Shown one piece after another: positions 1 to 64,000 of a stretch of 64,000 nucleotides of DNA. The stretch is from Acetobacteraceae bacterium (GTDB lineage Bacteria > Pseudomonadota > Alphaproteobacteria > Acetobacterales > Acetobacteraceae), in NCBI GenBank assembly GCA_947474705.1, contig CANJJS010000003.1, forward strand, positions 1 to 64,000. The letters are read 5' to 3'. A program made the translations under genes and the position numbers. The notes below the pieces were generated by a model, which made no database searches, was not told the origin of the DNA, and was given only the letters and a program-made list of their open reading frames with translations. The number at the start of each line of letters is the position of its first letter. The first letter of the stretch is position 1.

Positions 1-68
1 GTGCCGTAATGGCACTCGAAAGCGGGCTCACTGAGCCCCTTTTGGAATTGGACCGTGTTGCGGGCCAT
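1..68 (-). CDS. Transposase N-terminal fragment, IS1595 family (partial)
   Basis: An ATG at 68 on the minus strand opens a frame reading MARNTVQFQKGLSEPAF and then CHYG before the window ends. This start, a short basic leader followed by VQFQKGLS and a tyrosine-glycine, is what I know of IS1595-family transposases, where a zinc-ribbon and a DDE nuclease domain normally follow. A weak GGAG lies just upstream at 74-77. Only 22 residues are visible, so the family call rests on this leader alone. Confidence 0.6.
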   Translation of the reverse strand, partial: MARNTVQFQKGLSEPAFECHYG

Positions 69-145
69 CCTGATTCTCCGTCAAATCGCCATTCGTTCAT
101 GGTTTGTGCCGGATATTGGGCGGCTGAGGAAGAGGGGTAATCAGG
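1..145 (-). mobile_element. End of an IS1595-like insertion sequence (runs off window)
   Basis: A transposase start reads leftward off the window edge, and just right of it the MmgE/PrpD gene loses its family pattern. The GC content and codon choice also change between about 97 and 150, where the reading frame passes through ACA AAG AGT codons unlike the GC-rich codons before it. I infer that the IS tip lies close to 135-150. The outer terminal repeat and the target duplication cannot be confirmed because the other end of the element is outside the window. Confidence 0.6.
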
Positions 146-762
146 AAACTCTTTGTCATCGCGCCGAACATCTCGCGAATGCCCACCGGCTGCGACGCCG
201 CCAGACCCAAAGCATGCGTCATCCGCAATGCATCCAATCCCAACAATTTCCCGGCCGCCGCCGCCGCGCCGAACACACCCGCCGTGCCCGTCGCATGCCA
301 CCCCACCGCCTGCATCCCCGGAGTCACCACCCGCGCCGTCCGGCACGCGGCCTCGATCCCCAAAACCAACGCGTTGACAAACGCCTTGCCGCCAATGCCC
401 TTCAATTCCGCGAGCGCCAGCAACACCGGTATCACCGGCGCCGAGGGATGCACCGCCGTCGCCAGATCGGTGTCGTCGAAATCGAAGACATGCGAGGAAA
501 TCCCGTTCACCAGCGGCGCGTTCACGATATCCAGCCGCTCGGTCCGCCCCGCCACCGCCGCCTGGCCCGGACCCGCGAACACCTGGCACGCCGCCAAGGC
601 GATCTCCACCGCCTCGTGCCGCGATCCCCCCACCGCCACACCCATCCAGTTCACCAGAGTCCGCGCCGCCTCCCTCCGGATCTCCCTTGGCAAATCCTCG
701 AACGACGCCTCCGACAAAAAACGCGCGAGCTCCTGGGTCACGGCCGATTCCTCCAATGGCAT
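97..762 (-). pseudogene. MmgE/PrpD family protein, 3'-truncated
   Basis: The frame opens at ATG 762 (MPLEESAVTQELARFL) and gives 221 residues with the N-terminal half of MmgE/PrpD proteins, a family of 2-methylcitrate dehydratase-like and cis-aconitate decarboxylase-like enzymes of about 450 residues. The helical features NWMGVAVGG, HVFDFDDTD with HPSAP, and GWHATGTAG are all present. The family pattern stops right after REMFGAMTKSF; the last residues before the stop at 97 are unrelated, and a transposase start follows on the same strand. The missing half includes part of the all-helical domain and the whole lid domain, so the product is very probably inactive. The 762 start was preferred because residues encoded further upstream show no family resemblance and overlap the divergent nuclease gene. 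Confidence 0.75.
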
Positions 763-841
763 ATGGCGAGCAACGAATATCCCGTCTAACCTGCGCCCGC
801 GCGCCACACGCTTCAAGCATGGCGAGACAGGGAGAGACACC

Positions 842-1735
842 ATGGCGAAAGCACTGTTCCGGCTGGCACTCGTTGCTTTGTCGATCTGTCTGGCGCGCCC
901 CATGCCCGCGCGCGCCTGGGGCGACGAAGGCCACGAAATCGTCGCCGCCATCGCCCGCGCCTACCTGACACCAACCGCCAAAAAGCGCATTAACGCCCTC
1001 CTGAAATCCGACCCCGACACCCTCACCCAACCCAAACTCGCCCCCGCCGCCACCTGGGCAGATCGTTACCGTGAAGCAAACATCGAGGGATCGCGGCTCG
1101 CCACAAGGCAATGGCATTTCGCGGATGTCGAGCTTTCCAATCCGGACCTGCACGCGGCCTGCTTCGGATTCCCCGCGATACAGCAGGGCATACCGGCATC
1201 GCGCGGACCAGCCCAGGACTGCGTGGTGAACAAAATTCTGGCTTTCGCGGCGGAACTGGAAAACCCCGCGACACCGCTGGCGGAACAAATCGTGGCGCTG
1301 AAATTCCTGCTGCACTTCGTCGGAGATCTGCACCAGCCATTGCACCTGTCGGACGACCACGACCGGGGCGGCAACGATAAACGAGTCTCCGCCGAAGGCT
1401 TCAAGGCCGGAACATTGCACCATTTTTGGGATACGGAATTTGTCGAACGCCTCGGCGCCAACCCAACCCGGGTCGCCACGGCACTGCGCCGGCAAATCTC
1501 CCAAACCCACATCCAGGCCTGGTCGCAAGGCGGCCCGATGGAATGGGCCATGGAAACCTTCGCGCTGGGCCGCGACCACGCTTATGGCAAATTGCCGCCG
1601 GCAAACGAACGCGGAAGCTACCGGCTGACGGACGCCTATATCGACATGGCCGTCCACGATGTCGCCAACCAGCTCAGCAAAGCCGGAGTCCGTCTCGCGG
1701 TGCTGCTGAACCGGGCGCTTGGCGCCGCACGCTAA
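842..1735 (+). CDS. S1/P1-type zinc nuclease, secreted
   Basis: This 297-residue protein has a Sec signal peptide (about residues 1-25, ending PARA) directly before Trp26. In S1/P1 nucleases the mature N-terminal tryptophan itself binds zinc, so the cleavage site agrees with the fold. The other zinc ligands are visible in WGDEGH, HFVGDLHQPLH and HHFWDTEF. The enzyme is expected to degrade single-stranded DNA and RNA and to remove 3' phosphates in the periplasm or outside the cell. The ATG at 842 follows a GGAGAGA ribosome site at 831-837. It is transcribed away from the broken MmgE/PrpD gene. Confidence 0.88.
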   Translation: MAKALFRLALVALSICLARPMPARAWGDEGHEIVAAIARAYLTPTAKKRINALLKSDPDTLTQPKLAPAATWADRYREANIEGSRLATRQWHFADVELSNPDLHAACFGFPAIQQGIPASRGPAQDCVVNKILAFAAELENPATPLAEQIVALKFLLHFVGDLHQPLHLSDDHDRGGNDKRVSAEGFKAGTLHHFWDTEFVERLGANPTRVATALRRQISQTHIQAWSQGGPMEWAMETFALGRDHAYGKLPPANERGSYRLTDAYIDMAVHDVANQLSKAGVRLAVLLNRALGAAR

Positions 1736-1756
1736 ACCGGAAGCGGCCGCGCGGCG

Positions 1757-3094
1757 TTACCGCGCGACAAAACGCTCCAGCCAGTGAATGGTATAATCGC
1801 CCGCCTGGAACTCCGGATCTTCGATGATTTTCTGATGCAGCGGGATCGTGGTCTTGATCCCGACGATCGCGAATTCCTCCAAAGCCCGGCGCAAACGGTT
1901 GATCGCTTCCAACCGGTTCGGCGCATGCACGATCAGCTTGCCGACCATGCTGTCGTAGAAGGGCGGCACGAAATATCCGGCGTAAAGCGCGGAATCGATC
2001 CGCACCCCCAGCCCGCCCGGCGCGTGATAGGCGGTGACCCGGCCCGGCGTGGGCATGAAGGTTTCCGGGTCCTCGGCGGTGATGCGGCACTCGATCGCGT
2101 GACCGTTAAACACGATATCGTCCTGCGTGTAGCCCAACGCATTCCCCGCGGCGACGCGGATTTGCTCACGGACAAGATCGACACCGCAAATCATCTCGGT
2201 CACCGGATGTTCCACCTGCAAACGGGTGTTCATCTCGATGAACGCGAACTGCCCATCCTGATACAGGAACTCCAGAGTTCCGACATTGCGGTATCCCAGC
2301 TTCCGCAACGCGCTCGTCGCGGTTTCGCCAAGGGCGGTCCGCTGCTCCGGCGAAATCGCGGGCGAACCGGCCTCTTCCAGCAATTTTTGATGGCGGCGTT
2401 GCAGGCTGCAATCCCGTTCGCCGAAATGCACCACGGACCCCTGCGAGTCCGCGAGGATCTGCATCTCGATATGACGCGGGCGATCCAGATATTTCTCGAT
2501 ATAGACGGCGTCGTTGCCGAAGGCGGCGAGGGATTCGGATCGCGCGATGCGGAACGCGTCTTCCATCTCCTCCGCGGAACGGGCGACTTTCATGCCGCGC
2601 CCGCCGCCGCCGGCGGCGGCTTTCACCAGCACCGGGTAACCGATCTTCTTGCCCACGGCCAAGGCCGTTTCCACATCCGGCACCGCCCCGTCGGAGCCCG
2701 GCACCAGCGGCACACCCAGCGACGCCATCGCGGTTTTCGCGGCGATCTTGTCGCCCATCATCCTGATATGCGCGGGCGACGGACCGATGAAGGTCATGCC
2801 ATGCGCCTCCACCATTTCGGCGAAGCCCGCGTTCTCCGACAAAAACCCATAGCCTGGATGAATCGCGTCCGCCCCGGTGATCGAGGCCGCGGACAGGATC
2901 GCGGCGACGTTCAGGTAGGACTCGCGCGCGGGCGGCGGACCGATGCAAACGCTCTCATCCGCCAGCCGCACATGCATCGCCTCGGCGTCGGCGGTGGAAT
3001 GCACCGCGACGGTCGGAATGCCAAGTTCGCGGCAGGCGCGCTGAATCCGGAGCGCGATTTCGCCGCGATTGGCGATCAGGATTTTTTGAAACAA
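1757..3094 (-). CDS. accC: Acetyl-CoA carboxylase, biotin carboxylase subunit
   Basis: The 445-residue protein opens with FQKILIANRGEIALRI, the standard biotin carboxylase N-terminus, and has the usual family length. The glycine-rich ATP-grasp loop (AAAGGGGRGMKVA), the IEKYLDRPRHIEMQI segment and the catalytic EMNTRLQVEHPVTE segment are present. It carboxylates biotin on AccB with ATP and bicarbonate, the first half-reaction of malonyl-CoA formation in the cytoplasm. It lies 9 bases downstream of accB in the same operon. The aroQ gene that often precedes accB in proteobacteria is absent here. Confidence 0.97.
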   Translation of the reverse strand: MFQKILIANRGEIALRIQRACRELGIPTVAVHSTADAEAMHVRLADESVCIGPPPARESYLNVAAILSAASITGADAIHPGYGFLSENAGFAEMVEAHGMTFIGPSPAHIRMMGDKIAAKTAMASLGVPLVPGSDGAVPDVETALAVGKKIGYPVLVKAAAGGGGRGMKVARSAEEMEDAFRIARSESLAAFGNDAVYIEKYLDRPRHIEMQILADSQGSVVHFGERDCSLQRRHQKLLEEAGSPAISPEQRTALGETATSALRKLGYRNVGTLEFLYQDGQFAFIEMNTRLQVEHPVTEMICGVDLVREQIRVAAGNALGYTQDDIVFNGHAIECRITAEDPETFMPTPGRVTAYHAPGGLGVRIDSALYAGYFVPPFYDSMVGKLIVHAPNRLEAINRLRRALEEFAIVGIKTTIPLHQKIIEDPEFQAGDYTIHWLERFVAR

Positions 3095-3103
3095 GGTGCC
3101 GCC

Positions 3104-3559
3104 TTACTCCACGACCATCAGAAGCTCGCCGAATTCGACCGGCGAGCTGTTCTGCACGACGACCCGGGTCACGGTGCCGTTTTTCGTGGCCTTGATCTGG
3201 TTGAAGGTTTTCATCGCCTCGATCAGCAGCAATGTTTGACCGGCGGTGACCTGTTGGCCCACGGAGACGAAGTTGGGCGCGCCGGGTTCCGGGGCGAGGA
3301 AGGCCACGCCGACCATCGGGCTGAGGACGGCACCGGCGACCGGACCGGGATCGGCGGCGGGCGCGGGCGCCACCGCGGGGCGCGCGGTTTCGACTGAGGC
3401 TGTCGCGGGCGCCAGTGCGACGCCGGCGGCCATCGCGACCCCGCGGACGACACGCACCCGCACGTCCTTGTCGGACAGTTCCACCTCGGTCAAACCGCTT
3501 TCGGCCATGATCGCCGCCAATTGGCGGATTTGCTCGGGGTCGGTCGGAATTCTCGTCAC
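3104..3559 (-). CDS. accB: Biotin carboxyl carrier protein of acetyl-CoA carboxylase
   Basis: This 151-residue protein has the three expected parts: an N-terminal dimerisation-like segment (IRQLAAIMAESGLTEVEL), an Ala/Pro-rich flexible linker (about residues 50-80), and a C-terminal biotinyl domain. The lysine in LIEAMKTFNQI is the residue that carries biotin. BCCP usually ends in a short acidic-hydrophobic tail, as here. The loop VGVAFLAPEPGAPNF is longer than in lipoyl domains, which is the thumb typical of BCCP. It shares an operon with accC, the enzyme that carboxylates it. Confidence 0.96.
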   Translation of the reverse strand: MTRIPTDPEQIRQLAAIMAESGLTEVELSDKDVRVRVVRGVAMAAGVALAPATASVETARPAVAPAPAADPGPVAGAVLSPMVGVAFLAPEPGAPNFVSVGQQVTAGQTLLLIEAMKTFNQIKATKNGTVTRVVVQNSSPVEFGELLMVVE

Positions 3560-3813
3560 GCGTCATGCTCCAGAATATCCGTTCGGGCGTGCCACCTGGC
3601 GGCCAGGACGGTGAGGGGTCCCCGATGCGAGCACAGCCCAGACCCGAAACAACCGGGTCGTTTCGGGGCCATGGCCCAAAGGCGCGAGTCGGCGACTGAC
3701 ATGCGGGCGGCGTAGCACGGATGGAAACCGGGGTCCAATCCTGGCCAGGCCGCCGGGCTCCAATGCGCCGCCCCTCTTGCCCAGGAGGGGGCGTGCGGGC
3801 AGAAGCGCGGGAC
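3560..3813. promoter_or_regulatory. Divergent intergenic region between accB and the flippase-like gene
   Basis: These 254 bases separate two divergent genes and must hold both promoters, but no clear -35/-10 pair is visible. A perfect 8-bp inverted repeat, CCCGAAAC (3643-3650) and GTTTCGGG (3660-3667), could be an operator or a leader hairpin. An AGGAGG at 3783-3788 precedes a possible GTG start at 3793. Confidence 0.35.
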
Positions 3814-4824
3814 ATGAAGCATCTTTCTTATATATTGGCGCTGGTGGGCGTCTCGATCGTCGTTGTTCTCGTGGCCTGGTTCGGGGTTGGCAATGTCGCG
3901 AGCGCGGTCGGGCGCATCGGCATCGGCGAGTTCGCGCTGATCGTTGGCTGGCAGTTCGCGATGTTCGGCGTTCTGGGGCTCGCTTTGTACGCGATCGTGC
4001 CGGTGCCAAGGTGGCGCCGGACGACGCTGCCGCCGCTGCCGTTCCCGCTGCCGTTGCTGCCGGTCTGGGGCCGGATGGTGCGCGACGCCGCCGCCAATTG
4101 TCTGCCGTTTTCTCAGGTCGGCGGCTTCATCTTCGGGGCCCGCGCGATGACCTTGCACGGTGTCGAGTGGCACACCGCCACCGCCGCCACCATCGTCGAT
4201 GTCACCGCCGAGTTTCTGGCGCAGATCGCGTTCGCGTGCATCGGTTTGCTGATTTTGGTCCTGCGCGCGCCCGGGTCCAACATCGCCGGCCCCGTCGAGA
4301 TCGGGATCGGTCTCGCCGTGGTGGCCTGCGGGTTGTTCGTCTGGCTGCAACGCGGCATTGGCACGGTGTTCGTCAAACTCGGCGGTCACATCGCGGGCAA
4401 CCGGTTCGAGGACGCGAAGGAGCGTGTGGAAATCCTCCGCGCCGAACTGGGCCTGGTCTACGGTCATACGGGCCGGCTCGTTTTGGGGTTCGCGATCCAT
4501 CTCCTGGGATGGATGGCCACGGCGATCGCCGGGTGGATTGGGTTTCGCGCGCTGGATGTGCCGTTGACCTTCCTCGACGCGCTGGCCATCGAGGCGTTGT
4601 TGAGCGCGGCCGCGGCGGTGGCGTTTCTGGTTCCGGTGAACGCGGGCGTGCAGGAGGCGGGTTATGCCGGTCTCGGCGTCATATTCGGGGTTCCGCCGGA
4701 TGTGTCGATCGGCGTCTCGCTGATCCGCCGGGGCCGGGATATCGTGGTGGGCGTGCCGATCCTGCTGCTGTGGCAATTCGTGGAAATGCGGCACATGCGG
4801 CGGGCGGCCGCGAAACGGGAGTGA
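3814..4824 (+). CDS. Flippase-like / HpnL-type integral membrane protein
   Basis: The product has 336 residues and about eight hydrophobic segments. It resembles the membrane domain of lysylphosphatidylglycerol synthases (UPF0104), to which the hopanoid-associated HpnL proteins belong. Segments that fit are AANCLPFSQVGGFIFGARAM near residues 85-105 and FLVPVNAGVQEAGYAGLG near 270. The lysyl-transferase domain is absent, so it is more likely a lipid translocase or transport helper. The start is uncertain: ATG 3814 is used, but GTG 3793, seven codons upstream and in frame, sits 4 bases after AGGAGG. No hopanoid genes lie nearby. It overlaps the next gene (GTGA), so the two are probably co-transcribed. 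Confidence 0.7.
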   Translation: MKHLSYILALVGVSIVVVLVAWFGVGNVASAVGRIGIGEFALIVGWQFAMFGVLGLALYAIVPVPRWRRTTLPPLPFPLPLLPVWGRMVRDAAANCLPFSQVGGFIFGARAMTLHGVEWHTATAATIVDVTAEFLAQIAFACIGLLILVLRAPGSNIAGPVEIGIGLAVVACGLFVWLQRGIGTVFVKLGGHIAGNRFEDAKERVEILRAELGLVYGHTGRLVLGFAIHLLGWMATAIAGWIGFRALDVPLTFLDALAIEALLSAAAAVAFLVPVNAGVQEAGYAGLGVIFGVPPDVSIGVSLIRRGRDIVVGVPILLLWQFVEMRHMRRAAAKRE

Positions 4825-5981
4825 GCATCGTGGAGTCATTGCGTTGCACGATCATGCGCGGCGGCACCAGCAAGGCCGTGTTTCTGCGCGAGGAAGACCT
4901 GCCGCCGCCGGGCGCCGGGCGCGACGCGATTTGTCTGCGGGTGTTCGGTTCCCCCGACCGGCGGCAGATCGACGGTCTGGGCGGGGCCGATCCGCTGACC
5001 AGCAAGATGGCCATCATCGGGCCGCCACGGCGGCCGGATGCCGACGTGACCTATACGTTCGGGCAGGTGGAGATCGACCGGCCGCATGTCGATTATCACA
5101 GCTTGTGCGGCAATATCTCGGCCGCCGTGGGGCAGTACGCGATTGAATCGGGCATGGTCGCGCCGGTGGAAGGGATGACCCGTGTCCGCGCCTGGACCAC
5201 GAACCTGAAGCGCATGTTGACCATCGAGGTGCCCGTGAAGAACGGAAGGCCGGTGGCGCTGGGGACCTATCGGGTACCGGGTGTGCCGGGAACGGGCGCG
5301 AAGATTTCGATCGATTTTTCCGATACCGCGGGCGGCGCCACCGGGGCGCTGCTGCCGACGGGGAATCCCGTGGATACGTTGGATGTGCCGGGTGTCGGGT
5401 TGGTGGAGGTGTCTCTGGTCGATATCGGCAATGCGCATGTGTTTGTCCGCGCCCGCGATGTTGGGATGACCGGGATCGAGACGCCCGCCGAGATCGACGC
5501 CAACAAGGATTTGCTGGAGCGGCTGGAGCGTATCCGGGCGGCGGGGGCGGTGCGGATGGGCATGGCGTCCTCGGTCGAGGCGGCGCGGTCGGAGACTCCG
5601 GCGACGCCGATCATTGGGATGATTTCGCCGCCCGCGTCGTATGTCGGGAATTTGGACGGCGTGCCGGTGGCGGCGGAGGATGTCGATCTCGTGTCGAGAC
5701 TTCTGTTCATGCAAATATCGCACAAAACCTATGCCGGGACATCGACGGTATGCACGGGGGTGGCGGCGCGTATTCCGGGCACGCTGGTGGCGGAGGCGGC
5801 GCGGGTGGAAGCCCAGGGGCGAATGGAGTTGCGGATTGGGCACCCGGCGGGGGTGATCGATACGGAGTCGGATGTCGTGCTTTCCGGTACCGACCGCAAT
5901 CATGGGGTTCGGCGGGCGACATTGGGCCGGACCGCGCGGCGGATTTTGGATGGGACGGTGTATTTGGATTCGGACGAATAA
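4821..5981 (+). CDS. PrpF-family protein (4-oxalomesaconate tautomerase / methylaconitate isomerase type)
   Basis: This 386-residue protein is full length for PrpF/GalD proteins, which are cytoplasmic isomerases with a diaminopimelate-epimerase fold. Diagnostic segments are LRCTIMRGGTSKAVFL at the N-terminus, GLGGADPLTSKMAIIGP, and HSLCGNISAAVGQYAIESG, which holds a conserved cysteine. The second half-fold contains QISHKTYAGTSTVCTGVAA. The GTG start at 4821 overlaps the upstream stop codon; a second GTG at 4830 is also possible. The substrate could be oxalomesaconate, 2-methylaconitate or a related tricarboxylate. No prpC/acnD or gallate genes are nearby to decide. Confidence 0.85.
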   Translation: MSIVESLRCTIMRGGTSKAVFLREEDLPPPGAGRDAICLRVFGSPDRRQIDGLGGADPLTSKMAIIGPPRRPDADVTYTFGQVEIDRPHVDYHSLCGNISAAVGQYAIESGMVAPVEGMTRVRAWTTNLKRMLTIEVPVKNGRPVALGTYRVPGVPGTGAKISIDFSDTAGGATGALLPTGNPVDTLDVPGVGLVEVSLVDIGNAHVFVRARDVGMTGIETPAEIDANKDLLERLERIRAAGAVRMGMASSVEAARSETPATPIIGMISPPASYVGNLDGVPVAAEDVDLVSRLLFMQISHKTYAGTSTVCTGVAARIPGTLVAEAARVEAQGRMELRIGHPAGVIDTESDVVLSGTDRNHGVRRATLGRTARRILDGTVYLDSDE

Positions 5982-6005
5982 CGGCCGCCCTACCTCGAAA
6001 GAGAA

Positions 6006-6037
6006 ACGGCCGTTCCCCGATCGCCGGGAACGGCCGT
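6006..6037. terminator. Bidirectional Rho-independent terminator
   Basis: A perfect 12-bp stem (ACGGCCGTTCCC at 6006-6017 pairing with 6026-6037) and an 8-base loop lie between two convergent genes. On the plus strand it is followed by CTTTGTTTC, and on the minus strand by a TTTCTCTTTCG stretch, so it can end both the PrpF-family and the gamma-glutamyltransferase transcripts. Confidence 0.85.
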
Positions 6038-6044
6038 CTTTGTT

Positions 6045-7643
6045 TCAATATCCGAGTGCCAGCCCGTCTTTCCGCGGCTCCGACCCGGCGACCAGCACGC
6101 CGCGTTCGCGGTCCATCCAGATCGCCTGACCGCCGCCGTGCGGCCGGACGATGACTTCTGGCACGTGTCCCATGGCTGTCAGCCGCGCGACGACATCGGC
6201 CGGAATGCCGCGTTCGATTTCCAGTTTGCCCTGATAGGGGAAGAGACGCGGCAGATCGATCGCCTCCTGGATATCCATTCCGTATTGCAGGAAATTCGTG
6301 AGGAACCAGGAGTGGCCCATCGGCTGGTAGTGTCCGCCCATGACGCCGTATGGCATGACCGCCTGCCCGGCCTTGCCGACCATGCCAGGGATGATCGTGT
6401 GCATTGGGCGCTTTTTCGGCGCGATGCAGTTGGGGTGCCCGCGCTGGACGCGGAAGCCGAAGCCGCGGTTTTGCAACATCACGCCGGATTTTTCCGACAG
6501 GATGCCCGACCCGAAGCTCTGGAACAACGAGTTGATGAAGCTGCACGCGTTGCCGTCTTTATCGACGACGCAGAGGTATACGGTGTCGCGGTGCGGCGGC
6601 ATGATCGCCTCGCCCGCCGCCGGCAGGTCCACCATGGCGCGGTCGTCCCGGATCAGTCCGCCGAGAGCGTTCAGATATCCCCGGTCCAGCATGCGCGCGA
6701 CGGGGACATCGACCTGGGTTGGATCGGCCACGAAGGCGTCGCGGTCGCGATAGGTGAGGCGGGCGGCTTCGACATGCCGGTGCGCCCGGATGGTTCCCAT
6801 CGGCCCGTCCGGCGCGTCGCCAAGGCTTTCGAGCATGCCGAGCATTTGGAGGACGAGGATGCCCTGGCCGTTCGGGGGGATTTGATAAACGTCGTAGCCG
6901 TTCCACTCGATCGAGATCGGCTTGACGAAGTTCGCGTTACCCAGACCGGCGGCGAAGTCTTCTTCCGTGTGCAACCCGCCGTGTTCGCGGAGTGTCGCCA
7001 CGATATCCGCCGCGATCGGGCCTTCGTAAAAGGCGCGGGCGCCATGCCGTGCCACGGATTTCAGCGTCTCCGCGAGGCCGGGCTGCATGAACATGTCGCC
7101 GGGTTTCGGGGCCTGGCCGCCGGGCAGGAAGTGGTGCGAGCCGTTCTTGCGGAGCTTGCCCTCGCTGGCGGCCCAGTCGGAGGAGACTTTCGAGTGCACC
7201 GGCCAGCCGTCCTCGGCGTAACGAATCGCCGGTTGCAGCAGTTCGTCGAGACCTTTGCGGCCATGGGCCTTCAGCAGGGTTTCCCAGGCGTCGAGCGCGC
7301 CGGGCACCGTGACCGAATGCGCGGAGGTGGCGTCGAGCGCGCGGATTTGATGGCTTTCGTACCAGTCGATCGACGCGGCGGCGGGCGCGCGGCCGGAACC
7401 GTTGAGGCCGATCACCTTGCCCGAGCCCGCGGGCGCGTAGAGGCAAAAACAATCGCCGCCGATGCCCGTCGATTGCGGCTCGATCACGCACAGCACCGCG
7501 CAGGCGGCGATCGCCGCGTCCAACGCGTTGCCGCCGTTACGGAGCACGTCCAGCGCCGTCAGCGTTGCCGCCGGCATCGAGGTGGCGGCCATGCCGTGCG
7601 TGGCATAGACCGGGCTGCGGCCGGGGAAATGGAAATCGCGCAT
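6045..7643 (-). CDS. Gamma-glutamyltransferase family protein (Ntn hydrolase)
   Basis: The 532-residue proenzyme-type protein starts MRDFHFPGRSPVYATHGM; longer readings upstream lack similarity. Gamma-glutamyltransferases cleave themselves before a threonine that becomes the nucleophile. Here that residue is Thr353 in PHRDTVYLCVVDKDGNA, the pattern of the YwrD-like branch. The acceptor/donor-site segment SFGSGI and the C-terminal DGLALGY also fit. No signal peptide is evident, so a cytoplasmic location is likely, unlike classical periplasmic Ggt. Substrates may be glutathione or other gamma-glutamyl or cephalosporin-like compounds. It is divergent from csaA. Confidence 0.9.
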   Translation of the reverse strand: MRDFHFPGRSPVYATHGMAATSMPAATLTALDVLRNGGNALDAAIAACAVLCVIEPQSTGIGGDCFCLYAPAGSGKVIGLNGSGRAPAAASIDWYESHQIRALDATSAHSVTVPGALDAWETLLKAHGRKGLDELLQPAIRYAEDGWPVHSKVSSDWAASEGKLRKNGSHHFLPGGQAPKPGDMFMQPGLAETLKSVARHGARAFYEGPIAADIVATLREHGGLHTEEDFAAGLGNANFVKPISIEWNGYDVYQIPPNGQGILVLQMLGMLESLGDAPDGPMGTIRAHRHVEAARLTYRDRDAFVADPTQVDVPVARMLDRGYLNALGGLIRDDRAMVDLPAAGEAIMPPHRDTVYLCVVDKDGNACSFINSLFQSFGSGILSEKSGVMLQNRGFGFRVQRGHPNCIAPKKRPMHTIIPGMVGKAGQAVMPYGVMGGHYQPMGHSWFLTNFLQYGMDIQEAIDLPRLFPYQGKLEIERGIPADVVARLTAMGHVPEVIVRPHGGGQAIWMDRERGVLVAGSEPRKDGLALGY

Positions 7644-7734
7644 GAACGTCCTCTGTCTGCGAGCGGGAAAGATCGCGTAGTATGACGCCTTCGCGGCGAT
7701 CTGACAAAACCCGTCGCGACAGGAGGGATTTTTC

Positions 7735-8076
7735 ATGGCCGGTCGAATCGCCTTCGACGATTTCGAGAAAGTCGATATCCGCGTGGGCACCGTGATCGAT
7801 GCCCAACCGTTTCCCGAGGCGCGGAAGCCGGCGATCAAGCTGACGATCGATTTCGGGGCGGAGATCGGAGTGAAAAAATCCTCCGCGCAACTGACGGTGC
7901 ATTACCGGCCGGAGCAACTGGTGGGGCGCCAGGTCTGCGCCGTCGTGAATTTCCCGCCGCGGCAGATTGGACCGTTCATGAGCGAGGTTTTGACGCTTGG
8001 GATGCCCGACGCCGATGGCGCGGTGGTGTTGATCGCGCCGGATTTGAAAACTCCCAACGGCGGAAAACTGTTCTGA
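7735..8076 (+). CDS. csaA: CsaA, tRNA-binding chaperone-like protein
   Basis: This 113-residue protein is a single tRNA-binding (EMAP/TRBD-type OB-fold) domain of the usual CsaA length. Signature stretches are FEKVDIRVGTVIDAQPFPEA, SSAQLTVHY, and VVNFPPRQIGPFMSEVLTLG. The last is the conserved substrate-interacting segment. Members have been described as secretion-linked chaperones and as tRNA binders; which role applies here cannot be told. An AGGAGG site lies at 7721-7726. Its stop codon overlaps the start of gpt by one base, so the two are translationally linked. Confidence 0.95.
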   Translation: MAGRIAFDDFEKVDIRVGTVIDAQPFPEARKPAIKLTIDFGAEIGVKKSSAQLTVHYRPEQLVGRQVCAVVNFPPRQIGPFMSEVLTLGMPDADGAVVLIAPDLKTPNGGKLF

Positions 8077-8528
8077 TGGCGACGGCCTATTTGCCCGTCT
8101 CCTGGGAGCGGTTTCACGACGACGCGCGCGCGCTCGCGGAGCGGCAACGCGCGCTTGGCCCCTTCCGCGGGATCGTCGCGATCAGCCGCGGCGGCCTGGT
8201 GCCCGCGGCGATTCTGGCGCGGTCGTTGAAAATCCGTGTCGTCGAGACCGTTTCCGTCGTCGCCTACGACCAGGAAGACGGGGGCGAGGAGAAGCTTGGC
8301 GAGCCCAGGGTCGCGAAGCTCGCGGCGGCGGCGGGCGATGGCGAGGGGTTTTTGATTGTCGACGACCTCGTCGACACCGGCACCACCGCCCGCGTGGTGC
8401 GGGCGCTGTTGCCAAAGGCGAGATTTGTCTGCGTCTACGCCAAACCCGCGGGCCGCGCGCTGGCCGACGATGTTCTGACCGAGGTCACGCAGGACACCTG
8501 GATCGTTCTGCCATGGGAGGCGGATTAA
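8076..8528 (+). CDS. gpt: Xanthine-guanine phosphoribosyltransferase
   Basis: The 150-residue protein carries the type I phosphoribosyltransferase PRPP loop FLIVDDLVDTGTTA, and near the N-terminus FRGIVAISRGGLVPAAIL, which contacts pyrophosphate. The C-terminal DTWIVLPWEAD, with its conserved tryptophan for purine stacking, matches bacterial Gpt. It salvages xanthine and guanine to XMP and GMP in the cytoplasm. The gene overlaps csaA at its start. It converges on the peptide-binding protein gene so closely that the two stop codons overlap (8525-8528). Confidence 0.93.
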   Translation: MATAYLPVSWERFHDDARALAERQRALGPFRGIVAISRGGLVPAAILARSLKIRVVETVSVVAYDQEDGGEEKLGEPRVAKLAAAAGDGEGFLIVDDLVDTGTTARVVRALLPKARFVCVYAKPAGRALADDVLTEVTQDTWIVLPWEAD

Positions 8529-10114
8529 CGATCCAGCCAGACCACCGCCAAATCCTGATTGATGAAATGGCTGGGGCTGATCTTCCAGCCCTTCACGGTG
8601 CCGTGGTGCACCACGATCCGGTTCCACCAGAAGATCGGGATCATGTGCATCTCTTCCTCCAGCACTCGATGCTCGTAGGCCCGCATCAGCACGCGTTGGC
8701 GGACCGGATCGATCTCGCGCAGCAGCTTGTCGTAGATTTCGACGGCGGCGGGGTCTTTGTAAAACGCGTAATTTTCCGCGAAGACCTCGTGCGGCAGATA
8801 TTTTTGCGTGTCGAGGATCGGATTGACGAGGCCATTGCACAGGGTTTCCGCGACGACGTCGAATTCGCCCGCGCGCATCGCGGCGTACCAGGGTCCCGTT
8901 GGCATGATTTTCTGATTGACCTGAACGCCGATCTTGCTCCACTGGTCCACCAGCCAGATGGCGACATATTTATAGGGTTGATCGACGTTGCGGGTGGTTA
9001 GCTCGAATTTTAGTCCTTCGGCCCCGGCTTCCTTCAACAGACGGCGGGCCTCGGCGCGGGATTTTTCCACATCCGGCCAGAACCCGGCGATCTTTTGAAG
9101 TTCCTCCTTTGTCGCGGCCAGCGGCGAGCCGGGGAACACGATGCCGCCCACGGTCTTCACGATCGCGATTTTCGACAAAGGCGCGCTGCTGCCCCATTGG
9201 TCCAGCGCCAAGGCGAGCGCGCGGCGGACCCGGCGGTCGTCGAACGGTTTTCGCATGGCGTTCGGCGTGACGAGATTGTTGCAGTTCCAGTCGCTCGTCT
9301 GCACCGTGACCTTGTCGCCGAGTTCCGCGGTCATTTGATCCCGCGCCGAGGGCGGGAAGCCCCGGAATTCCACCATCGCCCGGCCCGAGCGCATCGCCGC
9401 GATTCGCACTGATTCTTTCGGGGCGAGCAATGCCTCGAATCCATCGAGATACGGCAGGCCCGGCCGATAGAAATCGGGGTTGCGCACACCCGACATTGAC
9501 TGCCCGGTTTCGTATTTCTCCGGCTTGAACGGCCCGGAGCCGAGGATATGGGTCTCGTACCAATGCGGGTCCTCGTCGAGGATTTTCTTGCGATAAACGA
9601 ACGAGAACGGATCGGCCAGCGCGGGCATGAAGGCGCTGGTGGCGAATTTCAGGCGGAACACGACGGTTTCGTCGTCGGGTGCCTCGATCCGCTCGACCAT
9701 CGTGTACCAATTTTCCCGCGCGCTCAGAACGCCTTTGGGCGGGAACACGATCTTGTTCCAGCTCGCCGCGACGTCGGCCGCGGTCAGGGGCGAACCGTCG
9801 TGGAATTTCACGCCCTTACGGATTTTGAACGTATAGGTTTTGCCGCCATCCGTTGGCTCCGGCACCGCGGCGCACAGATCGCATTCGTAGCGGCCGCTGC
9901 CGGGGTTCGCGGCCTCGACGCGCAGCAGCACGCTATAAAATGGCCCCACGATATGAATATTCGCGAAGGTATTTTCCCGATGCCCGTCCAGGCTGGGTGG
10001 GGACTCCGCCGGGACCATGAAGGTCAACACGCCGCCGCGCTTTGGCGTTTCCGCCGCCCATGGCGCGCCGCACCAGGCGAACATCGCCGCCAGAATCAAA
10101 ACGAACGCGCGCAT
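8525..10114 (-). CDS. ABC transporter substrate-binding protein, family 5 (peptide/nickel type), copy 2
   Basis: The 529-residue protein has a signal peptide (residues 1-21, ending PWAA) and then ETPKRGG, so it is periplasmic. Family 5 features are VKFHDGSPLTAADVAASW near residue 100, GSGPFKPEKYETGQ, and VRRALALALDQW. Ligands of this family include oligopeptides, nickel chelates, opines and aromatic amines. It is clearly a tandem duplicate of the neighbouring binding protein: both begin the mature part ETPKRGG, share SPPSLDGH/APPSLDGH and CDLC, and have near-identical C-terminal domains. It is the last gene of the operon. Confidence 0.92.
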   Translation of the reverse strand: MRAFVLILAAMFAWCGAPWAAETPKRGGVLTFMVPAESPPSLDGHRENTFANIHIVGPFYSVLLRVEAANPGSGRYECDLCAAVPEPTDGGKTYTFKIRKGVKFHDGSPLTAADVAASWNKIVFPPKGVLSARENWYTMVERIEAPDDETVVFRLKFATSAFMPALADPFSFVYRKKILDEDPHWYETHILGSGPFKPEKYETGQSMSGVRNPDFYRPGLPYLDGFEALLAPKESVRIAAMRSGRAMVEFRGFPPSARDQMTAELGDKVTVQTSDWNCNNLVTPNAMRKPFDDRRVRRALALALDQWGSSAPLSKIAIVKTVGGIVFPGSPLAATKEELQKIAGFWPDVEKSRAEARRLLKEAGAEGLKFELTTRNVDQPYKYVAIWLVDQWSKIGVQVNQKIMPTGPWYAAMRAGEFDVVAETLCNGLVNPILDTQKYLPHEVFAENYAFYKDPAAVEIYDKLLREIDPVRQRVLMRAYEHRVLEEEMHMIPIFWWNRIVVHHGTVKGWKISPSHFINQDLAVVWLDR

Positions 10115-10186
10115 GCCGATATTCCTTTCCCGCTGGCACCGACTCCATCGGCGCCGTCCCGACTGGGAAAGTGGCCGGGGACCGCG

Positions 10187-11800
10187 CTATTTGTCCAGCC
10201 ACACCGTGCCGAGATCCTGGTTCACATAATGGCTGGAACTGATTCGCCAGCCCTTCACATAGGACCGCATCGGCACGATCCGCTCCCACCACGGCATCAT
10301 GATCGCGTGCGCCTGGGTGTCGAGCACGTAGGTTTCGTAGTCGCGCATCGAGGACCGCTGTTTCGCCGGATCGGTTTCGTGCAACACCGCCTGATACAAA
10401 TCGATGACTTTCTGGTCCTCGTAATTGCCGTAATTTTCGGCGTAGACGGAGCGCGGCAGATATTTGCCGATGTCCATCAGGGGATTCACCAGACCCTGAC
10501 AGTTGAAATCTATGGTCACGTCGAATGTGCCGTTGCGAAGACCCTCGAAGAACGGGCCGGTCGGCAGGACTTTTTGGGTCACTTTCAGGCCGATCTTGCT
10601 CCATTCGTCGATCACCCAGGTCGCGAGGTACTTATAGGGCTGATCGACATTGCGGTTTTGTAGTTCGAATGTCAGACCTTCCGCACCCGCTTCCTTCAGC
10701 AACCGGCGCGCCTCGGCACGGGATTTCTCGATGTCCGGCCAATATCCCGCGATTTTTTCAAGCTCCGCCTTGCTGGCGGCCAAAGGCGAGCCCGGGAACA
10801 CGACGCCGCCGACCGTGCGGACATTGGCGATCTTCGACAGCGCCACCGCGCCTTTCCACTGGTCGATCGCGAGGGCCAGCGCGCGCCGCACCCGCACGTC
10901 GTCGAAGGGTTTTTTCTTATGGTTCGCGGTGACCATGTTGACGCAATTCCAGTCGCCGGTCTGGACCGCGATTTTGTCGCCAAGTTCTTTCACCAACTGG
11001 TCGCGGGCGGAGGGTGGCATGCCGCGGAATTCGGCGGAGGCCCGGTCGGCGCGCATCGCGTCGATCGCCACGGCCTGCTTCGGCGCGAAAATCCCAATGA
11101 ACCCGTCCAGATAAGGTTGTCCGGGCCGGTAATAATCCGGGTTGCGCTCGCCTTTGATGGACTGGCCGATCTGATACTCGACGAAACGGTAGGGGCCGCT
11201 GCCCATCACGTTGCGTTCGTACCAGCGGGGGTCATTTTCCAAAATTTCTTTTTTATAGATATACGCGAAGGGATCGCCCAACGACGGCAGGAAGGCGGAG
11301 GTGGCGAATTTCAGCTTGAAGACAACGGTTTTCGCGTCGGGCGCGGTCACCGAGTCGACCATGATCAAATAGGGCTCGCGCGCGCTGGCCTGGCCCGGTT
11401 TGGGATGCACCAAAGAGTGCCAGGTCGCGGCGACATCGGCCGCCGTCAGCGGGCTGCCGTCGTGGAATTTGACACCGTCGCGAATGGCGAAAGTCCAGGT
11501 TTTTCCGCCATCCGTTGGCGTTGGCATTTCGGTGCAGAGGTCGCAGACGAAATCCGACGTCGACGAGGGGTTCATCGGATTGATGCGGATCAAAACGCTG
11601 TAAAACGGCGCCGTCGCGTGCACCGTCGCGTAGGTGGTTTCCTTGTGCCCGTCCAGCGAGGGCGGCGCGTCGGCGGGAATCACGAAGGTGAAGGTTCCGC
11701 CGCGCTTCGGGGTTTCGTCGGCCGATGCCGGCGCCATGGCCACCAACCCGGCCAGCGCGAAACCGGACGCGGCTTTCGCCATCGTCGCCAAAAATGTCAT
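10187..11800 (-). CDS. ABC transporter substrate-binding protein, family 5, copy 1
   Basis: This 537-residue protein has a signal peptide ending APASA and a mature sequence starting DETPKRGGTFTF. The family 5 core is complete (VKFHDGSPLTAADVAATW, VRRALALAIDQW, and SSHYVNQDLGTVWLDK at the end). The CDLC pair near residue 90 also occurs in copy 2 and may form a disulfide in the periplasm. It sits 12 bases downstream of the second ATPase gene. The two binding proteins probably feed the same transporter with different ligands, or reflect a recent duplication. Confidence 0.92.
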   Translation of the reverse strand: MTFLATMAKAASGFALAGLVAMAPASADETPKRGGTFTFVIPADAPPSLDGHKETTYATVHATAPFYSVLIRINPMNPSSTSDFVCDLCTEMPTPTDGGKTWTFAIRDGVKFHDGSPLTAADVAATWHSLVHPKPGQASAREPYLIMVDSVTAPDAKTVVFKLKFATSAFLPSLGDPFAYIYKKEILENDPRWYERNVMGSGPYRFVEYQIGQSIKGERNPDYYRPGQPYLDGFIGIFAPKQAVAIDAMRADRASAEFRGMPPSARDQLVKELGDKIAVQTGDWNCVNMVTANHKKKPFDDVRVRRALALAIDQWKGAVALSKIANVRTVGGVVFPGSPLAASKAELEKIAGYWPDIEKSRAEARRLLKEAGAEGLTFELQNRNVDQPYKYLATWVIDEWSKIGLKVTQKVLPTGPFFEGLRNGTFDVTIDFNCQGLVNPLMDIGKYLPRSVYAENYGNYEDQKVIDLYQAVLHETDPAKQRSSMRDYETYVLDTQAHAIMMPWWERIVPMRSYVKGWRISSSHYVNQDLGTVWLDK

Positions 11801-11812
11801 GACAAATACCCC

Positions 11813-12793
11813 TTACCGGACTTCGTCGCACGCCACGATATGGCCGGGCCGGATTTCCCGGGGCTCCGGCCGTTGCTGTTTGCATTTCTCGACGGCCATC
11901 GGACAACGCGGATGAAACACGCAGCCAGACGGCGGATTCATCGGGCTCGGCACCTCGCCCTGCACCGGCCGGAAATCGCGCCCCTGTTCCACCGCCGGAT
12001 CGGGCACCGGCACCGCCGCCAGCAAGGCCCGCGTGTAAGGGTGCAACGGCGAGTCGAACAGCGAATCGCTGTCCGCCATCTCCACGATCCGGCCGAGATA
12101 CATCACCGCCACGCGCTGGCATAAATGCCGGACAACCGAGAGATCGTGCGCGATGAACAAATAGGTCAGGCCGAATTTCTCTCGCAGGTCTTCCAGCAGG
12201 TTCACCACCTGCGCCTGGATCGAGACATCCAGCGCGGAGACCGGCTCGTCGCAAACGATGAATTCCGGGTTCATGGCCAAGGCGCGGGCGATGCCGACGC
12301 GCTGGCGCTGGCCGCCTGACATTTCATGCGGGTAACGATCGGCGAAATTCGGGTTCAGGCCGCATTCGGACAGCAGTTCGCGGACCCGGGCCTCGCGCTT
12401 CTTTTTGTCGGGCTCGATGCCGTGGACATACATCGGTTCGGCGATGATTTCGCCGATCTTCATGCGCGGATTCAGGGAACTGTATGGGTCCTGAAAAATC
12501 ACCTGAATTTTCTGGCGGAATTTTTTCATCTCCGCCGCGTCCATGGCGGCGATGTTCTCGCCGTCGTAAATGATTTCCCCCTCGGTGGGTTTTTCCAGAC
12601 GTAAAATACAGCGGCCCGTGGTGGTCTTGCCGCAGCCGCTCTCGCCGACGAGGCCCATGGTCTCGCCGCGCGCGACGGTGAAATCGATGCCATCGACGGC
12701 CTTCACCTCGCCGGTGACACGGCGCCGGACGATGCCCTCGGTGACCGGGAAATGCATCCGCAGTCCGCGAACGGTAAGAAGAGGTCCGGTCAT
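11813..12793 (-). CDS. Oligopeptide-type ABC transporter ATP-binding protein (OppF/DppF-like)
   Basis: The 326-residue ATPase shows Walker [12 protein letters not shown], the Q-loop [13 protein letters not shown], signature [15 protein letters not shown], Walker [13 protein letters not shown] and the H-loop IAHDLSVV. The C-terminal extension carries cysteines in GCVFHPRCP, the iron-sulfur or metal-like motif found in OppD/OppF ATPases. The start [11 protein letters not shown] overlaps the upstream ATPase stop by four bases (ATGA). It energises import together with its partner ATPase. Confidence 0.93.
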
Positions 12794-13851
12794 GCGGCGG
12801 CCTTGAAACACGCGGCGGAATGGCCCGCCTTGCCCACTGGTTCCAGCGGCGGCCGCGACATCGCGCAGGCCGCGTCCGCCAACCGGCAACGCGGGCGGAA
12901 CGCGCAACCGCCATCCAGCCGGGTCAAATCGGGCGGCTGGCCCTCCACCGGATCCAGCCGCGCCTGGCGTGGCCGATCGAGCCGCGGCACCGAGCGCAGC
13001 AGCGCGACCGTGTAGGGATGGCGCGGGTCGTGATAAATCTCCAGCGCAGGGCCGCTTTCGACGATCCGGCCGGCATACATCACGTTCACCCGATCGGCGT
13101 AGCGCGCGACAACGCCAAGATTATGCGTGATGACGATCAACGCGATGCCCCGATCCCGCGACAGACCCTTCATCAGCTCCAGAATCTGCGCCTGAATCGT
13201 GACATCCAGCGCCGTCGTCGGCTCGTCGGCGATGATCAGCCTGGGGTCGCAGGCCAGCGCGATCGCGATCATCACGCGTTGGCGCATGCCGCCGGACAGT
13301 TGGTGCGGATATTGTTTCAGCCGCCGCGCCGGTTCCGCGATCCCGACCTGCGTCAGAAGCTCGACCGCGCGCTGGGTCGCCGCGCGGGGATCGAGGCCGC
13401 GATGCTGCTCCAGTGTCTCGGTGATCTGCCGGCCGATGGTGAGAACCGGGTTCAGCGAGGTCATCGGCTCCTGAAACACCATGCCGATTTCGCTGCCACG
13501 GACCCGGCGCATCTCGGGTTCGGTCAGCTTCAGCAGGTCGCGGCCGTCGAACATCACGGTCCCCGCGGTGACGCGGCCCGGCGGATCGGGGATCAGACGC
13601 ATCACCGACAAAGCGGTCACGGATTTGCCGGACCCGCTCTCGCCAACAACGGCCACGGTTTCGCCCGCCGCGACGCTGTAACTGACGCCGTCGACCGCCC
13701 TGACAAGCCCCGCACCGGTCCGAAACTCCGTGTGCAAGCCGTCGATTTCCAGAAGTGCTGGCAAAATCGCCCCTTGAATCCTCTGCCCGTCGCGCCGTTT
13801 CTTATGCCACGGTGGTACCGGAGCGAGGCTCTGGCTGTCAACGAGGGGCAC
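12790..13851 (-). CDS. Oligopeptide-type ABC transporter ATP-binding protein (OppD/DppD-like)
   Basis: This ATPase has Walker [13 protein letters not shown]-loop [12 protein letters not shown], signature [15 protein letters not shown] and Walker [13 protein letters not shown]. The C-terminal cysteine motif GCAFRPRCR is also present. The frame is open from 13851, but its first 29 residues look unlike the family. A TTG at 13764, preceded by AAGGGG, gives the typical start [14 protein letters not shown] and may be the true start. It is the first gene of the operon: no permease genes precede it, and a repeat region lies upstream. Confidence 0.9.
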
Positions 13852-14131
13852 GGGACGGAGCGGCGGAAGCGTTGGGGCTCCGCCCCAAACCCCGCGGGGG
13901 CTTTGCCCCTCGACCCCACCAGGGCGGTAGCCCTGGACCCATTTAATTGGGGTGTTTGAAGAAGGGGGGCCTACTCGGACGTTGAAACGTCATCGATGGC
14001 CCCCCTTCTTCAAACACCCCAAACAAGACGGCATCCAAGGCCCTGCCTTGGCGGGGGTCGAGGGGGCAACGCCCCCCATGGGGTCCGGGGCAAAGCCCCG
14101 GCGCTTCCACCCCCCGTCCGCGACCCCTTCG
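13852..14131. other. Gene-free stretch holding a large paired repeat
   Basis: No protein gene is visible here. The first 20 bases could hold the promoter of the leftward ABC operon. The rest is taken up by the GC-rich paired repeat at 13872-14107, after which the small oxidase-subunit-like gene ends at 14132. Confidence 0.6.
13872..14107. repeat. Two head-to-head palindromic repeat units (REPIN/MITE-like)
   Basis: A GC-rich unit at 13872-13941 is repeated in inverted orientation at 14036-14107. The two flank a perfect 23-bp inverted repeat (13949-13971 with 13998-14020) whose arms read GGGGTGTTTGAAGAAG and continue GGGGGCC. Inside the loop is a further small dyad, GACGTT/AACGTC (13978-13991). 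Each unit itself contains short palindromes such as GGGGCTCCGCCCC, GGGGCTTTGCCCC and CCAGGGC/GCCCTGG. A related unit occurs at 56.9 kb. The whole block could fold into a long cruciform, or in RNA into a strong hairpin. Confidence 0.75.
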
Positions 14132-14284
14132 TTACAGAAAGACCGCCATCGCCACCAGCAGCAGTATCGTGCCCACGATCACCACCACGGAGCCTTTGTT
14201 CACGTTACCCCAGAACTGGAGCTTTTCGGCGTAGAAGGCGTCCTGGGTCTCCGGACCCCGGAAAACGGTGTTGTGTTGGGCCAT
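14132..14284 (-). CDS. Small membrane protein, aa3-type cytochrome oxidase subunit IV-like
   Basis: The ATG at 14284 opens a 50-codon frame. The product has a polar N-terminal part containing DAFYAEKLQFWGNVNKGS, then one hydrophobic helix (VVVIVGTILLLVAMAVFL) reaching the C-terminus. This layout and length match the small bacterial aa3 oxidase subunit IV proteins of alphaproteobacteria, single-helix subunits of the terminal oxidase. No other oxidase gene is in the window, so the call is tentative. It lies on the same strand downstream of purN. Confidence 0.5.
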   Translation of the reverse strand: MAQHNTVFRGPETQDAFYAEKLQFWGNVNKGSVVVIVGTILLLVAMAVFL

Positions 14285-14323
14285 GGTCGCGCCTCGGCGA
14301 AAGTGAAATCCGTGGCCGCGTTT

Positions 14324-14932
14324 CTATGGCAAGCCGGACCGGTTCGGCAAGAGCGGACCCGCCTTCGCCGCGAACGCCGCCAGCGCCTCGGGATACAGCA
14401 CATGTTCCCGCGCCAGCAACCGCGCCGCCAGGCTTTCCGCCGTATCCCCCGCGAGCACCGGCACCGCCGACCGGGCCAGGATCGGGCCTTCGTCCATGCC
14501 TTCCGTCACCACATGCACGGTGCAACCATGCTGCTCGACGCCCGCTTCCAACGCGCGCTCATGCGTGTGCAGGCCGGGAAACGCGGGCAGCAGGCTGGGA
14601 TGGATGTTCAGCATCCTTCCCGCCCATGCCCGCACCAGAAACGGTGTCAGCAGACGCATGTACCCAGCGAGGCACACGATCTCCACCCCCGCGTCCCGCA
14701 ACGCGACGTCGATCGCGGCCTCGTGCGCCCCCCGGTCGCCGCGGAACGGCCGATGATCGATCGCCCGCGCCGCGATCCCCGCCGCCCGCGCCAGGTCCAG
14801 ACCCGGCGCATCGGGATTGTTGGACAAGACCAGGACGATTTCGGCGGGAAACGCCGGGTCGCGCGCGGCCTCGATCAACGAGACCATGTTGGACCCGCGC
14901 CCGCTGATCAGAATGGCGGCGCGGCGCTTCAT
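14324..14932 (-). CDS. purN: Phosphoribosylglycinamide formyltransferase
   Basis: This 202-residue protein has the formyltransferase core: [11 protein letters not shown] at the N-terminus, [23 protein letters not shown], and the catalytic stretch [20 protein letters not shown] with its Asn, His and downstream Asp ([10 protein letters not shown]). It transfers a formyl group from 10-formyltetrahydrofolate to GAR in the third step of purine synthesis. It overlaps purM by four bases (ATGA), the usual purMN order. Confidence 0.96.
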
Positions 14933-16026
14933 GCCATCCAGTCCTCGGGCGGCGCGAAGGCGATACGCGCCTCGCCGCTTCCGGCCTCGATCGCGCCAAC
15001 ACGGAACACCGTTTCGCCCTCCCGGGTCAGCAGCGCCGTCGCCGCGTCGGGATCGGACACAACCAGCACCATACCCAGACCGCAGTTGAAGACGCGCGCC
15101 ATTTCCGCGTTGGCGACGCCGCCGGTCCGCGCCAGCCAGCGGAACACCGGCGGCACCGGCCAGGACGGAGTCAACGCCGCGACCGTGCCCTCCGGCAGCA
15201 CCCGCGGAATATTGCCCGGCAGCCCGCCGCCGGTGATATGCGCCGCCGCCTTCAGCAACCCGGCGCGATGCAGCGCCAGCAAGGACCGCGTGTAAATCCG
15301 CGTCGGCGTCATCAGCGCCTGGCCCAGAGTCTGGCCCGGCGCGAACGGCGCGGCCGCCGTCCAATCCAGCCCGCTGACCTCGACAATCCGCCGCACCAGC
15401 GAAAACCCGTTCGAATGCACCCCCGAACTGGCCAGCCCCAACAGCGTGTCGCCTGGCGAGACCGCCAGCGGCAGCAGCGTCCCCCGCTCCGCCGCGCCGA
15501 CGGCGAATCCGGCCAGATCGTAGTCCCCGCCGCCATACATACCCGGCATCTCGGCGGTCTCCCCGCCCGCCAGAGCACACCCCGCCAGACGGCACCCCTC
15601 CGCGATCCCCGCGATGACCGACCGCGCCTGCGCCACATCCAATTGGCCCGTGGCGAAATAATCCAGGAAGAACAGCGGCTCGGCCCCCTGCACGACCAGA
15701 TCGTTGACGCACATGGCCACCAGATCGATGCCGACGGTGTCATGCAGGCCGGTCTCGATGGCGATACGCAGCTTGGTGCCGACCCCATCGGTGGACGACA
15801 CCAAAATCGGGTCCTGGAACCCGGCCGCGCGCGGATCGAACAACGCCCCGAACCCGCCCAAACCGCCCAGCACACCGGCCCGCTTCGTCGCACGGGCCAG
15901 CGGCTTGATCGCCTCCACCAGCGCGTCGCCCGCCTCGATATCGACCCCCGCCGCGCGATAGGTCGCGCCACCGCCAGGGGCCATGGGCGTGGCGGGAACG
16001 CCCATGTTCCGATCTTCGTTGGCCAT
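14929..16026 (-). CDS. purM: Phosphoribosylformylglycinamidine cyclo-ligase (AIR synthase)
   Basis: The 365-residue protein shows the PurM segments [29 protein letters not shown] (substrate/nucleotide loop), [20 protein letters not shown] and [11 protein letters not shown]. The C-terminal domain contains [13 protein letters not shown]. It closes the imidazole ring of AIR using ATP in the fifth step of purine synthesis. It is the first gene of the purMN pair and diverges from the phospholipid synthase gene, with 113 bases between the starts. Confidence 0.97.
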
Positions 16027-16139
16027 GGTGGCGCTCCTTACGCAAAGCCGTTAAACAAGGATTGACAGAAACATGCCTGACCCGAAAAGGGCAATGGCCC
16101 CGCGCGCCGCGCATGGGCCGCGCGCCGCCGGGACCGGAC

Positions 16140-16742
16140 ATGACGGAGCATTCGCCACCAGCCCAACCGAGGACAATGCCTGACGGATCCCAACTCGGAC
16201 GAAGCGCCTCCGCGGCGCTGTTGACGGCGCCAAACCTGGTCACATTCGGGCGGCTATGCGCGGTGCCGCTCGCGTTCTGGCTGGTGCTGGAACGGCGCTT
16301 CGACCTGGCCTTCTTTCTGTTCGTGCTGGCGGGACTCTCGGACGCCGTGGATGGCTGGCTGGCACGCCGCTACGGCGGCAATTCCATCGGCGCCCTGATG
16401 GATCCGGTCGCCGATAAAGCGCTGCTGGTGACGATGTATGTAACCCTGGCCGTGGTGCGCGAACTGCCGGACTGGCTGGCGATCCTGGTCGTCTTCCGCG
16501 ACCTGCTGATCGTCGGCGGCGTCATCGTTCTCGCGATACTGGGCCACCCGGTCTCGATCCGGCCCCTCTACATCTCCAAACTCAACACCGCGCTGCAACT
16601 CGTGCTGATCGCGGCGACCCTGTTCCTGACCGGATTCGGCTTGGCGGCGCCACTGCTGGCCTCAGTGCTGATCTGGATGGTCGCGGCCAGCACACTGGTC
16701 TCCGGCGCGGCCTATGTCTGGGTGGCCGCGCATGGCCGCTGA
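16140..16742 (+). CDS. CDP-alcohol phosphatidyltransferase family protein
   Basis: The 200-residue membrane protein contains the CDP-alcohol signature, read here as DAVDGWLARR followed by GALMDPVADK. It supplies the conserved aspartates that bind CDP-diacylglycerol and metal. About five hydrophobic helices surround it. The size suits phosphatidylglycerophosphate synthase (PgsA-like), but the acceptor alcohol is not certain. The ATG at 16140 is chosen because the residues before it are unlike the family. Its 3' end overlaps the AI-2E permease gene by 11 bases, and this pair directly upstream of hda is a recurrent arrangement in alphaproteobacteria. Confidence 0.85.
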   Translation: MTEHSPPAQPRTMPDGSQLGRSASAALLTAPNLVTFGRLCAVPLAFWLVLERRFDLAFFLFVLAGLSDAVDGWLARRYGGNSIGALMDPVADKALLVTMYVTLAVVRELPDWLAILVVFRDLLIVGGVIVLAILGHPVSIRPLYISKLNTALQLVLIAATLFLTGFGLAAPLLASVLIWMVAASTLVSGAAYVWVAAHGR

Positions 16743-17919
16743 TCCGCCCGTCCCAGCGCCGGATACCGCCACCGCCGAGGGCTCGTATCCCCCCGATCCG
16801 CCCCTCCCCTCCTGGGCGCCGGGCGCCGAACCGCGCGAGTTAACCCACGCCACCAAAACCCAGCGCGCCGCGCTGATACTGGGCCTGCTCCTCGCGGGCG
16901 GCCTCACGCTGCAACTGTTCGGCTCGGTGCTGACCCCCTTCGTCGGCGCCGCCGTGCTGGCCTACGCGCTCGATCCACCCGCCACACGGCTCACACGCCT
17001 GGGGTTGTCGCGCGGCGCCGCGGCCGGCCTGACCATGCTGACCCTGCTCGCCTTCGTGCTGGTGTTCGCGCTGCTGCTGTACCCGCTCGTCCTCCTGCAA
17101 ATCAAACTTCTCGCCACCCGAATCCCCCACTACGCCCTCCTCCTTCAGGCCTGGGCCAGCGAGCAACTCGCCCACCTGCAAGAAAACTTCGGCAACGACG
17201 TGGTGAACGACAAACTCCGCGACGTCGTCAGCGGCCAGGCCGCGACCATGCTCAGCTTCCTGCTGTCCACCGTGACCGGACTGGTCAGCAGCGGCTTCGC
17301 CATCTTCAACATCCTGACCCTCGCCATCGTCACCCCTGTCGCGAGCTTCTATTTCCTGCGCGACTGGCCCAAAACACTGGCCTCGATCGCCTCCTGGGTG
17401 CCGCGGCGCTACGCCGGCGTCATCGGCGCGCAGGCCCGCGAGGTCGACCGCATCCTCTCCGCCTGGGTTCGCGGCCAGGCCCTGTGCTGCCTGATCCTCG
17501 CATTCTTCTACGCCTCCGGACTGACCGCCGCCGGACTCGATCTGGGACTGATCGTCGGACTCAGCGCGGGCTTGCTGTCCTTCATCCCCTACGTCGGCTC
17601 GGTGATCGGCGGAGTCACCGCGACCGGCCTCGCCCTGGCGCAGTTTCAGGACTGGCGCCATGTCGGCGTCGTGGCGGGCGTGCTGATCGCCGGGCAGATC
17701 CTGGAAGGTTACGTGATCTACCCGCGATTTCTTGGCGACCGGGTCGAACTGCCGGCGGTCTGGGTCATCTTCGCCCTGCTGGCGGGCGGCGCGGCGTTCG
17801 GTTTCGTCGGCGTGATGCTCGCGGTCCCCGTCGCGGCGACGATCGGCGTGCTCGCCCGTTTCTGGCTGCGGCGCTATTTGACCAGCCCGCTTTACCTTGA
17901 GGCACCGGGCGGTGGCTGA
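16732..17919 (+). CDS. AI-2E family (PerM-like) transporter
   Basis: The product has 395 residues with eight hydrophobic segments, starting after a proline-rich cytoplasmic N-terminus of about 40 residues. The pattern LFGSVLTPFVGAAVLAYALDPPATRL near residue 60 (split by a helix) and GQILEGYVIYPRFLGDRVELPAVWV near 330 are typical of the AI-2E exporter family. Substrates in this family are diverse (autoinducer-2, sodium/proton exchange), so no substrate is assigned. It overlaps both neighbours, which suggests one transcript with the phospholipid synthase and hda. Confidence 0.88.
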   Translation: MAADPPVPAPDTATAEGSYPPDPPLPSWAPGAEPRELTHATKTQRAALILGLLLAGGLTLQLFGSVLTPFVGAAVLAYALDPPATRLTRLGLSRGAAAGLTMLTLLAFVLVFALLLYPLVLLQIKLLATRIPHYALLLQAWASEQLAHLQENFGNDVVNDKLRDVVSGQAATMLSFLLSTVTGLVSSGFAIFNILTLAIVTPVASFYFLRDWPKTLASIASWVPRRYAGVIGAQAREVDRILSAWVRGQALCCLILAFFYASGLTAAGLDLGLIVGLSAGLLSFIPYVGSVIGGVTATGLALAQFQDWRHVGVVAGVLIAGQILEGYVIYPRFLGDRVELPAVWVIFALLAGGAAFGFVGVMLAVPVAATIGVLARFWLRRYLTSPLYLEAPGGG

Positions 17920-18883
17920 CCTGGTCCCCGGACAGTTACCGCTGCGATTCCCCGCCGACACGGAATACGACCCGGCCGGGTTCCTCTCCGCGGACAGCAA
18001 CGAAGCCGCCCGGAACTGGCTCGATCGCACCGAACTCTGGCCGGACCGCCGCCTCGCGCTTTGGGGCGGCGCGGATCGCGGCAAAACCCACCTGCTCCGG
18101 GTCTGGACCACCCGCCGCGGCGCCGAACTGCTGGACGGACGATGCCTCCCGAAAGTCCCGGCGCTCGCCGCCACCGCCGGCGCCGCCATCGACAACGCCG
18201 ACGCCGCGGACGAGCCCGGCCTGCTGCACCTGCTGAACACCGCGCGCGATCTGGGCCGGCCCGTGCTGCTGGCATCGCGCGCGCCGCCCGCGCGGTGGCC
18301 GGTGACGTTGCCGGACCTCGCCAGCCGCCTGAAAGCGATCGTGGCGGTGGAGGTCGGACCGCCGGACGACGACCTCCTGCACGGGCTGCTGCTGCGTTTC
18401 ATGCGGGAACACCGCCTGGCCGCGGACGAGCCGCTGTACCGCCGCATGCTGGTCCAGCTTCCACGCAGCCCCGATGTGCTGCGGGCGGCGGTGGAACGGC
18501 TGGACCGCGATGCCATGGTCTCCCGCCGGCGCAAGATCACCCCGGCCATGCTGACCGCCGCGCTGGCCGATGCCGGGTTCGATGAGACCGAAATGGAGGT
18601 TTCCGGCCCGGCGGCAATTCTCAATTTGGCCGCCGCCGTTCCCCAATCGTCGTTCTCCGGCTCGATTGGTGGGCCGGACGTGCCAGAAGAGCGGCATGGT
18701 GCCGCTCCCCGTCCCCCGATCGAGTCGGGGGATGACGAAAAAGCGCGGCCGGACGCCAGACGGCCGGACGCCAGTCGGCCGGAAGCCAGTCGGCCGGAAG
18801 CCAAAATGAGAATTGCGGCTGGCCCGGATGACAGAGCCGTGAAATCGCCCGCGCCGCCGCCCGATGCCACCGGTTTAGGGTAA
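17912..18883 (+). CDS. hda: Hda-type DnaA-related regulator with a repeat-derived C-terminal extension
   Basis: The first 225 residues form a DnaA-like AAA+ domain: VPGQLPLRFP near the N-terminus (the clamp-binding QxxLxF-like motif), Walker A GGADRGKT, a Walker B-like AAIDNAD, and the sensor/lid ending PAMLTAALADAGFDE. HdaA proteins bind the replication clamp and switch off DnaA after initiation. The family normally ends here; this protein continues for about 95 residues of low-complexity sequence encoded by a palindromic element (18614-18816) with a 15-bp tandem repeat. Start choice: GTG 17912 places the clamp motif close to the N-terminus; TTG 17897 is an alternative. Confidence 0.85.
   Translation: MADLVPGQLPLRFPADTEYDPAGFLSADSNEAARNWLDRTELWPDRRLALWGGADRGKTHLLRVWTTRRGAELLDGRCLPKVPALAATAGAAIDNADAADEPGLLHLLNTARDLGRPVLLASRAPPARWPVTLPDLASRLKAIVAVEVGPPDDDLLHGLLLRFMREHRLAADEPLYRRMLVQLPRSPDVLRAAVERLDRDAMVSRRRKITPAMLTAALADAGFDETEMEVSGPAAILNLAAAVPQSSFSGSIGGPDVPEERHGAAPRPPIESGDDEKARPDARRPDASRPEASRPEAKMRIAAGPDDRAVKSPAPPPDATGLG
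18614..18816. repeat. MITE-like palindromic element inside the 3' end of hda
   Basis: The 17-base arms GCAATTCTCAATTTGGC (18614-18630) and the reverse complement of 18800-18816 agree at 16 of 17 positions and bound about 200 bases. The interior holds a second dyad (TCCCCCGAT, 18712-18720, against GTCGGGGGA, 18724-18732) and a 15-bp tandem repeat. Terminal inverted repeats, small size and internal palindromes are how non-coding MITE or REP elements look. This one is read through in frame. Confidence 0.65.
18747..18806 (+). repeat. 15-bp tandem repeat, four units, in frame in hda
   Basis: Four units of GGCCGGACGCCAGAC-like sequence follow each other (18747, 18762, 18777, 18792). Changes between units are small: GAC to GAA inside the unit, and AGAC, AGTC and AAAA at the ends. 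Each unit is exactly five codons, so copy-number change would alter the protein by RPDAS/RPEAS steps without a frameshift. Confidence 0.9.
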
Positions 18884-19000
18884 TTCGGCATGACCAGCCT
18901 CCATCCACGGCGTAAACGCAACCCCGGCCCGGACCGCCGCGAGACCGATCCGCGTCCGGACACCGCCGTGCCGGAAAGCGGCCACACCAGGAGTGACAAA

Positions 19001-21208
19001 ATGACCCCGCGCGACGATTTCGGTCCCCCAGACGCGCCCGAGATCCCCGAGGTCATCGACGAGGTCCGGGCCTTCGGGCCGGACCGCTTCCTGAACCGCG
19101 AATTGTCCTGGCTGGATTTCAACCACCGGGTCCTGGAGGAAGCGGAAAACGCGCGCCATCCGCTGTTGGAACGCGTCCGGTTCCTGTCGATCAGCGCGTC
19201 GAACCTGGACGAGTTTTACTCGGTGCGGGTCGCCGGGCTGATCGGGCAGGCCAAGGCGGGGGTAACCCAGCCCTCGCCGGACGGGCGGACACCGGCCCAG
19301 CAACTGGCGGAAATCGCGATTCGCGGCGGCACTCTGGTGGCGGACCAGCAACGCATCTGGAACGACCTGCTGGGCCTGATGACCAAGGCCGGGATCGTGC
19401 TGTGCGACATCGGCGCGCTGTCGGACGACGACCGCGTCTGGCTCGACGCCTGGTTCATGGAACGCGTGTTTCCGGTTCTGACCCCGCTCGCCATCGATCC
19501 GGCGCATCCCTTCCCGTTCATCCCCAACATGGGCCTGGTCATGGCCCTCCTTCTGGAACGGTCGCACGACCGCCAGGGCATGCGGGCGATGCTGCCGCTG
19601 CCCGCGCAGGTCGAGCGGTTTATCCGGTTGCCGGGCCAGGAGGGGCAGGAGACGATCCGCTTCATCCTGCTCGAAAACCTGGTGAAACTGTTCCTGGACC
19701 GGGTGTTTCCCGGCTTCACCCTGAACGGCGGCGGGCTGTTCCGCCTGATCCGCGACACCGACGTGGAATTCGAGGAAGAGGCGGAAGACCTCGTCCGATC
19801 CTATGAAACCGCCCTGAAGCGCCGCCGCCGCGGCGTGGCGATCCACCTGCATGTCGATCCCGCGATGCCCGAGGAACTGCGCGCTTTGGTCGCCGGCGAG
19901 CTGCACGCCGAGCCGGACGAGATATACGTGCAGGCGGGCTTGCTGGCGGTGTCTGACGTCAAACAAATGATCGTCGACGACCGGCCCGACCTGCTGTTTC
20001 CGCCCTACACGCCGCGTTTCCCCGAGCGTATCCGCGATTTCGGCGGCGATTGTTTCGCCGCCATCCGCGCCAAGGACATCATCGTCCACCACCCCTACGA
20101 AAGTTTCGACGTCGTGGTGCAGTTCCTGCGCCAGGCCGCCCGCGACCCGGCCGTGATCGCGGTCAAGCAAACGCTTTACCGCACCAGCCAGGACAGCACG
20201 ATCGTCAAGGCGCTGATCGAGGCCGCCGAGGCCGGCAAATCCGTCACCGCCATGGTCGAACTGCGCGCGCGTTTCGACGAGGAAGCGAACATCAACCTGG
20301 CCCGCACCATGGAAGCGGCGGGCGTTCAGGTCGTGTTCGGGTTCACCGAACTGAAGACTCACGCGAAATTGTCGCTGGTGGTGCGCCGCGAAGCCGGGGC
20401 GATCCGGTCCTACGCCCATTTCGGCACCGGAAATTATCACCCGATCACCGCGCGCGTTTACACCGACCTGAGTTTCTTCACCTGCGATCCCGCGATGACC
20501 CGCGACGCGGCGCGGCTGTTCAATTTCATGACCGGTTACGCCCGTCCTGAATCGATGGAAGCGGTGGCGTTCAGCCCGATTTCCACGCGCGACACGTTGC
20601 TGGAGGCGATCGCCCAGGAGGTGGCGTTCGCGAAGGCGCATAGGCCGGCGACGATTTGGTTGAAGATGAACAGCCTCGTCGATTCGCGGCTGATCGACGC
20701 GCTGTACGAAGCTTCCCGCGCGGGCGTGAAAATCGCCGCCGTCGTGCGCGGCATTTGCTGCCTCCGGCCCGGCGTTCCCGGCCTGTCCGAGAACATCAAG
20801 GTCAAATCCATCGTCGGCCGCTTCCTCGAACACAGCCGCGTCTACGTCTTCGGCAACGGGCACGCTTTGCCTGGGCGCCAGGCTCTTGTATTCATCAGTT
20901 CCGCCGACTGGATGGAACGCAACATGGACTGGCGAGTCGAGACGCTCGTGCCGATCGAGAACGCGACGGTGCACGAGCAGGTGCTGGACCAGATCATGGC
21001 GGTGAACCTGAAGGATACGCTGCAATCCTGGGAATTGCGCCAGGACGGGATGTGGAAGCGGTTCGCCGCCGGGCGGCGGCCGATTTCGGCCCATAATTAC
21101 TTCATGACCAACCCATCGCTCTCGGGCCGCGGATCGGCGCTGCACGGACCGGCGGTGGCGTCGCCTTTGCCGCCGGCCCGCCGGCCCGACCGCGTCAGCC
21201 AGGATTGA
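19001..21208 (+). CDS. ppk1: Polyphosphate kinase 1
   Basis: The 735-residue reading has the PPK1 domains in order: N-terminal [20 protein letters not shown], head domain with [14 protein letters not shown], and two C-terminal catalytic domains. The catalytic histidine that becomes phosphorylated is in [16 protein letters not shown]. It makes inorganic polyphosphate from ATP, reversibly. The ATG at 19001 is preceded by AGGAG with 7-base spacing; an in-frame ATG at 18890 would add 37 low-similarity residues. It lies between hda and ppx and probably shares a transcript with ppx, its functional opposite. Confidence 0.95.
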
Positions 21209-21211
21209 TCG

Positions 21212-22741
21212 ATGCCGTTTACCCCGCAAGCCGGCCTGCCTCGCTGTGCCGTGGTGGATCTTGGCTCGAACTCGGTCCGGCTGGTGGTCTACGAGGGACT
21301 GACCCGTAACCCGACCTCCATCTTCAACGAAAAGGCCGTGTTGCGTTTGGGCCGCGGGCTGCAGGCGACGGGACGGCTGGACGACGACGGCATGGCGCAG
21401 GCGATGACCATCCTGCATCGCTATCGCCGGGTGGCGCAGGCGATGGGCGCCCGCCCCATCGAGGTGCTGGCGACGGCGGCGGTGCGCGAAGCCAGCAACG
21501 GTCCCGATTTCGTCGCGCGCCTGCGCGCGCGCATGCCGGACATCCCGGTGCGCGTTCTGTCGGGCGTGGAGGAGGCAGAATTCTCCTCCGACGGGCTGCT
21601 GTGCGGCATCCCCAACGCGGACGGCGTGCTGGCGGATATCGGTGGCGGATCGCTGGAACTGGTCCGCATGACCGCCGGCCGGCGCGGCACCGCCCTGACC
21701 CTGCCGCTGGGCGTGATCCGCCTGTCGGAACAGTCGGGCGGCGATCCCTCCTCCGCGCGGCTGATCGCCGAGGCGGCGTTCCGCTCGATTGGGTGGCTGA
21801 ACGAGATCGCCGGGCGCGATCTGTATTTGGTCGGCGGCGCCTGGCGGGCACTGGCGCGGATCGACATGATGCGCACGGATTACGCGCTGCGCATGGTGCA
21901 TCATTACGCGATCGGCAAAGATTCGGCACGCGAGCTTTGCACCCGTATCCTCGGCGCCTCCAGCCGCGAACTGGTCCACATGGCCGGTGTCAGCCGCCGC
22001 CGGGTCGAAGACCTGCCCTTCGCCGCCGTGGTGCTGCGCCGCCTGATCCGCATGAGCGGGGCGCGCCGCGTTGTCTTCAGCGCCAGCGGCCTGCGCGAGG
22101 GCTGGCTGATGCGCCAGGTCCCGCCGGATGTGCGCGACGAGGATTCCTTGCTGGCGGCGGGCCACGACCTCGCGCGGTTGCATGGCCGCGACCCGTCGCT
22201 GCCGCCCGCGCTGCTGGCCTGGACCGCGCCGCTGTTCGCGTTCGAAAACGAGGAAGGCGCGCGGCTGCGGGAGGCGGCCTGCTGGATGTCCGACGTCGGC
22301 AGTCACGATCACCCGGAATTCCGGCCGGAACAGGCGTTTTTGCGGGTGCTGCGGCAACCCGGGATCGGGCTCGACCACCCGTCCCGCGCGTTTCTGGGCC
22401 TGACGATCGCGCTGCGTTACGAGGCCGATCCGGGCGCGGCGTTCCTGACCCCGGTGCGCCGCCTCTTGTCCGCCGAGGTCGCGAAACGCGCCGAAGTCCT
22501 GGGGATGGCGCTGCGCCTCGCCTACACGCTGTCGGCCGGCACGCCCGACCTGCTGGCCGGCACCCGCCTTGGCATCGAGGGCCGGCGCCTGGTCCTGCGC
22601 CTCGCCGAAGACAGCGGCGTGTTCGCGGGAGAGAGCGTCGTGCGGCGGCTGACGCGGCTGGCGGAGGCGCTGGGCCTGGAGCCCGCGACGGAGACGATGC
22701 GGCCGGCGGCGGTTGGGTTCGAGCGGATGGAGGTGGCGTGA
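21212..22741 (+). CDS. ppx: Exopolyphosphatase (Ppx/GppA family)
   Basis: The 509-residue protein has the ASKHA phosphatase fold: phosphate loop 1 VVDLGSNSVRLVVYEG near residue 11, the catalytic glutamate in VLATAAVREASN, and loop 2 LADIGGGSLELV near residue 140. The C-terminal half is the HD-like helical region of longer Ppx proteins. It removes phosphate from polyphosphate ends, or pppGpp in GppA. It starts three bases after ppk1 ends, so synthesis and breakdown are encoded together. Confidence 0.94.
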   Translation: MPFTPQAGLPRCAVVDLGSNSVRLVVYEGLTRNPTSIFNEKAVLRLGRGLQATGRLDDDGMAQAMTILHRYRRVAQAMGARPIEVLATAAVREASNGPDFVARLRARMPDIPVRVLSGVEEAEFSSDGLLCGIPNADGVLADIGGGSLELVRMTAGRRGTALTLPLGVIRLSEQSGGDPSSARLIAEAAFRSIGWLNEIAGRDLYLVGGAWRALARIDMMRTDYALRMVHHYAIGKDSARELCTRILGASSRELVHMAGVSRRRVEDLPFAAVVLRRLIRMSGARRVVFSASGLREGWLMRQVPPDVRDEDSLLAAGHDLARLHGRDPSLPPALLAWTAPLFAFENEEGARLREAACWMSDVGSHDHPEFRPEQAFLRVLRQPGIGLDHPSRAFLGLTIALRYEADPGAAFLTPVRRLLSAEVAKRAEVLGMALRLAYTLSAGTPDLLAGTRLGIEGRRLVLRLAEDSGVFAGESVVRRLTRLAEALGLEPATETMRPAAVGFERMEVA

Positions 22742-23199
22742 CCTCGTCGATCCGGCCGGCGGTCACGGCGGATGCTGGCGCCGTCGCCTCGGTCGTCGAT
22801 GCCGCCTATCGCGGCTACATCTCTCGCATCGGCAAAGCGCCTGGGCCCATGCTGGACGATTACCCCGCGCGCATCGCGGCTGGACAGGTCTGGGTGCTGG
22901 AAGCGGGTGGTGTTCCGTCCGGTGTTCTCGTGCTGGAAGAGTCCGAAGACGGCTTCGTGTTGGACAACATCGCGGTGACGCCGGAACGGCATGGACAGGG
23001 CCTCGGACGCGCGCTGCCGATGTTCGCGGAACAGGAGGCGGTTCGGCGGGAGTGGCGGGAAATTCGTCTGTATACGCATGTGCTGATGGTGGAAAATATC
23101 TCGCTTTATAAGCGGATCTTGTATGTCGAGACGGGGCGGAGAACAGAGAAAGGATTCGACCGTGTTTATATGGCGAAATTTTTGACCGCTGGGCTCTGA
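22738..23199 (+). CDS. GNAT family N-acetyltransferase
   Basis: This 153-residue protein begins SSIRPAVTADAGAVASVVDAAY, a typical GNAT strand-helix opening. It has the acetyl-CoA loop VTPERHGQGLGRALPMF (consensus Q/RxxGxG/A) and ends with a LYTHVLMVENISLYKRI segment, where a tyrosine usually acts as general acid. The substrate is unknown. The GTG start overlaps the ppx stop (GTGA) and is preceded by GGAGG, so it is probably translated from the ppk1-ppx transcript. Confidence 0.85.
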   Translation: MTSSIRPAVTADAGAVASVVDAAYRGYISRIGKAPGPMLDDYPARIAAGQVWVLEAGGVPSGVLVLEESEDGFVLDNIAVTPERHGQGLGRALPMFAEQEAVRREWREIRLYTHVLMVENISLYKRILYVETGRRTEKGFDRVYMAKFLTAGL

Positions 23200-23307
23200 A
23201 CGCCGCGTTTGTTTCCCGTGAGTATTCGCGCGATCGCGAGATCGTTCTAAATTATTGAATTTTGCCACGCATCCTGGTCATGGCCCGAACCGATCGGCCC
23301 GCCGGTA

Positions 23308-23679
23308 TCAATCCGACTTCTTAACATCCTTCTCCCGGTCCCGCAGCTTCCCCACGCCTTCCTGCAAAAAGACCGCGTAATCGTAAACCGTCTCGTCTTC
23401 CTGGTTCCAGCACACATACCCCCGGCAATCGGAGGGACGCGCCTCGTAAACCCCGCACATCCGGTCCTCGTTGAGAAACTGACAGGATTTGAACCCCTCC
23501 TTGATTTGTTTCTCGCCCTTCTTCGAAACCTTCAAAATATGCTTTTGCTCGAATTCCGCCACCGTCAGCTTCAAATGCTTCGCCAAACGCCTGACATCGT
23601 CGCGCCCCACCCGCACATATCCCGCCATCCGGCAGCACAGGCTCGGACATTTCACGCAATCCAGGCGAGGATGTGTCAC
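23308..23679 (-). CDS. YkgJ-family cysteine-cluster protein
   Basis: The 123-residue protein carries eight cysteines in the YkgJ pattern: CVKCPSLCC near the N-terminus, then single cysteines in SCQFL, RMCGVYEARPSDCRGYVC. The family is thought to bind zinc or an iron-sulfur cluster; its cellular role is not established. It overlaps the MaoC gene upstream by four bases (ATGA), so the two are co-translated. The C-terminus is rich in charged residues. Confidence 0.85.
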   Translation of the reverse strand: MTHPRLDCVKCPSLCCRMAGYVRVGRDDVRRLAKHLKLTVAEFEQKHILKVSKKGEKQIKEGFKSCQFLNEDRMCGVYEARPSDCRGYVCWNQEDETVYDYAVFLQEGVGKLRDREKDVKKSD

Positions 23680-24146
23680 CGCGCCGGACGCAGACGGAAG
23701 AAATTGATCGGCTTCATCGACATCACCGTCTCGCCACGCTGATTCAACACTTCGGAAAACACGTTCACCACCCCGCGATCCGGCTTCGACCGCGACACAC
23801 GCGCGTCCGTCACCGTCACACGCATCGACAGCGTGTCCCCGGGCCGCACCGGCTGGTGCCAGCGCAACTCGTCGACTCCCGGACCAGGGAGACCGTTTTC
23901 GGGAAGGATGTGGTCGGCATAAAGCCGCATCGCGATGCTGCCCGTATGCCAGCCGCTGGCGATCAGTCCCTGGGTTGGGCCCTTCGCCGCCGCCACCGGG
24001 TCGATATGCATGACCTGCGGATCGAACTGACGCGCGAAGACCAAAATCTCCGCCTCGCTCAGCGAGACCGACCCGAACGCGAACACCGCCCCCACCGGAA
24101 AATCCTCGAAATACTGGGGTCTTTTCGCCGCCTTTGCTTCGCTCAC
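23676..24146 (-). CDS. MaoC-like (R)-hydratase family protein
   Basis: The 156-residue product has a single hotdog domain. The hydratase-2 motif region reads VFARQFDPQVMHIDPVAA, with the Asp and His that bind water, followed by GLIASGWHTGSIAMRL. Proteins of this kind hydrate enoyl-CoA or act on related thioesters. GTG 24146 was chosen because the codons before it show no similarity; it has GGAG upstream. It diverges from the liv operon, with 112 bases between the two starts. Confidence 0.82.
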   Translation of the reverse strand: MSEAKAAKRPQYFEDFPVGAVFAFGSVSLSEAEILVFARQFDPQVMHIDPVAAAKGPTQGLIASGWHTGSIAMRLYADHILPENGLPGPGVDELRWHQPVRPGDTLSMRVTVTDARVSRSKPDRGVVNVFSEVLNQRGETVMSMKPINFFRLRPAR

Positions 24147-24258
24147 GCGCTCCGCCCGTCCTTTGTTGCCGGTTCGCCGTCTACCATGCGATACCCGGGC
24201 CGCCAACGTTCCATCTGGCTACACACCATTGGACCAATATCAAATGGGAGACCGAACC

Positions 24259-25464
24259 ATGCCCTCCATTTCCCGCCGTTCGGTGCTTGGCGGTTCGCTC
24301 GCGGGCGCCGGAACGCTGGCGTTACCCCCCCTGGCGTTACCCCCGCTGACGACACCCGCTTTGGCGCAACCGGCGGTGCTGCGCATCGGCCTGATGCTGC
24401 CCTTCACCGGCACCTTCGCCGCGCTGGGCGAGGCCATCGCCTCCGCCTTCAACCTGCACCTGAAGGAACTCGGCGGCAAAATGGGCGGCCGGACCGTGGA
24501 ACTGGTGCGCGTCGACGACGAATCCGACCCCGCCAAAGCCCCCTCCAACGTCAACCGGCTGCTGGGCCGGGAGAAAGTGGAAGCTCTGGTCGGCACGGTC
24601 CATTCCGGGGTCGTGATGGCGCTGGTCCAGGCGGCCCGCGAACAACAGATCCCGCTGATCATCCCCAACGCGGGCAATGTCGCGGCGACACGGGAACTGT
24701 GCGCGCCGTCGGTGTTCCGCTCGTCCTTCAGCAACTGGCAACCGGCCTACGGCATGGGCAAGGCACTCGCCGCCAAAGGCATCAAAAAGGCCGCATGGGT
24801 GACCTGGGATTACGCCGCCGGCAAGGAATCGGCGGAAGGTTTTGGGGATGGGCTGCGCGCGGGCGGCGCGGAACTGACCAAGGTTCTCACTTTGCCATTC
24901 CCGGAGACCAATTTTCAGCCGCTCCTGGCGCAACTCCCGGGTCTGGGCGTCCAGGCCGTGGGCTCGTTTTTCGCCGGTGGGGGCGCCATCCAGTTCGTCA
25001 AGGACTACGCGGCGGCGGGCCTGCGCGACAAACTGCCGCTGTGCGGATCGGGCTTTCTCACCGAAGGCGTGCTGAAGGCACAGGGCGCGGCGGCCGAGGG
25101 GATACAGACCGCGCTGCATTACGGCGACGGGATCGACAACGCGAAGAACACCGCGTTCCGCGCCGCTTATAAAGCCACCACCAACCGCGACGCCGACGTC
25201 TACGCGGTCCAGGGCTACGACGCCGCGCAGATGCTGGCGATCGGCCTGGCCGGCACCAAAGGCGACGCCGCCGCCGCGAAGGAACTCTCCGCCGCCATCC
25301 GCGCCGCCAAAATCGACAGCCCCCGCGGCGCCTTCACCATCTCCGCCTCCCACAACCCCGTGCAAACCATTTGGCTGCGGGAAGCGAAAAACGGCGAAAA
25401 CCGCGTGATCGGCGCCGCCGCGGAAGCCCTGGCCGACCCCGGCACCGGCTGCAAAGCCGCCTGA
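24259..25464 (+). CDS. livK: Branched-chain amino acid type ABC transporter, substrate-binding protein
   Basis: The 401-residue periplasmic protein has a twin-arginine-like leader (ISRRSVLGGSLAGAG) and a hydrophobic stretch with a repeated LALPP unit, then LRIGLMLPFTGTFAALGEAI, the type I periplasmic fold of family 5/6 (Peripla_BP_6) binding proteins. GLVGTVHSGV-like and GYDAAQMLAIGL segments continue the fold. The ligand may be a branched-chain amino acid, amide or aromatic compound. ATG 24259 follows GGGAG by 8 bases. It is the first gene of a complete K-H-M-G-F operon. Confidence 0.9.
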   Translation: MPSISRRSVLGGSLAGAGTLALPPLALPPLTTPALAQPAVLRIGLMLPFTGTFAALGEAIASAFNLHLKELGGKMGGRTVELVRVDDESDPAKAPSNVNRLLGREKVEALVGTVHSGVVMALVQAAREQQIPLIIPNAGNVAATRELCAPSVFRSSFSNWQPAYGMGKALAAKGIKKAAWVTWDYAAGKESAEGFGDGLRAGGAELTKVLTLPFPETNFQPLLAQLPGLGVQAVGSFFAGGGAIQFVKDYAAAGLRDKLPLCGSGFLTEGVLKAQGAAAEGIQTALHYGDGIDNAKNTAFRAAYKATTNRDADVYAVQGYDAAQMLAIGLAGTKGDAAAAKELSAAIRAAKIDSPRGAFTISASHNPVQTIWLREAKNGENRVIGAAAEALADPGTGCKAA

Positions 25465-25483
25465 TCCGGCGAGGGAGCAATCG

Positions 25484-26344
25484 ATGGAGGGCTTCCTCGC
25501 GCAACTCCTGAACGGGCTGCAATACGGGCTGCTGCTGTTCCTGATCGGCAGCGGCCTGACATTGATCTTCGGGGTCATGGGCGTCATCAACCTGGCCCAT
25601 GGCAGCCTGTTCATGATTGGCGCCTATCTGGCCTATGTCGTGGCCACCCTGACCGGCGAATTCTGGCTGGCCCCGCCCGCCGCCGTGCTGGGCGGCCTCG
25701 CCTTCGGCGCCCTGCTGGAACGCGGGTTGTTTCGAAAATTCCGGGAGCGGGAGCACCTGGATCAGGTGCTGCTCACCTTCGCGCTGATCCTGTTGTTCGA
25801 GGAAGCGCGCGCGGCCCTGCTGGACAACCAGTTCCACGCGGTCGCGGTGCCGCCATCGCTGGATTTTTCGATCCCGGTGACCGGCGGCTTCGCCTACTCG
25901 GCTTACCGGCTGGCGGTGCTGGCGATCTGCCTCGCCGTCGCGGCCGTTATGTTCGCCTTCGTGGAACGGACCCGGATCGGGGCGTCGATCCGCGCGGCGG
26001 CGGAAAATCCGGAAATGGTCGATTTGCTGGGGCTCGACGCGCGGTCGATCCACACGCTTGTTTTCGCCGCCGGGACCGCTTTGGCGATGCTGGCGGGCGC
26101 CCTGGCCGCGCCGTTGCAGTCGGTCTACCCGGGCATGGGCGACGGATTCCTGATCCTGTCCTTCATTGTCGTCGTCATCGGCGGTCTGGGCTCGATCGCC
26201 GGGGCGTTCTGGGCCGCGTTGCTGGTCGGATCGATCGATACGCTCGGCAAGGTTTACGCGCCGCAGATCGCGGGGATCTCCGTGTGTGTCCTGATGGCGG
26301 CCGTGCTGCTGTGGCGGCCCAACGGATTGTTCGCGCGCGGATGA
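25484..26344 (+). CDS. livH: Branched-chain amino acid type ABC transporter permease LivH
   Basis: The 286-residue protein has about eight membrane helices and the LivH features FGVMGVINLAHGSLFMIGAY near residue 30 and SFIVVVIGGLGSIAGAFWAAL near the C-terminus, the cytoplasmic loop that contacts the ATPase. It forms the inner-membrane channel with LivM. It starts 19 bases after livK with a GAGGGAG site and overlaps livM by four bases. Confidence 0.93.
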   Translation: MEGFLAQLLNGLQYGLLLFLIGSGLTLIFGVMGVINLAHGSLFMIGAYLAYVVATLTGEFWLAPPAAVLGGLAFGALLERGLFRKFREREHLDQVLLTFALILLFEEARAALLDNQFHAVAVPPSLDFSIPVTGGFAYSAYRLAVLAICLAVAAVMFAFVERTRIGASIRAAAENPEMVDLLGLDARSIHTLVFAAGTALAMLAGALAAPLQSVYPGMGDGFLILSFIVVVIGGLGSIAGAFWAALLVGSIDTLGKVYAPQIAGISVCVLMAAVLLWRPNGLFARG

Positions 26345-27255
26345 CCCGGCCCGGCGCGCGCGGCAATCTGTGGCTGGGACTCGCGGCCTTGGCGCTGGCG
26401 TCGATGCCGCTTTGGGCCGCGCCGTGGCATATGCAACTGGCGTCCACGGCGGCGATCGCGGCGATGTTCGCGTTGTCGTTGCAACTGCTCGCCGGTGGCG
26501 CGGGCCTGATCAGCCTGGCCCATGCCGGATTTTTCGGGTTGGGCGCCTACAGCGTTTACCTGCTGGGCGGCGGACGCTCCATCTTCCTGACCCTGCCCGC
26601 GGCGGCGCTGCTCGCCGGGCTGGCCGCGGCCGCGACCGGATATCTGGCCCTGAGAACACGCGGGTTTTACTTTCTGATGACGACCCTGGCCTTCGGTCAG
26701 ATGTTGTTCTTTCTGTTTCACGACACGCCGCTGGGCGGCGGCGCCGACGGCGTCTTCATCGCCCGCCCGGACATGATCTGGACGGTGCCGAAAGCGGCCC
26801 GTCCGGTGGTGTTTCTGCTGCTGAACCTGACCATTCTGACGGCGATGTATCTGTTTCTGTGGAAACTGATGGGGTCGCTGTTCGGCCATGCGTTGTCCGG
26901 CATTCGCGCCAACGAGGACCGGATGCGCGCCATGGGCCACGACGTCGCGGGCCTGAAACTGACGGCCTTCGTCCTGGCCGGTGCCTTGGCTGGCGTCGCG
27001 GGCCACATGGCCGCCGTCACCGACGCCTTCGTCAGCCCCGAATTGCTGGGCTGGCACCACGCCGCCGAGGCCCTGTTGATGATCCTCCTTGGCGGGATCG
27101 GCCATCTGCACGGTCCCATCCTTGGCGCCTTCGCGCTGACCGCGATCCGCGAAGTGGGGCAATCCATCACGGAGCGGCAACGTTTGGTGGAGGGTCTCGC
27201 GATCCTCGCCGCGGTGTTGTTGCTGCGCCGTGGCATCGCGGGGTTGCGCCGGTGA
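26341..27255 (+). CDS. livM: Branched-chain amino acid type ABC transporter permease LivM
   Basis: This 304-residue permease has the LivM signature GAGLISLAHAGFFGLGAY near residue 55 and a second cytoplasmic loop GIRANEDRMRAMGHDV, followed by LLMILLGGIGHLHGPILGA. The loops are the coupling helices for LivG and LivF. It is shorter at the N-terminus than E. coli LivM, as is usual in this family. ATG 26341 overlaps the livH stop codon, and its own stop overlaps the GTG of livG. Confidence 0.92.
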   Translation: MTRPGARGNLWLGLAALALASMPLWAAPWHMQLASTAAIAAMFALSLQLLAGGAGLISLAHAGFFGLGAYSVYLLGGGRSIFLTLPAAALLAGLAAAATGYLALRTRGFYFLMTTLAFGQMLFFLFHDTPLGGGADGVFIARPDMIWTVPKAARPVVFLLLNLTILTAMYLFLWKLMGSLFGHALSGIRANEDRMRAMGHDVAGLKLTAFVLAGALAGVAGHMAAVTDAFVSPELLGWHHAAEALLMILLGGIGHLHGPILGAFALTAIREVGQSITERQRLVEGLAILAAVLLLRRGIAGLRR

Positions 27256-28006
27256 AGCGGCGGCGGGGGCCGATGACGCTGGAGGCGCGCGGTTTGAGCC
27301 GGCGGTTCGGCGGGTTGCTGGCGGTCGCCGATGTCTCGCTGCGGCTGCGTCCGGGTGTGCCGCACGCGGTGATCGGCCCGAATGGCGCGGGTAAGAGCAC
27401 GTTGATCAACCTGCTGGGTGGCGCGATTCGGGCCGATTCCGGGGCGATCCTGCTGAACGGCGCCGATGTGACCGCCGCGCCGGACTGGCGCCGCGCGCGG
27501 GCCGGGATCGGACGGAGTTTCCAACGCGCCAACCTGTTTCCGGACCTGAGTGTGCTGGAAAATGCCCGTCTGGCGGCGCAGGCCTCGCTGCCGGGATGGC
27601 GCCTGACCGCCTTGGCCAAGGAGGAATCCGGCACCTGGGATCAGGCATGGGCCGCGCTGGACCGCACCGGCCTGACCGGATTCGCCGCGCACCCCGCCGC
27701 CGCCATCAGCCACGGCCAGCGCAGGTTGCTGGAAATCGCCGCTGTCCTCGCCGCGTTGCCGTCGGTGCTGCTGTTCGACGAACCCTTGGCTGGTCTGGGG
27801 CCGGAGGAAACCGCGCCGGTCGTCGCTTTGTTGCGGGATCTGGCCGCCACGCACGCGTTGCTGCTGGTCGAGCACGATATGGACGCCGTCTTCGCGATCG
27901 CCGCGGAAGTGACCGTCATGGTCGACGGGGGGGTTCTGGAGACCGGAACGCCGGAGGCGATCCGGACCTCCGCCGCCGTGCGCGACGCCTATTTGGGCCA
28001 CCGCGC

Positions 28007-28010
<4 letters not shown>
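27252..28010 (+). CDS. livG: Branched-chain amino acid type ABC transporter ATPase LivG
   Basis: The 252-residue ATPase shows Walker A GPNGAGKST, the Q-loop GIGRSFQRANLFPDLSV, the LivG-type signature ISHGQRRLLEIAAVL in place of LSGGQ, Walker B VLLFDEPLAGLGPEE and the switch histidine LLVEHDMDAVFAIA. GTG 27252 overlaps the livM stop; an ATG at 27273 is an alternative start. It powers import together with LivF. Confidence 0.92.
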
Positions 28011-28720
<710 letters not shown>

Positions 28721-28722
28721 AC

Positions 28723-28748
28723 CGCCGCGCGCCCAGGGGCGCGCGGCG
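28723..28748. terminator. GC hairpin between convergent livF and SDR genes
   Basis: The arms CGCCGCGCGCCC (28723-28734) and GGGCGCGCGGCG (28737-28748) are perfectly complementary, so an 11-bp stem with a tetraloop is likely. There is no U-run on either side, so it may act with Rho, or as an RNA-end stabiliser, rather than as a classical intrinsic terminator. Confidence 0.55.
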
Positions 28749-28757
28749 AAGCGGAGA

Positions 28758-29540
28758 TCACGCGATGGACGAATTGAAGTTCCCGCCATCCAAAATCAGG
28801 TTATGCCCGACGATGAACCCGATATTGGCCGAGCACAGGAAGGCGCAGGCATCGCCGAATTCGGCGGGATAGCCGACCCGTCCCGTCGGGGAGTTTTTCG
28901 CCCGTTCCAGCACCAGCTCGTCCACGGGACGGTTGCTGGTCCGCGCGGCTTCCTGGAACCCGCCGCGCAGACGATCCGTCAGGAACGGTCCCGGCAGGAT
29001 GTTGTTGATGACGACGTTGTGTTTCGCGACCTGGCGGGCGAGGCCGGCGACGAAGCCGGTCAGCCCGGCGCGGGCGCCGTTGCTCATGCCCAGTTCCGGA
29101 ATGGGCGATTTCACCGAGGCCGAGGTGATGTTGACGATGCGGCCGAATTTCCGGTCGATCATGCCGTCGACGACGGATTTGATGAGGAAGATCGGCGTCA
29201 GCATGTTGGCGTCGACGGCTTTGATCCAGTCGTCGCGGTTCCAGTCGCGGAAATCGCCGCGCGGCGGGCCGCCGGCGTTATTGACCAGGATGTCCGGGTT
29301 GGGCATGGCGGCGAGGGTGGCGGCGCGCCCTTCCTCGGTGGTGATATCGCCGGGCACGGCGGTGACTTTGACGCCGGTTTCCGCGCGGATTTCGGCGGCG
29401 GTTGCTTCCAGTTCGGACGCGGTGCGCGCGGTGATGACCAGTTCGACGCCTTCCCGCGCCAGCGACAGCGCGCAGGCTTTGCCGAGCCCTTTGCTGGCGG
29501 CGCAGACGATGGCTTTTTTGCCTTTAAGACCGAGATCCAT
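28758..29540 (-). CDS. SDR-family oxidoreductase with altered catalytic motif
   Basis: The 260-residue protein has the Rossmann fold of short-chain dehydrogenases: KKAIVCAASKGLGKACAL (cofactor glycine motif, with AASKGLG for TGxxxGxG), ILVNNAGGPP (NNAG) and IVNITSASV with the catalytic serine. The YxxxK motif is replaced by SNGAR in GMSNGARAGLTGF, as in a known atypical group of FabG-like SDRs. It may be a reductase with a different proton relay, or a non-catalytic binding protein. ATG 29540 follows a CAGGAGGAACC ribosome site. Confidence 0.85.
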   Translation of the reverse strand: MDLGLKGKKAIVCAASKGLGKACALSLAREGVELVITARTASELEATAAEIRAETGVKVTAVPGDITTEEGRAATLAAMPNPDILVNNAGGPPRGDFRDWNRDDWIKAVDANMLTPIFLIKSVVDGMIDRKFGRIVNITSASVKSPIPELGMSNGARAGLTGFVAGLARQVAKHNVVINNILPGPFLTDRLRGGFQEAARTSNRPVDELVLERAKNSPTGRVGYPAEFGDACAFLCSANIGFIVGHNLILDGGNFNSSIA

Positions 29541-29614
29541 GTGGGGGTTCCTCCTGTGGGGATCGCCGCATTCATGGCGGAACCGGCGTGGGGCGCAAGT
29601 CACCCCCGTGTGGT

Positions 29615-29914
29615 TTACCCCGCTTTGGGCCGTTCCGCGGCGCAGCTTCGGCCCAGTGCCGGCCAGACGAACCAGGCGCCTTCGGCGTACAGGCGGCGCG
29701 CGAGCCCGGGCGTGTTGGCGCGGGCGAGGACGTAGCCGCGACCGAAGCCGGTGACGGCGGCGCCGGTCCGGTCGATGGCGTGTTCCAGGGACGCGGCGGG
29801 CGCGAACACGATCAATTCCGGGTGCTCCACGGCCAGCGTCAGGGCCGCCATGCCGCCGAACCACACGGCGGCCGCGATCAGGGTCCCGCGGGCGAGATCA
29901 ATAATCGTAGGCAT
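29615..29914 (-). CDS. Small hypothetical membrane protein
   Basis: I do not recognise this 99-residue protein. It has one likely membrane helix near the N-terminus (LIAAAVWFGGMAALTLAV) and a second, weaker hydrophobic stretch; the rest is Ala/Arg rich. It overlaps the end of the upstream gene by 17 bases and is the last of four genes that all overlap or nearly touch, so it is probably translated with them. A stop codon follows soon after, with no recognisable terminator before the SDR gene. Confidence 0.55.
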   Translation of the reverse strand: MPTIIDLARGTLIAAAVWFGGMAALTLAVEHPELIVFAPAASLEHAIDRTGAAVTGFGRGYVLARANTPGLARRLYAEGAWFVWPALGRSCAAERPKAG

Positions 29915-30992
29915 GTTCGAACACCGCGCCTTGTTGTTCCACCGTGGCGATCAGGCGGGTCAGGGACTTCACCTCCGCGTCGTAGCCGATGCGGTGCCAG
30001 CCTGGCCGGGACTGGATGGGCAGGTCGAAAATCCCGGCCGCGCCGGGCGTCGCGAGCGTCGTGCCCGGCGGCACGAGAATCGTGACGAGAATGCGCCGGT
30101 TGCCCGCGATCTCCACCATGTCCCGCTTTTGCGCGGCGAACTGGCGGAGGATCGCGGTGAATTCGCGATAGCGCGGGGTTTCGATCAACAGCGCCCCGCC
30201 CTCCAGCGTCCGGATTGGCTTGATCCGTGGGTCGGTGGCGAGGTCGGCGGCCGTGGTCCCGGCCACGACGCTCCGCAACCGAAGATCGGCGGGTGCGTAT
30301 CCGGCGAGCGCGGCCATGGCCACGGCGTAGACGCTTTTGCCGCCGTACTGCGCGGTCAGGGCGAATCGGCGTTCCAGGCCGCGGACGAGGTTGCCGTGCG
30401 CCCAGGGGGTTTCGCGCCAGAAGCGGCGGAGTTGGGACTGGAATGGATATTCGTACCAGGGGGTTTGCCAAAGGAACGCGGCGTAATCGTCCGCGACGGA
30501 CAGGGCGAATTCGTCCTCGGCGGTACGGGTGGGGCCGCGTAGCCAGGCGGTCAGGGCGCCGTACGTCCGTTCGTAGGCACCAATGACCGCCATTTCGGCC
30601 GTGAAGCTCAACCCGATGATATGGTTCGTGATTTTTTGGCCGGCGGTGACGTCTCCGGCCGTTCCGGCGGCGATGGTGGCGCGGCACATGGCGCGCCAGA
30701 ACCCGGCGATGGTGGCGAGGTAGTCGAACGCGGACTCGGAGGATTGCCGGGCGACGCCGGCGAGATCGGTGTAGGCGTGGACGATGTACCATTCCGGAAA
30801 GGTCAGAAAACTGTCGCCTTCCGCGCGCCGGTATCCTGGGTCTGGGATGGCGAAAGGGCTGGTTTCCGGCGCGCGGCGGCTGGCGGCCGGTGCGATGCAG
30901 CTTGTTTCGACGTAGATGGCGGGGAGGGCCGCCGGCGCGGCGATCGCCGCGAGCGCGATCGCGAGACGTTTGGCCCACTTACGTGGATTCAT
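29898..30992 (-). CDS. Hypothetical exported or membrane-anchored protein, 364 aa
   Basis: The family is not known to me. An N-terminal hydrophobic segment (AIALAAIAAPAALPAIYV, about residues 10-28) could be a signal anchor, followed by a cysteine, SCIAP, that does not form a good lipobox. Conserved-looking features include SFLTFPEWYIVHAYTDLA near residue 60, NHIIGLSFTAEMA near 115, and FLWQTPWYEYPFQSQLRRFW near 170. Two more short hydrophobic stretches follow. The ATG at 30992 overlaps the stop of the DUF4383-like gene upstream. Its genomic partners suggest a role with an FAD-dependent oxidoreductase at the membrane. Confidence 0.65.
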   Translation of the reverse strand: MNPRKWAKRLAIALAAIAAPAALPAIYVETSCIAPAASRRAPETSPFAIPDPGYRRAEGDSFLTFPEWYIVHAYTDLAGVARQSSESAFDYLATIAGFWRAMCRATIAAGTAGDVTAGQKITNHIIGLSFTAEMAVIGAYERTYGALTAWLRGPTRTAEDEFALSVADDYAAFLWQTPWYEYPFQSQLRRFWRETPWAHGNLVRGLERRFALTAQYGGKSVYAVAMAALAGYAPADLRLRSVVAGTTAADLATDPRIKPIRTLEGGALLIETPRYREFTAILRQFAAQKRDMVEIAGNRRILVTILVPPGTTLATPGAAGIFDLPIQSRPGWHRIGYDAEVKSLTRLIATVEQQGAVFEHAYDY

Positions 30993-31405
30993 GGGGTTTT
31001 CACGCCGGCGAGGCGTTCGCCGAACCAGCCCGCGACGATGCCGATGCCGCCGAGCCAGAGATGGGGCAGACTCGCGAAGAACTTGATCAGGGGCGGGTTG
31101 TTCAGGATGCCTTGCGTGAGGATGCTGAGGTCGAGGAAGCCGGAGCCGGTGAAGCAGCCCATGACTCCGTCGAGGAAATACAAGGTTCCAAATATTCGCA
31201 GAAAAGACAAAGAGGCGCGGCGCGAGAGGGCGGCGGCGCAAAAAGCCCAGGCGCCGGAGGCGATGTGGAGGGCGTCTTTGTAGATGTCGAGTTTAAAGAG
31301 ACCGAAGACCCGGCCTTCGGAGTCGAGGAACGCCGGGATGTAATCCGTGGCCGCGGCGAACCACAGGCTGAGGCACAGGAGCGCGGCGGCGAGGCGGGGG
31401 ATCAT
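30989..31405 (-). CDS. DUF4383-like four-helix membrane protein
   Basis: The 138-residue protein has about four hydrophobic helices. The spacing of features (FGLFKLDIYKDALHIASGAWAF in the middle, then RIFGTLYFLDGVMG and LPHLWLGGIGIVAGWF) resembles DUF4383-type small membrane proteins, where an Asn/His-rich helix pair recurs. No function is established. It overlaps both neighbours by four bases (ATGA on each side), a tight sign of co-translation with the FAD oxidoreductase. Confidence 0.65.
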   Translation of the reverse strand: MIPRLAAALLCLSLWFAAATDYIPAFLDSEGRVFGLFKLDIYKDALHIASGAWAFCAAALSRRASLSFLRIFGTLYFLDGVMGCFTGSGFLDLSILTQGILNNPPLIKFFASLPHLWLGGIGIVAGWFGERLAGVKTP

Positions 31406-32847
31406 GCGAAATACGTGTCCCACATGGTATTGCGAAACAGCAAACCGGGGTCGTAGCGGTGTTTGCGTTCCACGAAATACGTTGTTTTCGGGTAGGCTTT
31501 TTCGATTTGATCCCGGCGCGCATGCAGGCGGTAGGGCAGATAGAAGGCTCCGCCGATGGCGACGATTCGCTCGATGAGGGCTTCGGTGGTCCGGATCATG
31601 TCTTCTTCCCCGCCGGGGGAAATGTCCTGCGAAAACGACATGACGGCGGCGATGCGTTTTTCCGGCGCGAAGGCCAGTGTGGAGGTGTCGTCGGCGGCGA
31701 CGTAGCGCAGTGTGACGTTGATGAATTCGGATTTCGCGGGAGGAATGACCTCCCGGCACGCCGTCAGAAAGTCCTGGAAGCGGTGGGGTGGGATGAAATA
31801 TTCGTGGAGGATGTCGGTTCGTCTCGGCAATGTGTTCGCGAGGTTGGAGACGGGTTCGTTCATCAGTGTGTTGCGGGTCGCGAGTCCGGAGGCGAGGCTG
31901 GGCGCGAGTTTGGTTTCCGCCGCCCAGCGGATGTCCTTGGCGGTTTCGCTGCCGATTTGTTTGCGATAGAGCCGGTTCGACAACGATGTCATGGCGCCAT
32001 GGTCCACCGCGGCGGGCAGTGGGACCGGTTGCGGGTCCACCGCGCGGTATGTCGTGAGAATCGCATCGCGGAAAAACGTGGCGCGGGTCACGGACAGGCG
32101 GCCATAGGCCATGGCAACGGTTTTATCCCCCTCGACGGCGGTCAGGAAGGCCTTGGCGAAATCCTCGCCGCGCATGGTGACGGCCTGGGGGCGCAGCATC
32201 GCGTTGCGCACCATTTCGACATCGAGATCGACGATGACCCCGAACAGCCCGTAACCGCCCATCGCCAGTGCGAACAATTCGGCGTTCGCCGTCCGCGAGC
32301 ATTCGACGAGCGATTTGTCGGCCAGTAACATCCGGATGCTTCGCACCGTCGAGCCGAAGGGGCCGAAGGGCGCGGGCCAGCCATGGGCGTTGACGCAAAA
32401 CGTGCTGGCGACCCCGAAATTGTTATTCGACTGCATCACTTTTGGCGAAAAGCCGAGCGGGTCGAGCCGCGAGATGACCCAGGCCCAGGGGGCACCGGCG
32501 GAAACACGGAAGACGCCGGTGGCGGTGTTGGGTTCGAGCCAGTGGTCTTCGAAGGTCAAAGCCAGCCCGTCGCGGGGGAGGCTCTGACCCCCCATGGAGT
32601 GCCGGGCGGCGCCCACCGCGACACGGCGGCGGGACTGCGCCGCGTCCTTCAGCTCCGCCCGGATTGTTTCGATCCAGGCGCCGCGACGGTCGCTTTTCAG
32701 CCGGAGGTGCCGGGCCACGGGGGTTGGGTTCAGGCGGCTGGCGTCGTTCAGAATCTCCCGCGCCGGCGCCGCGATGGCGGCGGGCGTCACGACAGTGGCG
32801 GCGGCGGCGGTCAGCACGGCGCGGCGCGCTACGCGGCGTTCATTCAA
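31402..32847 (-). CDS. FAD-linked oxidoreductase of the aldonolactone-oxidase type
   Basis: The product has a twin-arginine-like leader (NERRVARRAVLTAAAATVVTP in pieces) and then a VAO/PCMH FAD domain: RRRVAVGAARHSMGGQSLP is the pyrophosphate-binding PP-loop, and NNFGVASTFCVNAHGWPAPFG continues the FAD fold. The C-terminal part ends KHRYDPGLLFRNTMWDTYF, typical of L-gulono/D-arabinono-lactone oxidases. A periplasmic or membrane-facing oxidase or dehydrogenase of a sugar lactone or alcohol is likely; the substrate is unknown. The TTG at 32847 follows AGGAG by 6 bases; an ATG at 32916 is the alternative. It heads a four-gene operon. Confidence 0.78.
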   Translation of the reverse strand: MNERRVARRAVLTAAAATVVTPAAIAAPAREILNDASRLNPTPVARHLRLKSDRRGAWIETIRAELKDAAQSRRRVAVGAARHSMGGQSLPRDGLALTFEDHWLEPNTATGVFRVSAGAPWAWVISRLDPLGFSPKVMQSNNNFGVASTFCVNAHGWPAPFGPFGSTVRSIRMLLADKSLVECSRTANAELFALAMGGYGLFGVIVDLDVEMVRNAMLRPQAVTMRGEDFAKAFLTAVEGDKTVAMAYGRLSVTRATFFRDAILTTYRAVDPQPVPLPAAVDHGAMTSLSNRLYRKQIGSETAKDIRWAAETKLAPSLASGLATRNTLMNEPVSNLANTLPRRTDILHEYFIPPHRFQDFLTACREVIPPAKSEFINVTLRYVAADDTSTLAFAPEKRIAAVMSFSQDISPGGEEDMIRTTEALIERIVAIGGAFYLPYRLHARRDQIEKAYPKTTYFVERKHRYDPGLLFRNTMWDTYFA

Positions 32848-32985
32848 AACCGTCTCCTGGCAAAATCCATCTCCCTGGGCCGCGCGCAGCGTCGCGCAAC
32901 CACGGAGGTTTCGCAAACTGAATTTCGCCGTCCCAGCCGGAGTGCCGGGTCTTCGTCGCGACCCGATACCCCGGCGCCGGGCGCG

Positions 32986-34017
32986 TTACCGGCTCGCGAA
33001 AGCCGGCATGACCTCTTCGGCGAACAGGCGCATGGAACGCATGACCTTATCGCCCGCCAGATCGCCGAACCAGAAATTGGCGTTGAAGTGGTCGATTTTC
33101 ATGACATCGCGCAAACGTTCGAGTTTGGCGATGCAGGCCTTCGGCGTGCCCATGATGAAATAATTTTCCAGCAGGTCGTCGAATTCCGGTTCGTTGTCGC
33201 GGGGAACGGCGATCGCCCTGCCCTTTTCGACTCGCTCCAGCCCCTGCCGCAAACTGAGCGTCACGCGCATGTTCCAGCGTGCCTGTTCGACGGCGTCGGG
33301 CAACTCGGATTCGTCTTCGGTGACATAGACCGGGCGCTGGGTGCTGATCCGAATGCGCGCGCGCAGCGCGGGGTCGAGGTCGATGGCGTCGTAGCCGCGG
33401 CGGAATTCTTTCAGCCGGTCGACCGAGACGCCGAAGCCGCCGGACACGATGTTGAAGCCGCGTTTGGCGGTGGCGACGATCGATTCCGGGCTCTGTCCGA
33501 CGATCCAGATCGGCGGGTGCGGGCTTTGCACCGGGGTCGGGAAGACACTGGTTTCGCCGAATTTGTAGTGCTTGCCTTCGTACGCGAAAGGTTTCCCCTC
33601 GAAAGCCTTGAGCAGAACATCGAGCCCTTCCTCGAACCGGGCCCGGCTGTCGTTCAGCGAGATGCCGAGGCGTTCGAACTCGTAAGTCTGGTAGCCGCGG
33701 CCAAGCCCGATATCGAGGCGGCCTTTGCTGAGCAAATCGGCGGTCGCGATTTCCTCCGCCACCACCAGGGGATGGTGCAGAGGCAGCACGACGACGGCGG
33801 AACCGACGCGGATCCGATCGGTGTGGCTGGCGAGGTGCGTGGCGAACATCAACGGGCGCGACAGATAGCCGTATGTCGAAAAATGATGTTCGGCGCACCA
33901 AACACTGGTAAATCCGAGTTTATCGGCTTCTTGCGCGATCTTGGTCGCGAAGGAAAATATTTCCGGCGCGGGTTTCGCGGCCGGAGATTGTAACAGGAGA
34001 AACGTACCGAATTCCAT
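32986..34017 (-). CDS. Luciferase-like (LLM) flavin-dependent monooxygenase
   Basis: The 343-residue protein begins MEFGTFLLLQSP and has the bacterial-luciferase TIM-barrel features: GFTSVWCAEHHFSTYG near residue 40 (the AEHH motif), RIRVGSAVVVLPLHHPLVVAEE, and GRLDIGLGRGYQTYEFE near 110. Such enzymes use reduced flavin (FMNH2) to oxidise a substrate that cannot be told from sequence. The start was set at 34017, which matches the family N-terminus. Confidence 0.88.
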   Translation of the reverse strand: MEFGTFLLLQSPAAKPAPEIFSFATKIAQEADKLGFTSVWCAEHHFSTYGYLSRPLMFATHLASHTDRIRVGSAVVVLPLHHPLVVAEEIATADLLSKGRLDIGLGRGYQTYEFERLGISLNDSRARFEEGLDVLLKAFEGKPFAYEGKHYKFGETSVFPTPVQSPHPPIWIVGQSPESIVATAKRGFNIVSGGFGVSVDRLKEFRRGYDAIDLDPALRARIRISTQRPVYVTEDESELPDAVEQARWNMRVTLSLRQGLERVEKGRAIAVPRDNEPEFDDLLENYFIMGTPKACIAKLERLRDVMKIDHFNANFWFGDLAGDKVMRSMRLFAEEVMPAFASR

Positions 34018-34294
34018 TTGAACCCTCTGTGAGTTGAACGCGCGGCCCGGCGGGCTGGACGACGCGCCACGCGACAGACCGGACACCGGGTGCCTCGTTT
34101 CACAAGTCCCCAGGCCCAAACACGTGTGGGGCGAATGGTATTTGGGCGGGAACAGGGCCGCAACCCTTCGCCTCGGGCGTCAGGCGCGCGGGTGGCGGGC
34201 GTCCCGCCACGGCCGGGATGGGCGACGGTACGCCGCGCCAGGAAGATTCGGCGATGGTCCAGGGACACGGCCATGCCAAACGATTGAAAGGAAA
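34018..34294. other. Intergenic region upstream of tRNA-Thr and the monooxygenase gene
   Basis: No gene is visible. A perfect 8-bp stem, GTGGCGGG/CCCGCCAC (34192-34199 with 34203-34210), could be a small hairpin. The promoters of the leftward monooxygenase gene should lie here, but no -35/-10 pair stands out. Confidence 0.4.
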
Positions 34295-34297
34295 TGG

Positions 34298-34369
<72 letters not shown>

Positions 34370-34465
34370 GTCCCGCTCGCGAGCCTATACCCGCCCCACG
34401 CGCCCACCGCAACCATCCCGAGCCCCCATATTCTCGCCCGCCTCCCGCCGGGCTACCTTCCGTCC

Positions 34466-35776
34466 ATGCCGACCGTCACCCGCCCGCATCTGCTGGAATG
34501 CCACGAATGCGGCACGCTGCAACGCCTGCCCGCAATGCCGCCCGGCGCGCGCGCGGCCTGCGCCACCTGCGAGGCCCACCTCCGCCGCACCCGCGCCGAC
34601 CCGTTCTCCGCCCCCCTCGCGCTCAACATCGCCGGCCTGGTCCTTTTCGCCATCGGCACGGGATGGACCCTGCTGTCGGTCAGCACCGCCGGACAGTCCC
34701 GCGACGCCGATCTGCTGACGGGGCCCAGAGAGATGGGGCATTTTGGGCTGTGGGAACTGGGCGCGGTGGTGCTGGCCACCACCGTCGCCGCGCCACTGGC
34801 CCGGATCGCCGCCACCACCGCCGTCCTCGTCAGCCTGCGCCTCCGCCACCGCCCCCCTGGCATACCCGCCCTCTTCGCCTGGACCGAGCACCTCCGCCCC
34901 TGGGCCATGGTCGAAATCTTCCTCCTCGGCCTGTTCGTCGCCTATGTCCGGCTCAGCGACATCGCCCATATCGACCTTGGCCCCTCCATCGCCGCGCTCG
35001 CCGCCCTGACCGCGACCTCCTTCGCCGCCGACACCCTGCTGGACCGGCACGCGGTCTGGGAGGCGCTGGACGCGAAAAAACCCAGACCGAACAGACCGCC
35101 CCGCGCGGCGACCCTGCTGGGCACGAAAACGATACGCATGGGCTGCGACACCTGCGGCCTCGTCTCCCGCGGTTACGACGGCGCCATCTGCCCCCGCTGC
35201 GGCTTCACCCTCCACCACCGCAAACCCAATTCCCTCGCCCGCGCCTGGGCTTTGACCCTCGCGGCGGCGATCCTCTACATCCCCGCCAACACCTACCCCA
35301 TCCTGACCGTCATCCGCTTCGGGGCGGGACAACCCAGCACCATCCTCGAAGGCGTCCGCGAACTGCTGGAAGCCGGCATGTGGCCGCTGGCGCTGCTGGT
35401 CTTCTTCGCCTCCATCGCGGTGCCCGTGCTGAAATTGTTCGGCCTTGTCCTGCTGCTGATCACCGCCATGGCGCGAGTCCGCGCGCGCCGGCGCGACCGA
35501 ACCGCGCTATACCGAATCGTCGAAGCCGTGGGCCGCTGGTCCATGATCGACATTTTCATGGAGTCCATCCTGGTAGCCCTGGTCCAATTCGGCGCCATCG
35601 TGACGATCGTGCCCGGCGCCGGCGCCATCGCCTTCGCCGCCGTGGTCGTCCTGACCATGCTCGCGGCCCGCGCCTTCGATCCGCGGCTGATCTGGGACCG
35701 CGCGGCGCCAGCCCCAGCGGGCCCTGTCCCAGCGGGTCCGGCCTCAGAGGGTCCGGCCCAAAGCGCCGCGGCATGA
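34466..35776 (+). CDS. pqiA: Paraquat-inducible protein A family (LetA/PqiA)
   Basis: The 436-residue inner-membrane protein has two repeats, each starting with a zinc-ribbon-like cysteine pair set (LLECHECGTLQRLP and RMGCDTCGLVSR with CPRCGF) followed by four helices, the PqiA layout. Each half carries conserved stretches such as VEIFLLGLFVAYVRL and SMIDIFMESILVALV. PqiA works with the MCE protein PqiB in lipid transport between the membranes. The last 20 residues are a Pro/Ala/Gly repeat. The stop codon overlaps the pqiB start (ATGA). Confidence 0.92.
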   Translation: MPTVTRPHLLECHECGTLQRLPAMPPGARAACATCEAHLRRTRADPFSAPLALNIAGLVLFAIGTGWTLLSVSTAGQSRDADLLTGPREMGHFGLWELGAVVLATTVAAPLARIAATTAVLVSLRLRHRPPGIPALFAWTEHLRPWAMVEIFLLGLFVAYVRLSDIAHIDLGPSIAALAALTATSFAADTLLDRHAVWEALDAKKPRPNRPPRAATLLGTKTIRMGCDTCGLVSRGYDGAICPRCGFTLHHRKPNSLARAWALTLAAAILYIPANTYPILTVIRFGAGQPSTILEGVRELLEAGMWPLALLVFFASIAVPVLKLFGLVLLLITAMARVRARRRDRTALYRIVEAVGRWSMIDIFMESILVALVQFGAIVTIVPGAGAIAFAAVVVLTMLAARAFDPRLIWDRAAPAPAGPVPAGPASEGPAQSAAA

Positions 35777-37458
35777 GCGACGAAATCCCCTCTGCCGTCG
35801 TCCACGGCCGGGCCGCGCGGCGGCGCCGAATCTCCCTGATCTGGGCCGTCCCGCTGGTCACCGTGCTGGTGGCGGGCTGGCTCGCCTGGGATACCATGTC
35901 GAAACGCGGCCCACGCATCGAAATTCGTTTCGACGCCGCGTCCGGGCTACAGGCCAACCAGTCGCGCATCCGCTACCGCGACGTCGAACTTGGCGCGGTC
36001 GAGAAAATCGCGCTCGGCCCGGATCGGCGCCATGTCGTCGTCACCGCGCGCATGACACGGGAAGCCGAACCGCTGTTGAACGATAAAACCCGGTTTTGGG
36101 TCGTCAAACCGCGGTTTTTCGCGGGCGCGGTCAGCGGCCTGGAAACCCTGGTCTCCGGATCCTACATCCAACTGGAACCGGCGGGGGTCGACGGCGCCCC
36201 GGCCACGTCCTTCGTCGGGCTGGAAGACCCGCCGGTGGTCCGCGCCGCCGTGCCCGGCACCACCTTCCGCCTGCAAACCCGGCGCATCGGCTCGCTCAAT
36301 CAAGGCTCCCCAATCCTGTTCCGCGACATGGCGGTGGGCGAGGTTCTCGGCTGGGATGTCAGCGAAATGGCCAAGGACGTCATTATTCACGCCTTCGTCC
36401 GCGCGCCGTACGATCGCTACGTCCATGAAAAGACCCTGTTCTGGAACGCCTCCGGCGCCGCCGTGCAACTCGGCGGCGCGGGGGTGAAACTGGAACTCGA
36501 ATCGTTGCGCGCGCTGGTACTGGGCGGCATCGCCTTCTCCACGCCGGAAAACGCCATCGAAACCCCGCCGGCACCGGAAGGCACCCCCTTCCCGCTCCAC
36601 GCCGACCGGCAGGCGGCCGAAACCGCCGCCTTCGACCGCAGCCTGAAATTCGTCAGCTATTTCAAGGGCTCCGTGGCGGGACTCGCCGCCGGCGGAGCCG
36701 TGACCCTGCACGGGCTGCGCATCGGCGGGATCTCGGAGGTCTCGCTGCGATACGATCAGGCCACCGACGACATCGTCGCCGAAGTCCATTACGGCGTCGA
36801 ACCAGACCGGATCGCGCGCTTGAAATTGCCGCACGGAAACGATCTGGACAAGGCCATGGAAGACCTGGTCCGGCGCGGACTGCGCACGCGGCTGGAAAGC
36901 GCCAGCATCGTCACCGGGGCGAAACAACTGGCGATGGATGTCGTCCCCACCGCGCCCGCCGCGCCCTTCGGCAAAGAGGGCGATGCCTATGTCATTCCGC
37001 CGTTGGACGGCGACACCGGCGATATCGCGGCCTCCGCCGCCGCGTTGGTCGCCCGCCTGCACACGATCCCGTTCGAGCAAATCGGCGACAATCTGAACAA
37101 GACCCTGGAAGGCGCCAGCGGCACGGCGAACGATCCGAAGCTGCGCCAGGCGATCGGCGCGCTGTCCGAGGCGATCGTCGCCACGCAAACGCTGGTGACC
37201 GCGCTGAACAAGGGCGCCGATCCGCTGCTGCGCCGGCTGCCCGCGATCGCCGCCAGCCTGGAACAAACGATCTCGCAGGCCGGCGCGCTGATCTCCTCGC
37301 TCGGCGATGGCCGCGGCGGCTCGCAACTGGGCCGCGACACCAACCGCCTGATGTCGCAACTCAGCGAGGCCGCGCGCTCCGTCCGCATCCTCGCGGAAAT
37401 GCTGGCCCGCCACCCCGAAGCCTTGATCCGCGGCCGCGCGGACCAGGAGGTCCGATGA
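35773..37458 (+). CDS. pqiB: MCE-domain lipid transport protein PqiB
   Basis: The 561-residue protein has one N-terminal transmembrane helix (ISLIWAVPLVTVLVAGWLAW) and three MCE domains, at about residues 40-135, 155-235 and 280-345. The openings are GPRIEIRFDAASGLQ, TTFRLQTRRIGSLNQGSP and FKGSVAGLAAGGAVTLHG. A long helical C-terminal region follows. MCE proteins form hexameric rings that carry phospholipids across the periplasm; PqiB rings stack into a syringe. It overlaps pqiA and pqiC by four bases each, so the three are made together. Confidence 0.93.
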   Translation: MSDEIPSAVVHGRAARRRRISLIWAVPLVTVLVAGWLAWDTMSKRGPRIEIRFDAASGLQANQSRIRYRDVELGAVEKIALGPDRRHVVVTARMTREAEPLLNDKTRFWVVKPRFFAGAVSGLETLVSGSYIQLEPAGVDGAPATSFVGLEDPPVVRAAVPGTTFRLQTRRIGSLNQGSPILFRDMAVGEVLGWDVSEMAKDVIIHAFVRAPYDRYVHEKTLFWNASGAAVQLGGAGVKLELESLRALVLGGIAFSTPENAIETPPAPEGTPFPLHADRQAAETAAFDRSLKFVSYFKGSVAGLAAGGAVTLHGLRIGGISEVSLRYDQATDDIVAEVHYGVEPDRIARLKLPHGNDLDKAMEDLVRRGLRTRLESASIVTGAKQLAMDVVPTAPAAPFGKEGDAYVIPPLDGDTGDIAASAAALVARLHTIPFEQIGDNLNKTLEGASGTANDPKLRQAIGALSEAIVATQTLVTALNKGADPLLRRLPAIAASLEQTISQAGALISSLGDGRGGSQLGRDTNRLMSQLSEAARSVRILAEMLARHPEALIRGRADQEVR

Positions 37459-37540
37459 GTCCCCACGGGCCAGGAGGCCCGATGAGTCCCCACGGGCCAG
37501 GAGGCCCGATGAATCCCCACGGGCCAGGAGGTCAGATGAG
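37445..37540 (+). repeat. 27-bp tandem repeat carrying four Shine-Dalgarno/ATG pairs
   Basis: Units begin with ATGAGTCCCCACGGGCCAGG and continue AGGCCCG. Start codons lie at 37455, 37482, 37509 and 37536, each with AGGAGG ending 4 bases upstream (37445, 37472, 37499, 37526). Because 27 bases are nine codons, all four ATGs are in the same frame. The first overlaps the pqiB stop, and the last lies directly before the lipoprotein signal peptide of pqiC. Confidence 0.95.
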
Positions 37541-38087
37541 TCCCCGCCGCGCCGTGTTGTTAAGCCTGCTGGCGGCGTCCTGCGCCTCCCCCAATCCCGC
37601 CCTTTATACGCTCGAAGCGCCCCCCGGCCCGGTGCGCCGGGGCGGGCCCAGAACGATCGAACTGCGGAACGTGAGCCTCGCGCGGTATCTGGAACGGTCG
37701 CAGATCGTGCGATCCACGGAGAATTACCGGCTGGATATCCTGCCCAACGACTGGTGGGGCGAACCGCTGGACGCCATGCTGGGCCGGGTGCTGGTCCGCG
37801 CGCTGAGCCAGCGGTTGCCGGGCAGCACGGTCTACATGGAAAATGGCGCGATTTCAGCGGACCCAGAGGCAACGGTGCAGGCGAACGTGCAACGCCTGGA
37901 TCAGGACGCGAACCGGGAGATCCGGCTGATCGCGCAATTCTCCGTCAAACGCCGGACAGCGGATACGCGCGGGGCGACGATCCAGGTGCCGGTCGCGGGT
38001 TCGACGGCACGGGACCTCGTGGCGGGCATGAGCGAGGCCGTCGGCCAGCTCGCGGACCGGATCGCCGCGGCGCTGGCGCTGGGCTGA
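37536..38087 (+). CDS. pqiC: PqiC-type outer-membrane lipoprotein (ABC-type transport auxiliary)
   Basis: From ATG 37536 the 183-residue product has a lipoprotein signal peptide (MSPRRAVLLSLLAASC, lipobox AASC) and then PALYTLEAPPG. This is the start of the PqiC/DUF330 family, followed by IELRNVSLARYLERSQIV and WWGEPLDAMLGRVLVRAL. It is expected to dock PqiB at the outer membrane. Three earlier in-frame ATGs (37455, 37482, 37509) would add 9-27 residues of PHGPGG repeat ahead of the signal peptide. The last start is preferred because it places the charged region correctly. Confidence 0.88.
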   Translation: MSPRRAVLLSLLAASCASPNPALYTLEAPPGPVRRGGPRTIELRNVSLARYLERSQIVRSTENYRLDILPNDWWGEPLDAMLGRVLVRALSQRLPGSTVYMENGAISADPEATVQANVQRLDQDANREIRLIAQFSVKRRTADTRGATIQVPVAGSTARDLVAGMSEAVGQLADRIAAALALG

Positions 38088-38102
38088 CGGGCGTCCCGGC
38101 GA

Positions 38103-38963
38103 TCACCCGGCCTCGGCGCTAACCGGTTCGTCGCCGCGCAAAGCGTCGGCCTCCTGGCGCAGACGCCGGAAACTGCGCAGGCTGAAGGGCAGCATGCCCA
38201 AATAGATCAGGCCGGCGGTGGCGAGCGCGGCCCATGGCTCGGCGAACATCAGGGCGACATAGAGACCGGTGCCGAGCAGCAGCGGCAGCACGAAATTCGC
38301 TGGAACCTTGAAGTTTTTAAAGCTCCAGACCGGCAAAGACGACACCAGAAGAATCGCGGTGCCGACCAGGATCGGGGCGCAAAGCAGCGGATGGCGCGCC
38401 ACCGCGGACAGCCATTCCACGTGCAGCGCGTCGGCTTCCAGCCCCAGAAACAGCGGAAACAACACCAGCCCCGCCCCGGCGGGCGCGGGCACGCCGGTGA
38501 AGAAATTATTCGTGTACGCGGGCCGGTCCGGCGCATCCAGCATCGCGTTGAACCGCGCCAGCCGCAGCGCCATGCACACCGCGAACAGCACGCCGAACGC
38601 GAAGCCCGATCCGCCCATGCGTTGCAGCGACCATTCGTACAGCACAAAACCGGGCGCGATGCCGAAACAGGCGAAATCGGACAGGCTGTCGAACTCCGCG
38701 CCGAACCGCGAGGTGCCCTTCAGCAACCGGGCGAGCCGTCCATCCAGACCGTCGATGATCCCGGCGAGCGCGATGGCGACGGCGGCCGCGTCGAACCTTC
38801 CCTCCAGCGCGAAGCGCATCGCGGTCAGGCCGGCGCACAGGCCCGCCACCGTCATCAAATTCGGAATGATCCGGTTGAAGGACGGACCGCGATAGCGTGG
38901 GCGGACCCGGTGACGGAGGCCCTTCGGGCGGCGCAGTGGGAAGCGGCGGATCGTGCCGGTCAT
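38103..38963 (-). CDS. pssA: CDP-diacylglycerol--serine O-phosphatidyltransferase
   Basis: The 286-residue membrane protein has the CDP-alcohol signature as IIDGLDGRLARLL followed by GAEFDSLSDFACFG, with the FNRIIPNLMTVAGLCAG helix before it and about eight helices in all. It makes phosphatidylserine from CDP-diacylglycerol and serine. It overlaps psd by four bases, and together they form the phosphatidylethanolamine pathway. The C-terminus is charged (RRLRQEADALRGDE). Downstream it converges on pqiC with 15 bases between the stops. Confidence 0.93.
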   Translation of the reverse strand: MTGTIRRFPLRRPKGLRHRVRPRYRGPSFNRIIPNLMTVAGLCAGLTAMRFALEGRFDAAAVAIALAGIIDGLDGRLARLLKGTSRFGAEFDSLSDFACFGIAPGFVLYEWSLQRMGGSGFAFGVLFAVCMALRLARFNAMLDAPDRPAYTNNFFTGVPAPAGAGLVLFPLFLGLEADALHVEWLSAVARHPLLCAPILVGTAILLVSSLPVWSFKNFKVPANFVLPLLLGTGLYVALMFAEPWAALATAGLIYLGMLPFSLRSFRRLRQEADALRGDEPVSAEAG

Positions 38964-39631
38964 GGGTCGAGGTCCGCGATCAAGGTCTCCCCGCCCACCA
39001 TGGTCTGACCGACGGAGACCAGCGGCGTGAGGTTGGCGGGGAAATACAGATCGGTGCGGCTGCCGAAACGGATGATGCCGAAGCGTTCGCCCATGCGGAC
39101 CGAATCGCCCTCGCGCGCGGAGCAGAGAATGCGGCGGGCGATCAGCCCGGCGATCTGCACCACCGCGATCTCGCGCCCGTCCGGCAGGCGCAGGGCGAGG
39201 GCGTTGCGTTCGTTGACATCGCTGGCCTTGTCCAGGCTGGCGCTGACATAGGCGCCATGGCGATAGGCGATGCGGGTGACCGTGCCGGTCGCGGGGATTC
39301 GGTTCACGTGAACGTTCAGGACCGACAGGAAGATGCAGACCCGCCAGCGCGGCTCGTCGCCCAGCCCGAGTTCGGCGGGCGGGACGGCGTGGCTGACCGA
39401 CAGAACCCGGCCATCGGCGGGGGCGATCAGCGCGTTGGGGTTCGCCGGCGGGACGCGCGCGGGGTCGCGGAAGAAGAACAGGCAGAACAGCGCGAAGGCG
39501 ACACCGGGCAGCGTTAACCATTCGCCAAGGAACAGCCCCAGGACCGCGACGGCCGCGCCGCCAAGGATAAAGGGGCGTCCGGCGGGGTGGGGGGGCGGGA
39601 ACGCGGCGCGCAAATCGTTGGCGAGGGACAT
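38960..39631 (-). CDS. psd: Phosphatidylserine decarboxylase, short form
   Basis: The 223-residue proenzyme is of the short type common in alphaproteobacteria. After one or two N-terminal helices it has FFRDPARVPP, IAPADGRVLSV, FLSVLNVHVNRIPATG and AYRHGAYVSASLDKASDVNERN. Self-cleavage at the serine of RFGSR gives the pyruvoyl group, in place of LGST in the long form. It converts phosphatidylserine to phosphatidylethanolamine at the membrane. It is the first gene of psd-pssA; ATG 39631 is the only start that fits the family. Confidence 0.93.
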   Translation of the reverse strand: MSLANDLRAAFPPPHPAGRPFILGGAAVAVLGLFLGEWLTLPGVAFALFCLFFFRDPARVPPANPNALIAPADGRVLSVSHAVPPAELGLGDEPRWRVCIFLSVLNVHVNRIPATGTVTRIAYRHGAYVSASLDKASDVNERNALALRLPDGREIAVVQIAGLIARRILCSAREGDSVRMGERFGIIRFGSRTDLYFPANLTPLVSVGQTMVGGETLIADLDP

Positions 39632-39715
39632 TTTTCGGTGCCTGAGTGGGGCCGCGTTTATGAATGGTTCATCTTTTGGCGGCAACATGCCGGTGGACAT
39701 GTTGGAGATCGCGCA

Positions 39716-40162
39716 ATGCCGTTCAAGGAACCCTTCGCGTTGGGCCCGTTTTCGGTGGACCCGGAGGGGCGTCTGGCGCCCACGGCCCAGGACGTGCCGG
39801 TCGGGTTTAGCGTGCGATGGCGGGATCGCGTCATCCACGCCAACCTGGCGCGCACGGGCGGCGAAGGCGGCCTGCTGCGCATGTGGTCGGCGCTGGGCCG
39901 CATTCCCAGCACCGCGTCCAATCCCGCGGCGCGGGTCGCCTCCTTGGAACTGATGCGCGGCCTGCCCGGCGCGATCCCGGCGGATTGGAAGATCGGCCTG
40001 TCGGCCGACCATCGCCCCAGCATGGAATGCGCCACGGTGCTGGTACTGCCGATCACCGTCGCCAATCTGGTGACGGAATTGACGGCGTTCCTGCTCGACC
40101 TCGCGCCGGTTCTCGACCTGATCGACGAGAGCGGCGCGGGCCCGGCACGTCTCGCGTCCTGA
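39716..40162 (+). CDS. Hypothetical protein, 148 aa
   Basis: I do not recognise this protein. It is soluble-looking and without a signal peptide. It begins MPFKEPFALGPFSVDPEGRLAP and has a middle part, RVIHANLARTGGEGGLLRMW, that could be strands packing against the helix NPAARVASLELMRGLP. It then ends in a helix LVTELTAFLLDLAPVLDLIDE. The layout of an N-terminal beta sheet and a C-terminal helix recalls small chaperone-like folds, but I see no firm match. It lies alone between psd and a convergent aldolase-family gene. Confidence 0.6.
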   Translation: MPFKEPFALGPFSVDPEGRLAPTAQDVPVGFSVRWRDRVIHANLARTGGEGGLLRMWSALGRIPSTASNPAARVASLELMRGLPGAIPADWKIGLSADHRPSMECATVLVLPITVANLVTELTAFLLDLAPVLDLIDESGAGPARLAS

Positions 40163-40166
40163 GGGG

Positions 40167-41129
40167 TCAGGCGGCGAGGCCGATCCGCGTCGCGGGCAGC
40201 AAACCCGCCTCGATCAGAGCCGTACGCAGCCGCGCGCGTTCCTGGTCCGAGATCTTCACCAGTGGCGCGCGGACGACGGCGCGTTCCATCCGGCCCAGCA
40301 TGACCAGGCATTCCTTCATGCGATTGTGCATATCCAGGGCGGGGGCGGCGTAGAAGGCCTGCGCCAGCGGGTAGATGCGGTCGTTGATGGCGCGGGCGGC
40401 GTTCAGGTCGCCGTCCCGCACCGCCTGGAACAGCGCCGCCTGAAGGTCCGGAATGACGCTGCCGGAGCCGGACAAAAGCCCGTTGCAGCCCAGAGTCAGC
40501 GACGCCATCAGCCAGGCGCTGTGCGTGGTCAGGACGTTCACGGGCCGGGGGAGGCTTTGAAGAGTCCGGATCTGCCGTTCGTGCAGCATCGGATCGTTCG
40601 ACCAGTCTTTGATGGCCTTGATCGAGGGGATCGCCTCGGCCATGCGCACCAGGGTGTCGAGCGGATAGGACAGCGTGGACCGCTCGGCATAGGCGAAGAC
40701 GATCAGCGGCAGTTCGGTGGCCTCGGCGATCGTGGAGAAATGCGCGATCGCCATTTCCGGCCGCATCTGGCCCGCCATGGAGAAGACCTGCGACGGGAAC
40801 ACCAGCAGCGCGGAGGCGCCGCGGCGCTCGGCCGCGCGGGCGATCTTCGCGGCGTTGGCGGACCCGTCGGCCCAGACGCCGGAGATCACGGGGAGACGAT
40901 CGCCGATTTCCTCCAGCGTTATATCGAGGATGCGTTCCTGTTCCTCGAACGTACAGGCGTGGACTTCGGAGGCATGGCCGTTGACGGTGATCGCGGACAG
41001 GCCGGGTGTGGCGGCGACGTGGCGGAGGTGGCGGCGCGTGTCCTGCTCGTCGATCGAGAAATCGTCGTGCAGGGCCAACAACGTGGCGGGGATGACGCCA
41101 TGCGGGACGTAGTCCTTGAAACGCGGCAT
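40167..41129 (-). CDS. Dihydrodipicolinate synthase (DHDPS/NAL) family aldolase
   Basis: The 320-residue TIM-barrel protein has the class I aldolase features of this family: SAITVNGHASEVH (phosphate/carboxylate loop, GHAxE instead of the usual GTTGE), the tyrosine in IVFAYAERS, and the Schiff-base lysine in SIKAIKDWSND. The changed loop argues against lysine synthesis and for a keto-acid aldolase or dehydratase of catabolism. It is transcribed alone, divergent from the YraN gene and convergent with the preceding hypothetical gene (four bases apart). Confidence 0.87.
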   Translation of the reverse strand: MPRFKDYVPHGVIPATLLALHDDFSIDEQDTRRHLRHVAATPGLSAITVNGHASEVHACTFEEQERILDITLEEIGDRLPVISGVWADGSANAAKIARAAERRGASALLVFPSQVFSMAGQMRPEMAIAHFSTIAEATELPLIVFAYAERSTLSYPLDTLVRMAEAIPSIKAIKDWSNDPMLHERQIRTLQSLPRPVNVLTTHSAWLMASLTLGCNGLLSGSGSVIPDLQAALFQAVRDGDLNAARAINDRIYPLAQAFYAAPALDMHNRMKECLVMLGRMERAVVRAPLVKISDQERARLRTALIEAGLLPATRIGLAA

Positions 41130-41191
41130 GCTCCTGGTCTCCTCCTGGTGCTGTTAACGGGTTGTTCGCGAATTTCGGCGATGTTCCTATC

Positions 41192-41560
41192 ATGCCGGAT
41201 CGATCCCGTAGAGGGCAAACCGCTTATCGCAGAGGCCATGCCGCCGAGGCGGCCGCGGTGACCGCGCTGGAGGCGGATGGCTGGACCATCCTTGCGCGGC
41301 GGTTGCGGACGGCGGCGGGCGAGATCGACATCGTCGCGGACAAGGACGGGCTGCTGGCCTTCGTGGAAGTGAAGGCGCGGCCAGGTCTGGCGCAGGCGGC
41401 GCTGGCGCTGTCCCCGCGGCAACAGGCGCGGCTGGTGGCGGCGGCGGAAATCGTGCTGGCGGAGAACCCGGACTGGGGGTTTCGGGGCGTCCGTTTCGAT
41501 GCCGTGGTCGTGGATGCGCGGGGTTTGGTGCGGCGAATCGCGGACGCGTTTCGCGCGTGA
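41192..41560 (+). CDS. YraN family (UPF0102) nuclease-like protein
   Basis: The 122-residue protein has the YraN core: RGHAAEAAAVTALEADGWTIL, then GEIDIVADKDGLLAFVEVKAR, the GExD...ExK arrangement of Holliday-junction-resolvase-like nucleases. The family is widespread and poorly characterised; a role in DNA processing or recombination is inferred. ATG 41192 gives the usual length; a TTG at 41162 is possible. It converges on cca. Confidence 0.88.
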   Translation: MPDRSRRGQTAYRRGHAAEAAAVTALEADGWTILARRLRTAAGEIDIVADKDGLLAFVEVKARPGLAQAALALSPRQQARLVAAAEIVLAENPDWGFRGVRFDAVVVDARGLVRRIADAFRA

Positions 41561-41603
41561 TGGCGAGGCGCCGGCGGGCGCGAGGCGGGCGTTGGCCGAC
41601 GCC

Positions 41604-42797
41604 CTACCCGGCGTCAATCGCCCGCCGCGCCGCGGCGAGGCAGGCCGTCGCATCGGCCTGGCAACCATCCGCCATCCACCATGCCCGCGCCGACCGCAGC
41701 ACCGCGCCCACGCGGGGGCCGGGAGGACTGCCCAATGCGAGGATGTCCCGGCCCTCCAACGGAAAGACCGGCGGCGTCATCGCGCGTAACCGCCGCCGAA
41801 GTTCGTCCCACGCCCTGCCCCCGGCACCCGCCAGCCAGGTCCGCCCGATCAGAACCTCCGCCGGTGTCTCCGCGAGCAGGCGCCGTAAAACCACGTCCCC
41901 GTCGCCGGGTTTCGCCAGCGGCGCGGCGCGGAACGCGATCAGACGGTCGCGGTCCAGCAAAGATAATTTCAGGCGTTTCGAAAACGCCAGCTTATCGCCC
42001 GCCAGCAGCGCGGCCATGCGAAGAACGGGGTCTGGCGGCGCGCCCGCGTCGATCGTCCGGGACAGCGCGGCCAAATCCGTGCCCTCGGGCACCGCGACGG
42101 CCAGCACGCCCAGTTCGTCCATCAGCGCCAGGGCACGCCGCGGATCGGGCGCGGCGAGGATTCGAAAAACCTCGTTCCAGATGCGTTCGACGGACAGCCC
42201 GCCGAGATGGGGCACGGCGCCTCGCAACGCCGCCAACGTGGCCTCGTCCGGCGGCAGCGTGGCGTAACGGGCGAAAAACCGGAAAAACCGGAAGACACGG
42301 AGATAATCCTCGGCGATGCGGGCGGCGGGTTCGCCGACGAAGCGCAGGCGTCCGGCGCGCAGGTCTTCGAGCCCGCCGAAATAGTCGAACACCGATCCGC
42401 CGGGGGTCATCGACATCGCGTTGACGGTGAAATCCCGGCGCGCGGCGTCCTCTCGCCAGTCGTCCGTGAACGCCACCACCGCGTGGCGCCCGTCGGTTTC
42501 GACATCGCGGCGCAGGGTGGTGATTTCCACTGTCCGGCCCGGCAGGACCGCCGTCACGGTGCCATGGGCGAGGCCGGTGGGCACGGATTTCACCCCGGCC
42601 GCCTTCAGACGGGCGACGACTTCGTCCGGGGGTAAGGGCGAGGCCATGTCGAGATCGGCCGGGGGGCGTCCGGCCAGCACGTCGCGGACGGCGCCGCCGA
42701 CCAGGCGGGCTTCCGGCAGGATCGCGAAAAGCGCGGCGATGGCGGGGTCCGAGCAAAATTCCGGCGGTGCGATCCGGAGCCGCGGGCTGTCGCTCAT
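41604..42797 (-). CDS. cca: CCA tRNA nucleotidyltransferase
   Basis: The 397-residue class II enzyme shows LVGGAVRDVLAGRPPADLDMA (GGxVRD with the metal-binding DxD), the second metal region in RRDFTVNAMSM, and GEPAARIAEDYLRVFRFFRF, the basic and aromatic segment that recognises ATP/CTP. The C-terminal helical part is shorter than in HD-containing Cca. It adds or repairs the tRNA CCA end; the one tRNA gene here already encodes CCA, so repair is likely its main task. It overlaps the DUF6111 gene by four bases. Confidence 0.93.
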   Translation of the reverse strand: MSDSPRLRIAPPEFCSDPAIAALFAILPEARLVGGAVRDVLAGRPPADLDMASPLPPDEVVARLKAAGVKSVPTGLAHGTVTAVLPGRTVEITTLRRDVETDGRHAVVAFTDDWREDAARRDFTVNAMSMTPGGSVFDYFGGLEDLRAGRLRFVGEPAARIAEDYLRVFRFFRFFARYATLPPDEATLAALRGAVPHLGGLSVERIWNEVFRILAAPDPRRALALMDELGVLAVAVPEGTDLAALSRTIDAGAPPDPVLRMAALLAGDKLAFSKRLKLSLLDRDRLIAFRAAPLAKPGDGDVVLRRLLAETPAEVLIGRTWLAGAGGRAWDELRRRLRAMTPPVFPLEGRDILALGSPPGPRVGAVLRSARAWWMADGCQADATACLAAARRAIDAG

Positions 42798-43045
42798 CGC
42801 GGCGGGGGCCGCTCCACTTTGGGCGGCAGGATTTTGCCGTTGTCCTGGCGCGCGGGCACGTAGCCCGCGGTGGGTGGCGCGGCGTCTTCGTAGCGCAGGA
42901 AGAACAGCAATGCCCCGGTCGCGGCCACGGCGGCGACGACGCTCCAGACCAGATATTTCGGCGGCGGCCCGGCGGGCGCGATCAGCCGCCACGCGATGAA
43001 AACCGCCAGCGGCAACAGGAACAACAGGATTTCGACGAAGCGCAT
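42794..43045 (-). CDS. DUF6111-family small membrane protein
   Basis: The 83-residue protein has two hydrophobic helices (VEILLFLLPLAVFIAWRLI and YLVWSVVAAVAATGALLFFL) and a proline-rich C-terminus ending ERPPPR. Its position between a NUDIX hydrolase and cca, its length and its RFVEI start match DUF6111 proteins known from Rhodospirillales. The function is not known. It overlaps cca by four bases. Confidence 0.78.
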   Translation of the reverse strand: MRFVEILLFLLPLAVFIAWRLIAPAGPPPKYLVWSVVAAVAATGALLFFLRYEDAAPPTAGYVPARQDNGKILPPKVERPPPR

Positions 43046-43094
43046 CGTCAGCCGCCGCCCCGCGGTTTGCCGGCCAAACGGCGCATGATCGCCC

Positions 43095-43709
43095 TCACGA
43101 CGACGTACCGGGCGCGGGCGGGTGGATGCCGCGCAGTTTGCCGGCCAAATGGTGCATGATCGCCGCGGTGGCGCCCCAGATGAACTGGTCCGGGTGCGGC
43201 CAGACCCAGTATTCCCGCCATTCGCCGCGCACGTGCTGTTTTTGGCGTTTCGGCGCCTCTGGGTCGAGCAGAACCGGGAAGGGAAACTCGAACACCGTTT
43301 CCACTTCGTGCGGCGAGGCCTGGTAGTCGAGGCCCGGCGGCAGCAACCCAAGGACCGGCGTGATGCGGTAGCCGGTGCCGGTGACGTAGTCGTCCATCCG
43401 CCCGATGATTTCCACGTTATCCGGGTTCAGGCCGATTTCCTCGTGGGCTTCGCGCAGCGCGGCGGCTTCGGCGTGCGCGTCCTCTGGGTCGATGCGCCCG
43501 CCGGGGAAGCTGACCTGGCCGGAGTGCTTTCGTAGCCGCGCGGTGCGGCGGGTCAACAGCAGCGTGGGCACGGGGTGCAGCACGATGGGGACCAGCACGG
43601 CGGCGGGAACGGGCGGCTTATCCAGTTCGCCGACGATTTCCTCGCCGTAGACGACGTTGGACCCGCCAAGGGCGGAACGGAGGAGGACGCGGAGTGTATC
43701 GGGGGTCAA
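43095..43709 (-). CDS. NUDIX hydrolase, CoA pyrophosphatase type
   Basis: The 204-residue protein carries the UPF0035 plus NUDIX combination of coenzyme A pyrophosphatases: LLLTRRTARLRKHSGQVSFP directly before GGRIDPED, and REAHEEIGLNPDNV, in which the glutamates bind metal. It would hydrolyse CoA and its thioesters to phosphopantetheine and ADP. The start appears to be TTG 43709, overlapping the DUF1285 stop (TTGA), which implies translational coupling. Later in-frame starts would remove the first conserved strand. Confidence 0.88.
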   Translation of the reverse strand: MTPDTLRVLLRSALGGSNVVYGEEIVGELDKPPVPAAVLVPIVLHPVPTLLLTRRTARLRKHSGQVSFPGGRIDPEDAHAEAAALREAHEEIGLNPDNVEIIGRMDDYVTGTGYRITPVLGLLPPGLDYQASPHEVETVFEFPFPVLLDPEAPKRQKQHVRGEWREYWVWPHPDQFIWGATAAIMHHLAGKLRGIHPPAPGTSS

Positions 43710-44320
43710 ATTTCGTCTTCGCCGTCTTCGTCGGGCATGAGGCCCAGGGGGAAAAAGATGCCGGCGGACCAGACGCCGAGCATGAGTTGAGCACCCACGT
43801 ATTCCGGCACCGCCAGCGCCACCAGCTCGTAATACACGGCGCGGCCGATCCGCGCCTCGATCCCATGCGCGCCGTCGCCGTCGCGCACGAGGATGTAGGG
43901 CACCGGCTCGGACGTCAGAACGTCGTGCGACACGCGGATCGGGTGGTCCGGTCCGGCGGCGACGACCTGATCGATATTGGTGCGGAAGGACAGCGTCTGG
44001 TGCCGCCCGTCGCCGGACCAGTCGAGTTCGACGGCGACGAAGGGGGCGTCCTCGACCTCGATACGGCCGCGTTCGGCGGGGGTTTCCAGGCGCCAGCCGC
44101 CTTCGGCGTCGCGGCGCAGGACGGACGAGAAGAGGCAGACCAGCTCCTTGCGCGGGATGGAGGTGCCGCGATAGAGCCAGGTGCCGTCGCGCTTGATCAG
44201 GAACGGCAGGTCGCCGCAGTCGAAGGGGATGCGCGGGCCGTCCGGGCGCTTTGGGCAAGCGGCTGGGGCGCCGGCGATGGCGGCGAGCGAGATGGGTACG
44301 GGCGAAGAGGCGTCGTTCAC
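43706..44320 (-). CDS. DUF1285 domain protein
   Basis: The 204-residue protein has the two beta-rich DUF1285 repeats: IPFDCGDLPFLIKRDGTWLY early on, and ERGRIEVEDAPFVAVELDW near the middle, followed by ALAVPEYVGAQLMLGVWSAG. The fold is known but the function is not. It is the first gene of the DUF1285-NUDIX-DUF6111-cca block, which recurs in Rhodospirillales, and its stop codon overlaps the NUDIX start. Confidence 0.85.
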   Translation of the reverse strand: MNDASSPVPISLAAIAGAPAACPKRPDGPRIPFDCGDLPFLIKRDGTWLYRGTSIPRKELVCLFSSVLRRDAEGGWRLETPAERGRIEVEDAPFVAVELDWSGDGRHQTLSFRTNIDQVVAAGPDHPIRVSHDVLTSEPVPYILVRDGDGAHGIEARIGRAVYYELVALAVPEYVGAQLMLGVWSAGIFFPLGLMPDEDGEDEI

Positions 44321-44554
44321 GCTCCGTCTCCAAGGTTAACCGGTTGGGCGATGTCCTGACACGATATAGGTATCATCCCCCCTTCGGCGGAAGTGGCTAT
44401 CTGACATGGCGTTGTCATTTGATGGGATGGGCGATGTCCATGGGCAGGCCGCCATCCAGAGGCAAGGGCCTGGTAGGGCCCGCGCGATATCCTTGACGGG
44501 CGGCGCCGGGGCTCCCATGTTCAGCCTGTGCCATGGCATAGGCCACGAAAAACC

Positions 44555-44837
44555 ATGCCCGGCGAACGCCACGTCAAACTCTTCCGCAACGGCCGCAACC
44601 AGGCCATCCGTATCCCACGCGAATTCGAACTGCCGGGCGAGGACGCGATCGTACGCCGATGCCGAATACGGCCGCGTTCGGGCCCGCCTGGAAGCCGCGG
44701 GCACACCCATCGGGGCCAACGATCTGCTGATCGCCGCGCAGGCGCTGGCCCTGGGCTTCACGGTTGTCACCGGCAACGAACACGAATTCGCCCGTGTCGA
44801 GGGTCTTCGTGTCGAAAACTGGTTGCGCGGGACCTGA
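44555..44837 (+). pseudogene. VapBC toxin-antitoxin remnant (internal deletion and frameshift)
   Basis: ATG 44555 opens a VapB-like antitoxin N-terminus (ERHVKLFRNGRNQAIRIP, then REFELPGEDAIV), the AbrB/MazE-type DNA-binding segment with the RNGRNQAIRIP core. At about 44655 the reading shifts frame into the C-terminal third of a PIN-domain toxin: YGRVRARLEAAG, IGANDLLIAAQALALG, then TGNEHEFARVEGLRVENWL to the stop at 44837. The rest of vapB and the N-terminal two-thirds of vapC, with their catalytic aspartates, are missing. A single deletion of about 0.4-0.5 kb explains this. Confidence 0.8.
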
Positions 44838-44855
44838 CCATCGGGGCCCGCCGCC

Positions 44856-45950
44856 CTACTCCGCGGCGGCGGCGACCGGCGCCCGCGCCGCCCCCTCCCG
44901 CACCAAAGGCAGCAAATGCCGGCCGTAATCCGTGGCGTCGTCCAGCGGGTCGAAGCCGCGAATGAGGAAAGTGGTCACCCCCAAAGCGTGATAGTCGAGG
45001 AGCGAGTCCGCGACCTGCTCCGGCGTTCCAACCAGGGATGTGGTGTTCGAGCCCGCGCCGACGGCGGCCGCGACTTCCGTCCACAACCGCTTGTCGCGAA
45101 CCTTGCCGCCCGCCGCGACTTCCAGCAGCCGCTTCGAGCCGACGCTGTCGGGCCGGACGTTCGCGCGGCCGAAATCCTTGCCGCGGAGGTCGCGGATGCG
45201 TTCGATGATCCGGTCGGCACGCTGCCAGGCGGCTTCCTCCGTCGCGGCCAGGACGGGACGCATCGAAAGGCTGAATTTCATCGACGCGGGGTCGCGGCCG
45301 ATCGCGGCGCAGGCGGCGCGGACCTTGGCGATGGTTTCGCGCGCCATGTCCTGGGTTTCGCCCCAAAACGCATAGATGTCGGCGTGCTTCGCGGCGAATG
45401 CGATGGCGTAATCGGAGGAGCCGCCGAAATACACGGGAATATGCGGCTTTTGCACGGGCTTGACGCGGGCAAAGGCGTTTTCGAACTTGTAGTAGGGGCC
45501 TTCGTGATTGAACGGCGCCTCGGCCGTCCAGGTTTTACGGAGCAGCCCGACATATTCGTCGGTGCGGCGGTAGCGTTCCTCGTGATTGAGGAAATCGCCG
45601 TCGCGCCGCTGCTCCACGCCATCGCCGCCGGTGATGATGTGGATGCCGCCACGCCCGCCGGAGAAGACATCGAAGGTCGCGAACAGGCGCGCGGCATAGG
45701 TCGGCGCGATGAACCCGGGCCGGTGCGCGATCATGAAGCCCAGCGTCGTCGTGTGCTGCGCCGCGTGGGTCGCGACCAGGACGGCGTCGGCGTCGGAGGA
45801 ATTATGCGCGATCAGGACACGGTCGAACCCCGCGGCCTCGTGCGCCTGAGCGAAGCGGGCGATGTAATCGGGATCGATGACCGGACCCGTGGCGGGGTGG
45901 ATTTCGGATTTTTGCTCCGACGCGATCATGCCGATGAATTCGACGGCCAT
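44856..45950 (-). CDS. LLM-class flavin-dependent monooxygenase (SsuD/alkanesulfonate type)
   Basis: The 364-residue TIM-barrel protein has SsuD-like features: DRVLIAHNSSDADAVLVATH, GFMIAHRPGFIAPTYAAR, and SGGRGGIHIITGGD near residue 115, which binds the flavin phosphate. The later VYFGGSSDYAIAFAAKHADI is also typical. It probably oxidises a sulfonate or a related compound with FMNH2 supplied by a separate reductase, which is not in the window. No ssu transport genes adjoin it. ATG 45950 matches the family start. Confidence 0.88.
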   Translation of the reverse strand: MAVEFIGMIASEQKSEIHPATGPVIDPDYIARFAQAHEAAGFDRVLIAHNSSDADAVLVATHAAQHTTTLGFMIAHRPGFIAPTYAARLFATFDVFSGGRGGIHIITGGDGVEQRRDGDFLNHEERYRRTDEYVGLLRKTWTAEAPFNHEGPYYKFENAFARVKPVQKPHIPVYFGGSSDYAIAFAAKHADIYAFWGETQDMARETIAKVRAACAAIGRDPASMKFSLSMRPVLAATEEAAWQRADRIIERIRDLRGKDFGRANVRPDSVGSKRLLEVAAGGKVRDKRLWTEVAAAVGAGSNTTSLVGTPEQVADSLLDYHALGVTTFLIRGFDPLDDATDYGRHLLPLVREGAARAPVAAAAE

Positions 45951-46105
45951 GTGGGGTCTCCTGCCTGATGGCGCCGACCATATGGCGAAGCCTCGGCCGG
46001 GTCCACCTGGAGAAAATCGCGGAGACGGGGCTGGCGTCCGGGCGTTCGGCCGCCAGCCGTTCGCTGCCTTGGCGCCTGGACGCCAAGGCAGCGCGATCGT
46101 TCCGG

Positions 46106-46879
46106 TCAGGCGCCGCGCGCCGCGCCGAATTCCCGGGTCGCGGCGTCGCGCATCAGGCCGATATCCGTGCTGACGCACAGACACCGGAACCCGCGTTCCA
46201 GCGCCGCTTTCGCATGCGCGCCGCTGCCGGCGAGCCAGCCGAAGGGTTTGCCCGCCGCTTTCGCCGCCGCCAGCAGCTTCGCCTCGGCCGCGGCGTAGCG
46301 GGGATCGTCGTAACGTCCGGAAAAGCCAAGGCTGTCGGTGAGATCCGAATGGCCGAGCCAGCCAAGATCGAGGCCGGGTACGGCCATGATTTCCTCGGCG
46401 TTGGCGAGGCCCGCCGCGGTTTCGATCAGCGCGATCGTGAGGATGGCGTCATTGGCCGCCGCGGTCGCCTCCGCCACCGGGGCGGGCCGCCGGTAATCGT
46501 CGTGCGCCATGCCGAAGGCGAGGCCGCGGGTGCCGAGCGGGCGGTAGCGGCAATATTCCACCATTTCGCGCGCCTGATCCGCCGTTTCCAGCATCGGCAC
46601 CATGATGCCCAACGCACCCGCGTCGAGCACCGGAGAGATCAAATGCCGGGCAAGGCCGGGCACGCGCACGAAGGGCGGCAGACCGGCGAGACGGGCATAG
46701 GCGATCGCCGCCTTCAGCGTGTCCATCCCCATCCCGGAATGTTCCGTGTCGAGGATGACGAACTCCGCCCCGCCCGCCTTCAACACACGCGCCAGGCCGG
46801 GCGTGAAAAATTCGAAGGCCATGGTGCCGAGGGCGGTGCCGCCGGCGAGGAGTTTGGCGCGAACCGGATTTTCGATCAT
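46106..46879 (-). CDS. HpcH/HpaI aldolase (citrate lyase beta-like) family protein
   Basis: The 257-residue TIM-barrel protein has the class II pyruvate-aldolase features: FVILDTEHSGMGMDTLKAAI near residue 40, the catalytic arginine in FVRVPG, GALGIMVPMLETADQA, and the metal-binding glutamate in TIALIETAAGLANAEEI with GLDLGWLGHSDLTDSLG. It would cleave a 4-hydroxy-2-oxo acid to pyruvate and an aldehyde; the physiological substrate is unknown. It is divergent from the phosphodiesterase gene. Confidence 0.9.
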   Translation of the reverse strand: MIENPVRAKLLAGGTALGTMAFEFFTPGLARVLKAGGAEFVILDTEHSGMGMDTLKAAIAYARLAGLPPFVRVPGLARHLISPVLDAGALGIMVPMLETADQAREMVEYCRYRPLGTRGLAFGMAHDDYRRPAPVAEATAAANDAILTIALIETAAGLANAEEIMAVPGLDLGWLGHSDLTDSLGFSGRYDDPRYAAAEAKLLAAAKAAGKPFGWLAGSGAHAKAALERGFRCLCVSTDIGLMRDAATREFGAARGA

Positions 46880-46995
46880 GGGATGTTCCTGACGATTTGG
46901 CGGTATTGAGGCGGCGGCGCGGCGGAATGGCAAGAGGCTGTCTGGACGCCGCGCCGGTTCTCTCGCATGAACAGGCGGAGGCGGAGGACAACAGC

Positions 46996-47865
46996 ATGGC
47001 CACGACACGCATCGTTCATGTCAGCGACACGCATTTGTCGCCGACGCACCAGTATTTCGCGATGAACTGGGACGCGTTCCGGGCGGAGATGGCGGCGAAC
47101 CCGCCGGATCTTCTGGTGCACGGCGGCGACCTCGCCTTCAACGCGCCGGAGGCCGAGGGCGATCTGGCCTATGCGGCGGAGGCGGTGCGCGCTTTGGGTC
47201 TGGACTGGCTGGCGATCCCGGGAAATCACGACATTGGCGAAGCACCGGCGTTTTCGCGACTGGATCAGCCGGTGACGCCGGAGACCATGGCGATGTGGCG
47301 CCGCCTGGTCGGGCCGCAATGGTGGTCTCGCGATGTGGGAGAGTGGCGGTTGATCGGGCTCGACACGTCGCTGATGGCCAGCGGCCTGGCGGAGGAAGCG
47401 GAACAGACAGCGTTTTTCAATGAGGCGCTGGCTTCGCGCGGGGAGCGGCCAGCGATGGTCTTCACGCACATGCCGCCGATTGACGAAAACGCGGACGATC
47501 CGAAAAAGACCACGTCGGTGATTCCGTTTCCGGCGCGCGGGAAGTTCCTGGACGCCTGCGCGGAAGGCGGCGTGAAAATCGTCGCCTGCGGGCATCTGCA
47601 TGTTTACCGTCACCATGTTCACCGCGGCATGGATATCGTCTGGGCGCCGCCGACGGCGATGGTTGACATGAAGAAATGGTTCGCCCGGTTCGGGCGGCTG
47701 CCTCGTCCGGGCTATGTCGAATGGACGCTGGACGGACGCTCCGCCACCCACCGGCTGGTGGAGGCGGAGCGGATGTTCATGATCGACATGACCGGCTGGA
47801 CGGCGGGGAATAACCTCACGACGACCACGTTGCCGCCCTGGCCCGGACCCTCCGCGGGCGCGTGA
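46996..47865 (+). CDS. Calcineurin-like metallophosphoesterase
   Basis: The 289-residue protein has all five metallophosphoesterase blocks: IVHVSDTHLS, LLVHGGDLAF, IPGNHDIG, VFTHMPP and ACGHLHVYRHH, which bind two metals. The layout is close to class III cyclic-nucleotide phosphodiesterases (CpdA-like), but the substrate could equally be another phosphodiester. ATG 46996 follows GGAGGA at 46983-46988. It converges on the VOC gene with 18 bases between them. Confidence 0.88.
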   Translation: MATTRIVHVSDTHLSPTHQYFAMNWDAFRAEMAANPPDLLVHGGDLAFNAPEAEGDLAYAAEAVRALGLDWLAIPGNHDIGEAPAFSRLDQPVTPETMAMWRRLVGPQWWSRDVGEWRLIGLDTSLMASGLAEEAEQTAFFNEALASRGERPAMVFTHMPPIDENADDPKKTTSVIPFPARGKFLDACAEGGVKIVACGHLHVYRHHVHRGMDIVWAPPTAMVDMKKWFARFGRLPRPGYVEWTLDGRSATHRLVEAERMFMIDMTGWTAGNNLTTTTLPPWPGPSAGA

Positions 47866-47883
47866 CGGCGCCTGGGCGCCGCC

Positions 47884-48369
47884 TTACTGTTGCCGCTGCC
47901 GCGCCGCGGGGGTCGGCGCCGCCTTCATCGCCGCGGCGAATTTCTGGGGATGCGCGAAAGCGAGATATTCGGCGGCGTAATCGGGCGGCAGAATTTCCAC
48001 CATCGTTTCGTTTTCGACCCAGACCTCGATCACATGGAACGGGCCGCGGTTGCAGTCGTGGCATTCCCACCCGGCGCGCGCGGCGATCTCTTTCACCGCC
48101 GTCCCATCGGTCCCGACGCTGAGCGCGAAATGCGTGGCGCCGTAACCGCGCGCCTCCCTCTTCACGAAACTCCCGCCGACCGCACCGCCCGGCTGTAGCT
48201 CGGTACCCGCCGGGTAAACCTCGACGCCCGAGCCGTGGTCGTCGAGCTGCAACGCGAAATAGCTGCCGGGGTTGGGCGGAAACGGCACGGCGGTGCCGCC
48301 CATCAACTCAGCCAGCACGCCGGCGGCCTTCGCCGGGTCCTTCGCGGCGATCGAGAGGTGGTGGATCAT
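47884..48369 (-). CDS. VOC-family (glyoxalase/dioxygenase superfamily) protein
   Basis: The 161-residue protein has two beta-alpha-beta-beta-beta modules of the vicinal oxygen chelate fold. Candidate metal ligands are the His in MIHHLSIAAKD, the His in YGATHFALSV, and the Glu in NETMVEILPPD. The spacing fits a small glyoxalase-like enzyme whose substrate is unknown. Four bases of GGAA precede the ATG. It lies upstream of a phosphodiesterase and next to an isochorismatase-like gene on the same strand. Confidence 0.82.
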   Translation of the reverse strand: MIHHLSIAAKDPAKAAGVLAELMGGTAVPFPPNPGSYFALQLDDHGSGVEVYPAGTELQPGGAVGGSFVKREARGYGATHFALSVGTDGTAVKEIAARAGWECHDCNRGPFHVIEVWVENETMVEILPPDYAAEYLAFAHPQKFAAAMKAAPTPAARQRQQ

Positions 48370-48415
48370 GTCTGGGTTCCTTTCGTCATCGAATGTTTCG
48401 GATGGAACGCCGGTG

Positions 48416-49024
48416 TCACCCGCGCAACATCGCCAGCGCCTGGTCCAGGGTGCGGACCCGCGAATACATCTTCATCGCCTTGTCCAGGCTGTAGGCATGC
48501 GCGGCGGCATCGCCGCTCCAGCAGCATTCGCGCACGACAACGGTGTCGAGGTCCATGTTGAAGGCTTCTCGCACGCTGGTTTCCACGCCGCGATTGGTGG
48601 CGCCACCGCCAATCAGAATGGTGTCCCGCCGCAACATGCGGAGCAGTTCGCCAATGCCCGTCCCATAAAACGCGCTCGGCCGCCGTTTCAAATAAACATA
48701 GTCCTGGGCCTTGGGCGCGATCGCGTCCGGAAAACCCGCGCCTTCCGTGCCCTCGACACCATTGGTGAGGGAGGGAACGCCGGTCTCCGTCGATAGATCG
48801 GTGGGGAGAAGGACCACATCGGCGCCGTCGGCGCGGCTGACGGGCGTGGTGTAGATGACGGGGATGCCGGCGGCGCGAGCGGCGGCGATGAGCGTGGCCC
48901 ATGCGTCGAGGACCGGACGCATGGCCGCGGCACGCGCGGGGTCGGCGGGCGTGAGGGCGCGGCGGCAAACGTCGTAAGCGATCACCGCGGCGCGGGCGGG
49001 GTCGATGCGGTCTGGGGCGGACAT
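48416..49024 (-). CDS. Isochorismatase-like hydrolase lacking the nucleophile cysteine
   Basis: The 202-residue protein has the Rossmann-like cysteine-hydrolase fold with Asp18 (IAYDVCRRA) and Lys113 (YLKRRPSAFYGT) of the catalytic triad. The nucleophile position in GGGATNRGVETSVREA is Gly146 rather than cysteine. True isochorismatases also lack this cysteine and work with Asp/Lys alone, so an isochorismatase-like hydrolysis remains possible. N-carbamoyl hydrolysis is unlikely. ATG 49024 follows GGAG. Confidence 0.83.
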   Translation of the reverse strand: MSAPDRIDPARAAVIAYDVCRRALTPADPARAAAMRPVLDAWATLIAAARAAGIPVIYTTPVSRADGADVVLLPTDLSTETGVPSLTNGVEGTEGAGFPDAIAPKAQDYVYLKRRPSAFYGTGIGELLRMLRRDTILIGGGATNRGVETSVREAFNMDLDTVVVRECCWSGDAAAHAYSLDKAMKMYSRVRTLDQALAMLRG

Positions 49025-49384
49025 TCCGGCGGCTCCTTCAGTCTGTTTTGGAGGGAACGGTAGTTGCTTCGCGGGGGAAAGCAATCCGGCGCGCGTGGCG
49101 AAACCGTGGCATGCGCGGAGGACGGCGGTTATGGTGCCGTCGCGACGCGATGAACTCCGCGAGAGGGCCGGAGACGTGGCGGGCGCCAAGGGCCAGGAGC
49201 CGCGTAAAAGAGTGGCGTATCGAATGTCCGGCGGCCCCGGTCCTGGCGTTTCTCTGTTCAGGCGGCCAAGGACGCCGAAACTCGCGTCCATCGTTGCAAA
49301 TCGCCATGAATCCAGATAGGCTACGATAAAGCAAATCGGCCTGCCTGATTATTTCAATTACTTTGCTTCTCGAGGGATCGGACC
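49025..49384. other. 360-base gene-free region
   Basis: I see no convincing gene on either strand. The last 70 bases before the exported-protein gene are AT-richer than the surroundings and probably hold its promoter; a GAGGGA ribosome site lies at 49371-49376. A 7-bp dyad (AAGCAAA/TTTGCTT) brackets this AT-rich part. No terminator-like hairpin was found. Confidence 0.5.
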
Positions 49385-50062
49385 ATGCGGCGTTCCATAT
49401 CCACAAACGTCGAAACCCCGGGCCCCGTCCGGGGAATGCTCTCTTCACCGGCATGCGCCTTGGCGGTGGCCACGAGTTTGCTTTTCCACCCCCCCGCCGC
49501 CCGCGCGGGCATACTCGCGGAATATACAGGGGGCACCGACAGGTCGTGCTTCTGCTTCGCCGGGCAGTCGGCAACCACTCCGGCCGGTGGCTTTTTCGAC
49601 AACATCGTATTCAATTACTTCGATTTCACGACAAACACCGCCATCGCGCCAGGAACGCTCTATGTTTTCGCGACTGAATACACAGGCCTGCCAAGTGCTT
49701 TGAGCGGAGCGGCCTTCCTGGCGAAATCGATCGCGTCGGCGGGAGGTTATTATATTTTCGACCCGGCACTGACGCTGGCCGGATCGACCGAGTATTATTT
49801 TTATAACGATCAGGGCGCGCGGCTGAGATTGAACGGATTTAACCCATACACAGACGGTACCGGATATTCCTGGCTGGTCTCGCCGAGAGACATTCCATTC
49901 ACGAAGAACATCAACGTGGATTACAACTTCCAACTCTCCGGCCTGACGGTCCCGGTCCCGGCACCCGCCCCATTGGGCGTGCTGGCTCTCCCCTTATCTC
50001 TTTTGTTGAGGCGCCACCGGGCGGGAAAACGCCGCTCGATCGCCAGCGGGTCCAATTCCTGA
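49385..50062 (+). CDS. Exported protein with PEP-CTERM-like sorting signal
   Basis: The 225-residue protein has an N-terminal signal region ending about HPPAARAG and a Tyr/Asn/Gly-rich mature part of likely beta structure (YYIFDPALTLAGSTEYYFYN). The C-terminus reads VPVPAPAPLG, then a hydrophobic helix, then RRHRAGKRR: the proline motif, membrane segment and basic tail of PEP-CTERM proteins. In known systems such proteins are cleaved by an exosortase and kept on the surface or released. The base composition is a little lower in GC than its neighbours. The family is otherwise unrecognised. Confidence 0.72.
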   Translation: MRRSISTNVETPGPVRGMLSSPACALAVATSLLFHPPAARAGILAEYTGGTDRSCFCFAGQSATTPAGGFFDNIVFNYFDFTTNTAIAPGTLYVFATEYTGLPSALSGAAFLAKSIASAGGYYIFDPALTLAGSTEYYFYNDQGARLRLNGFNPYTDGTGYSWLVSPRDIPFTKNINVDYNFQLSGLTVPVPAPAPLGVLALPLSLLLRRHRAGKRRSIASGSNS

Positions 50063-50146
50063 AAGCCCGCGAGACGAGCCCCCCCGCCTTGCCAACCCTC
50101 CGGACCTCCCCTTCACTACCGCCTCCCCCGTTCCCGTCGAGGTCCG

Positions 50147-52237
50147 ATGTCCGCCGCCCGCCAAACCACCCGCCTCGCCGTCGATATCGGCGGCACGTTC
50201 ACCGACCTCGCGCTGGAACATCCGGGCGGGCGGACAACGACGAAAGTTCTCACGACACCGGCCGCGCCGGAGCAGGGGGTCATGACCGGGGTCCGCGCCA
50301 TTCTCGCGTCGTCCGGAGTCGCGGCGGGGGACATCGACCTCATCGTCCACGGCACCACCCTGGCCACCAACGCGGTGATCGAGCGCAAGGGCGCCCGCAC
50401 CGCGCTGATCACCACCGAGGGTTTTCGCGATGTCATCGCGATGGGCAACGAAAGCCGTTACGACCAGTGCGACCTGAACATCGTGCTCCCCGAACCGTTG
50501 GTACCCCGCCATTTGCGCCTGCCGGTGGCGGAGCGACTCGACAACACCGGCGCGGTGCTGAAGCCGCTCGACGAGGACGGGGTCCGCGCCCTGGTTCCGC
50601 GGCTGAAAGCGGAAGGCGTGGAAAGCCTCGCCATCGGTTTCCTGCATGCCTTCGTGAACCCGGCCCATGAACAACGGGCCGCGGCGATCCTGAAAGACGC
50701 CCTGCCGGACATCCAGATTTCCCTGTCGTCCGAGGTCTCGCCGGAAATGCGCGAATGGGAACGGTTCTCCACGACCGTCGCCAACGCCTACGTCCAGCCG
50801 ATGATGGCCCGCTATCTCCGCCAGTTGGAAACGGATTTTCGAAACGCGGGCTTTCGGGCGCCCTTGTTCCTGATGATGTCCGGCGGCGGCCTGACGACCG
50901 TCGAGACCGCGTGCCGCTTTCCCATCCGCCTGGTGGAAAGCGGGCCGGCCGGGGGCGCGATCTTCTCCGCCCATATTTCCCGGGAATGCGGGTTGGCGCA
51001 CGTGCTGTCCTTCGACATGGGCGGCACCACCGCGAAGATCTGTTTGATCGACGATTACCGGCCGCAGACATCGCGGACGTTCGAGGTCGCGCGTGTCGGC
51101 CGTTTCCGCAAAGGCTCCGGCCTGCCGCTGCGCATCCCCGTGATCGAGATGGTGGAAATCGGCGCCGGTGGCGGCTCCATCGCCCATGTCGACTCGATGT
51201 CGCGGATCGAGGTTGGGCCGGAAAGCGCCGGTGCCGATCCGGGGCCCGCCTGTTACGGCCGCGGCGGCACGAAGCCCGCGGTGACAGACGCGAATTTGAC
51301 ACTCGGACGATACGATCCCGCGACCTTCGCGGGCGGCTCCATGCCATTGTACGCCCAGGCGGCAAGGGATGCATTGGCGGGGGCGATCGGGGCGCCACTG
51401 GGACTCACGCCGGACATCGCCGCCGTCGGCGTGGTGGAAATCGTCGACGAGAACATGGCCAATGCCGCCCGCGTCCATGCGATCGAATCGGGAAAGACCT
51501 ACGAAGGCCGGACCATGATCGCCTTTGGCGGCGGCGGGCCAGTGCACGCCTGCCGCATCGCCGAAAAAGTCGGAATTCATCGGATTTTGGTGCCCTCCGG
51601 CGCCGGTGTCGGCAGTGCCATCGGCTTTTTGCGGGCGCCGGTGGGGTACGAGGTCGTGCGCAGCCTGTATCAACGGCTCTCCATCTTCGACACCGGCGCG
51701 GTGAACACGCTGCTTTCGTCGATGCGGGAGGAAGCCGCGGCGGTGGTCGAACCCGGACGGCTCGGCGCGGACCTGTCGGAAACCCGCATCGCCTTCATGC
51801 GCTATGTCGGGCAGGGTCACGAAATTCCGGTGCCATTGCCCGCGCGGACGCTCTCGGCGGACGATGTTTTCGACATTCGCGCCGCTTACGATCGCGAATA
51901 CGCCAAATTCTTCGACCGCGCCGTGCCCGGTTCGGACATAGAAGTGCTGAGTTACGCCGTCGTGCTGACGACTCCGGCGCAGGAGATCGCGGCGGCGGGA
52001 ACGATGGCGGCGTCCACCACGGCCGCGCCGGTGGGCCAACGGATCGTGCGCGATACCGCGACCGGCGAGACCGCCGCCTGGGCCATCCACGACCGCGCCG
52101 CCATGGCGCCGGGCACGCGCGTCGCGGGTCCCGCGATTATCGCCGAGGACGAAACCTCCACGCTGGTCGGACCGGGCTGGCAGGCAATCGTGAACAGTCT
52201 CGGATATCTGGAACTTTCGAAAGGAGCGGCGGCATGA
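50147..52237 (+). CDS. hyuA: Hydantoinase/oxoprolinase family protein, subunit A
   Basis: The 696-residue protein is the ATP-binding subunit, with two actin-like phosphate loops: VDIGGTFTDLALEHPGG at the N-terminus and FDMGGTTAKICLIDDY near residue 290. A LIVHGTTLATNAVIERKGAR segment lies between them. Such enzymes open N-methylhydantoin, hydantoin or 5-oxoproline rings, or carboxylate acetophenone or acetone. It overlaps subunit B by four bases. Confidence 0.92.
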   Translation: MSAARQTTRLAVDIGGTFTDLALEHPGGRTTTKVLTTPAAPEQGVMTGVRAILASSGVAAGDIDLIVHGTTLATNAVIERKGARTALITTEGFRDVIAMGNESRYDQCDLNIVLPEPLVPRHLRLPVAERLDNTGAVLKPLDEDGVRALVPRLKAEGVESLAIGFLHAFVNPAHEQRAAAILKDALPDIQISLSSEVSPEMREWERFSTTVANAYVQPMMARYLRQLETDFRNAGFRAPLFLMMSGGGLTTVETACRFPIRLVESGPAGGAIFSAHISRECGLAHVLSFDMGGTTAKICLIDDYRPQTSRTFEVARVGRFRKGSGLPLRIPVIEMVEIGAGGGSIAHVDSMSRIEVGPESAGADPGPACYGRGGTKPAVTDANLTLGRYDPATFAGGSMPLYAQAARDALAGAIGAPLGLTPDIAAVGVVEIVDENMANAARVHAIESGKTYEGRTMIAFGGGGPVHACRIAEKVGIHRILVPSGAGVGSAIGFLRAPVGYEVVRSLYQRLSIFDTGAVNTLLSSMREEAAAVVEPGRLGADLSETRIAFMRYVGQGHEIPVPLPARTLSADDVFDIRAAYDREYAKFFDRAVPGSDIEVLSYAVVLTTPAQEIAAAGTMAASTTAAPVGQRIVRDTATGETAAWAIHDRAAMAPGTRVAGPAIIAEDETSTLVGPGWQAIVNSLGYLELSKGAAA

Positions 52238-53952
52238 ACGCGCTGACCCAGATCCATCGTCAGGTCATGTGGAACCGGCTGATCGCGGTGGTCGAGGAAC
52301 AGGCGCGGATCATGATCCGCACCGCCTTCTCCACCACGGTGCGCGAAGCGGGCGATCTGTCGGCGGGGATTTTCGACCTCCAGGGACGGATGATGGCGCA
52401 GGCGGTGACGGGGACGCCGGGTCACGTGAACTCGATGGCGGAGAGCGTCGGCCATTTCCTGGCGAAGTTTCCGGCGGCCTCCATGAAACAGGGCGACCAC
52501 TACATCACCAACGATCCCTGGTTGGGCACCGGCCATCTGCACGATCTCACGGTCGTCAGTCCCGCCTTTTATAAGGGTGAGGTCGTCGGCCTCTTCGCCA
52601 ACACGGCCCATGTCATCGACATCGGCGGACTGGGCATGGGACCGGAGGGGCGGTCCGTGTTCGAGGAAGGCATGTACATCCCGATCGTGAAATGCTTCGA
52701 CCAGGGTGTCCCCAACGAAACCTTCTTCGACTTCATGCGCGCGGGCTCCCGCCTGCCGGTCGAACTGGAAGGCGATATTTATTCGCTCTGCGCCTGCAAC
52801 GACGCGGGTGCGCGCCGCCTCGTGGAAATGATGGACGAATTCGGGATGGACGGACTCGATCCGCTGGCGGACTTCATCTTCGAGAATTCCCGGCGGGCGA
52901 CACTGGCCGAGATCGCGAAGCTGCCGCGCGGCGAATTCAGCGGGGAAATCTGGTCGGACGGGTACGAGGAGCCGGTGCGGTTGTCGGCGCGAATGACGAT
53001 CGGCGCCGACGCGATCGACGTCGATTTCGCGGGGACCTCGGGCCTGTCGTCGCGCGGGATCAACGTGCCGGCGGCTTATTGCCGGGCCTACGCCTGTTTC
53101 GGGCTGAAATGCGTCGTGGCGCCGGAGATCCCGAACAACTGGGCTTCGCTGGCGCCTTTCCGGATGGACATCCCGGACGGGTGCATTCTCAACGCGCCGC
53201 GGCCTTACCCGGTGTCCGTGCGGCATGTGATCGGCCATCTGCTGCCCGATCTGATGATGGGGTGTTTGCACCAGGCGATTCCGGACCGGGTGACGGCAGA
53301 GGGGGCCTCGTCGCTGTGGAACCCGCCTTTGCGCGGCGGGTCTTCGGTGTCCGGCCAAGCGCGCGGCAACAGGCCGGTGATCGGGGATTTCGAGATCATC
53401 ACGTTCAATTCCGGCGGCACCGGGGCGCGGCCCGGCGGCGACGGGTTGAACGCGACGGCGTTTCCCTCGGGCGTGCGGACGATGCCGGTGGAAGCCACGG
53501 AAAACGTCGCGCCCATCGTGATCTGGCGAAAGGAGCTAAAACCCGACTCGGGCGGGGCGGGGCGGACGCGGGGCGGCACCGGACAGATCATGGAGATCGC
53601 CACCAAGGGCGACCTGGAATTTTCCGTGAATGCCAGCTTCGACCGGATCGCGCACGCGCCGCGGGGACGCGAGGGCGGCCTGGACGGCGCCGCGGGGGTG
53701 GTGACCCAGAAGTCCGGCAAGGTGCTGCGGACCAAGGGATACCAGGTCATCCCCGACGGCGACCGGCTGATCCTGGAACTGCCGGGCGGCGCCGGCATGG
53801 GCGATCCGGCGACTCGCGATCCGGACCTGGTGGCGCGGGATGTCCGGGACGGGCTGGTCTCGGCCGGTGTGGCGCGCGAGGTCTACCGTGTCGCGGTGGG
53901 CCCGGACGGGGCGGTCGATCGTGCCGGGACCGAGGACTCGCGGCGGCGTTGA
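52234..53952 (+). CDS. hyuB: Hydantoinase/oxoprolinase family protein, subunit B
   Basis: The 572-residue protein is the second subunit, with VMWNRLIAVVEEQARIMIRT at the N-terminus, DHYITNDPWLGTGHLHDL near residue 90 (a metal-ligand region), and GGAGRTRGGTGQIMEI near 440. The residues GGAGMGDPATRD at the end match the family. It works with HyuA; the substrate cannot be read from sequence. The ATG overlaps the hyuA stop and follows GGAG at 52222-52225. Confidence 0.92.
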   Translation: MNALTQIHRQVMWNRLIAVVEEQARIMIRTAFSTTVREAGDLSAGIFDLQGRMMAQAVTGTPGHVNSMAESVGHFLAKFPAASMKQGDHYITNDPWLGTGHLHDLTVVSPAFYKGEVVGLFANTAHVIDIGGLGMGPEGRSVFEEGMYIPIVKCFDQGVPNETFFDFMRAGSRLPVELEGDIYSLCACNDAGARRLVEMMDEFGMDGLDPLADFIFENSRRATLAEIAKLPRGEFSGEIWSDGYEEPVRLSARMTIGADAIDVDFAGTSGLSSRGINVPAAYCRAYACFGLKCVVAPEIPNNWASLAPFRMDIPDGCILNAPRPYPVSVRHVIGHLLPDLMMGCLHQAIPDRVTAEGASSLWNPPLRGGSSVSGQARGNRPVIGDFEIITFNSGGTGARPGGDGLNATAFPSGVRTMPVEATENVAPIVIWRKELKPDSGGAGRTRGGTGQIMEIATKGDLEFSVNASFDRIAHAPRGREGGLDGAAGVVTQKSGKVLRTKGYQVIPDGDRLILELPGGAGMGDPATRDPDLVARDVRDGLVSAGVAREVYRVAVGPDGAVDRAGTEDSRRR

Positions 53953-54184
53953 CCGCCCGCGCGTGAGAACGTAAAGAGAACATTCACAGCCTGTGGTACC
54001 CGGGGAGAACACCCCGGGAACGCCATTGTCTCCTTTCGCGGGAGACGGTCAGGATTTAGAGTCGCGTCTCGGTCAGGCGTTGCAGATCGGCCACAACCGC
54101 CCTATGTTGTGGTTCACCCCGGCACAATCTCTACATGATGTGTTCCGAATCACTCTGGCGGCCCGCTAAAGGACACCTCGAAAA
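53953..54184. other. Leader region upstream of nrdA
   Basis: Besides the two NrdR-like boxes, this stretch contains two small hairpins, CCCGGGG/CCCCGGG near 54000-54020 and GTCTCC/GGAGAC near 54028-54046. They lie upstream of the boxes and downstream of hyuB, and could end the hyuB transcript, but neither is followed by a U-run. Confidence 0.4.
54097..54143 (+). promoter_or_regulatory. Tandem NrdR-like boxes upstream of nrdA
   Basis: Two 16-base sites fit the NrdR consensus ACACWATATATWGTGT: CCGCCCTATGTTGTGG (54097-54112) and TCTCTACATGATGTGT (54128-54143). Their starts are 31 bases apart, the spacing typical of paired NrdR boxes on one face of the helix. The first box also forms part of a 7-bp dyad, CCACAAC/GTTGTGG (54091-54097 with 54106-54112). 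NrdR is the nucleotide-sensing repressor of ribonucleotide reductase genes, so repression of nrdA when dATP is plentiful is expected. Confidence 0.65.
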
Positions 54185-56071
54185 ATGATGCACGCCACGG
54201 AGGCCGATATGCTCGATGCCGTTCAGATGCCGGGTCGCCACCAGGTTCGGGTCGATCGAACCCGCGATTCTCTGATCACGGATTTCGGCCGCGCGACGCT
54301 GACCGACCGCTATTTGATGCCTGGCGAGGAGTTTCAGGACCTGTTCGCCCGCGTCGCCTCGTTTTATGGCGACGACGCCGGCCACGCCCAGAGAATTTAC
54401 GATTACATGAGCCGGTTGTGGTTCATGCCCGCGACGCCCGTCCTGTCGAATGGCGGCACCCAGCGCGGCCTGCCGATCTCCTGCTTTCTCAACGAGGCCT
54501 CGGACAGCCTGGAAGGCATTGTCGGCCTATGGAACGAGAATGTCTGGCTGGCCTCCAAGGGCGGCGGCATCGGGTCGTACTGGGGCAATTTGCGGTCGAT
54601 CGGGGAGAAAGTGGGCGCGGTCGGCAAGACCTCCGGCGTCATTCCCTTCATCCGGGTCATGGACAGCCTGACGCTGGCGATTTCGCAGGGGTCGCTGCGC
54701 CGCGGCTCGGCCGCCGTGTATCTGCCGATTTCGCATCCGGAGATCGAGGAATTCGTCGAGCTGCGCCGGCCCACCGGCGGCGATCCGAACCGCAAGGCGC
54801 TGAACCTGCACCACGGCATTCAGATCCCCGACTCGTTCATGCGCGCTGTGGAAGCGGACGAGCCTTGGCCGCTGCTGTCGCCCAAGGACAAATCCGTTGT
54901 CCGCTCGATTTCCGCGCGGTCTCTGTGGATCCGTATCCTGACGGCGCGAATCGAAACCGGCGAGCCGTATTTGGTGTTCTCCGATCATGTGGCGCGCGCC
55001 CAGCCGGAACACCACAAGCTGGCGGGTCTGGAGGTCAAAACGTCCAATTTGTGCAGCGAGATCACGCTGCCCACCGGCAAGGATCATCACGGGGTCGAGC
55101 GCACGGCCGTGTGCTGCCTGTCCTCGCTGAACCTGGAAAACTGGTTCGAGTGGGAGAACCATCCGACGTTCATCGAGGACGTGATGCGTTTCCTCGATAA
55201 CGTGTTGCAGGATTTCATCGACCGCGCGCCCGCCGGCATGGAAAAGGCCCGTTACGCCGCCATGCGCGAACGCTCCGTCGGGTTGGGGGTCATGGGGTTC
55301 CATTCGTTCCTTCAGGCGTTGAACGTGCCGTGGGAAAGCGTCGTGGCGAAAGTCTGGAACAAGCGAATTTTCAAACATATTCGCGGGCAGGCCGACACCG
55401 CCTCGATCGTGCTGGCGGAAGAGCGTGGCGCCTGTCCGGACGCCGAGGAATACGGCAGCAAGGAACGCTTTTCGCACAAGATGTCGCTGGCGCCGACCGC
55501 CTCGATTTCGATCATCGCGGGCAATGCCTCGCCGGGGATCGAGCCGATCGCGGCCAATGTTTTCCTGCAAAAGACATTGTCCGGCAGTTTCACGGTGCGC
55601 AACCGTCACTTGCAAAAGCTGCTGGCGGAAAAAGGTCAGGATAACGATGCCGTGTGGTCGTCGATCACGACCACCAAGGGCAGCGTCCAACATCTCGATT
55701 TTCTCACGGCCGACGAGAAGGCGGTTTACAAGACCGCGTTCGAGCTGGATCAGCGCTGGATCGTCGAGCATGCCGCCGACCGGGCGCCGTTTATTTGCCA
55801 AAGCCAGTCGGTGAACGTGTTCCTGCCGGCGAACGTGAACAAGCGCGATCTGCACCAGATCCATTTCATGGCCTGGAAGCGTGGCGTCAAATCGCTGTAT
55901 TATTGCCGCAGCCTGTCGATCCAGCGGGCGGATACGGTCAGCGATAAGGCCATCGCGCCGGTGGACAATATTGGGCGGGCGGCGAACGATATCGCGATCC
56001 CCTTGCCGCTGGTGGCGGCGGCCGCGTCGGGCAATCCGACGGATTACGAGGAATGTTTGGCCTGTCAGTGA
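54185..56071 (+). CDS. nrdA: Class I ribonucleoside-diphosphate reductase, alpha subunit
   Basis: The 628-residue protein has the reductase barrel: PATPVLSNGGTQRGLPISC with the first redox cysteine near residue 100, the active-site TSNLCSEITLPTG and the partner cysteine in TAVCCLSSLN. The tyrosine pair in KSLYYCRSLS (radical-transfer path) is present, and the C-terminal shuttle cysteines are in ECLACQ. It is shorter than E. coli NrdA and has no full N-terminal ATP cone, which suggests no dATP inhibition through that domain. It makes dNTP precursors with a NrdB radical subunit, which is not adjacent. Confidence 0.93.
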   Translation: MMHATEADMLDAVQMPGRHQVRVDRTRDSLITDFGRATLTDRYLMPGEEFQDLFARVASFYGDDAGHAQRIYDYMSRLWFMPATPVLSNGGTQRGLPISCFLNEASDSLEGIVGLWNENVWLASKGGGIGSYWGNLRSIGEKVGAVGKTSGVIPFIRVMDSLTLAISQGSLRRGSAAVYLPISHPEIEEFVELRRPTGGDPNRKALNLHHGIQIPDSFMRAVEADEPWPLLSPKDKSVVRSISARSLWIRILTARIETGEPYLVFSDHVARAQPEHHKLAGLEVKTSNLCSEITLPTGKDHHGVERTAVCCLSSLNLENWFEWENHPTFIEDVMRFLDNVLQDFIDRAPAGMEKARYAAMRERSVGLGVMGFHSFLQALNVPWESVVAKVWNKRIFKHIRGQADTASIVLAEERGACPDAEEYGSKERFSHKMSLAPTASISIIAGNASPGIEPIAANVFLQKTLSGSFTVRNRHLQKLLAEKGQDNDAVWSSITTTKGSVQHLDFLTADEKAVYKTAFELDQRWIVEHAADRAPFICQSQSVNVFLPANVNKRDLHQIHFMAWKRGVKSLYYCRSLSIQRADTVSDKAIAPVDNIGRAANDIAIPLPLVAAAASGNPTDYEECLACQ

Positions 56072-56077
56072 TGGCGG

Positions 56078-56105
56078 CGGCCCGGATCGTCGCCGATCCG
56101 GGCCG
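56078..56105 (+). terminator. Rho-independent terminator of nrdA
   Basis: A perfect 11-bp stem (CGGCCCGGATC at 56078-56088 with 56095-56105, loop GTCGCC) starts seven bases after the nrdA stop and is followed by TGTTTTCGTTTC. It separates nrdA from the convergent solute-binding gene. Confidence 0.88.
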
Positions 56106-56120
56106 TGTTTTCGTTTCGGA

Positions 56121-56852
56121 TCAGGCCAGCGGCGCCACGGACAACCGCCCGACCGTGCCGTGCTTCTTGATCAGTTCCGCGACCGCGCCAGACTTCTTCG
56201 CGTCCTCGACGAATTTTTTCAGATACGCGAACCCCGCCGCGTTCTTCTTCGCCGTGCCGATCGCCTGCTGCACCGCCGTGAACTGACCGTCCAGAATCCG
56301 CGAACCCGGCATTTTCTCGACATCGCCGATCAAGCCCGGACGCAGACCCGCCAGGGCCTCCATCTTCTCCTTCTGGAACATCTCGATCACCGCCGCCTGG
56401 CTGTTGCCGCGCACCAGCGTCGCGTGATGAATATTCCGCTCCAGCCACAGATCGTAGGCGCTGCGCGCGGTCACCGCGATGCGGTTGCCCTTCACGTCCA
56501 CCTGCGCGATCGATGTGATCGGCGAGCCGGCGGGCACCAGATACGTCGCCTCGATCTCCACATAGGCCGCCGTGAAGTCGATCTTTTCGGCGCGCGCGGG
56601 CTCGGCGCCGATATTGCCGATGTCCCACTTATCGTTATCGACGTCGTCGGCCAGTTCGCCCGGCTTGGCATAGGGTACGAATTGCACCGGCACGCCCAGC
56701 GACGCCGCGATCGCGCGCGCCATGTCGGGCGAGCAGCCATCGGGATCGCCGTTCGGCATTTTGCCGGTGACGAGGAGGAAGTTTCCCATATTGATCGCCG
56801 CGCGCAAAACGCCATGCGGCGCCAGCTCGGCGATGACCTGCGATTGAGACAT
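56121..56852 (-). CDS. Family 3 solute-binding protein without signal peptide
   Basis: The 243-residue protein has the family 3 (amino-acid/opine type) binding fold: GVLRAAINMGNFLLVTGKMP, then FVPYAKPGELADDVDNDKWDI, AYVEIEATYLVPAGSPI and the hinge NRIAVTARSAYDLWL. Family members are normally secreted, but this one starts MSQSQVIAELAPHGVL with no hydrophobic leader, and an in-frame TAA two codons upstream of the ATG rules out a longer start. No permease or ATPase gene adjoins it. It may be a cytoplasmic binder or sensor, or an orphan with a lost leader. Confidence 0.82.
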   Translation of the reverse strand: MSQSQVIAELAPHGVLRAAINMGNFLLVTGKMPNGDPDGCSPDMARAIAASLGVPVQFVPYAKPGELADDVDNDKWDIGNIGAEPARAEKIDFTAAYVEIEATYLVPAGSPITSIAQVDVKGNRIAVTARSAYDLWLERNIHHATLVRGNSQAAVIEMFQKEKMEALAGLRPGLIGDVEKMPGSRILDGQFTAVQQAIGTAKKNAAGFAYLKKFVEDAKKSGAVAELIKKHGTVGRLSVAPLA

Positions 56853-56930
56853 TGGTTAAGGTCCAAAGTTTGTTGACACGCCAAGGTATCCTCCCAGACC
56901 CAAAGCGGGCAAGGGCGAGATCGGCCGTTC

Positions 56931-57075
56931 CCAGGGCAATCGGACGAAGGAAGGAAAGCCTTGGGGCTCCGCCCCCGAGAGCCGCGAAGCGGATCGCGCC
57001 CGCGAGGGGCGTCGCCCCTTCGAACCCCACCAGGGCGGGGGCCCTGGGACTCTCTTCCTTCGCCCGATTGGCCTG
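56931..57075. repeat. Palindromic repeat unit related to the 13.9-kb repeats
   Basis: About 145 bases are bounded by imperfect inverted arms (56931-56953 against the reverse complement of 57053-57075, 21 of 23 matching; the arm begins CCAGGGCAATCGG). The core shares TTGGGGCTCCGCCCC and ACCCCACCAGGGCGG with the unit at 13872-13941. The element lies between two genes on the same strand. It probably belongs to a dispersed REP-like family of this genome. Confidence 0.7.
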
Positions 57076-57114
57076 GCCGCTCCCTGGCAGACACGCCAGG
57101 CGCGGCGCGAAGGC

Positions 57115-58047
57115 TCACACCACGCGATGGAGCAGAGGCTCTCCGGCCGCCAAACGGCGGCAGTTTTCGGCGGCGAGACAAAAACTCCGGTCGAAGGTTC
57201 CCGTGGTGATCCAGGCGATATGCGGCGTCGCGACGACATTCGGCAGCGCCAGCAGCGGCTCGCCGGCCGGGACCGGTTCGTCGGGGAAAACGTCCAGACC
57301 GGCGCCCGAGAGGTGGCCCGTCCGCAGCGCCGCGGCCAGGGCGGCGGAGTCGACCAGACCGCCGCGGGCGGTGTTGATCAGGATGGCGTCCGGTTTCATT
57401 CGGGCGATGGCGTTGGCGTCCAGCAACCCCGCGGTCTCCGGGTTCAGCGGCACATGCAGGCTGACCACGTCCGATTGCGCCAGCAGCGCGTCCAGCGTCG
57501 CGAAACGCCCGGCGGCGTCCGCGGCCGGCGCGCGGGCGGTATAAACGACATCGCACCCCATGGCCGCCAGAACCGGGGCGAGCAGGCGTGGGATCGCGCC
57601 ATACCCGACCAGCCCCACGACTCGCCCGCCCAGTTCGCCGGGTCCGTCGCGTAGCGCGAGATCGGTCCACACGCCGGCGCGCAGGGAGGCGTCGAAGCGC
57701 GGGATTTTTCGCAACACCGCCAGCATCAGCGCGAGCGCCAGTTCCGCCACCGCGCGCGCGTTCGTGCCCGGCAGGTTGCACACGGGAATGCCGCGGGATT
57801 TCGCCGCGTCCAGATCGATCGTGTTCACGCCGACGCCGATTTTCTGGATCAATCGCAGGTTCGGCGCCGCCGCGATCGTCTCCGCCGCGCAGGGCGCCAG
57901 CACGTGCCACAACACCTCGCAATCCGGCAGTAGCCGCGCCAGCCGCGCCGGGTCGTCGTCCGGGCAAATCTCCACGCTCAGGCCCGGCAACGCGGCGAGC
58001 CGGGCGGTCAGATCGGGACCGGCGGAATCGTGGTAAACGATTTTCAT
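57115..58047 (-). CDS. D-isomer-specific 2-hydroxyacid dehydrogenase family protein
   Basis: The 310-residue protein has the NAD-binding motif VVGLVGYGAIPRLLAPVL (the last glycine of GxGxxG is Pro) and the catalytic Arg (INTARGGLVDSAAL), Glu (LDVFPDEPVP) and His (VATPHIAW). The N-terminal PCAAETIAAAPNLRLIQKIGVGVNTID is standard. It should oxidise a D-2-hydroxyacid or reduce the matching keto acid. It overlaps the enolase-like gene by four bases (ATGA) and is the last gene of the operon. Confidence 0.9.
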   Translation of the reverse strand: MKIVYHDSAGPDLTARLAALPGLSVEICPDDDPARLARLLPDCEVLWHVLAPCAAETIAAAPNLRLIQKIGVGVNTIDLDAAKSRGIPVCNLPGTNARAVAELALALMLAVLRKIPRFDASLRAGVWTDLALRDGPGELGGRVVGLVGYGAIPRLLAPVLAAMGCDVVYTARAPAADAAGRFATLDALLAQSDVVSLHVPLNPETAGLLDANAIARMKPDAILINTARGGLVDSAALAAALRTGHLSGAGLDVFPDEPVPAGEPLLALPNVVATPHIAWITTGTFDRSFCLAAENCRRLAAGEPLLHRVV

Positions 58048-59333
58048 GCCCGCGACCGGCCCAGGACCGAGCCGCCGGCGAAACGGGCGCGGGCGCCAAG
58101 GGCTTCCTCGACCCGCAGCATTTCGTTCCACTTGGCCATGCGCTCGCCTCTTGTGAAACTGCCGACTTTCAACTGTCCGGCGGCCCAGCCAACGGCGAGG
58201 TGAACGATCGTCGTGTCCTCGGTTTCGCCGGAGCGGGCGGAGACGATGGCGGAGAAACCGGTTTCCTTGGCCGCGGTCCAGGCGGCGAGGGTTTCGGTCA
58301 GGGTGCCCCGCTGGTTCGGTTTCAGCAGCACGGTGTTCGCGGCGCCTTTCGCTGCGGCGGCGCGGACACGGGCGGCGTCGGAGACCAGAAAATCGTCGCC
58401 AACGATCTGCAACGATTTGCCGTGGATGCGGGTGAATTCGGCGAACCCCTCGGGGTCGTCCTCCGCCAGCGGGTCCTCGATCGACAGGATCGGGTATTTG
58501 GAAATCCATCCCGACAACAGATCGATCATACCGGCGCTGTCGAGTTCGCGTTCCTCCAGCGCCAGCTTGTAACGCCCGCCGCGGCCGAACTCCGACGAAG
58601 CGATATCCAGCGCGATCCCCACCTGTTCGCCCAGACGGTAGCCCGCGCGTTCGATCGCGCGGACCAGCATGTCCAGCGCCTGTTCGTTGGTGGAGAACAT
58701 AGGCCACCACCCGCCCTCGTCCGCCACACCGGCCAAAGTCCCGGCTTCGGCCATCAGTTTCCCGGCGGCGCGATAGACTTCCGCGGTCCATTCCAACGCC
58801 TGTGCGAAGCTGTTCGCGCCGGGACACATCACCATGAAGTCCTGAATATCGACACGGCGTCCGGCGTGCGCCCCACCCCCAAAAATCTGGATTTGCGGCA
58901 GGGGGATCAGGTCGGCATCCTTGCCCGCGAGATAGCGGAACAAGGGCTGGCCCGAATCATGCGCCGCCGCATGCGCCGCCGCCATCGACACGGACAGGAC
59001 CGCGTTCGCGCCCAGACGGGACTTGTTCGGCGTGCCATCCAGCGCGATCAGCCGCGCGTCCAGCGCCGCCTGGTCCCGCGCGTCCATGCCTGTGACCGCG
59101 CGCGCGATTTCCGTGTTCACATTGGCGATCGCGTGCTGGACGTCGTAGCCGCCGAAGGCCTCGCCGCCGTCGCGCAGATCGACCGCCTCGCCACTGCCGG
59201 TGGAGGCACCGGCGGGCGCGATGGCGCGGCCGGAAAATCCGTTTTCCAGCAGGATGTCGGCCTCGACCGTGGGGCGGCCGCGGCTGTCCCAGACCCGGCG
59301 GGCGTGGACGAAGGCGATGGCGGTGTCGGTCAT
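58044..59333 (-). CDS. Divergent enolase-superfamily protein (phosphopyruvate hydratase-like)
   Basis: The 429-residue protein has the enolase length and layout: HARRVWDSRGRPTVEADILL, an APAGASTGSGEA loop, ADEGGWWP (catalytic Glu), ALDIASSEF, SIEDPLAEDD and VGDDFLV (metal ligands), LLKPNQRGTLTET (catalytic Lys) and QLKVGSFTRGER. Three substrate-side residues differ from true enolases: SHRSGETED is SARSGETED, VDIQEFM is VDIQDFM, and GSREA is GSGEA. The chemistry is probably kept but the substrate changed. It overlaps both its kinase and dehydrogenase neighbours by four bases. Confidence 0.85.
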   Translation of the reverse strand: MTDTAIAFVHARRVWDSRGRPTVEADILLENGFSGRAIAPAGASTGSGEAVDLRDGGEAFGGYDVQHAIANVNTEIARAVTGMDARDQAALDARLIALDGTPNKSRLGANAVLSVSMAAAHAAAHDSGQPLFRYLAGKDADLIPLPQIQIFGGGAHAGRRVDIQDFMVMCPGANSFAQALEWTAEVYRAAGKLMAEAGTLAGVADEGGWWPMFSTNEQALDMLVRAIERAGYRLGEQVGIALDIASSEFGRGGRYKLALEERELDSAGMIDLLSGWISKYPILSIEDPLAEDDPEGFAEFTRIHGKSLQIVGDDFLVSDAARVRAAAAKGAANTVLLKPNQRGTLTETLAAWTAAKETGFSAIVSARSGETEDTTIVHLAVGWAAGQLKVGSFTRGERMAKWNEMLRVEEALGARARFAGGSVLGRSRA

Positions 59334-60316
59334 GCGGCGAGTTCCTTGCTCCAGGCCTCGCTTATCGCGGCGAGGCGGGACGGCGGATCGGTCAGCAGCG
59401 CGCGCGCCACGCGGCGGACGCGGTCTTTCTGGGAGTCTTCGACGAGGTATTCGACGGGCGATTTGCCATCGACGCGGGCGAGCAACAGGCCTGGCAGCAG
59501 CAGCGCGGCCCGGTGCTCCAGCGCATCCGGCGACTCCCATGCCACGCCCCTAAGATATGTGGCGCGCATCGCGTCGTAACAAGCGAGGAACAAGTCGCGC
59601 GCGGCGGGTGTCCACAGGCATTTCAACAGCAAATGGTTCAGGCAGAAGGCCAGATCGAAGGCCGGATCGCCCCACCACGCGCATTCCGCGTCCAGGAACA
59701 CCGGTCCATGCGGGCCGCGCAAAATATTCTTCGGGCTGACATCGCCATGCACCAGCGCCTTTTTGTTCGTCTGTGTCCGCGCGATCGCCGCCAGCAGCGG
59801 GTCCGCCAGATCGGGATGCGCGCGCGCCGTCGCGGCGAGGTAGGGTTCCAGCCGAATGTCGTAAAAAATCGTGTCGGTTGGAAATTCCGCCGCGATCGCG
59901 GGATCGGCGGCCGTCGCGGCGTGAATCCCGGCCAACGCCGCGGCCACCAAAGCCGCGAAGTCCGGATCGGCGGTCCCGGCGCGCAGTTGCTCCTTCCACA
60001 GCGCGTAACGGTCCGGCGGCAGAAACGCCATCGCCAGGACGCCGCTTTGTTCGTCCTGGCCGATCAGGCCTGGCGCGAAATCGCCGGCGTGCCGCATCCA
60101 GCGGGCCTCGTACATGTTGCGCTCCACCGGCGCGCGCCAATCGGCGGCGACACGGAGTTTTGGGAGCGCCCGTTTGACGCAGATCGCGCCGGCCGGAAAA
60201 TCGACGCGCCAGATGTCGGAGGAAACGCCACCGGTCAGCCGCTCGCCCATGACCGCGCCTGGCAGGCGCAGGCGTTCCAACGCTTCGACGATCGCGGCGG
60301 GCAGAGCTTCGAGCAT
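59330..60316 (-). CDS. Aminoglycoside-phosphotransferase (APH) fold kinase
   Basis: The 328-residue protein has the APH kinase motifs: the lysine-bearing strand ICVKRALPKLRV near residue 45, Brenner-type ALVHGDVSPKNIL (HGDxxxxN) near 190, and VFLDAECAWWGDPAFDLAF (the DxE/DFG position). The fold phosphorylates small hydroxyl compounds such as sugars, choline or methylthioribose. Position in the operon suggests that it phosphorylates a hydroxyacid or sugar acid that the enolase-like enzyme then uses. It overlaps the latter by four bases. Confidence 0.85.
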   Translation of the reverse strand: MLEALPAAIVEALERLRLPGAVMGERLTGGVSSDIWRVDFPAGAICVKRALPKLRVAADWRAPVERNMYEARWMRHAGDFAPGLIGQDEQSGVLAMAFLPPDRYALWKEQLRAGTADPDFAALVAAALAGIHAATAADPAIAAEFPTDTIFYDIRLEPYLAATARAHPDLADPLLAAIARTQTNKKALVHGDVSPKNILRGPHGPVFLDAECAWWGDPAFDLAFCLNHLLLKCLWTPAARDLFLACYDAMRATYLRGVAWESPDALEHRAALLLPGLLLARVDGKSPVEYLVEDSQKDRVRRVARALLTDPPSRLAAISEAWSKELAA

Positions 60317-60367
60317 GCCGGGTTTAGGGGCCGGTTCGCCGCCGCGGTCAAGAGCGAGCGGCCGGCA

Positions 60368-61228
60368 TCACCGGCGCCGCTCCCGGTTCGCCGTATAGAG
60401 TCCGCTGGCCACGATGATCGCCGCGCCCGTCAGCGTCCATTCGTCCGGCAACGTGCCGAAGACCAGAAATCCCGCGATCGCCGTCCACAACAATTGCATG
60501 TAGGAATAGGGCGCCAGCGTCGAAACCGGCGTATAGCGCAACGCCAAAATCACCAGCCATTGCCCCATCGACGACAGAATGCCCTGGCCGATCGACAGGA
60601 CCAGTTGCATCGGCGTCGGCGGGACGAACGCGAAGGGCACGATCGCACTCAGCAGGACCAGGCCGGAGACCGCGGACCAGAACATGGTGGTTTCCGCCCG
60701 TTCCGTCGCCGTCATGCGCCGGGTCAGGATGACCCCGATCGACCAGAACAGCGCCGAGGCGACGCGGTACAACCCCTCGGGGTGAAAGGTTCCGGTGCCG
60801 GGACGCAACACCACCAAAACGCCCAGCATGCCGCCCGCCAGCGCGATCCAGCGTTTCGCGTCCACCTTCTCACCCAATAATGGGATCGACAAAAACGTCA
60901 CCAATATCGGTCCGATGAACCCGATCGTCGCCGCCTCCGCCAGGCTGACGTCGCGGATGCCCATCACGAACAGCAGAGAGGAACAGACCAAACACACGCC
61001 GCGCAGGAGTTGCAGGCCCGGCGCGCGCACATAAAACGAGGCCCCTCGGAGCCGTGTCGTCAGCATGAACGCCATCAGCGCGAAGACGACATACCGGGTC
61101 CACGCGATCTGCACGATCGCCAACTCGCCCGCCAGCTTCTTGGCGATCGTGTCGGCGACACAGAAGATCACCGAGGCGATGAGATTGAGCCAAATACCGC
61201 GCAGCGGCTGGTTAACATGTCCACTCAC
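60368..61228 (-). CDS. EamA/DMT-family transporter
   Basis: The 286-residue protein has ten hydrophobic helices in two repeats of five (first half LRGIWLNLIASVIFCVADTI, second half beginning near PEGLYRVASALFWSIGV), the drug/metabolite transporter layout. Each half contains the conserved loop with RAETTMFW or similar. It could export or import the substrate of the neighbouring kinase. The start is GTG 61228 (encoding SGHVNQPLRG); an ATG at 61218 is possible. The gap of 51 bases to the kinase gene fits a shared operon. Confidence 0.88.
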   Translation of the reverse strand: MSGHVNQPLRGIWLNLIASVIFCVADTIAKKLAGELAIVQIAWTRYVVFALMAFMLTTRLRGASFYVRAPGLQLLRGVCLVCSSLLFVMGIRDVSLAEAATIGFIGPILVTFLSIPLLGEKVDAKRWIALAGGMLGVLVVLRPGTGTFHPEGLYRVASALFWSIGVILTRRMTATERAETTMFWSAVSGLVLLSAIVPFAFVPPTPMQLVLSIGQGILSSMGQWLVILALRYTPVSTLAPYSYMQLLWTAIAGFLVFGTLPDEWTLTGAAIIVASGLYTANRERRR

Positions 61229-61300
61229 GGTTTCCGGCGTCCTCCCGCGGCGATCATACCAGACCTGGGGGGGCCGTGTCGCCCATGCCCGGCCCTGAGG

Positions 61301-62395
61301 TCAGGCCGCTTCCAGCAGGATCGCCTCCAATACCGTCGACTGCCGCATCGCGTTCAACCGCGCGCCGGCGGCCTGGAAACCCGCGGCGGCGAGGCGGGCC
61401 GCCAGGCCAGGGTCCGTGCTCAGCCGCCGCATGGCCGCGGCCAGAGAGACCGCGTCGCCCGGCGCCACCAGCAGGCCCGTGACCTCCGGCTCGATCGCTT
61501 CGGCGATGCCGCCCTCGGCGGTGCCAATCACCGGGCACCCGCGCGCCATCGCTTCCGGCACGACGCTGGGCAGACCCTCGGCATCGCCCCCCACGGCGAT
61601 CACGCTGGGCACCAGCAACGCATGGGCCCTTTCCATCCGCGCCGCGAGTTGGGGCTGGGAGAGCCAGCCCGCCAGTTCCACGCCGGGCACGTCGCGCGCC
61701 AGGGCTTCCAGCACGGGCCGCAACGGGCCGTCGCCGGCGCAAACCAGGGGGGTCGTGTCGCCCGCCGCCCGCAGCCGGCGTATAGCGTCGGCCATCGGCG
61801 CGATGCCCTTCTTTTCCACGAACCGGCCGGCGAACAGAAACCCGCCGTCGCGCGCGCCAAGGGGAAGGGCCGGCGGCACCTCCACACCGATCGGCAGCAC
61901 GGTCAACAGGCGATCCGGCACGCCGCGCCGGGCCGCCGTGGCCGCGACGGCGTGCGAGACGCACACAAAACGGTACGCGCGCGCCACGACCTCCGGCCAT
62001 CGCCGCGCCAGCATTGTGTGGCGCCAGTTCTTGTCCTTGCCGACATCGCCGCCGTGCAGCGTCACCACCAGACGGGCGTCCAGGGCCCGTGCCAGCGGCA
62101 GGGACAGCGCCCCGCCGCGGGCGAATTGCGCGTGCACGACCCGCGCGTAACCCGTCAGATCCAGGCCGGGGTTCAGGCCAAGGTGGCGGAACAGCAGGCC
62201 GCGCAAACCGCCGATGCGTTGCAACGATCCGCCCAGCTCCGTCGCGCCGGGCAAAAATGTCCGGCCCGTCCAGACCGGCCGCAGCGTGCGAAAATTCACA
62301 TATTGTCTGCGGGAGAACGCGATTTCCGACGGCGCGCCAATCCGATCCCGATAAACCAGGAGCGGTTGACGTGAATCGATGGCATCAGCGGGCAT
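61301..62395 (-). CDS. GT4-family glycosyltransferase
   Basis: The 364-residue protein has two Rossmann-like halves: VVHAQFARGGALSLPLARAL and LVVTLHGGDVG in the first, and FLFAGRFVEKKGIAPM then EGLPSVVPEAMARGCPVIG in the second, where the EGLPxxxxEAMA motif binds the sugar nucleotide. VCVSHAVAATAARRG is the usual linker helix. It probably adds a sugar to a lipid or surface glycan; donor and acceptor are unknown. The ATG 62395 lies downstream of a structured leader with its own promoter. Confidence 0.87.
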   Translation of the reverse strand: MPADAIDSRQPLLVYRDRIGAPSEIAFSRRQYVNFRTLRPVWTGRTFLPGATELGGSLQRIGGLRGLLFRHLGLNPGLDLTGYARVVHAQFARGGALSLPLARALDARLVVTLHGGDVGKDKNWRHTMLARRWPEVVARAYRFVCVSHAVAATAARRGVPDRLLTVLPIGVEVPPALPLGARDGGFLFAGRFVEKKGIAPMADAIRRLRAAGDTTPLVCAGDGPLRPVLEALARDVPGVELAGWLSQPQLAARMERAHALLVPSVIAVGGDAEGLPSVVPEAMARGCPVIGTAEGGIAEAIEPEVTGLLVAPGDAVSLAAAMRRLSTDPGLAARLAAAGFQAAGARLNAMRQSTVLEAILLEAA

Positions 62396-62444
62396 GATGG
62401 GCGCGTCATAGCAGCCGGGACGCGGGCACCGCCATGTGGGGGAC

Positions 62445-62579
62445 GCGAAAAGCCCGAACGGCGCCCCGGGAAATCGGCGTCCGAAAACCGGACCCCGGGG
62501 CGCCTTTGGGCATAATGTCGTGCGGTGGCGGCGCTGCGCCGCTTCAAATCGAGGATGGCTTGAAATGCGGCCCGTCAAT
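62445..62579 (-). ncRNA. Candidate small RNA or attenuated leader RNA
   Basis: On the minus strand a good promoter is followed by about 130 bases with three hairpins and then a terminator-like end. In order these are a TTCAA/TTGAA hairpin, the perfect GCGGCG-CAG-CGCCGC stem (62526-62540), and the 11-bp GC stem at 62460-62504 followed by GGGCTTTTCGCG. No protein of any length is evident in this stretch. It could be a free small RNA or a transcription attenuator in front of the glycosyltransferase. Only transcript mapping can tell. Confidence 0.45.
62460..62504 (-). terminator. GC hairpin with U-rich tail
   Basis: The arms GGCGCCCCGGG (62460-62470) and CCCGGGGCGCC (62494-62504) are perfectly complementary over 11 bp, with a short outer extension GCCC/GGGC. 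On the minus strand the stem is followed by GTTCGGGCTTTTCGCG. It lies in the leader of the glycosyltransferase gene, downstream of the predicted promoter, so it can act as attenuator or as RNA end. Confidence 0.65.
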
Positions 62580-62585
62580 GAGCCT

Positions 62586-62613
62586 ATTATTCATATAAAA
62601 GGAATTATGTCAA
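62586..62613 (-). promoter_or_regulatory. Sigma70-type promoter
   Basis: Reading leftward, TTGACA (62613-62608) is a perfect -35 box, and AATAAT (62591-62586) matches the -10 consensus at five of six positions, with 16 bases between. The stretch 62580-62620 is strikingly AT-rich in this GC-rich genome. It starts about 40 bases after the AraC gene ends, and would fire into the leader of the glycosyltransferase operon. Confidence 0.6.
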
Positions 62614-62650
62614 CATAAATCTCGCCTGACCCGCCATTGGCATGGCCTGG

Positions 62651-63694
62651 TCAGCGCGGATCCGCGCCGTTCGCCCTCGGCCGCAAATCCCGCATCCAAT
62701 CGTTGATGAACGTCTCATGTCTGGGCGCGAAGGCCAGGTCCGCCCGGCCCCGCGCCTCGCTGGGCGACATGCCGAACGCGCGACGGAAGGCGCGGCTGAA
62801 ATGCGCGTCGGAGGCGAAGCCGGCCGCGAACGCGATCTCCCCCTGCCGGCGATGTGCCTGGCCCGGATCGGTCAGCGTCGCGAGGCAATGGCGCAGCCGC
62901 CGCGCCTGGATATAGCTGACGATGCCATCCTCATCCTCGAACAACCGGTACAGCCGGGCCCGCGAAATCCCGAACTCCCGCGCCAGCATTTCCGGTCCCA
63001 GCAATGGCGAGCCAATGTGGCGGTCGATGAAGTCGCGGATCGCCTGACCCACCGCCGCGGCGCGCGCGGCGGCGATGTGCTCCCGCGCTCTGGGCGCGGC
63101 GCCCAGACAGGCCGCCACCAGTTGCACTGTCCCGGCGGCCAGCGCTTCCCGATCCGCCTCGCCGAGCACCGGACCCGTGTCGGACAAGGTGCGGAGATGC
63201 GCGGCCAGGATCGCGGCCAGCGGAGTCTCGCCCGGCAGCACCAGGCCATGCAACCCATCGGGACGCGCGAGCAACGGCGCCAGCGTGGCCCGCGGAATGG
63301 TCAGCGAGATGTTTTCGAAGTCGGTGTTGAACGTGTGAAACGGCTGGCCCAGGTCGATGATCTTGATGTCGCCGGGCCGCACCGTGTTGCGAATCTCGCC
63401 ATAGGCGCCGTCGCAGACCCCGCGCCGGTAGACCTGCACCAAATAGTGGTCCAGGCCCTCCGCCGCGATCAGCCGCTTCGACCGTACGAAGCCCTGCGCG
63501 TCGGCCGCCGCGTCCACCAGCAACACATCGCCCAAATTCAGCGCGCGGGCGCGGGCGTTCAGGTTTTTCGGCGCGCGCATGTCCGGGAAGGACGGTTCGA
63601 ACACCGCCGAGATCAGCGTCCGCCACGCGTCGTAGCGGTCGGCCGGAGGCAGGCCATGTGTCGAAAAGGACGCCAACGGTTGCGCGGAAGCCAT
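62651..63694 (-). CDS. AraC-family transcriptional regulator
   Basis: The 347-residue protein has an N-terminal AraC-binding-like domain (about residues 20-200, with YLVQVYRRGVCDGAYGEI and VRPGDIKIIDLGQPFHTF). A C-terminal AraC/XylS double helix-turn-helix follows: GPEMLAREFGISRARLYRLF, then GEIAFAAGFASDAHFSRAF and RRAFGMSPSEAR. The first domain is the kind found in FeaR-like regulators. Targets and inducer are unknown. It is divergent from nothing in the window; a Hint-domain gene lies upstream on the same strand, 41 bases away. Confidence 0.9.
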   Translation of the reverse strand: MASAQPLASFSTHGLPPADRYDAWRTLISAVFEPSFPDMRAPKNLNARARALNLGDVLLVDAAADAQGFVRSKRLIAAEGLDHYLVQVYRRGVCDGAYGEIRNTVRPGDIKIIDLGQPFHTFNTDFENISLTIPRATLAPLLARPDGLHGLVLPGETPLAAILAAHLRTLSDTGPVLGEADREALAAGTVQLVAACLGAAPRAREHIAAARAAAVGQAIRDFIDRHIGSPLLGPEMLAREFGISRARLYRLFEDEDGIVSYIQARRLRHCLATLTDPGQAHRRQGEIAFAAGFASDAHFSRAFRRAFGMSPSEARGRADLAFAPRHETFINDWMRDLRPRANGADPR

Positions 63695-63735
63695 TTATTT
63701 CTACTTTGTTTCGAAATCCTGAACCCGCCTCAACT

Positions 63736-64000
63736 TCATCCGCGGCCCGCGTCCGCGTCAAGCGCGAAGTTCTCGAATTCCAGAAAATCCAGCCCGGCGC
63801 GCACCGAGTCCAGTATGGCGCCATGGACCACCAGCGGCGCGCAGCCCTGGGCTTCCCAGATCGCGGACACATGGTTCGGCGGCATCGAGAAATCGGGCCA
63901 AAGCCGCGTGGCACCCTCGCTGTTTTCGAAATTCGCGCGATTGCCGGTGTCGAGGAACGATTCCGCGGGCAAGCCTTCCGCCAGCACCACGTCGTGTTCC
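63736..64000 (-). CDS. Hint-domain protein, C-terminal part (runs off window)
   Basis: The frame is open to the window edge and reads EHDVVLAEGLPAESFLDTGN and then RANFEN before a less conserved tail with GCAPLVVHGAILDSVRAGLDF. This matches the end of the Hint (hedgehog/intein-like) domain seen in large Acetobacteraceae surface or hypothetical proteins. Hint domains catalyse protein self-processing. Only about 88 residues are visible; the start and any N-terminal domain lie beyond the edge. Confidence 0.72.
   Translation of the reverse strand, partial: EHDVVLAEGLPAESFLDTGNRANFENSEGATRLWPDFSMPPNHVSAIWEAQGCAPLVVHGAILDSVRAGLDFLEFENFALDADAGRG

Follow-up and report, generated by a model that had tools for sequence, protein, structure and literature searches.

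An altered enolase paralogue paired with an APH-family kinase: a candidate two-step module for hydroxy acid conversion in Acetobacteraceae and other bacteria

The analysed window, a stretch of 64,000 nucleotides from an Acetobacteraceae bacterium (contig CANJJS010000003.1), encodes an enolase-like protein that is a diverged paralogue and not the ordinary enolase of its genome. Its gene lies beside that of an APH-family kinase, and this arrangement of a kinase next to an altered second enolase is recurrent in many soil and water bacteria. Quite probably the two proteins constitute a two-step module, whatever its substrate, and they probably channel an unusual small sugar acid into central metabolism. 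In our best, still tentative, reading of the whole, a small 2,3-dihydroxy acid would be phosphorylated at position 2 and then dehydrated to phosphoenolpyruvate (PEP), with L-glycerate as a first guess.

Table 1. Features of the kinase-enolase locus in the window.
Feature	Position	Strand	Remarks
DMT/EamA transporter	60368..61228	-	GTG start; PF00892
APH-family (methylthioribose-kinase-like) small-molecule kinase, 328 aa	59330..60316	-	PF01636 50.4 bits
Enolase paralogue, 429 aa	58044..59333	-	PF00113/PF03952; TIGR01060 498.9 bits; group-separating positions; tree
Codon of Asp165 in enolase paralogue	58839..58841	-	stands where other enolases have Glu
Codon of Ala366 in enolase paralogue	58236..58238	-	stands where other enolases have His
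D-isomer-specific 2-hydroxyacid dehydrogenase, 310 aa; frequent, optional partner	57115..58047	-	PF02826/PF00389

A profile search assigned the domains APH, Enolase_N/C, 2-Hacid_dh and EamA to the four genes. Their positions as given in a preliminary description of the locus, the 4-base overlaps (ATGA) of kinase with enolase and of enolase with dehydrogenase, and the gap of 51 bases between DMT transporter and kinase were all reproduced. Scripted gene calls in this analysis depend on a home-made codon score, by which genes can be overlooked or their starts wrongly placed. Kinase and paralogue both look like soluble proteins.

The paralogue contains both the Enolase_N and the Enolase_C domain, its closest solved enolase is 4yws (E 6e-126), and its score on the enolase model TIGR01060 exceeds the cut-off of 300 bits, which counts against the best reading. 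The metal ligands D243, E286 and D313 are invariant in alignment A1 (31 rows), as are Lys338, Glu206 and Lys389, which we take to be the equivalents of K345, E211 and K396 in yeast enolase. Asp165 and Ala366 presumably occupy the sites of yeast E168, a catalytic Glu, and H373, an active-site His. All 92 aligned paralogues carry Asp and Ala at these two sites, whereas all 17 comparison enolases have Glu and His; E168D and H373A (yeast numbering) and 25 further positions make up the 27 that separate paralogues from other enolases. The preliminary description regarded metal ligands, catalytic Glu and catalytic Lys as kept, which is correct for the ligands and the Lys but only half so for the Glu: Glu206 is retained, whereas the second catalytic Glu (yeast E168) is replaced. 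Two of the three substrate-side changes that it listed, SHRSGETED to SARSGETED and DIQEFM to DIQDFM, proved diagnostic (92/92 paralogues versus 0/17 other enolases), but the third, GSREA to GSGEA, is absent from the group-separating positions. Residues changed at or near the site also include a Trp close to the catalytic Glu, and the His loop of the paralogues bears two near-invariant Arg (0.92 and 0.99); taken with E168D and H373A, these features fit a substrate other than D-2-phosphoglycerate. In the AF2 model the active-site loops have low confidence (154-156 and 205-209 under 50).

Loss of E168 and H373 is expected to harm normal enolase activity, and enolase mutants were reportedly studied by Poyner in 1996. 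That the paralogue has given up catalysis and instead regulates or scaffolds the kinase, as its two changed active-site residues might suggest, is scarcely credible in view of the invariant metal ligands, Lys338, Glu206 and Lys389. Another diverged enolase is carboxyphosphonoenolpyruvate synthase; a role of that type was considered for the paralogue and rejected, since no phosphonate genes were recognised and no useful paper was found. Literature searches on enolase E168/H373, including an excerpt of PMC4450660, and on the assignment of enolases by genome neighbourhood likewise yielded nothing useful.

An ordinary second enolase is encoded in the same genome, so that the paralogue is not the sole enolase, a possibility that the preliminary description had left open. 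A further enolase match was present in all 28 paralogue-carrying genomes that are at least 90% complete. In the phylogeny suggested earlier as a check, a single branch (SH-aLRT 97) parts the paralogues from other enolases. This tree and the position count left out L006, L032, L068, L084, L098, L109, L119, L144 and L147, all remaining loci up to L032 apart from L001, and proteins outside 400-470 aa; L002 and L003, both of them the window itself, were removed and put back once as WINDOW. The paralogue of L116 (Sphingobium) has the Asp and Ala changes and a similar cluster, yet the tree places it apart from the main group, on a long branch. A class-II glycerate kinase, too, is encoded in the genome of the window. 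It was not found in one other paralogue carrier, G076 (93% complete); this enzyme thus does not always accompany the pair, which counts against the best reading.

The kinase gave no match to PF13660 or PF02595, which represent classes of glycerate kinase, but only to APH and, below its cut-off, to Fructosamin_kin. In a Foldseek search with its AF2 model (pLDDT 95.0), 5-methylthioribose kinases took the first 15 places among solved structures (TM 0.77-0.82 by query length). The kinase thus shares the overall fold of 5-methylthioribose kinase (MtnK), but it is only 15-17% identical to these proteins and reaches 39.5 bits on the MTRK model, far below the curated cut-off of 275. Alignment A2 contains the motifs HGDVSPKN and DAEC.

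Among the best 80 of 193 confirmed loci, picked by similarity to the window protein and therefore leaning to close relatives, 79 have the kinase gene on the same strand and upstream of the paralogue, 77 of them within 300 bases of the matched stretch; such a gene grouping is not due to chance. Alpha- and betaproteobacteria alike keep the pair together, and both genes co-occur in genomes even where 4.6 or 7.8 kb separate them. In the two draws of 398 Pseudomonadota genomes, kinase and paralogue were found in the same 9 genomes at the cut-offs used; that both draws consist of the same genomes is seen among the matches listed, 369 genomes being without a match. These cut-offs were set above other enolases and other APH proteins, and distant members, of which L116 (48% identity) is an example, would escape them. 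Seven plasmid regions lacked annotation and were read as DNA only. No paper on this gene set was found in a literature search. The second enolase, the conserved pairing and the co-occurrence across genomes support the earlier proposal that the kinase and a neofunctionalised enolase would act in sequence.

The preliminary description treated all four genes as one unit, which stands for kinase and enolase, sometimes for the dehydrogenase, and not for the transporter, the only gene that relatives fail to keep with the pair. The transporter had no match beside the pair in L004-L062, L068 and L106 (61 loci, 57 of which include 300 bases or more ahead of the kinase, while L009, L035, L059 and L061, with under 200 bases there, cannot tell), and its membership was rejected for this reason. 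In 9 of the best 80 of 193 loci, a different DMT gene comes after the enolase, so that a transporter link is possible. The substrate-binding protein at 56121-56852 was also rejected, as it matches only L002 and L003.

The dehydrogenase, with both the catalytic and the NAD-binding domain of D-2-hydroxyacid dehydrogenases, has counterparts in 31 of the best 80 of 193 loci; in 24 the gene lies immediately downstream, and the 31 include three weak matches of 33-40% (L054, L078, L101). Its place in the pathway is partly supported: the gene is optional, and the enzymes beside the pair belong to two subfamilies. Where present, the dehydrogenase would probably turn the hydroxy acid into the corresponding 2-keto acid or back. 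The family makes D-2-hydroxy acids, so D-glycerate fits better than L-glycerate, which again counts against the best reading. The nearest solved relatives of the window's dehydrogenase, phosphoglycerate and glycerate/glyoxylate dehydrogenases, also favour a separate branch for D-glycerate like that of the serine cycle, in which the dehydrogenase would convert hydroxypyruvate to D-glycerate, the APH-type kinase this to D-2-phosphoglycerate, and the paralogue the latter to PEP for PEP carboxylase. The corresponding serine-cycle segment runs from hydroxypyruvate to oxaloacetate and employs a GckA-type glycerate kinase. In rhizobia the dehydrogenase, kinase, enolase and PEP carboxylase genes do occur together: L113 encodes a true PEP carboxylase (1113.7 bits against a cut-off of 815), whose gene shares a minus-strand run with those for dehydrogenase and kinase, and L117 and L118 repeat this arrangement. 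In these loci, however, an APH-type kinase replaces the GckA-type enzyme and the enolase is altered. Since the genome of the window already encodes a class-II glycerate kinase and an enolase, and the losses at E168 and H373 should impair the ordinary reaction, we consider this branch unlikely.

PEP carboxylase is complete in only 3 of 94 loci, with partial copies at the edge of L121 and in L157. Its confinement to Rhizobium, Pararhizobium and one more genome was counted against the best reading, but its membership of the operon in rhizobia speaks for PEP itself as the product and against a four-carbon substrate (threonate, erythronate or tartrate), which would be phosphorylated at O2 and converted by a widened enolase to a 3-substituted PEP analogue. 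E168D and H373A remove bulk that, judging from enolase structures, would lie near the leaving group, and the two His-loop Arg could likewise suit such a substrate. Four Acetobacteraceae loci (L035, L036, L062, L106) continue with a DUF1537-type kinase, and L106 also has PdxA; both point to four-carbon acids and count against the best reading. As no enzyme for a PEP analogue was recognised, a four-carbon acid appears improbable.

A second cluster type (L078, L113, L116-L118, L120-L122) contains HpaD-like dioxygenase, cupin and ADH genes, which point to an aromatic compound and give no explanation for glycerate, and this counts against the best reading. Since 8 of 94 loci place the dioxygenase and FAH relatives close to the pair, the substrate could be a larger aromatic-derived acid that differs in its C3 substituent or its leaving group. 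In L113 these copies reach 275.6 bits for HpaD (cut-off 321.4) and 183.1 for HpaG C-terminal (cut-off 276.4). Against such a substrate, the acid catalyst Glu206 is kept and 86 of the loci have no dioxygenase; it is very improbable.

Sugar-acid genes form a further context. Kinase, paralogue, FAH-family hydrolase and SDR stand in a row in L114, L115, L119 (broken genes), L125, L145 and L161, and the L114 hydrolase has L-2,4-diketo-3-deoxyrhamnonate hydrolase as its best solved relative (E 2.4e-81). L125 adds a UxuA-like dehydratase and an SMP-30 lactonase, fragments of which occur in L119, and L161, besides a sugar transporter, a galactonate-dehydratase-like protein (275.9 bits against a cut-off of 311). 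In the non-phosphorylating L-fucose/L-rhamnose route (FucF, FucG; LRA5, LRA6), an SDR and a hydrolase likewise act together, and cleavage of a 2,4-diketo-3-deoxy acid yields pyruvate plus a hydroxy acid (PMC11199699). The acid described there is L-lactate, however, which lacks the 3-hydroxyl required by enolase chemistry, whereas kinase and enolase follow here. Reading through the ORFs of 52000-64000 by eye revealed no such hydrolase or SDR beside the pair of the window.

These sugar-acid and PEP carboxylase contexts underlie the best reading, together with the second enolase and class-II glycerate kinase, the fixed Asp/Ala changes, the tree branch, the kinase pairing and the co-occurrence in 9 genomes. 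In several lineages, hydrolysis of a 2,4-diketo-3-deoxy sugar acid would release the hydroxy acid and pyruvate. The methylthioribose-kinase-like protein might then transfer a phosphate from ATP to the 2-hydroxyl, and the paralogue, in which most catalytic residues are present, could remove water to give a phosphoenol acid, a step to which its retained metal sites, base Lys and acid Glu point. Whether this product is PEP we regard as evenly balanced. L-glycerate, via 2-phospho-L-glycerate, is a somewhat doubtful first choice of substrate. L-2-phosphoglycerate is one in vitro substrate of CpgD, a cytidylyltransferase that prefers D-2-phosphoglycerate (excerpt of PMC12275187).

The paralogue resembles enolase (EC 4.2.1.11) in its domains, metal ligands, base Lys, acid Glu and model score, but differs in its group-separating changes, its nearly constant kinase partner and its status as a second copy. 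Automatic annotation labels these proteins 'phosphopyruvate hydratase', from which metabolic models would assign ordinary glycolysis. Possibly, though with considerable reservation, the enolase family proper, usually regarded as having a single function, includes a second, widespread enzyme whose substrate, 2-phospho-L-glycerate or another 2-phospho hydroxy acid, is supplied by a dedicated APH-type kinase and then dehydrated; L-sugar-derived L-glycerate would thereby reach PEP along a new route. Should the pair act on a substrate of its own, the enolase family would gain a second enzyme and a known kinase family would acquire a role in hydroxy acid metabolism. This would also account for the way in which some bacteria salvage carbon from the hydroxy acid that non-phosphorylating sugar degradation leaves behind.

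The open reading frames of the window bear out the gene order of the preliminary description: the kinase/enolase and enolase/dehydrogenase boundaries each overlap by 4 bases, and 51 bases separate transporter and kinase. The enolase-like protein scores 498.9 bits against the phosphopyruvate hydratase model (NCBIfam; cut-off 300). A family-3 solute-binding-protein-like gene (PF00497; 56121-56852, minus strand), by eye without an obvious signal peptide at the ORF start, had no match beside the kinase/enolase pair in other loci. Frames resembling the A and B subunits of hydantoinase/oxoprolinase, and one resembling a ribonucleotide reductase (50147-53952 and 54185-56071, plus strand) were recognized by eye only.

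The four genes of the window and their family assignments.
Gene	Position	Strand	Family
DMT transporter	61228-60368	minus	EamA (Pfam)
Kinase	60316-59330	minus	APH (Pfam)
Enolase-like protein	59333-58044	minus	Enolase_N/C (Pfam); phosphopyruvate hydratase (NCBIfam)
2-Hydroxyacid dehydrogenase	58047-57115	minus	2-Hacid_dh (Pfam)

On sequence grounds, the enolase-like protein and its relatives are a distinct paralogue group. Comparison with other enolases sets them apart: one branch of a quick maximum-likelihood tree divides the paralogues from other enolases (SH-aLRT 97), and 27 positions distinguish them in an alignment of 92 paralogues, the window protein included, with 17 other enolases (the housekeeping copy of the same genome and the loci L126 and L129-L143). 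Asp165 in place of a catalytic Glu and Ala366 in place of an active-site His occur in 92/92 paralogues, and all 17 other enolases have Glu and His; we take these positions to be E168 and H373 of yeast enolase. A new Trp210 near the catalytic Glu and a new Arg160 in the His loop are found in a fraction of 0.99 of the paralogues. The catalytic residues had been described as kept, which holds for the metal ligands, base and acid residues of the group but not for the Glu replaced by Asp165. The Sphingobium protein L116 shares both the Asp and the Ala change and sits in a similar cluster, yet its branch is long and its placement in the tree uncertain. A further class of enolase copies exists in some related genomes (L141, L142, L143 and L144, about 4001-5290); the His motif is kept in three, and a motif search found none in L144.

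The window protein is not the sole enolase of its genome (205 contigs, 99.27% complete), as contig C131 encodes a second one with the usual SHRSGETED and DIQEFM motifs. A search of 118 related genomes found the paralogue in 36; the window's own genus accounts for 26 of these carriers, out of 33 genomes. At least one further enolase match was present in all 28 carriers that are at least 90% complete; the eight less complete carriers divide evenly, with another enolase match in four and the paralogue alone in G002, G013, G016 and G023. In the window's own genome, contig C2 encodes a class-II glycerate kinase (PF13660), and a profile search detected no PF02595 kinase. PF13660 was matched in 43 of 59 genomes and was absent from the paralogue carrier G076 (93% complete).

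The kinase belongs with the paralogue. Eighty loci from alpha-, beta- and, judged by record title, some gammaproteobacteria were kept from the genome collection (the best 80 of 193); 79 have a same-strand upstream kinase, which in 77 is no more than 300 bases from the stretch that was matched. Other sequence including a cupin gene separates the two in L078, and L102 is the sole one of the 80 with no kinase within its locus. In a wider set of 95 loci with a called paralogue, the kinase was called in the plus direction in 79 (4-base overlap in 39, 0-100 bases apart in 27, other overlap in 3, further apart in 10). In draws of 398 genomes from across the Pseudomonadota, the paralogue (E <= 1e-135) occurs in nine and the kinase (E <= 1e-50) in the same nine. 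The pair adjoins in seven; G219 and G156 hold it on opposite strands, 4.6 and 7.8 kb apart, so that the link is independent of adjacency. The predicted kinase model (pLDDT 95.0) has 5-methylthioribose kinases as its nearest folds (TM 0.77-0.82), and from this likeness it is plausible that the enzyme phosphorylates a small, polyol-like acid at a hydroxyl group. By eye, an IlvD-like dehydratase gene lies just after the paralogue of L102 (8067-11076), and a pyruvate-kinase-like gene about 1.8 kb from the pair in L090, on the other strand (11060-12481, minus).

All four genes had been proposed to form one operon for a hydroxyacid pathway. The dehydrogenase occurs in 31 of these best 80 of 193 loci, directly downstream in 24 and elsewhere in seven (three of the latter matches weak, 33-40%); in rhizobial and Burkholderiales loci it is of a different subfamily. 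The DMT transporter is not supported as a member of the unit, with no match to it in L004-L062, L068 and L106 (in 57 of these 61 loci the sequence extends 300 bases or more beyond the kinase on its upstream side). In 9 of the best 80 of 193 loci, the enolase is directly followed by a distinct DMT gene (36-40% identity); by record title eight of these loci are betaproteobacterial, and one is titled only Pseudomonadota.

Three types of neighborhood recur, and many other loci show none of them. The first points to sugar acids: kinase, paralogue, FAH-family hydrolase and SDR stand in a row in L114, L115, L119, L125, L145 and L161, the genes being broken in L119. The three hydrolases scored stay below the cut-off of 500 bits of the 2,4-didehydro-3-deoxy-L-rhamnonate hydrolase model (L125 368, L114 352, L161 334); among solved structures, the L114 hydrolase comes closest to L-2,4-diketo-3-deoxyrhamnonate hydrolase (E 2.4e-81). 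L125 also has a UxuA-like dehydratase together with an SMP-30 lactonase, both present as fragments in L119, and L161 also carries a sugar transporter and a protein resembling galactonate dehydratase (275.9 bits, cut-off 311). L119 lies on a Rhizobium plasmid; kinase and paralogue appear broken at 6998-9321, with an annotated IS6 transposase nearby. TRAP-transporter and DUF6807-like genes accompany kinase, paralogue and FAH in L084, L097 and L112, the latter two with the dehydrogenase and two GFO/IDH oxidoreductases (Pfam on L112; the others by eye or tblastn). The second type (L113, L117, L118) has a run of PEP carboxylase, dehydrogenase and kinase close to the paralogue and to a cupin, an HpaD-like dioxygenase, ADH and FAH (profile-scored in L113); related sets in L078, L116, L120, L121 and L122 have no complete PEP carboxylase in view. 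In the third (L035, L036, L062, L106), a DUF1537-type kinase follows the dehydrogenase, with a PdxA gene next in L106.

Full-text searches of open-licence PMC papers found no paper on the pair of kinase and altered enolase. Its component parts are known families; what looks new is their combination, along with the altered form of the enolase.

In a published route, L-2,4-diketo-3-deoxyfuconate is cleaved into L-lactate and pyruvate; the 4-dehydrogenase of this route accepts L-2-keto-3-deoxygalactonate as well (PMC11199699). Analogous cleavage starting from a 6-hydroxylated L-sugar acid would yield L-glycerate together with pyruvate. Enolase chemistry needs a 3-hydroxyl, which the L-lactate of the fuconate route lacks, whereas the proposed L-glycerate has one. 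The kinase would convert L-glycerate to 2-phospho-L-glycerate and the altered enolase would convert this to PEP, a product that fits the PEP carboxylase of the rhizobial clusters. The L-glycerate reading is weakened by the dehydrogenase family, which normally acts on D-acids, by the aromatic look of the type 2 clusters, by the type 3 loci, which point to four-carbon acids, and by the window itself, where no sugar-acid genes were recognized by eye among the ORFs of 52000-64000. L-glycerate as the substrate is a tentative assignment, and the chances that the product is PEP are about even; a general module in which a kinase step is followed by dehydration is likely.
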